DNA of 16,562 nt from Clostridia bacterium (GTDB lineage: Bacteria; Bacillota_A; Clostridia; Christensenellales; Borkfalkiaceae), in NCBI GenBank assembly GCA_017457015.1, contig JAFTIG010000070.1:1-16562 (forward strand). Direction: 5' to 3'. The position numbers and the translations under genes were made by a program. Below the pieces are notes generated by a model, which was not told the DNA's origin, searched no databases, and saw nothing but the letters and a program-made list of their open reading frames with translations. This document shows, one piece after another, positions 1-16,562 of this stretch; position 1 is the stretch's first letter; the number at the start of each line of letters is the position of its first letter.

Positions 1-120
1 ACTCCGCTTGGGTAATATTTTAAGGTTTAAATACAAGCAGGCGTGACGCCTGTCACAAGTTGACCTCTTGTGTTGTTATTATTTTATAACCCAGAACTCT
101 CAAACTATATTAGAGTTACA
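1..120 (+). repeat. Partial copies of the structured intergenic repeat (unit A and tail of an earlier unit)
   Basis: No gene is visible here. Bases 1-25 resemble 182-205: both have ACTCCGCT, then a short variable stretch, then TTTAAGG. Bases 1-20 therefore look like the tail of a unit that begins left of the window. From 21 a new unit starts with the family's 5' signature (TAAGGTTTAAATACAAGCAGG). It contains a perfect 6-bp hairpin with a TGA loop (38-43 with 47-52), a second 6-bp hairpin (54-59 with 67-72) and a weaker one (95-100 with 112-117). It lacks the usual 3' closing strand, so it is a partial or strongly diverged copy. Confidence 0.45.
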
Positions 121-198
121 TTTTAAGGTTGTATAAACGAGTTAGGCAAGGCTCGTAAGCGTGACGCTTAACCCTAACTTAACTCCGCTCGTGCACTA
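121..198 (+). repeat. Partial copy of the structured intergenic repeat (unit B)
   Basis: This copy opens with the same 5' arm as the full copies (AAGGTTGTATAAACGAG from 125). It has CGAG pairing with CTCG at 152-155 and a 5-bp hairpin with a TGA loop (157-161 with 165-169). The latter matches the 6-bp TGA-loop hairpin of unit A in shape but not in stem sequence. A longer stem GTTAGG / CCCTAAC encloses it. The unit ends with the ACTCCGCT tail and runs directly into unit C, so the 3' closing arm is missing. The units form a head-to-tail tandem arrangement. Confidence 0.45.
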
Positions 199-320
199 TT
201 TAAGGTTGTATAAACGAGCAGGTCAAGGCGCGTGAGTACTGTGACGGGGCGCGTACGTCTGTACATAACCCGAACAGCACGGAACGCAACGTAGAGATGC
301 GAAGTTTAGACGACCTTAAA
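199..320 (+). repeat. Full-length copy of the structured intergenic repeat (unit C)
   Basis: The terminal helix pairs 199-215 with 304-320. Its core AAGGTTGTATAAAC / GTTTAGACGACCTT has one A-G mismatch and one T-G wobble, and is identical to the core of the copy at 14816-14942. Inside is a hairpin 236-246 with 256-264 (GTAC and GACG segments), then a 3' segment containing CAGCACGGAACG. It lacks the TGAGATTGACC module of the two other full copies, so it is a divergent subtype. The A-run at its 3' end doubles, on the minus strand, as the T-run of the spoIIID terminator. No known RNA family is recognised. Confidence 0.5.
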
Positions 321-357
321 AAAATTAACGCCCTAACCTAAATGCAAGGTAAGGGCG
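318..357 (-). terminator. Intrinsic terminator downstream of spoIIID
   Basis: A stem pairs 329-339 with 347-357 (CGCCCTAACCT with AGGTAAGGGCG, one A-A mismatch, 7-nt loop). On the minus strand it is followed by TTAA and seven T residues. It lies about 105 nt past the spoIIID stop. The intervening 3' region holds smaller hairpins at 371-386 (CAAGGC/GCCTTG) and 422-439 (AACCT/AGGTT), and an 8-bp inverted repeat CTTGTATA/TATACAAG at 383-390 and 453-460. Confidence 0.65.
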
Positions 358-462
358 GGACGTGATTTATCAAGGCTTTTGCCTTGTATAATCCTTTTCT
401 TAACCCCTTTACCGTCAGGCGAACCTTAATGCTCAGGTTATTGTGTAAATAGTATACAAGAT

Positions 463-726
463 TTAAAAGCGTTTGTCAAGTTTTTTAGCATACTTCAAAC
501 GCGTTGCTTCACCGCCACGAATATGCCGTTCTGCAAGATTAATTTTAAGCGCTGTTTTAACCTTTTTATATAAATCTTTATCAATATTTTTAAGCCGATC
601 AGTCACGTCCTTATGCACGGTAGACTTGGAAAAATGAAAAACCTTGGCAGTTTGTCTTACCGTTACGCCCGTTTGAGCGATATATTCGGCTTCATCAATA
701 ACCCTTTTAACGATTTCCTCGCACAA
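463..726 (-). CDS. spoIIID: Sporulation transcriptional regulator SpoIIID
   Basis: SpoIIID is a small DNA-binding protein that switches mother-cell gene expression during endospore formation, activating or repressing sigma-E genes. The 87-residue product carries the family's helix-turn-helix at about residues 22-42 (TVRQTAKVF then SKSTVHKD). It also has the basic C-terminal block RHIRGGEATRLKY at 67-79, which matches my memory of the Bacillus protein. The start is TTG at 724-726. No in-frame ATG fits, and GGGGGA sits 8 nt upstream. The gene is monocistronic, between the his operon terminator and its own terminator at 318-357. A candidate sigma-E promoter lies just upstream. Its presence implies a sporulation-competent lineage, though the window shows no other sporulation gene. 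Confidence 0.92.
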   Translation of the reverse strand: MCEEIVKRVIDEAEYIAQTGVTVRQTAKVFHFSKSTVHKDVTDRLKNIDKDLYKKVKTALKINLAERHIRGGEATRLKYAKKLDKRF

Positions 727-757
727 AACTACTATCCCCCTTTTTATAGAATAGTAA

Positions 758-784
758 ACTTTATGCTCCGTTTCGACAAATTAT
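758..784 (-). promoter_or_regulatory. Candidate sigma-E promoter of spoIIID with an embedded Spo0A-box-like octamer
   Basis: On the minus strand ATAAT (780-784) is followed after 14 nt by CATAAAGT (758-765). This resembles the sigma-E pattern (ATA-type -35, CATA-type -10) and its usual spacing. It would start transcription about 25 nt before the TTG codon. The octamer TTGTCGAA (772-779), identical to the core of the Spo0A box, lies between the two elements. The match is from memory of the consensus. Confidence 0.5.
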
Positions 785-791
785 TACAAAT

Positions 792-817
792 AAAAAAGGA
801 CTGAAGTCAGTCCTTTA
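792..817 (-). terminator. Intrinsic terminator of the his operon, overlapping the PAP2 stop codon
   Basis: On the minus strand the stem GGACTG / CAGTCC has an ACTT tetraloop, extended by AAA/TTT pairs, and is followed by TTTTTTATTTG. The TGA stop of the PAP2 gene (807-809) lies within the stem, so termination occurs immediately after translation ends. Confidence 0.8.
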
Positions 818-1475
818 AATTATCGTCGGTTTTTTTCTTGAAAAGGTTTTTAATATCAGCATTTAGGGAAAACGCGCAAAACTTTTTATCGGCGTTTTTC
901 TCCATTACTTGAAAGATTAGTTTAGATAGATAATAACCTATAACACCCGATATACCGCCAACTATCAGTCCTGCTATGACGTCGGTTAAATAGTGTACGA
1001 TAAGATACACTCTAGATAGTGCCATAATCACGGCAACTACAAAGCCTATCCAACTCCATTTTTTGTTAGCCGATAAAAACAGCGCAGTCATACTCGTCAT
1101 AGTGACCGTCGTGTGTCCTGACGGAAAGGAATACTCACTTTCCGTACTTGCGCCAACCGCTTGCCAAAACGACTTGAATTCTTCATTTAAATACGGTCTT
1201 GGTCGCGCTACGGCGTTCTTTAATATCACGTTGGTGAACAGCGCGCCAACACCTATTGCAAGAAACATACTTACCCCCGCTCTTCTGGTACGCTTAAACA
1301 AAATTAAAACTATCGATAAAACGATAAAGAATATTCCGCCCTTGCCTAAAATCGCGAAAATTTCCGCTATCGGCAACAATACTGCACCGCAAGATTTTAC
1401 AAGGGCGTTTGCCGATATAAACGCGCTTTTATCGAAAGCGTAAAACGCGGTATTCAACCAGTCTGCCATACTCAC
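807..1475 (-). CDS. PAP2-family (type 2 phosphatidic acid phosphatase-like) membrane phosphatase
   Basis: This is an integral membrane lipid or undecaprenyl-pyrophosphate phosphatase of the PAP2 superfamily. All three signature motifs are present: K86 with RP at 93-94 (KX6RP), PSGH at 118-121, and SR at 154-155 with H161 and D165 (SRX5HX3D). Hydrophobic segments lie near residues 30-60, 68-85, 125-137, 142-160 and 165-190. The charged C-terminal tail should be cytoplasmic. It is the last gene of the his operon and starts directly after the histidinol phosphatase stop. Translation could begin at GTG 1475 or at ATG 1469, two codons later; the nearby AGGTGA does not settle the choice. The substrate cannot be read from the sequence, and a role in histidine synthesis is not expected, because the PHP enzyme supplies that phosphatase step. 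Confidence 0.85.
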   Translation of the reverse strand: MSMADWLNTAFYAFDKSAFISANALVKSCGAVLLPIAEIFAILGKGGIFFIVLSIVLILFKRTRRAGVSMFLAIGVGALFTNVILKNAVARPRPYLNEEFKSFWQAVGASTESEYSFPSGHTTVTMTSMTALFLSANKKWSWIGFVVAVIMALSRVYLIVHYLTDVIAGLIVGGISGVIGYYLSKLIFQVMEKNADKKFCAFSLNADIKNLFKKKTDDNLKD

Positions 1476-2219
1476 CTACACCAAATCTTTCCATTTATCA
1501 AACTCGAACGCAACGTTTTGTGCATTGTGGCTATCGCTTGAAATAACCAACTTACCGCCTTTTTCTTTGATATATTCAATCATTTCAAAAGACGGATAAG
1601 GCGTAGTTCTATGCCCCCGTGATATTGCGCCCGTGTTTATCTCAAACGGAATATTAAGCGGAATAATCTTATCGACCGCCGCCATCCACGCTTTTTTATA
1701 ACGCGAACAGTTTTCGTCAAACAACTTATCTTTATCCTTAAACTTGGTAATTAAATCAAAATGTCCGACTACGGTTGCGTCCTTTACGACTTTAACTACG
1801 TTTTCAAAATATTGCTCTGCCGCCGCATACGCGTCGCCTTTAAACCCTTCTTCTACCGCTAGTCGCAAGTCTTTATCGCTTAAATCTATAGGGTAATACT
1901 TTTCTCCCACCTTAAAAAAGTGAACCGAGCCTATAACGTAATCAAACTGCGAGCGGTCGCAAACGGCGTAAACGTCGTCTTCTAAACCGCAAAGTACGTT
2001 TATCTTACCGCGGTATTTTTCTTTAAGGTCTTTTATTTCATCTATAAACTCTTTTATATTTTTTTCTCTTATGCACCAGTCTGCGCGGAACGGCATAGGT
2101 GCGTGAGCACATATCCCAACCGTTTTAAGCCCCTTTTCTATTGCGGATAACACCATCTCTTTGGGGGAATTTTTTCCGTCGCAATAATGCGTATGCATGT
2201 GCAAATCGGAATAAATCAT
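1476..2219 (-). CDS. hisK: Histidinol-phosphatase, PHP family
   Basis: This enzyme removes phosphate from L-histidinol phosphate, the step before histidinol dehydrogenase. The 247-residue protein has the PHP metal-site pattern: [11 protein letters not shown] with H7 and H9, H39, E80, H100 in GSVH, H153 in VGHFD, and D229/H231 in SSDSH. The length fits the monofunctional HisK/HisJ type of Gram-positive bacteria. The hisB gene in this operon has only the dehydratase domain, so a separate phosphatase is needed and this gene fits. Its ATG overlaps the hisIE stop (ATGA), indicating translational coupling. The symbol hisJ is used in some annotations for the same enzyme. Confidence 0.9.
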
Positions 2220-2866
2220 TTGGTCATTTTCTCCTGTTTAACCTTATGGTCGATAACGTGACGGGACGCAAGTTCTCTATGCACTTCTTCAAGTGAGATC
2301 CCCATCTCGGTCATAAGCACCATGACGTGATAACAAAGGTCGGCAATCTCGTAGATAGTTTCTTTTTTGTCGTCTGCCTTTGCAGCGATTATAACTTCGG
2401 TATTTTCTTCACCGACTTTCTTTAAGATTTTATCTATACCCTTCTGGAAAAGATAGGTAGTATAAGAGCCTTCCGGCATAAGTTCCTTTCTGCCTTTAAG
2501 AAGCCCCATAAGTCCTTCAAGCGAAAACTCACTCATCTCGTCGTTTTGGTAAACGGGGTTAAAAAAGCAACTGTCCGCGCCAGTATGGCAAGCAGGACCG
2601 TCCTTTTCAACCACGATTACAAGCGCGTCCATATCGCAGTCTGCGGTGATGGAAACGACGTGTTGATAATTACCGCTCGTTTCACCCTTTAGCCAAAGTT
2701 CGTTTCTTGACCTTGACCAAAAACAAGTCTTTTTCTTTTCCATAGTGATTTTAAGACTCTCTTTGTTCATATACGCAAGAGTTAAAACCTTTTTAGTGAT
2801 AGCGTCCACCACTATTGCAGGAATAAGTCCTTTTTCGTCAAATTTAAGTTTTTCAATGTCTATCAT
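2216..2866 (-). CDS. hisIE: Bifunctional phosphoribosyl-AMP cyclohydrolase / phosphoribosyl-ATP pyrophosphatase
   Basis: It catalyses steps 2 and 3 of histidine synthesis. The N-terminal HisI domain (about 1-115) shows [20 protein letters not shown] at 51-70, the acidic metal cluster D76/D78/D80 and cysteines C77, C93 and C100, expected to bind zinc. The C-terminal HisE domain (about 120-216) shows the MazG-like acidic residues in GEENTEV (152-158) and YEIADL (172-177). A fused enzyme of 216 residues is typical of many Firmicutes. AAGGTG lies 6 nt before the ATG. A 10-nt gap separates it from hisF upstream, and its stop overlaps the next start by four bases. Confidence 0.95.
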
Positions 2867-2876
2867 AATTTCACCT

Positions 2877-3635
2877 TTAAATCCTTACGGGTATACCGTT
2901 ACTTTTAAGTTCTTTTTTAAGTTGGTCTATTCTGACTTCTCCAAAATGGAAGATTGACGCTGCGAGCCCTGCGTCTACCTTTGGCAAAGTCTTAAAAAGC
3001 GTAGTAAAATGTTCAATATTACCTGCACCGCCCGACGCTATTACGGGAACGGAAACGACTTTGCACACCGCAGATAACATCTCTAAATCAAAACCGCCCT
3101 TTACTCCGTCGGTATCTATAGAGTTTAATACTATCTCGCCCGCGCCGTTATCTACACCGCGCTTTACCCAGTCTATTAAGTCAATGCCCGTGTTTTCTCG
3201 CCCGCCTTTAGCGAATACTTTGAACGCACCGTCCACGCGCTTTGCGTCGACCGACAGCACTACGCACTGATCGCCGTACCGCTTTGCCGCCTGATAAATA
3301 AGGTCGGGATTTTTTATCGCGCCCGAGTTGACGCTAACCTTGTCCGCACCGCACTTTAACACTCTGTCAAAATCGTCCACGGTGTTTATTCCACCGCCGA
3401 CGGTCAGCGGTATAAAAATAGTGCTTGCAACTTCTCTCAATATATCGGTAAAAAGCGCTCTGTCTTCACTAGACGCCGTTATGTCGTAAAAAACCAACTC
3501 GTCCGCACCGTTGTCGCTGTAATATTTACCGAGTTCTACCGGCGAAGACACGTCCGAGAGTCCCTGAAAATTTACGCCTTTTACCACCCTGCCGTTCTTT
3601 ACGTCAAGACAGGGAATAATCCTTTTAGTTATCAT
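2877..3635 (-). CDS. hisF: Imidazole glycerol phosphate synthase cyclase subunit
   Basis: With HisH it converts PRFAR plus glutamine-derived ammonia to imidazole glycerol phosphate and AICAR. The 252-residue TIM barrel has both catalytic aspartates at the canonical positions, D11 (IPCLDVKNG) and D130 (VLSVDAKR). It also has phosphate-binding loops VGGGI (79-83) and ASGGAG near the C-terminus. Length is normal. The ATG overlaps the hisA stop (ATGA). HisF and HisH form a heterodimer; here their genes are separated only by hisA. Confidence 0.97.
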
Positions 3636-4345
3636 CTTGCCACCTTTACCGCGTCTTCTATTTTAATTGCGCCCGTATAATAAGCCTTGCCTATTATAGC
3701 GCCGTAAATGCCGAGCGCGGCAAGTTTTTTAATATCGTCTATACTTGAAACCCCACCCGACGCAATAATTTGCATGCCGAGTTCGCTTGAAAGCGTTTTG
3801 TAAAGTTCGTGGTTAGTACCTTGCATTGCCCCGTCTTTGGATATATCCGTACAAATAACGGTCTTAACGCCTAAATCTTGCATCTGACGGCAAAAATCCA
3901 CGCCGTCGTAATCGGACTTTTCAGTCCAGCCTTTAATAGCAACGAATCCGTCTTTAATATCCACGCCGACGGCAATTTTATCCCCGTAAGTTTTAACGGC
4001 GTTTTCTAAAAACGCTCTGTCTGTAACCGCCGCCGTACCGAGTATTACCCTTGAAACGCCTGCGTCGATATACTTTTTAATAACTTCCATACTGCGAATA
4101 CCGCCACCGACTTCTGCTTTTAAGCCTGACTTATCGACTATCTTTTTAACTACTTCTATATTAGGAGTAAGACCACTTTTTGCGCCTTCTAAATCCACCA
4201 AGTGAATCCACTCTGCTCCCTGTGCCTTAAAATCAAGCGCGATTTCGGGCGGATTGTCACTATACACGGTCATTTGTGCGTAATCACCTTTATACAGTCT
4301 TACAGCCTTTCCGCCAAATAAATCTATTGCGGGAAATATTTTCAT
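3632..4345 (-). CDS. hisA: ProFAR isomerase (1-(5-phosphoribosyl)-5-[(5-phosphoribosylamino)methylideneamino]imidazole-4-carboxamide isomerase)
   Basis: This enzyme isomerises ProFAR to PRFAR, step 4 of the pathway. The 237-residue (beta-alpha)8 barrel is paralogous to HisF. It has the general base D8 (FPAIDLFGG), D129 (VGVDIKDG), EVGGGIR (78-84), the TDISKDGAMQGTN loop (166-178) and ASGGVS near the end. No tryptophan-pathway PriA features are evident, and the operon context assigns it to histidine synthesis. Both ends overlap neighbours by ATGA junctions. Confidence 0.97.
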   Translation of the reverse strand: MKIFPAIDLFGGKAVRLYKGDYAQMTVYSDNPPEIALDFKAQGAEWIHLVDLEGAKSGLTPNIEVVKKIVDKSGLKAEVGGGIRSMEVIKKYIDAGVSRVILGTAAVTDRAFLENAVKTYGDKIAVGVDIKDGFVAIKGWTEKSDYDGVDFCRQMQDLGVKTVICTDISKDGAMQGTNHELYKTLSSELGMQIIASGGVSSIDDIKKLAALGIYGAIIGKAYYTGAIKIEDAVKVAR

Positions 4346-4965
4346 AATTTATACTCCAACTCACAGAACGCCTTTAAAATTTTCAGTCCCACTTCTCCAC
4401 TCTTTTCTGGGTGAAACTGACAGCCGTAAACGTTTTTATTTTGCACTGCCGCCGTCAACTCTGCACCATACTCTGCCGTTGCAATCACTGCGTCGTCGCA
4501 GTTTGCACCGTAAAAAGAGTGCACGAAATATACGAAATCCCCGTCGTCTAAATACTTAAATATCGGACTTTTTTCACCTTTAAATTTTAGGGCGTTCCAG
4601 CCTATATGCGGTATTTTATAATCTTTGGGAAGAACGTCTTTAATAGGGCGTATCTCGCCTTTTATAAGTCCTAAACCCTTATGCTCGCCGTACTCGTAAC
4701 TCTTATCGAATAAAAGTTGCATACCAAGACAAATGCCCATTAAAGGTTTGCCCTTTTCAACTTGCTCTAAAACGACGTCCGCTAATCCCAACGAAAAGAG
4801 TTTTTCCGCAGCGTCACCAAACGCGCCGACGCCGGGCAGTATTATCTTATCGGCGCTCTCTATAACCGCACGATCACCCGTGACGACGACGTCTTTCCCT
4901 ATAGACTTAAACGAACTTTTAAGCGAAAAAAGATTTCCCACGCCGTAATCGACTATCGCAATCAT
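4342..4965 (-). CDS. hisH: Imidazole glycerol phosphate synthase glutaminase subunit
   Basis: This is a class I glutamine amidotransferase that supplies ammonia to HisF. The 207-residue protein has the nucleophile C79 in GICLGMQLL and the other triad residues H185 and E187 in QFHPEKSG. It also has the oxyanion-strand motif LPGVGAFGD (43-51). It starts with ATG at 4965 in a TAATG overlap of one base with the hisB stop and overlaps hisA by four bases, giving tight coupling. Confidence 0.97.
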   Translation of the reverse strand: MIAIVDYGVGNLFSLKSSFKSIGKDVVVTGDRAVIESADKIILPGVGAFGDAAEKLFSLGLADVVLEQVEKGKPLMGICLGMQLLFDKSYEYGEHKGLGLIKGEIRPIKDVLPKDYKIPHIGWNALKFKGEKSPIFKYLDDGDFVYFVHSFYGANCDDAVIATAEYGAELTAAVQNKNVYGCQFHPEKSGEVGLKILKAFCELEYKL

Positions 4966-5552
4966 TAAAGCACCCCTTTAGTAGACGGTACTTCACCATT
5001 AAGCGACGGATCTATCGCCACAGCCGCCTTTAGAGTTCTTGCAAGCGACTTAAACGTTCCTTCTATTATGTGGTGTGCGTTCGAGCCTGCTATTTGGCGC
5101 GCGTGTAGAGTTATTCCCGCGTTAGAAACGAAAGCGATTAAAAACTCTTCTAAAAGTTCGGTATCGAAATCGCCTACCTTATTAGCCTTTATATCAAACT
5201 CTTTTACGATAAAACTTCTACCAGATACGTCAACCGCAGTCAAAATTAGCGATTCGTCCATAGGTAAAATAGTACTTGCGTAACGGGTTATGCCCTTCTT
5301 TTCGCCAAGTGCGTCCTTAAAGGCTTGACCGAGCGCGATTGCTATATCTTCGGTAGTGTGGTGATAATCCACGTTAATATCACCCTTACACTTTACCATA
5401 AGGTCAAACCTTGAGTGTTTAGTAAAAAGGTTAAGCATGTGGTTTAAAAAACCGCATCCCGTATCTATTTGCGCCTTACCCGTACCGTCAAGGTTAAGTT
5501 CTAACGCTATGTCCGTTTCGCCCGTAACTCTCTTTATCTGTGCTTTTCTCAT
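4965..5552 (-). CDS. hisB: Imidazoleglycerol-phosphate dehydratase
   Basis: This enzyme dehydrates imidazole glycerol phosphate to imidazole acetol phosphate. The 195-residue protein is the monofunctional form, with no N-terminal HAD phosphatase domain. It has the manganese-binding repeats HHTTED (64-69) and GSNAHHIIE (156-164), plus CGFLNHML (33-40). The ATG directly abuts the hisC TAA. Its 65-residue end, EVPSTKGVL, is the usual IGPD C-terminus. Confidence 0.97.
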   Translation of the reverse strand: MRKAQIKRVTGETDIALELNLDGTGKAQIDTGCGFLNHMLNLFTKHSRFDLMVKCKGDINVDYHHTTEDIAIALGQAFKDALGEKKGITRYASTILPMDESLILTAVDVSGRSFIVKEFDIKANKVGDFDTELLEEFLIAFVSNAGITLHARQIAGSNAHHIIEGTFKSLARTLKAAVAIDPSLNGEVPSTKGVL

Positions 5553-6614
5553 TTATATTTTCTCCAAAATTTCTTTTACCTTTTTAATAAATATTTTCAT
5601 CTGCTCCATACTTCCGATAGTAATACGGATATAGTCCTTAATCCTATCGCTGTCAAAATGGCGCACCAAAATACCCTTTTCTTTTAATCTTAAATAAAGT
5701 TGTTTACCGCCTATTTTATCGGATTTTGCAAAAGTAAAGTTCGCGTTAGACTTATCGAGCGTAAAACCAAGTTTAATAAGTTGGCTTTCGGTATACTCTC
5801 TATTCTCTATAATTTTTTTGCAGTTATCCTTAAAATACGCTTGGTCGGTTATCGCACCCAAACCCGCCGCCGCGCTCATCCTGTTTACGTTGTAAGGGTT
5901 GGTGGAATATTTTACCGTATTTAAGTCTTTTATTATCTCTTTACTTGCCACGCCGTACCCAAGTCTTGCGCCAGCCATTGAGCGTGACTTGGAAAAAGTT
6001 TCGGTCACTAAAAGATTGTCGTATTTATCGATAAGTTTTATCGCACTTTCCCCGCCAAAATCTATATACGCTTGGTCTATAACCACAATCCTATTCGGAT
6101 TTGCTTTAAGCAACCTTTCCACGTCTAAAAGTGGCAATACTTTTCCAGTCGGCGCATTTGGGTTTGCGATAAAAATTACCCCGTCTAAATTATCGTAGTC
6201 GTCTATATTGATAGAAAAATCGTCCTTTAGCGGTATTTCGCGATAAGGCACGCCGTTTACGTCTGCAAATACTTTATAAAATCCGTACGTTATGTCGGGA
6301 AAGTAAGCGGGCTTATCTTTACTGCAATACGCCATAAAAGCAAAATTCAACACTTCGTCAGAGCCGTTGGTAAGAATTACGTTTTCGCTATTAACACCGC
6401 ACGCTTTTGCGACTGCAGCCGTCAACTCTTTGCAATCGGGATCGGGATAAAGATGCAATTTTTGCGATTGCGCCGTTGCAAGTTCTATCGCTAACGTTGA
6501 CGGCGGAAAGGGTGATTCGTTGGTGTTGAGTTTTATATACTCTCGCTCTTTGGGTTGTTCACCCGGAGTATAAGGTTTTAAGTTACCCACTCTTTGGTTA
6601 ATAAATCTGCTCAT
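5553..6614 (-). CDS. hisC: Histidinol-phosphate aminotransferase
   Basis: This is a PLP-dependent class I/II aminotransferase that transfers an amino group from glutamate to imidazole acetol phosphate. The 353-residue protein has the Schiff-base lysine K209 in TFSKSRSMAGARLGYG. It also has NPNAPTG (151-157), the PLP-contacting D180 and Y183 (VIDQAYIDF) and a C-terminal arginine motif (DYIRITIG). HisC enzymes are sometimes broad in specificity and may also act on aromatic amino acids. One base separates it from the hisD stop. Confidence 0.96.
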   Translation of the reverse strand: MSRFINQRVGNLKPYTPGEQPKEREYIKLNTNESPFPPSTLAIELATAQSQKLHLYPDPDCKELTAAVAKACGVNSENVILTNGSDEVLNFAFMAYCSKDKPAYFPDITYGFYKVFADVNGVPYREIPLKDDFSINIDDYDNLDGVIFIANPNAPTGKVLPLLDVERLLKANPNRIVVIDQAYIDFGGESAIKLIDKYDNLLVTETFSKSRSMAGARLGYGVASKEIIKDLNTVKYSTNPYNVNRMSAAAGLGAITDQAYFKDNCKKIIENREYTESQLIKLGFTLDKSNANFTFAKSDKIGGKQLYLRLKEKGILVRHFDSDRIKDYIRITIGSMEQMKIFIKKVKEILEKI

Positions 6615-6615
6615 T

Positions 6616-7887
6616 TTACTTCAATCTTACTACCGCACTCTTTGCGTGTGCGGTAAGTCCTTCTTTCTCTGCAAAATACTCTACGTCTTTTGCTATTTTA
6701 CTTAACGCCTGCTCGGTATAGTAAGCGTATTGCGTTTTCTTAATAAAATCGTCAACGGACAGCGCGCTTGAAAATTTAGCCGTCCCACTAGTCGGTAAAG
6801 TATGATTCATACCTATCATGTAATCGCCGAGTGCTTCGGGACAGTTTCTTCCCACGAATACCGAGCCCGCATGCTTAATTTTATCAAGATACTCTATTGC
6901 ACCGTCAACGCAGAGTTCAAGGTGCTCGGGCGCAATGTCGTTTGCTATCTCTATTGCTCTTTCTATATCTTTTACTATTATTATTTTTCCGTTATCGTCG
7001 ATTGAAATCCTTGCAATCTCCGCTCTCGGAAGGAGTGCTATCTGCCTTTCCAGTTCGCTTTGGACTGCCGTCGCAAGACTTTCGCTCTCTGTAATCAAAA
7101 CTGCCGACGCGAGTTTATCGTGCTCGGCTTGAGAAAGCATGTCTGCCGCCACCACTTCAGGGTTAGACTTTTTATCGGCGATAACCAGGATTTCGCTCGG
7201 CCCTGCAATCATATCGATTGACACCTTTCCGAAAACTTGCTTTTTTGCTTCGGCAACGAACGCATTTCCCGGTCCTACTATCTTATCCACCTTTTGAATA
7301 CTTTCCGTACCGTAAGCGAGCGCCGCAATAGCCTGTGCTCCGCCAACTTTGTAAATCTCGTCCACCCCTGCAACCGACGCCGCCGCCAAAATTACGGGGT
7401 TAACGTTACCGTTTTTATCGGGCGGAGTTACTATTACCACTTTTTTAACCCCCGCTATCTTTGCAGGAATAGCGTCCATAAGCACGGTTGAAGGGTATGC
7501 CGCAGTACCGCCCGGAACGTAAAGCCCCGCTGCGTCTACGGGTATAATTTTTTGTCCAACGATAACGCCGTTTTCACGCTTAAACTCAAAGCCTTCTCGC
7601 TTTTGCTTGCTATGAAATTCTCTGATGTTATTAGCCGCGTCGTTTAATATTCTTAAAAATTCCGGCTCAACGCTTTTTGCAGCCCTATCAATCTCGTCTT
7701 TGCAGACGGCAAGACTATCAAGTTTTACCTTGTCGAACTTTTCGGCGTACTTATAGAGCGCTGAATCTCCGTTCTTTTTTACGTCGTCTATAATCTCCGA
7801 CACTATTAAACTAACGTCAACTTTCGGTTCTACTACCGAAAAAATCTCTTCGCGATTACTTACGCCGTCTTTTAATATCTTTATCAT
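6616..7887 (-). CDS. hisD: Histidinol dehydrogenase
   Basis: It catalyses the last two oxidations, L-histidinol to L-histidine, using NAD and a bound zinc. The 423-residue protein has GLYVPGGTAAYPSTVLM (121-137), GPGNAFVAEAK (205-215) and IAGPSEILV (227-235). The expected zinc ligands are Q253 and H256 (SQAEHD), D355 and H414. The catalytic pair is E321/H322 (APEHLEL). Length is normal. The ATG overlaps the hisG stop by one base (TAATG). Confidence 0.97.
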   Translation of the reverse strand: MIKILKDGVSNREEIFSVVEPKVDVSLIVSEIIDDVKKNGDSALYKYAEKFDKVKLDSLAVCKDEIDRAAKSVEPEFLRILNDAANNIREFHSKQKREGFEFKRENGVIVGQKIIPVDAAGLYVPGGTAAYPSTVLMDAIPAKIAGVKKVVIVTPPDKNGNVNPVILAAASVAGVDEIYKVGGAQAIAALAYGTESIQKVDKIVGPGNAFVAEAKKQVFGKVSIDMIAGPSEILVIADKKSNPEVVAADMLSQAEHDKLASAVLITESESLATAVQSELERQIALLPRAEIARISIDDNGKIIIVKDIERAIEIANDIAPEHLELCVDGAIEYLDKIKHAGSVFVGRNCPEALGDYMIGMNHTLPTSGTAKFSSALSVDDFIKKTQYAYYTEQALSKIAKDVEYFAEKEGLTAHAKSAVVRLK

Positions 7888-8522
7888 TAAACGTTCTCCG
7901 TCTGTTTTTTAAGTTCGGCGATAATATTTTCTATCACGTCGCTTTTGAATTTAAAGTTTGCTTTATTCGCTATAAGGCGCGCCGATATAGGCACGAACTT
8001 TTCCACGACTTCAAGTTTGTTTTCTTTTAGAGTAGCACCCGTTTCCACTATATCCACTATTACGTCCGAAAGCCCTAATATAGGCGCAAGTTCGATTGAA
8101 CCGTTAAGGTGAATTATATCAATATCTCTGCCCTGCGCCGAATAATAGTTTTTTGCAATGCTCGTAAATTTAGTAGCGACTTTAAGAGTTTTTGATCTAT
8201 CGTCAATAAAATCCGATTTTGCAGCAACCGCCATGTGACACTTACCTATACCAAGGTCTAAAAGTTCGTAAACGTCGGGGCGGTATTCAAGCAAAATATC
8301 TTTGCCTGCAACGCCCACGTCAGCCGCACCACGCTCGACGTAAATAGCGACGTCGGACGGTTTTACCCAAAAATATCTTACCCCTACTTCTTGATTTTCA
8401 AATATAAGTTTTCTATTGTTTTCTTTTATAGACGGACAAGGAAAGCCTGCTTTTTCAAACATGCCGTAAACCTTTTCGCCAAGTCTTCCTTTAGGGAGCG
8501 CTACGTTAAGCATAGTTTTCAC
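7887..8522 (-). CDS. hisG: ATP phosphoribosyltransferase catalytic subunit, short form
   Basis: This is the first committed enzyme of the pathway, joining ATP and PRPP. At 211 residues it is the short HisG lacking the C-terminal ACT-like histidine-binding domain, and therefore needs HisZ, encoded immediately upstream. Motifs are ALPKGRLGE (8-16), DVGVAGKDILLE (68-79) and the PRPP loop DVIVDIVETGATLKEN (153-168). The chosen start is GTG 8522, which overlaps the hisZ stop (GTGA) and has AGGAG 7 nt upstream. An in-frame ATG at 8513 is too far from that site. Confidence 0.95.
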   Translation of the reverse strand: MKTMLNVALPKGRLGEKVYGMFEKAGFPCPSIKENNRKLIFENQEVGVRYFWVKPSDVAIYVERGAADVGVAGKDILLEYRPDVYELLDLGIGKCHMAVAAKSDFIDDRSKTLKVATKFTSIAKNYYSAQGRDIDIIHLNGSIELAPILGLSDVIVDIVETGATLKENKLEVVEKFVPISARLIANKANFKFKSDVIENIIAELKKQTENV

Positions 8523-9613
8523 AGTTTTACTCCTTTTCCTAGTTCGATAAGTCTTTTATATTTTGTCTTACAAGGTATTACCTTTTCGGCAATAACGCTC
8601 TCTCCATTTTCGGTTATCTCTTTAACGAGTTTAACGACTTCTTCAATAGGCGCGTCGTTATACTGAATAGCGACGTCCACGCCAGTGTTTACTTCTCCGC
8701 CAAACTTGCCGAGTTCGTCTAGATATACTGCAAAGCCTATCGCTCGCGAATTCTTTTCCATCTTTTCCATAAGATTATCGTATTGACCGCCCGAAAGTAT
8801 ACCCGTAGGAATACCGCTTATAAAGCCCTTAAACACTATGCCGTTATAGTATTTCATATCGCCAGCAACCGAAAAGTCAATCTCAATCTTGCCACTTTCA
8901 CCAAACGCCGAGAGCGCGTCCACTATCGATAGCAGTCTAACGATAGCCAAACGCGTTTTTTCACTGCAACTAATCTCGTCCAATACCTTTTTTACCTTTT
9001 CGGGTTTACCGTAAGTTTTCACGAGTTTAATAAGCGCGTCGGTATCTTCCACCTTTTCCTTTTGACAAACCTGCTCTATTCCGTTTACGTTCTTTTCCGA
9101 AAGGTAATATAAAATTTCCTTTTGCGCGGACAAGGATAGATTAGCATCTTCCATAACCCCTTTTATAACGTCTAAACTAGACACGTCTAAAAGATATTCG
9201 TCGGAAATCCCCTGTAAACTCTTACTCGCAAGATAAAGCACTTCGGTAACGGCGTAATCGTCCACGTCCCCAAGGCACTCTAAACCGACCGGTCTTATTT
9301 CTTTAAAAGATTTAGTACCCTTTGAAACCCTGTATACGTTTTCGTCGTAATACACTTTTTGCAAACCGCCCTGAACGTCCCTGCCGTTTTTGATAATAGA
9401 TAAGGTAACGTCGGGTTTTAGCGCCATAAGCCTACCGTCGGTATCGGTAAAGGTTATAACGTTATCGGACACCAAAAAGTCCTTGTTATTTAAATACAGC
9501 CCGTATTCTTCAAACTTGCTCATCTTATACTGTTTATATCCGTATTTACGATAGAGGGCGCGGAGAGCAAAAACCGCCTTTTCATCACTCCTTAAAACGG
9601 GATCGAAATTCAT
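8519..9613 (-). CDS. hisZ: ATP phosphoribosyltransferase regulatory subunit
   Basis: HisZ is a catalytically inactive histidyl-tRNA synthetase paralogue. It assembles with short HisG and gives it activity and histidine feedback. The 364-residue protein matches the class II synthetase core (MALKPDVTLSI near 65, YYDENVYR near 90, EIRPVGLECLG near 107, and GILSGGQYDN followed by IGFAVYLDEL in the C-terminal half). It ends without a full anticodon-binding domain, as HisZ does. No separate hisS lies here. The ATG overlaps the stop of the preceding regulator gene (ATGA). The length and the neighbouring hisG distinguish it from a true HisS. Confidence 0.93.
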   Translation of the reverse strand: MNFDPVLRSDEKAVFALRALYRKYGYKQYKMSKFEEYGLYLNNKDFLVSDNVITFTDTDGRLMALKPDVTLSIIKNGRDVQGGLQKVYYDENVYRVSKGTKSFKEIRPVGLECLGDVDDYAVTEVLYLASKSLQGISDEYLLDVSSLDVIKGVMEDANLSLSAQKEILYYLSEKNVNGIEQVCQKEKVEDTDALIKLVKTYGKPEKVKKVLDEISCSEKTRLAIVRLLSIVDALSAFGESGKIEIDFSVAGDMKYYNGIVFKGFISGIPTGILSGGQYDNLMEKMEKNSRAIGFAVYLDELGKFGGEVNTGVDVAIQYNDAPIEEVVKLVKEITENGESVIAEKVIPCKTKYKRLIELGKGVKL

Positions 9614-9900
9614 AATTTCTCCTTTTTATCGTTCAGTACGAGCGCGTAACCGCCACTGCCGTAATTAAGGCATTTGTTTACCCTACTTATCGTCGCGGTG
9701 CTAGCCCCCGTTATCTTTGAAACTTCTTGATAATTCTTGCCTGACTTTAAAAGATTAGCCACTTCTAATCTCTGCGTAACGTCTTGTAACTCCTTAATCG
9801 TGCAAACGTCTTCAAAAAATTTGCGGCAACTCTCCTTATCTTTGAGTTTTAACACCGCGTCAAAAAATTCGTCAAACATCGTTATATGAAAATTCTCCAT
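9610..9900 (-). CDS. YerC/YecD-type TrpR-like regulator, probable his operon repressor
   Basis: This is a small DNA-binding protein of the TrpR/YerC fold, about 96 residues from ATG 9900. It shows the family segment FFEDVCTIKELQDVTQRLEVANLL, followed by a helix-turn-helix (YQEVSKITGASTATISRVNKCL) and the GSGGYALVL tail. A GTG at 9906 gives two more residues, but AAGGA is only 3 nt from it and 9 nt from the ATG, so I choose the ATG. It is the first gene of the his operon and is translationally coupled to hisZ. By inference it senses histidine or a pathway signal and represses its own operon through the palindrome at 9925-9954. I recall comparative-genomic work assigning such proteins (called HisR) to his genes in Firmicutes, but the sequence alone does not prove it. 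Confidence 0.85.
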   Translation of the reverse strand: MENFHITMFDEFFDAVLKLKDKESCRKFFEDVCTIKELQDVTQRLEVANLLKSGKNYQEVSKITGASTATISRVNKCLNYGSGGYALVLNDKKEKL

Positions 9901-9924
9901 ATTCACTCGTCCTTACTTTAGTCG

Positions 9925-9954
9925 TTTATCATTTTAGCACGGTAAAGTGATAAA
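9925..9954 (-). promoter_or_regulatory. Palindromic operator overlapping the his promoter
   Basis: A 30-bp palindrome has arms TTTATCATTTTA (9925-9936) and TAAAGTGATAAA (9943-9954) around a 6-bp centre. Only one of twelve arm positions is unmatched. It covers the promoter spacer and the -10 box, and touches the -35, a classic position for repression. The likely ligand is the TrpR-like protein encoded by the first gene. Confidence 0.65.
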
Positions 9955-9959
9955 GTCAA
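9931..9959 (-). promoter_or_regulatory. Sigma-A type promoter of the his operon
   Basis: On the minus strand TTGACT (9954-9959) is followed by a 17-bp spacer and TAAAAT (9931-9936). Transcription should begin near 9924, leaving a leader of only about 24 nt. There is therefore no room for a T-box or attenuator, and control must act at this promoter. Confidence 0.8.
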
Positions 9960-10052
9960 CTGTTTTATATAGGTTGTTTATACATTTTTTAAATTTATGA
10001 AATACTATTACTATAATAAATGACTAATTTATCATTTAGCGTAAAGAGTATT

Positions 10053-10080
10053 ATAAAATAAAAGGGGCAACCTTGCCCCT
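10053..10080 (-). terminator. Intrinsic terminator of the two-gene unit at 10118-10941
   Basis: The stem AGGGGCA / TGCCCCT (10063-10069 with 10074-10080) has a 4-nt loop and on the minus strand is followed by TTTATTTTAT. It separates this unit from the his promoter. Confidence 0.75.
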
Positions 10081-10117
10081 AATAAAATATTAATCTCGAT
10101 TTTATATTATAGCGCGT

Positions 10118-10495
10118 TTAAAATATTACGGTCACTATAAAGATAAGCACGGCTTCAGTAACGATCGGCAAAGCCGTAAGAAGGGCAAATAGTACGATCT
10201 GTGCGACTTTTTCACCCTTATTGCGCCTTATCAAGGTTAAAACTAACCCGATTGCACCGAAAATCGTTGCTACTGCATTAAAAGTGACACCTAGTAAAAT
10301 CAATTCTATAGTAAGAAATACTGCTATCGCAGCGGTACGCTCTGCAGACTTTTCTATGTTGACTGTGCGCGATAATCTGCCGATAAGATAAATATTTATT
10401 GCAAGGTAAATAACCGCCGAAATTATCATAAGTACGGTATATCTTCCACACGGTTTTTTTACTTTTTCCGCACGGTAAAGTTTATTATCTTTCAT
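10118..10495 (-). CDS. Small hypothetical membrane protein, four predicted helices
   Basis: I do not recognise a family. The 125-residue protein starts at ATG 10495 behind GGGGGA. An upstream in-frame extension is possible but would run back into the preceding gene, and it lacks comparable support. A short basic N-terminus (KVKKPCGRY) precedes hydrophobic segments at about 19-39, 53-72, 73-90 and 97-125, with basic loops RRNKGEK (90-96). It lies 17 nt after the cysteine-rich gene and shares its promoter and terminator, so the two products may work together at the membrane. Confidence 0.7.
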   Translation of the reverse strand: MKDNKLYRAEKVKKPCGRYTVLMIISAVIYLAINIYLIGRLSRTVNIEKSAERTAAIAVFLTIELILLGVTFNAVATIFGAIGLVLTLIRRNKGEKVAQIVLFALLTALPIVTEAVLIFIVTVIF

Positions 10496-10512
10496 CTTTC
10501 CCCCTAAACGAT

Positions 10513-10941
10513 TTATTTTATATACTTTTCTGCAATCTCCGCAGCAATACGACACATCTCCGAACAAGGGCGTTTTTTATAATACGCAGCCGTTCTCTCT
10601 TCCGGCACTGGGGAAGTATCACTTGCAGAAAGCGCGTCTAAAAGTTCACCGCAAATAAGCGAACCAGTATACTCTTTAAATTCCGCGCACGCATCCTGAA
10701 TAATTTTATATATTGCAAGTTTATTCACACCGTCCGATTTTAAAGTCGATATTACCATACACATACCGCTGACTGCACCGCAAGTGAGCCTTTGCCTGCC
10801 AAGTCCACCACCGAATCCTATGGACAACTTTTTTAAGGTAATTTCGTCAAGCCCTATTTCATCCTTAAACGCAAGCACAACCGCTTGACAACAATTCATA
10901 CCCGTAGCAAAATTTTCTACTGCTATTTGCCCTTTTCCCAT
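10513..10941 (-). CDS. C_GCAxxG_C_C family putative redox-type protein
   Basis: The 142-residue protein has the spaced cysteines of this family: C17/C18 (GMNCCQAV), C54 in LTCGAVSGM, C61, C97 in SLICGEL, and C126 and C130 near the end. It also has the glycine-rich GFGGGLGRQ stretch. The biochemical role of the family is not settled, although conserved cysteines suggest metal or redox chemistry. Start ATG 10941 follows AAAGGAG by 6 nt. It is the first gene of a two-gene unit with its own promoter. No signal peptide is visible, so it is probably cytoplasmic. Confidence 0.85.
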   Translation of the reverse strand: MGKGQIAVENFATGMNCCQAVVLAFKDEIGLDEITLKKLSIGFGGGLGRQRLTCGAVSGMCMVISTLKSDGVNKLAIYKIIQDACAEFKEYTGSLICGELLDALSASDTSPVPEERTAAYYKKRPCSEMCRIAAEIAEKYIK

Positions 10942-10962
10942 AGTTTTCTCCTTTACGATATA

Positions 10963-10991
10963 ATAATACCATATTTTTACTATTAATGCAA
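10963..10991 (-). promoter_or_regulatory. Sigma-A type promoter of the C_GCAxxG_C_C gene
   Basis: On the minus strand TTGCAT (10986-10991), a 17-bp spacer and TATTAT (10963-10968) are seen, with TGG just before the -10 giving an extended -10. The predicted start is near 10956, about 15 nt before the gene's ATG. Confidence 0.7.
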
Positions 10992-11008
10992 TACCCTACC
11001 GTAAATTT

Positions 11009-11030
11009 GGTCGTTTTCTCTAAAACGACC
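11009..11030. promoter_or_regulatory. Perfect 9-bp inverted repeat upstream of the C_GCAxxG_C_C promoter
   Basis: GGTCGTTTT (11009-11017) pairs perfectly with AAAACGACC (11022-11030) around CTCT. No T-run follows on either strand, so it is not a terminator. It lies 18 bp upstream of the -35 box and may bind a regulator. Confidence 0.35.
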
Positions 11031-11041
11031 GCCCGTAAAGT

Positions 11042-11056
11042 ATAAACACTGTTTAC
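11042..11056. promoter_or_regulatory. Palindromic 15-nt site, copy 1
   Basis: ATAAACACTGTTTAC occurs here and again, identically, at 11237-11251. The core TAAACA-C-TGTTTA is a perfect palindrome. This copy is about 50 bp upstream of the C_GCAxxG_C_C promoter. Confidence 0.4.
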
Positions 11057-11092
11057 ATATTTAAATACGTTAGGCAAAATGCGCAAAACACT

Positions 11093-11219
11093 ACTGAAAG
11101 GTTTAAAAACGAGTTGCAGTATGCTCGACTGCAAAAAGGATGAGATTGACCTTGCTGGTCATCGAAGTCTTTTTTGCAAGGCAGAAACGACCTGAAACGA
11201 AGTTTATAAAATTTTCAGT
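11093..11219 (+). repeat. Full-length copy of the structured intergenic repeat (unit D)
   Basis: The closing helix pairs 11093-11110 with 11202-11219. Its outer part (ACTGAAAGG / TTTTCAGT) differs from the copy at 14816, but the partner strand changes with it. Inside are CGAG/CTCG and an 11-position stem at 11130-11140 with 11168-11178 (TGCAAAAAGGA / TCTTTTTTGCA, one G-T wobble). A 28-nt module at 11141-11168 begins TGAGATTGACCTTG and ends GTCATCGAAGT; TGACC pairs with GGTCA within it. A 3' segment has GCAG-AACGAC. Wobbles pair only in plus-strand RNA. No promoter is evident on that strand directly upstream. Confidence 0.6.
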
Positions 11220-11232
11220 TTAAAATTCAAAA

Positions 11233-11255
11233 AGCAATAAACACTGTTTACTGCT
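11233..11255. promoter_or_regulatory. Extended palindromic site, copy 2
   Basis: A 23-bp interrupted palindrome is built of AGCA, TAAACA, TGTTTA and TGCT blocks. It contains the same 15-nt sequence as 11042-11056. It lies about 20 bp upstream of the strong ribosome binding site at 11274-11280 and could be an operator for whatever is transcribed there. Confidence 0.45.
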
Positions 11256-11283
11256 TCCTGAATAATATATGATAAGGGGGAAA

Positions 11284-11361
11284 ATGATGAGCATTTTTGT
11301 TGTCGTAAGTCGTTATTTCCTTTCGACAATGATACTATACTACATTCGACAAAAAAAGTAA
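11284..11361 (+). CDS. Possible small hydrophobic peptide gene (25 codons)
   Basis: AAGGGGG at 11274-11280 precedes two consecutive ATG codons (11284 and 11287). The second has the better spacing of 6 nt. The open frame ends at TAA 11359-11361. The peptide is hydrophobic in its first two thirds (IFVVVSRYFL, then MILYY) and ends with the basic tail IRQKK. That profile resembles small membrane peptides, including type I toxins. A candidate minus-strand promoter at 11336-11364 would produce RNA antisense to its start region. The same DNA also carries Spo0A-box-like sites, so the frame could be fortuitous. No family is recognised. Confidence 0.3.
   Translation: MMSIFVVVSRYFLSTMILYYIRQKK
11322..11352 (-). 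promoter_or_regulatory. Pair of Spo0A-box-like octamers around a candidate minus-strand promoter
   Basis: TTGTCGAA occurs twice on the minus strand (11322-11329 and 11345-11352), 23 bp apart. A third imperfect match, TTGTCGTA, lies on the plus strand at 11300-11307. Between them TTTACT, a 17-bp spacer and TATAGT form a plausible minus-strand promoter at 11336-11364. One box would then sit in its spacer and one just past its -10, the layout expected for repression. Confidence 0.45.
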
Positions 11362-11671
11362 AGCGTTTTTCACGGGTTTTTAAAAAAATTTTGAAAATTT
11401 TTCACAACTTTTTTTAATATATGGAAAATTATGTTAAATTTTGACACGCAGTGTTAATTTTTAACTAGATTTCTTGACTTTCAAAATACCCTTTTTTGTA
11501 CGTTTTTTAGGGTTTTTAAGGGTAAAAACAGCCAAAAATCGCTGTTTTTCAGCCTTTGAAACTACACTTTAATTCTGCCGTAAAAACTTAAAAAATTAAA
11601 AACAAAAATTAAAAAAATTTTTTATAAATTTTATCTTTTTTCTCTTTTAATAACGAATATCTTAAAAGGGA
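11362..11671. other. AT-rich non-coding stretch with a symmetric hairpin
   Basis: No gene is visible. The stretch is rich in A and T runs. It contains one strong 9-bp hairpin, AAAAACAGC (11524-11532) with GCTGTTTTT (11541-11549), whose A- and T-rich flanks would let it act as a terminator on either strand. It would insulate the lipoprotein promoter from transcription coming from the left. Confidence 0.4.
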
Positions 11672-11700
11672 TTGACAAAAATTGAATTTTGCGCTAACAT
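11672..11700 (+). promoter_or_regulatory. Sigma-A type promoter of the lipoprotein gene
   Basis: TTGACA (11672-11677), a 17-bp spacer and TAACAT (11695-11700) are present on the plus strand. Transcription should start near 11707, about 60 nt before the ATG. Confidence 0.7.
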
Positions 11701-11766
11701 TATATATAATAAATATAAAATCGTTTAGACAGTATTTATACTAATTTTTTATTGACGGGTAAATTT

Positions 11767-12708
11767 ATGAAAAAACTTTTTAAGGCGCTTTGCGCTTGCA
11801 TACTTGCTTTAACTTTGTGCGTTGGCAATCTAGTAGGTTGCAACAATGCTTCAAACGGCGGAGCAAATCAGATACTTAACTTTGACCGTGCCTTTTACTA
11901 CACGGCTATCGGCGGAATAGGCTTGTTTAACTCGGGCATTGAAAATGAAGATTCTATACTTTCTGGTAATTCTGGTTTAGAAACTTATTCAGAAACTGAA
12001 ACGCTTTCTATTCAAGAAGAGAAAAAACTCGTTGCTAACGTTGCAATCGCAGCTAGTACTTTTGACAGAGACGTTGATGATAAAGATGAAAGAAATTCAG
12101 ATAAATCTCCTTACGAACTTACTAAAAAAGTAATAGTATGTCAATCGGGAACTGAATCTACCGAATACGATTTTTATTATAACAAGACGTCTTATAAAAT
12201 TGACGATTCTGGCGATATTAAACTTGACGGTGTCGTTATCGTAAACGGTGACTCGGAAAACATCTATATTATTGAAGGCAAAAAACAAATAGAGTTTGGT
12301 GAAACGGATATAGATATTTTTCTTTACGCCCCCGTTAGAGACGACGACGGCAACGTCGTTCTTGGCTCTGACAATAAGCCGAAACGCGACAACACCCAAG
12401 TTTTTATAGAACAAAAATTCCAAGCAGGTAAACAAGCGTTTAGATATACTTACGACTTTGATGGCGAAAGAATTGTCGAAACGACCGCAGTATACGAAAA
12501 AGTTACGAGCGGAGAAATTGTTCCCTATTTCTTTACGACGTTGGCAGGTAAAACGGTATATTACAACTTTAATTTTATTACTGCAAACGAATTAGTTACA
12601 GCAAACGCGTTTATTAGAGAAAATAACGCCGTTACTGAAGAATTACTTGCAACCGTTACCATCAATCAATCGGGATACACCATCACCTACCCCGCCGAAA
12701 CCATATAA
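11767..12708 (+). CDS. Putative surface lipoprotein of unknown family
   Basis: The 313-residue protein begins with a basic MKKLFK, a hydrophobic stretch and the lipobox LVGC, with C25 as the predicted lipidated cysteine. A Gly/Asn/Ser-rich linker follows. The mature part should be attached to the outer face of the membrane. It is acidic and rich in Thr, Tyr and Asn, with many short alternating hydrophobic stretches that suggest beta structure. I do not recognise a domain. ATG 11767 is preferred over TTG 11752 because it gives a standard signal peptide. The ribosome site is weak (GGGT 9 nt upstream). It is the only large plus-strand gene and is monocistronic, with its own promoter and terminator. 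Confidence 0.8.
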   Translation: MKKLFKALCACILALTLCVGNLVGCNNASNGGANQILNFDRAFYYTAIGGIGLFNSGIENEDSILSGNSGLETYSETETLSIQEEKKLVANVAIAASTFDRDVDDKDERNSDKSPYELTKKVIVCQSGTESTEYDFYYNKTSYKIDDSGDIKLDGVVIVNGDSENIYIIEGKKQIEFGETDIDIFLYAPVRDDDGNVVLGSDNKPKRDNTQVFIEQKFQAGKQAFRYTYDFDGERIVETTAVYEKVTSGEIVPYFFTTLAGKTVYYNFNFITANELVTANAFIRENNAVTEELLATVTINQSGYTITYPAETI

Positions 12709-12734
12709 AAACAAAACCTAATCAACTATAAAGT

Positions 12735-12767
12735 AAAATCCACTAGTCCTTCTAGTGGATTTTTTTA
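12735..12767 (+). terminator. Intrinsic terminator of the lipoprotein gene
   Basis: The stem ATCCACTAG / CTAGTGGAT (12738-12746 with 12752-12760), extended by AAA/TTT, has a 5-nt loop and is followed by a run of T residues on the plus strand. Confidence 0.88.
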
Positions 12768-12794
12768 TGGTTTTATTCAATATAATTTTATAAA

Positions 12795-12833
12795 CAAAAA
12801 ACACACTATACTTCATAACTAAAATATAGTGTG
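12795..12833 (-). terminator. Intrinsic terminator of the rpsB-tsf operon
   Basis: CACACTATA (12802-12810) pairs with TATAGTGTG (12825-12833). On the minus strand the stem is followed by TTTTTTGTTTAT. It lies about 36 nt past the tsf stop. Confidence 0.75.
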
Positions 12834-12869
12834 CATAATTTGTTTTGAATTAAAATAAACCTTAAAAGA

Positions 12870-13763
12870 TTATTTTTTCATTTGAGCGGCAACCTCTGAT
12901 GCAAAGTCGTCGTTTCTCTTTTCTAAACCTTCACCCATTTCAAAACGAACGAAACGTTTGATAGAAAGAGTCTTGCCCATCTTATCGGAATAGGATTTAA
13001 CAACCTTTTCGATATTCATACCGGGATCTTTAACAAAAGCCTGTTTCATAAGACAGTTTTCGTCGTAATATTTGTTGATTTTGCCTTCTACCATCTTTTC
13101 GATAACCTGAGCGGGCTTGTTAGCGAGCTTGGGATCATTTTGGATTTGAGCGAGAAGAATTTCCTTTTCGTGAGCGATTACGTCTTGGGGAACTTCGTCC
13201 GCAACGAGATATAAGGGTTTAGCGGCAGCGATTTGAAGTGCAACGTCGTGTGCGAGTTCTTTTGCTCCGTTACAAGTGCAACCTGCAACTTCTACTAAAA
13301 CGCCAACCTTACCACCCATGTGGATATAACTTTCAACGATACCGTTGTCTGCGGTATATTTTGCGAAACGGCGGATAGCGATCTTTTCACCGATTTTAGC
13401 GGTAGCTGCAACCGTTTCGTCGTTTTTAGCCGCTACGAGTTCGTCAATATCCTTAACGTCGTTATCTAAAACGTATTGTGCAACGCCGTCAACGAAAGCG
13501 ATATATTGATCGCCCTTTGCAACGAAGTCGGTTTCACAGTTTACTTCTACGAGTACGCCCGTATTGCCGTTAACCTTTGCTAATACGATACCTTCTGCAG
13601 CGATTCTGGATGCCTTTTTAGCAGCGGTAGCCATACCTTTTTCTCTCAAAAAGTCAACTGCCTTTTCCATGTCGCCGTTGGTAGCTTCAAGTGCTTTTTT
13701 ACAATCTGCAACGCCTGCTCCAGTCTTTTGACGGAGTTCCATTACTTCCTTACCTGAAATCAT
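12870..13763 (-). CDS. tsf: Translation elongation factor Ts
   Basis: EF-Ts exchanges GDP for GTP on EF-Tu in the cytoplasm. The 297-residue protein has the N-terminal UBA-like domain with the family signature (VMELRQKTGAGVADCKKAL, residues 7-25, then FLREKGMATAAKKASR). The EF-Tu contact segment is recognisable as NCETDFVAKGDQY (about 74-86). A C-terminal dimerisation core follows. Length is close to the Gram-negative form. GGGAG precedes the ATG by 8 nt. It is the second gene of the conserved rpsB-tsf pair. Confidence 0.97.
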   Translation of the reverse strand: MISGKEVMELRQKTGAGVADCKKALEATNGDMEKAVDFLREKGMATAAKKASRIAAEGIVLAKVNGNTGVLVEVNCETDFVAKGDQYIAFVDGVAQYVLDNDVKDIDELVAAKNDETVAATAKIGEKIAIRRFAKYTADNGIVESYIHMGGKVGVLVEVAGCTCNGAKELAHDVALQIAAAKPLYLVADEVPQDVIAHEKEILLAQIQNDPKLANKPAQVIEKMVEGKINKYYDENCLMKQAFVKDPGMNIEKVVKSYSDKMGKTLSIKRFVRFEMGEGLEKRNDDFASEVAAQMKK

Positions 13764-13787
13764 AGTTCTATCTCCCTTTATATTTAA

Positions 13788-14555
13788 TTATTCAGCGTCT
13801 TCGGCTACGGGTGCTTCTTCCATAACCTGTTCAGGTGCAACCGAGTCGTCTTCTTCTACTCTGAATTCTTCGCCTTGGTTTGCTTCAATTACTGCGTTTG
13901 CGATAACCGATGCAATAAGTTTAACCGCTCTGATAGCGTCGTCGTTACCGGGGATAACGTGATCGATTAAATCAGGATCACAGTTGGTATCGGTGATTGC
14001 TACGATCGGGATGTTAAGATCTCTTGCTTCTTTAACTGCAATGTCTTCTGCTACAGGGTCTACGATAAACATAAGACCGGGAAGAGTTCTCATATCCTTG
14101 ATACCGCCAAGGTTTGCTTCGAGTTTATCTCTTTCGATTTTGAGTTTAGATACTTCTTTTTTGGGAAGAAGATCAAACTCACCCATCTTTTCCATATTGT
14201 TGAGTTTGTTAAGTCTGTCAACTCTGGATCTGATAGTCTTAAAGTTGGTGAGCATACCGCCGAGCCATCTCTGGTTAACGTAATACTGACCGCATCTTTC
14301 AGCTTCTTCTTTAATAGCGTCTTGAGCCTGCTTTTTAGTACCTACGAAAAGTACGCTCTTACCCTGTTTAGCCATTTCTACTACAAAAGGATAAACGTCG
14401 TTTTCGATAAGTTCAACGGTCTTTTCAAGGTTGATAATGTGAATACCGTTTCTTTCACCAAAAATGTACTTCTTCATCTTCGGATTCCAACGTCTGGTTT
14501 GGTGACCGAAGTGTACGCCCGTTTCAAGGAGCTGTTTCATTGTAATAACTGCCAT
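13788..14555 (-). CDS. rpsB: 30S ribosomal protein S2
   Basis: S2 binds the small ribosomal subunit late in assembly and is needed to recruit S1-like functions. The 255-residue protein starts [19 protein letters not shown] and has [35 protein letters not shown] and the [20 protein letters not shown] motif. The acidic C-terminal tail ([17 protein letters not shown]) is longer than in Bacillus. ATG 14555 is chosen because GGAGGT lies 7 nt upstream. The longer open frame back to 14648 has no such site and no family similarity. It is cotranscribed with tsf. Confidence 0.97.
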
Positions 14556-14671
14556 AAAATTTACCTCCGTTATTCCTCCCCGCGCCGTCTTTTTTAGGGC
14601 AACATTTCCGCCGATAGATAATTTTTTGCGGAAACACGTAAGCCCCACGACAATCGGGTGCGAATTTTTGC
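14556..14671 (-). promoter_or_regulatory. Structured rpsB leader (candidate autoregulatory 5' UTR)
   Basis: The predicted 115-nt leader folds into two clear stem-loops on the minus strand: GTAAGC/GCTTAC (14670-14675 with 14638-14643) and TTTCCGC/GCGGAAA (14628-14634 with 14605-14611). S2 leaders are feedback sites in several bacteria. The match here is by position and structure only. Confidence 0.4.
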
Positions 14672-14677
14672 TTACCT

Positions 14678-14706
14678 ATTTTAGCACAAAACGCTATATT
14701 AAGCAA
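14678..14706 (-). promoter_or_regulatory. Sigma-A type promoter of rpsB-tsf
   Basis: On the minus strand TTGCTT (14701-14706), a 17-bp spacer and TAAAAT (14678-14683) are seen, with TGC before the -10 as an extended -10 element. Confidence 0.75.
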
Positions 14707-14755
14707 ACGTTTTTACGCGTTTTTTAAAGATTTTTATATATTGTTACGCATCCGC

Positions 14756-14789
14756 GCATGAAAAAAGAGTAGCGACCTTTCACTACTCT
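14756..14789 (-). terminator. Intrinsic terminator of the rpsF-ssb-rpsR operon
   Basis: AAAGAGTAG pairs with CTACTCTTT (about 14764-14772 with 14783-14791), and on the minus strand the stem is followed by TTTTTTCATG. It lies about 155 nt beyond the rpsR stop; the structured repeat unit E fills most of that gap. Confidence 0.75.
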
Positions 14790-14815
14790 TTAATTTGTTG
14801 GTTTTATTTAATACG

Positions 14816-14942
14816 TTTTAAGGTTGTATAAACAAGCAGTGCTAGGCTCGCGAAGTGTTTGGGGTGAGATTGACCTTGTTTGTCATCGAAGTCCAAACAC
14901 TAAGCAGTAACGACGCAATGCGACGTTTAGACGACCTTAAAA
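14816..14942 (+). repeat. Full-length copy of the structured intergenic repeat (unit E)
   Basis: The closing helix pairs 14816-14833 with 14925-14942: eighteen positions, one mismatch, one T-G wobble. Within it a perfect 9-bp stem AGTGTTTGG / CCAAACACT (14854-14862 with 14893-14901) encloses a 28-nt module at 14865-14892 that differs from unit D at only two positions. Then comes a 3' segment with GCAGTAACGAC. The stem sequence is unrelated to the equivalent stem in unit D, yet both pair. The element ends three bases before the rpsR stop codon and lies antisense to that operon. Confidence 0.65.
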
Positions 14943-14945
14943 AGA

Positions 14946-15251
14946 TTATTCACCCTTAAAAGGCAACAAGTCAACCAATCTTGCACGTTTGATAGCTTTT
15001 GCCAAAACTCTTTGGTGTTTTGCACAAACGCCGGTCATACGTCTGGGGAGAATTTTTCCGCCTTCAGTGATGTACTTCTTCAAAGTGTTGATATCTTTAT
15101 AGTCGATAGTTTCAACTTTGTTTTGGCAGAAAGCACAAACCTTTTTACGGGGAATTCTCTTAACAAATTTTTTAACTTCTTTAGGCTGAACGGGTGCGGC
15201 TTCTGCAGCAGCGGGAGCAGCCTGAACGGTTACGTTGGTATTTTCTTCCAT
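14946..15251 (-). CDS. rpsR: 30S ribosomal protein S18, zinc-ribbon form with N-terminal extension
   Basis: S18 pairs with S6 on the platform of the small subunit. The core (about residues 30-101) is typical: [34 protein letters not shown]. It carries C39 and C42 (VCAFCQ) with C76 and H79 (VCAKHQ), the cysteine-containing form expected to bind zinc. The Bacillus protein lacks most of these residues. About 25 extra N-terminal residues, rich in Ala, Pro and Val, are likely flexible. It is the last gene of the rpsF-ssb-rpsR operon. Confidence 0.95.
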
Positions 15252-15284
15252 TATTATACTCCTTAAAAAATCGTGCTGAAATTC

Positions 15285-15695
15285 TTAAAACGGCAACTGA
15301 TTATCGTCGATTGCTTCAAGTTGAGGTCTTTCCCTTCTTGAAGAAACTACGGGCGCGTCGTCTATTTCGGACTGCGCGTTTTTAGGTGTTAAGAATTCCA
15401 CTTCGTTAGCAATAACGTCGGTAACGTTTCTCTTAATACCGTCCTTATCTTCATAAGAACGGTTTTGAAGGCTACCAACTATTGCGACCTTATTACCTTT
15501 TTTCAGATATTTACCGCAAACTTCTGCTCTACCACGCCAAACGGTAATATTGAAAAAATCCGTTTCACGCGTACCGTCAGCCGCCGCGTAATCTCTCGAT
15601 ACAGCAATAGCAAATCTACATACCGCAACGCCACTTGGGGTTTCGGTAAGTTCAGGATCGCGAGTTAAATTTCCTACTAAGATAACTTTGTTCAT
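15285..15695 (-). CDS. ssb: Single-stranded DNA-binding protein
   Basis: SSB coats single-stranded DNA during replication, repair and recombination and recruits partner proteins by its acidic tip. The 136-residue protein has the OB-fold start MNKVILVGNLTRDPEL, then TDFFNITVWRGRAE and GSLQNRSYEDKDG. It has a short linker and the conserved C-terminal tip DDNQLPF. AGGAG lies before ATG 15695. It sits between rpsF and rpsR, the common arrangement, 14 nt after the rpsF stop. Confidence 0.97.
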   Translation of the reverse strand: MNKVILVGNLTRDPELTETPSGVAVCRFAIAVSRDYAAADGTRETDFFNITVWRGRAEVCGKYLKKGNKVAIVGSLQNRSYEDKDGIKRNVTDVIANEVEFLTPKNAQSEIDDAPVVSSRRERPQLEAIDDNQLPF

Positions 15696-15709
15696 AAATT
15701 TTCTCCTAC

Positions 15710-15991
15710 TTAAATCTTGGTGATCAATCTTCTGATGATACCGTCTGTAATGCCTACGATACGTTTGATTTCAACGACGAGCGTTTTAGCCGCTTCGAAC
15801 GTCATCAATACGTAGTAACCTTCGGACTTATAGTTAATCGGGTATTGCAATTTTCTCATACCCCAACGATCGGTCTTTTCTACAACACCGCCGTTTTTAC
15901 TAACCAAATCCTCGATTTTCTTAATTATCCCGTCTTTAGCTTCGTCAGAAAGAGAAGCGTCGAGAATATAAAGCATCTCGTATTTCGTCAT
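15710..15991 (-). CDS. rpsF: 30S ribosomal protein S6
   Basis: S6 forms a heterodimer with S18 on the 30S platform. The 93-residue protein is full length, beginning MTKYEMLYILDASLSDE and containing VEKTDRWGMRKLQYPINYKSEGYYVLM, the usual S6 signature, and ending with IVGITDGIIRRLITKI. GGAGGT lies 8 nt before ATG 15991. It is the first gene of the operon and is preceded by a structured leader that probably binds the S6:S18 complex. Confidence 0.96.
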   Translation of the reverse strand: MTKYEMLYILDASLSDEAKDGIIKKIEDLVSKNGGVVEKTDRWGMRKLQYPINYKSEGYYVLMTFEAAKTLVVEIKRIVGITDGIIRRLITKI

Positions 15992-16008
15992 GATTTTTTA
16001 CCTCCCGG

Positions 16009-16066
16009 ACTTATTCGGCTTGCCTTTAAGCAAGCAAGGTTTTTTTACGGCAAAATTGCCATAAGT
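16009..16066 (-). promoter_or_regulatory. S6:S18-type ribosomal protein leader
   Basis: On the minus strand ACTTAT/ATAAGT (16061-16066 with 16009-16014) closes a structure. It contains a hairpin GGCAA/TTGCC and a second stem CTTGC/GCAAG (16030-16034 with 16019-16023). The trinucleotide CCG (16016-16018) is left between the stem and the closing helix. A bulged CCG next to such a stem is the recognition feature of the known rpsF leader bound by S6:S18, mimicking its 16S rRNA site. The first gene and last gene of this operon encode the two proteins. Confidence 0.7.
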
Positions 16067-16072
16067 TCCATA

Positions 16073-16101
16073 ATGATAACAAAATTTGCATCTTTTGTCA
16101 A
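16073..16101 (-). promoter_or_regulatory. Sigma-A type promoter of rpsF-ssb-rpsR
   Basis: On the minus strand TTGACA (16096-16101), a 17-bp spacer and TATCAT (16073-16078) are seen. The predicted start falls at the 5' edge of the S6:S18-type leader. Confidence 0.85.
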
Positions 16102-16160
16102 TTATTTTTTATAAATTTTATTATTTTTATATTATTTTATTATATATATTAAAGATTTCC

Positions 16161-16562
16161 CTACGCCGTCGGATTAATGATATAACTGAGCGGTAAAGTT
16201 TTAAACTCTTGTTTTACTCCGTCCGCAGTAAATATACCTGCGTCGATAAACTGTTGCATCCTTGCACTAGTCAAAACGTCTTTTATTGTAGTTGAACTCT
16301 CTAACGACTTAACTGTAAAATCAGATATAACGTATTTTTCCGGTCTTCCGTCCGTATCAACCCACTCTCCTTCATCTTCAATCCCGTTTCCGTTTCCATC
16401 TATCCATATGTCTTCAAAACCAACGCCCTTAAAGCACAAGAGTAGCCAAATACCGTCGTCTTTATGGATATAGTAAGTATCTTTTTCTTCAACCACTTGG
16501 TCGGTGATATGTACGAACGCGTTTTCATTAGTATCCAAATAGAACTTATAATCGGTCGTAAC
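16161..16562 (-). CDS. 3' part of an unidentified protein, cut by the window edge
   Basis: The frame is open from the right edge to TAG at 16161-16163, giving 133 C-terminal residues. A TTG at 16538 is in frame, but nothing suggests it is the true start. The segment is acidic and contains IDGNGNGIEDEGEW (aspartate/asparagine/glycine loop), a pattern like calcium-binding loops in bacterial surface proteins. I cannot name a family. It ends PLSYIINPTA. No terminator hairpin is seen before the rpsF promoter, only a very AT-rich stretch of about 60 bp. Confidence 0.6.
   Translation of the reverse strand, partial: VTTDYKFYLDTNENAFVHITDQVVEEKDTYYIHKDDGIWLLLCFKGVGFEDIWIDGNGNGIEDEGEWVDTDGRPEKYVISDFTVKSLESSTTIKDVLTSARMQQFIDAGIFTADGVKQEFKTLPLSYIINPTA

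Follow-up and report, generated by a model that had tools for sequence, protein, structure and literature searches.

The window, by which we mean the whole 16,562-nt stretch analysed here (Clostridia bacterium, Borkfalkiaceae; GCA_017457015.1, contig JAFTIG010000070.1, positions 1-16,562, forward strand), contains three copies of a hairpin repeat of about 125 bases, together with pieces of the same repeat.

17..45 (approximate), plus strand: probable further 5' fragment of the element (TTTTAAGGTTTAAATACAAGCAG), recognized by eye
117..155, plus strand: isolated 5' part of the element (direct repeat family D1)
198..321, plus strand: full element with the same ends and a type 2 interior, a GCGTAC..GTAC stem (model R1 48.8 bits, E 9.9e-10; outside the training set)
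11093..11219, plus strand: full element with a type 1 interior (R1 106.6 bits; training-set member)
11138..11169, plus strand: conserved apical module of the 11093-11219 copy (direct repeat D7)
14816..14942, plus strand: full element with a type 1 interior (R1 131.6 bits; training-set member)
14862..14893, plus strand: conserved apical module GAGATTGACC..GTCATCGAAGTC of the 14816-14942 copy (direct repeat D7)

The training set of covariance model R1 comprised 20 copies, among them 11093-11219 and 14816-14942 but not the copy at 198-321. The initial annotation had described the first two as sharing a module, which we confirmed (91% identity over the 32 nt of D7). It had also placed a third copy with another interior at 199-320, and R1 recovered this copy at 198-321 with the same ends. 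Similar interiors are found in genome G006 at C15:9536 and C15:198832. The isolated 5' part at 117-155, to the left of this full copy, is read as an older remnant. The 3' end of the 14816-14942 copy is separated by 3 nt from the stop codon (14946-14948) of a minus-strand gene that we take, from its protein sequence, to be rpsR, and the element is present at the rpsR ends of G001, G003 and G014 as well. The copy at 11093-11219 is intergenic, lies between divergent ORFs and adjoins no stop codon.

The element is mostly 124-130 nt long and forms one long stem, made up of P1 (~13 bp), P2, P3, P4 and the apical module, with conserved bases in its internal loops. The plus-strand fold had z-scores of -4.29 for 11093-11219 and -5.78 for 14816-14942, with none of 200 dinucleotide shuffles as good, and the 199-320 copy scored -4.88 against dinucleotide shuffles. 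As reported earlier, the two type 1 copies have different sequences in the inner stem and in the closing helix while pairing is retained. Covariation was strong: 37 of 40 pairs changed on both sides, and the covariation score was 0.433 versus 0.127 (0 of 500 shuffles). MAFFT-misaligned copies, near-duplicates and hybrid or truncated copies (L010, L023, L025) were excluded from set A2. After exclusion of a single invariant G-U pair (97 cells), 106 distinct relatives contained 3575 Watson-Crick pairs, 54 G-U pairs, 30 A-C pairs and 216 other mismatches; for comparison, the acceptor stems of 23 tRNAs in the fetched loci contained 10 G-U among 161 pairs. Between rows that were 90-99.5% identical, inner-helix pairs showed 58 double Watson-Crick changes, 8 G-T, 7 A-C and 25 other mismatches, counts in which the row pairs compared are not independent. 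The earlier proposal that the wobbles work only in plus-strand RNA is weakened: G-U pairs do outnumber A-C pairs, but the minus strands of both type 1 copies also fold significantly (z -3.20 with 1 of 200 shuffles as good for 11093-11219, and z -5.26 for 14816-14942). Nor is selection on RNA supported by the covariation: wobble pairs are few, and joint change of pairs at the DNA level through template switching fits the covariation at least as well.

Matches were found in all 11 MAGs picked for containing the module, at 1 to 90 per genome, the upper figure coming from one genome of ~1.4 Mb. The further copies predicted for this family also extend beyond these MAGs: 53 of 297 genomes in the order (the best 11 candidates being scored per genome) and 15 of 391 in the class gave matches. 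For G006:C15 the count was 24. The apical module pattern occurs in 30 stretches of GTDB contigs. Rfam gave no match to the element: none of the four matches to the window reached the gathering score; of the 27 loci L244-L270, the 20 searched yielded one sub-threshold match as well as a genuine 5S rRNA, which lies in L270 but not within the element. Of the original interpretation, the dispersed structured family, its compensatory changes and the absence of an Rfam match stand, and none of the three findings named there as refuting it came about; selection on RNA is not supported. Two exact patterns had no match in viral_contigs, and blastn of two elements found none in phages or plasmids. Like a MITE or palindromic repeat, the element is short and dispersed, its termini pair with each other and it carries no gene; its length excludes a gene of any size inside it. 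Among 164 end pairs in the pooled loci, 162 were spaced by 60-159 nt, one by 221 nt and one by >6 kb, and a longer, autonomous form sharing these ends was absent from the loci, which do not cover whole genomes. They also contained 63 isolated 5' halves versus 31 isolated 3' halves.

To describe placement, we used 149 copies drawn as subsets of three match lists (93 of 107, 33 of 37 and 23 of 31), with weak, partial and edge-cut matches excluded. The structured strand lay opposite the G-rich strand in 145 of these copies, a replication-strand bias like that of REP and IS200/IS605 elements. In 85 of the 149, the 3' end of the element fell within -20 to +10 nt of a converging stop codon, and the same was true of 14 of 18 copies from the order and 8 of 11 class-level loci; the other 64 copies, including 11093 in the window, lay outside this interval. 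Genes with an element within -30 to +45 nt of the stop numbered 81 on the leading strand and none on the lagging strand, compared with 1408 leading and 358 lagging among all genes (Fisher p 1.4e-8; loci with absolute GC skew < 0.03 excluded). Neither the stop-codon rule nor the replication-strand rule was visible to the initial annotation. We know of no bacterial repeat family that respects gene ends as exactly.

The near arm of P1, in the classes of copies that abut genes, contains host sequence, consisting of the last codon plus TAA or of ~13 nt of the gene end. The far arm matched the last codon of the host gene at 0.83, 0.90 and 0.57, versus 0.73, 0.58 and 0.24 after shuffling (30 of 32 class -6 copies were kept, and 141 of 146 in all), and the match beyond the last codon was at background level. 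It seems that the final bases of the host gene supply part of the outer stem. In G001, four loci whose cores share 92% identity or more (single linkage) each have a different P1 stem, self-complementary in every case. Many copies have their junction after (T)TTAA, and class-level relatives have TA[AG], with a TAG stop in L266. The flanks are inverted (NNNTAA / TTAN'N'N') and not direct, and empty sites are too diverged to give a base-exact far junction. A terminal TTAA target duplication was rejected as a general rule, because TTAA is missing from many flanks, and the acyl-CoA synthetase copies show an inverted match of 13 nt instead.

Sites without the element are common among related genes. 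We compared 63 abutting-gene queries, which are not independent, and 50 had a homolog (at least 45% identity) in another fetched genome; the element was absent from at least one homolog for 30 of these 50, and for 18 of 44 when at least 70% identity was required. At rplA, the site is occupied in G003 and empty in G001, with both flanks aligned. The GapA, Tgt, rpsR and acyl-CoA synthetase loci carry the element in several genomes, and therefore some insertions are old or the site has been re-used. One locus has a GTAC-type interior in G001 and type-1-like interiors in G003 and G014. Because each species is represented by a single genome, within-species movement was not observed. We rejected vertical descent of the cores: same-locus cores agreed at 0.719 (n = 74, after removal of one duplicated copy; 0.724, n = 79, with it), only slightly closer than cores from different loci, which agreed at 0.70 within a genome (n = 901) and at 0.68 across genomes (n = 4099).

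Abutted genes were more conserved than controls across ten ordered genome pairs, significantly so in eight (0.855 vs 0.781 for G003 v G001); the two pairs that were not significant involved G006 (458 and 641 of 5000). Judging from their C-terminal sequences, the products of the abutted genes include ribosomal proteins, GapA and DnaK. Over the first 250 nt, G004 and G007 agreed at 0.910 in 3' flanks (n = 9) and 0.798 in 5' flanks (n = 6); the follow-up of this pair compared 5 genes with 122 controls, and the effect was weak in G006. A recombination tract at the 3' flanks was rejected: among genes of 900 nt or more, the tail did not clearly exceed the body in similarity (22 genes vs 174; 501 of 5000 permutations), and the likeness of the 3' flanks is therefore a property of the genes. 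The conservation and identity of the abutted genes would suit a cis-acting 3' UTR RNA hairpin that is kept for mRNA stability or processing of conserved, perhaps highly expressed genes, with its spread secondary or ancient, and so would the position of the window element between the rpsR stop and what looks by eye like a terminator hairpin. However, this explanation is unlikely given how often homologs do without the element, the 244 of 297 order genomes with no match among the best 11 candidates scored, the copies that adjoin no gene and the change of interior type at a single locus; moreover, it is the strand opposite the mRNA that folds better, if anything.

Candidate mobilisers bear on two further explanations. 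Reverse transcriptase, Y1, TnpB and IS110 were each rejected in this role, as none tracks the element. The TnpB zinc ribbon and IS110 (Transposase_20) were found in 0 of 26 genomes, and Phage_integrase matches in 22 of 26 were uninformative on integron attC. The distributions of RVT_1 and Y1_Tnp over 33 genomes show that neither tracks copy number. Y1_Tnp was detected in eight, namely carriers G004, G006, G018, G020 and G025 together with G022, G026 and G027, which have no element match; it was absent from carriers G001, G002, G003, G005, G007, G009, G014 and G016, MAGs that may be incomplete. Movement of a non-autonomous element of the IS200/IS605 or REP/RAYT type by a Y1 HUH transposase, acting on lagging-template ssDNA with insertion 3' of TTTAA, would explain the strong replication-strand bias, the hairpin form and the many junctions after (T)TTAA, and IS608 and ISDra2 are described as using the lagging template (PMC6006769). 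We find this quite improbable in view of the Y1_Tnp distribution, the single closed 125-nt stem with no subterminal hairpins, and the TA[AG] junctions and TAG stop at class level. RVT_1 occurs in 3 of 33 genomes (G012, G019 and G031), all of them carriers, and was absent from the copy-rich G001, G002, G003, G014 and G016. Spread at the RNA level, in which a reverse transcriptase uses the stop codon for priming and copies structured plus-strand RNA into DNA, could draw on the carriage of the element by all three RVT_1 genomes, on the slight plus-strand G-U excess and on L010 and L023, which look 5'-truncated. The absence of RVT_1 from copy-rich genomes, the scarcity of wobble pairs and the surplus of 5' over 3' halves, the opposite of 5' truncation, make such a route highly implausible.

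The reading that we favour had been raised in the initial annotation as a small mobile element mobilised in trans. The copies probably make up a new family of clostridial DNA repeats: small dispersed hairpins, non-autonomous and mobilised in trans, that often land behind stop codons. We infer that they move in trans, that a single-strand step is coupled to replication or transcription, and that template switching occurs. Copies would spread to new sites, often immediately after the stop of a gene on the leading strand, and the structured strand of a landed copy would read against that gene. The far arm of P1 would come to match the near arm, most simply by fold-back (template-switch) copying, and older copies would persist as 5' fragments. 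A more specific version can be offered only tentatively: some enzyme may insert the structured single strand exactly behind leading-strand stops while replication or transcription is under way, with fold-back then copying the gene's last bases into the other arm. If this is true, then the outer stem is rebuilt from the landing site in every copy, and the RNA-like covariation is largely a product of DNA template switching and not of RNA selection. The family serves as a warning about the common view that covariation proves RNA structure: DNA-level copying may explain much of it here. The gene-end rule is seen in copies from across a class, and the fixed strand provides a test of insertion at replication forks. 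At up to 90 matches per genome, the repeats may influence how numerous conserved mRNAs of these gut Clostridia end on the 3' side.

Non-autonomous derivatives of IS200/IS605 insert beside a short AT-rich target, and in this they resemble the present family. They also share its strand bias at replication forks (PMC6006769), but the family has no subterminal hairpin pair, and Y1_Tnp was found in 8 of 33 genomes and the TnpB zinc ribbon in 0 of 26. REPs and REPINs with TnpA-REP (RAYT) are likewise high-copy extragenic hairpins for which trans mobilisation on ssDNA has been proposed; however, REPs are described as 21-65 nt long with a 5' GT[AG]G guide (PMC6006769), and the Y1 domain was not found in 25 of our 33 genomes. 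Further parallels are the bacterial miniature palindromic repeats ERIC/IRU, RUP, Correia/NEMIS, RPE and YPAL, which are ~100-200 bp, mainly intergenic and dispersed, and which are small non-autonomous elements whose paired ends give one long stem-loop (PMC2229807). Among five rows of a table on such palindromic repeats, target duplication is entered for three and marked with a question mark for two (PMC2229807). Unlike those repeats, the family described here abuts stop codons, keeps a near-absolute replication-strand orientation and has a host-derived outer arm, and it combines several interiors on the same ends with covarying stems that are recognisable across a class.

The dispersed family of structured elements described in the initial annotation proved real and larger than claimed there. 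The window copies fold well, on the minus strand as well for two of them, and relatives align with them into one family. Fold z-scores accompany the window features, given in forward-strand coordinates:

11093-11219, forward strand: copy with interior type 1 (z = -4.29; minus strand significant at -3.20)
14816-14942, forward strand: copy with interior type 1 (z = -5.78; minus strand significant at -5.26)
199-320, forward strand: copy with interior type 2 (z = -4.88)
14761-14795: hairpin with an A run on one side and a T run on the other, seen by eye beyond the element behind rpsR, possibly a two-way terminator; in relatives, hairpins of this kind also follow a number of elements

A search of the window against Rfam 15 gave no match at the gathering score. 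Scanning GTDB contigs for the apical module returned 30 stretches in 11 assemblies, all Clostridia or Clostridiales metagenome-assembled genomes (MAGs), six of them from goat, sheep or yak gut. These stretches and the window copies share one layout, in which the outer stem P1 is followed by stems P2 to P4 and by an apical stem. The covariance model R1 was trained on 20 copies (alignment A2), including 11093-11219 and 14816-14942, whose R1 scores are therefore not independent, and without 199-320. Its match to 198-321 (48.8 bits) is independent because that copy was absent from the training set. The model also recovered further copies. The 11 genomes behind the module stretches hold 1 to 90 matches each, at least 420 in sum (best 150 candidates per genome scored), and matches occur in 17 of 41 genomes around relative genome G001, in at least 53 of 297 genomes of the order (best 11 candidates scored in each) and in at least 15 of 391 of the class (best 8). 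These genome counts are lower bounds, since filters were stricter in searches over 40 genomes, and the weakest matches among them (33-40 bits) are candidates.

Sixteen of 18 copies from the order measure 124-130 nt (the others 188 nt, L250, and 116 nt, L258), and 11 class-level copies measure 124-128 nt. The 188-nt variant (L250:201-388, genome G062) carries extra internal sequence, and two more of similar length lie in G062:C3. Two or three elements follow one another head to tail, spaced by about 122-162 nt, at L018:2692-2947, L008:18-268, L108:17096-17528 and L115:9036-9421. The copies at L010:3660-3788, L023:6199-6328 and L025:727-856 are 5'-truncated or hybrid, their 5' part being other DNA or another subfamily. 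Several interiors stand on common ends: the GAGATTGACC module, the GCGTAC..GTAC stem of window 198-321, and TTTA/TTAG..TAAA/CTAA variants. One gene end resembling L10 carries a GTAC-type interior in G001 and type-1-like interiors in G003 and G014. The ends seem to be the constant unit.

Stem sequences differ across the family; GCTCG, GAGATTGACC..GTCATCGAAGTC and AG.AAC vary little or not at all, the constancy of the GAGATTGACC..GTCATCGAAGTC module being partly by construction because it was the search key. The compensatory changes reported initially are abundant. An alignment of 106 distinct rows (G001, G003 and G014) has 93.8% of its cells paired and changes on both sides in 37 of 40 pairs; its covariation score reaches 0.433 versus 0.127 shuffled (0 of 500 as high) and at most 0.093 when slid, numbers that lean towards the model because the alignment was fitted to it. 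RNAalifold on A1, a MAFFT alignment of 25 rows not fitted to structure, predicted 40 pairs, 28 of them changed on both sides. Wobble pairs are scarce: we counted 54 G-U, 30 A-C and 216 other mismatches against 3575 Watson-Crick cells, with one constant G-U pair set aside. In a small control, the acceptor stems of 23 tRNAs from the fetched loci held 10 G-U among 161 pairs and zero mismatches. In rows 90-99.5% identical (non-independent row pairs), the inner helices showed 58 double Watson-Crick changes, 8 G-T, 7 A-C and 25 other mismatches. Template switching can both generate perfect stems and keep them intact (PMC8794818). We therefore do not take covariation as proof of an RNA.

The position of the elements follows genes. 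Among 149 copies, the nearest 3'-side ORF, called by a simple longest-ORF script rather than a gene caller, converges in 133, diverges in 11 and is missing in 5, and a converging stop codon lies within -20 to +10 nt of the element in 85. The modal distances are -6 (32 copies), 0 (17), -16 (10), +1 (9) and -1 (7); among the copies listed, larger distances include tandem-array members and copies behind terminator-like hairpins. The -6 junction reads NNN-TAA|. In the -16 cases inspected (acyl-CoA synthetase, Tgt), the native end of the gene, ..TTATAA or similar, forms the junction, and some -16 copies are ordinary P1 stems with the ORF reading through. At the level of the order, 14 of 18 copies are placed in this way, as are those at 8 of 11 loci at class level; of the three remaining loci, one is masked past the element. 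From their C-terminal sequences, we take the abutted genes to resemble GapA, Tgt, acyl-CoA synthetase, NrdD, PurF, DnaK and the ribosomal proteins S7, S14, S13, S18, L1, L10 and L32.

Orientation follows the replication strand. On G006:C15 (337 kb), all 24 matches lie on the plus strand, with 231 minus versus 69 plus ORFs and negative GC skew throughout. The structured and the G-rich strand are opposite to each other in 145 of 149 copies from 90 loci, copies sharing a contig being non-independent, and in 79 of 79 at absolute skew above 0.06; the exceptions are L175 and L216 (skew near zero), L220:16077 and L137. Leaving out loci with absolute skew below 0.03, genes of at least 100 aa with an element -30 to +45 nt from the stop codon are 81 leading and 0 lagging, versus 1408 and 358 for all genes (Fisher p = 1.4e-8). 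Because we infer high expression of the abutted genes, this rule may partly reflect expression.

Host sequence appears to enter the outer stem. In 30 of the 32 copies of the -6 class (the other two aligned poorly at their ends and were excluded), the three bases that precede the gene's TAA agree with the far arm of P1 at 0.83, 0.90 and 0.57 versus 0.73, 0.58 and 0.24 shuffled (p = 0.029, 0.0005 and 0.0015), and beyond this last codon the match is at background. In P1 of the acyl-CoA synthetase copies, the native end of the gene, AAGAAACAAGTTA, pairs with a sequence that nearly copies it. In rows 90-99.5% identical (again non-independent pairs), P1 showed 10 double Watson-Crick changes, 2 G-T, 2 A-C and 48 other mismatches, and this dominance of mismatches is evidence against instant repair of P1. 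In G001, four different self-complementary P1 stems occur on cores that share at least 92% identity (single linkage). Host sequence in the outer stem may also be explained by selection acting on the stem once a copy has landed, or by gene conversion that swaps cores between loci.

Homologous gene ends without an element are frequent. From 63 abutting-gene queries, some of them sharing a locus, 50 had a homolog (at least 45% identity) in another fetched genome, 30 of these element-free in at least one; at 70% identity or more, the element was absent from at least one homolog in 18 of 44 queries. In the clearest case, rplA, the G003 element stands directly behind TAA, the G001 sequence passes without a break from TAA to what lies downstream, and the two genomes align on either side; the roughly 50 nt that follow the element include an apparent older 5' remnant. 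Most other empty sites align only from further downstream. At L189:13890 the protein of the occupied copy is 1-2 residues shorter at its end than those of relatives. Of two acyl-CoA synthetase-like paralogs in G001 (L174:12330 and L174:17189), one has an element at its stop codon and the other has none there.

Most likely, the elements are a new family of hairpin DNA repeats, mobilised in trans and found across a class, which would land behind the stop codons of leading-strand genes. Among the genomes searched, all MAGs that may be incomplete, RVT_1 occurred in 3 of 33 (G012, G019 and G031, all with R1 matches) and Y1_Tnp in 8 of 33, five of them carriers, with none in eight named carriers; the TnpB zinc ribbon and IS110 Transposase_20 were each found in 0 of 26. 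Tyrosine recombinases, in 22 of 26 genomes, are uninformative on the mobiliser. A long version sharing the ends was absent from the pooled loci. Related publications concern REPINs, GTAG/CGTC repeats and TnpA-REP (PMC3116915, PMC3733652, PMC8266576). A human-microbiome survey (PMC8040213) reportedly lists thousands of candidate structured RNAs and may contain this family as an unnamed motif. No title in the literature searched described the family. It comes closest to bacterial miniature palindromic repeats (PMC2229807) and to REP or IS200/IS605 elements (PMC6006769).
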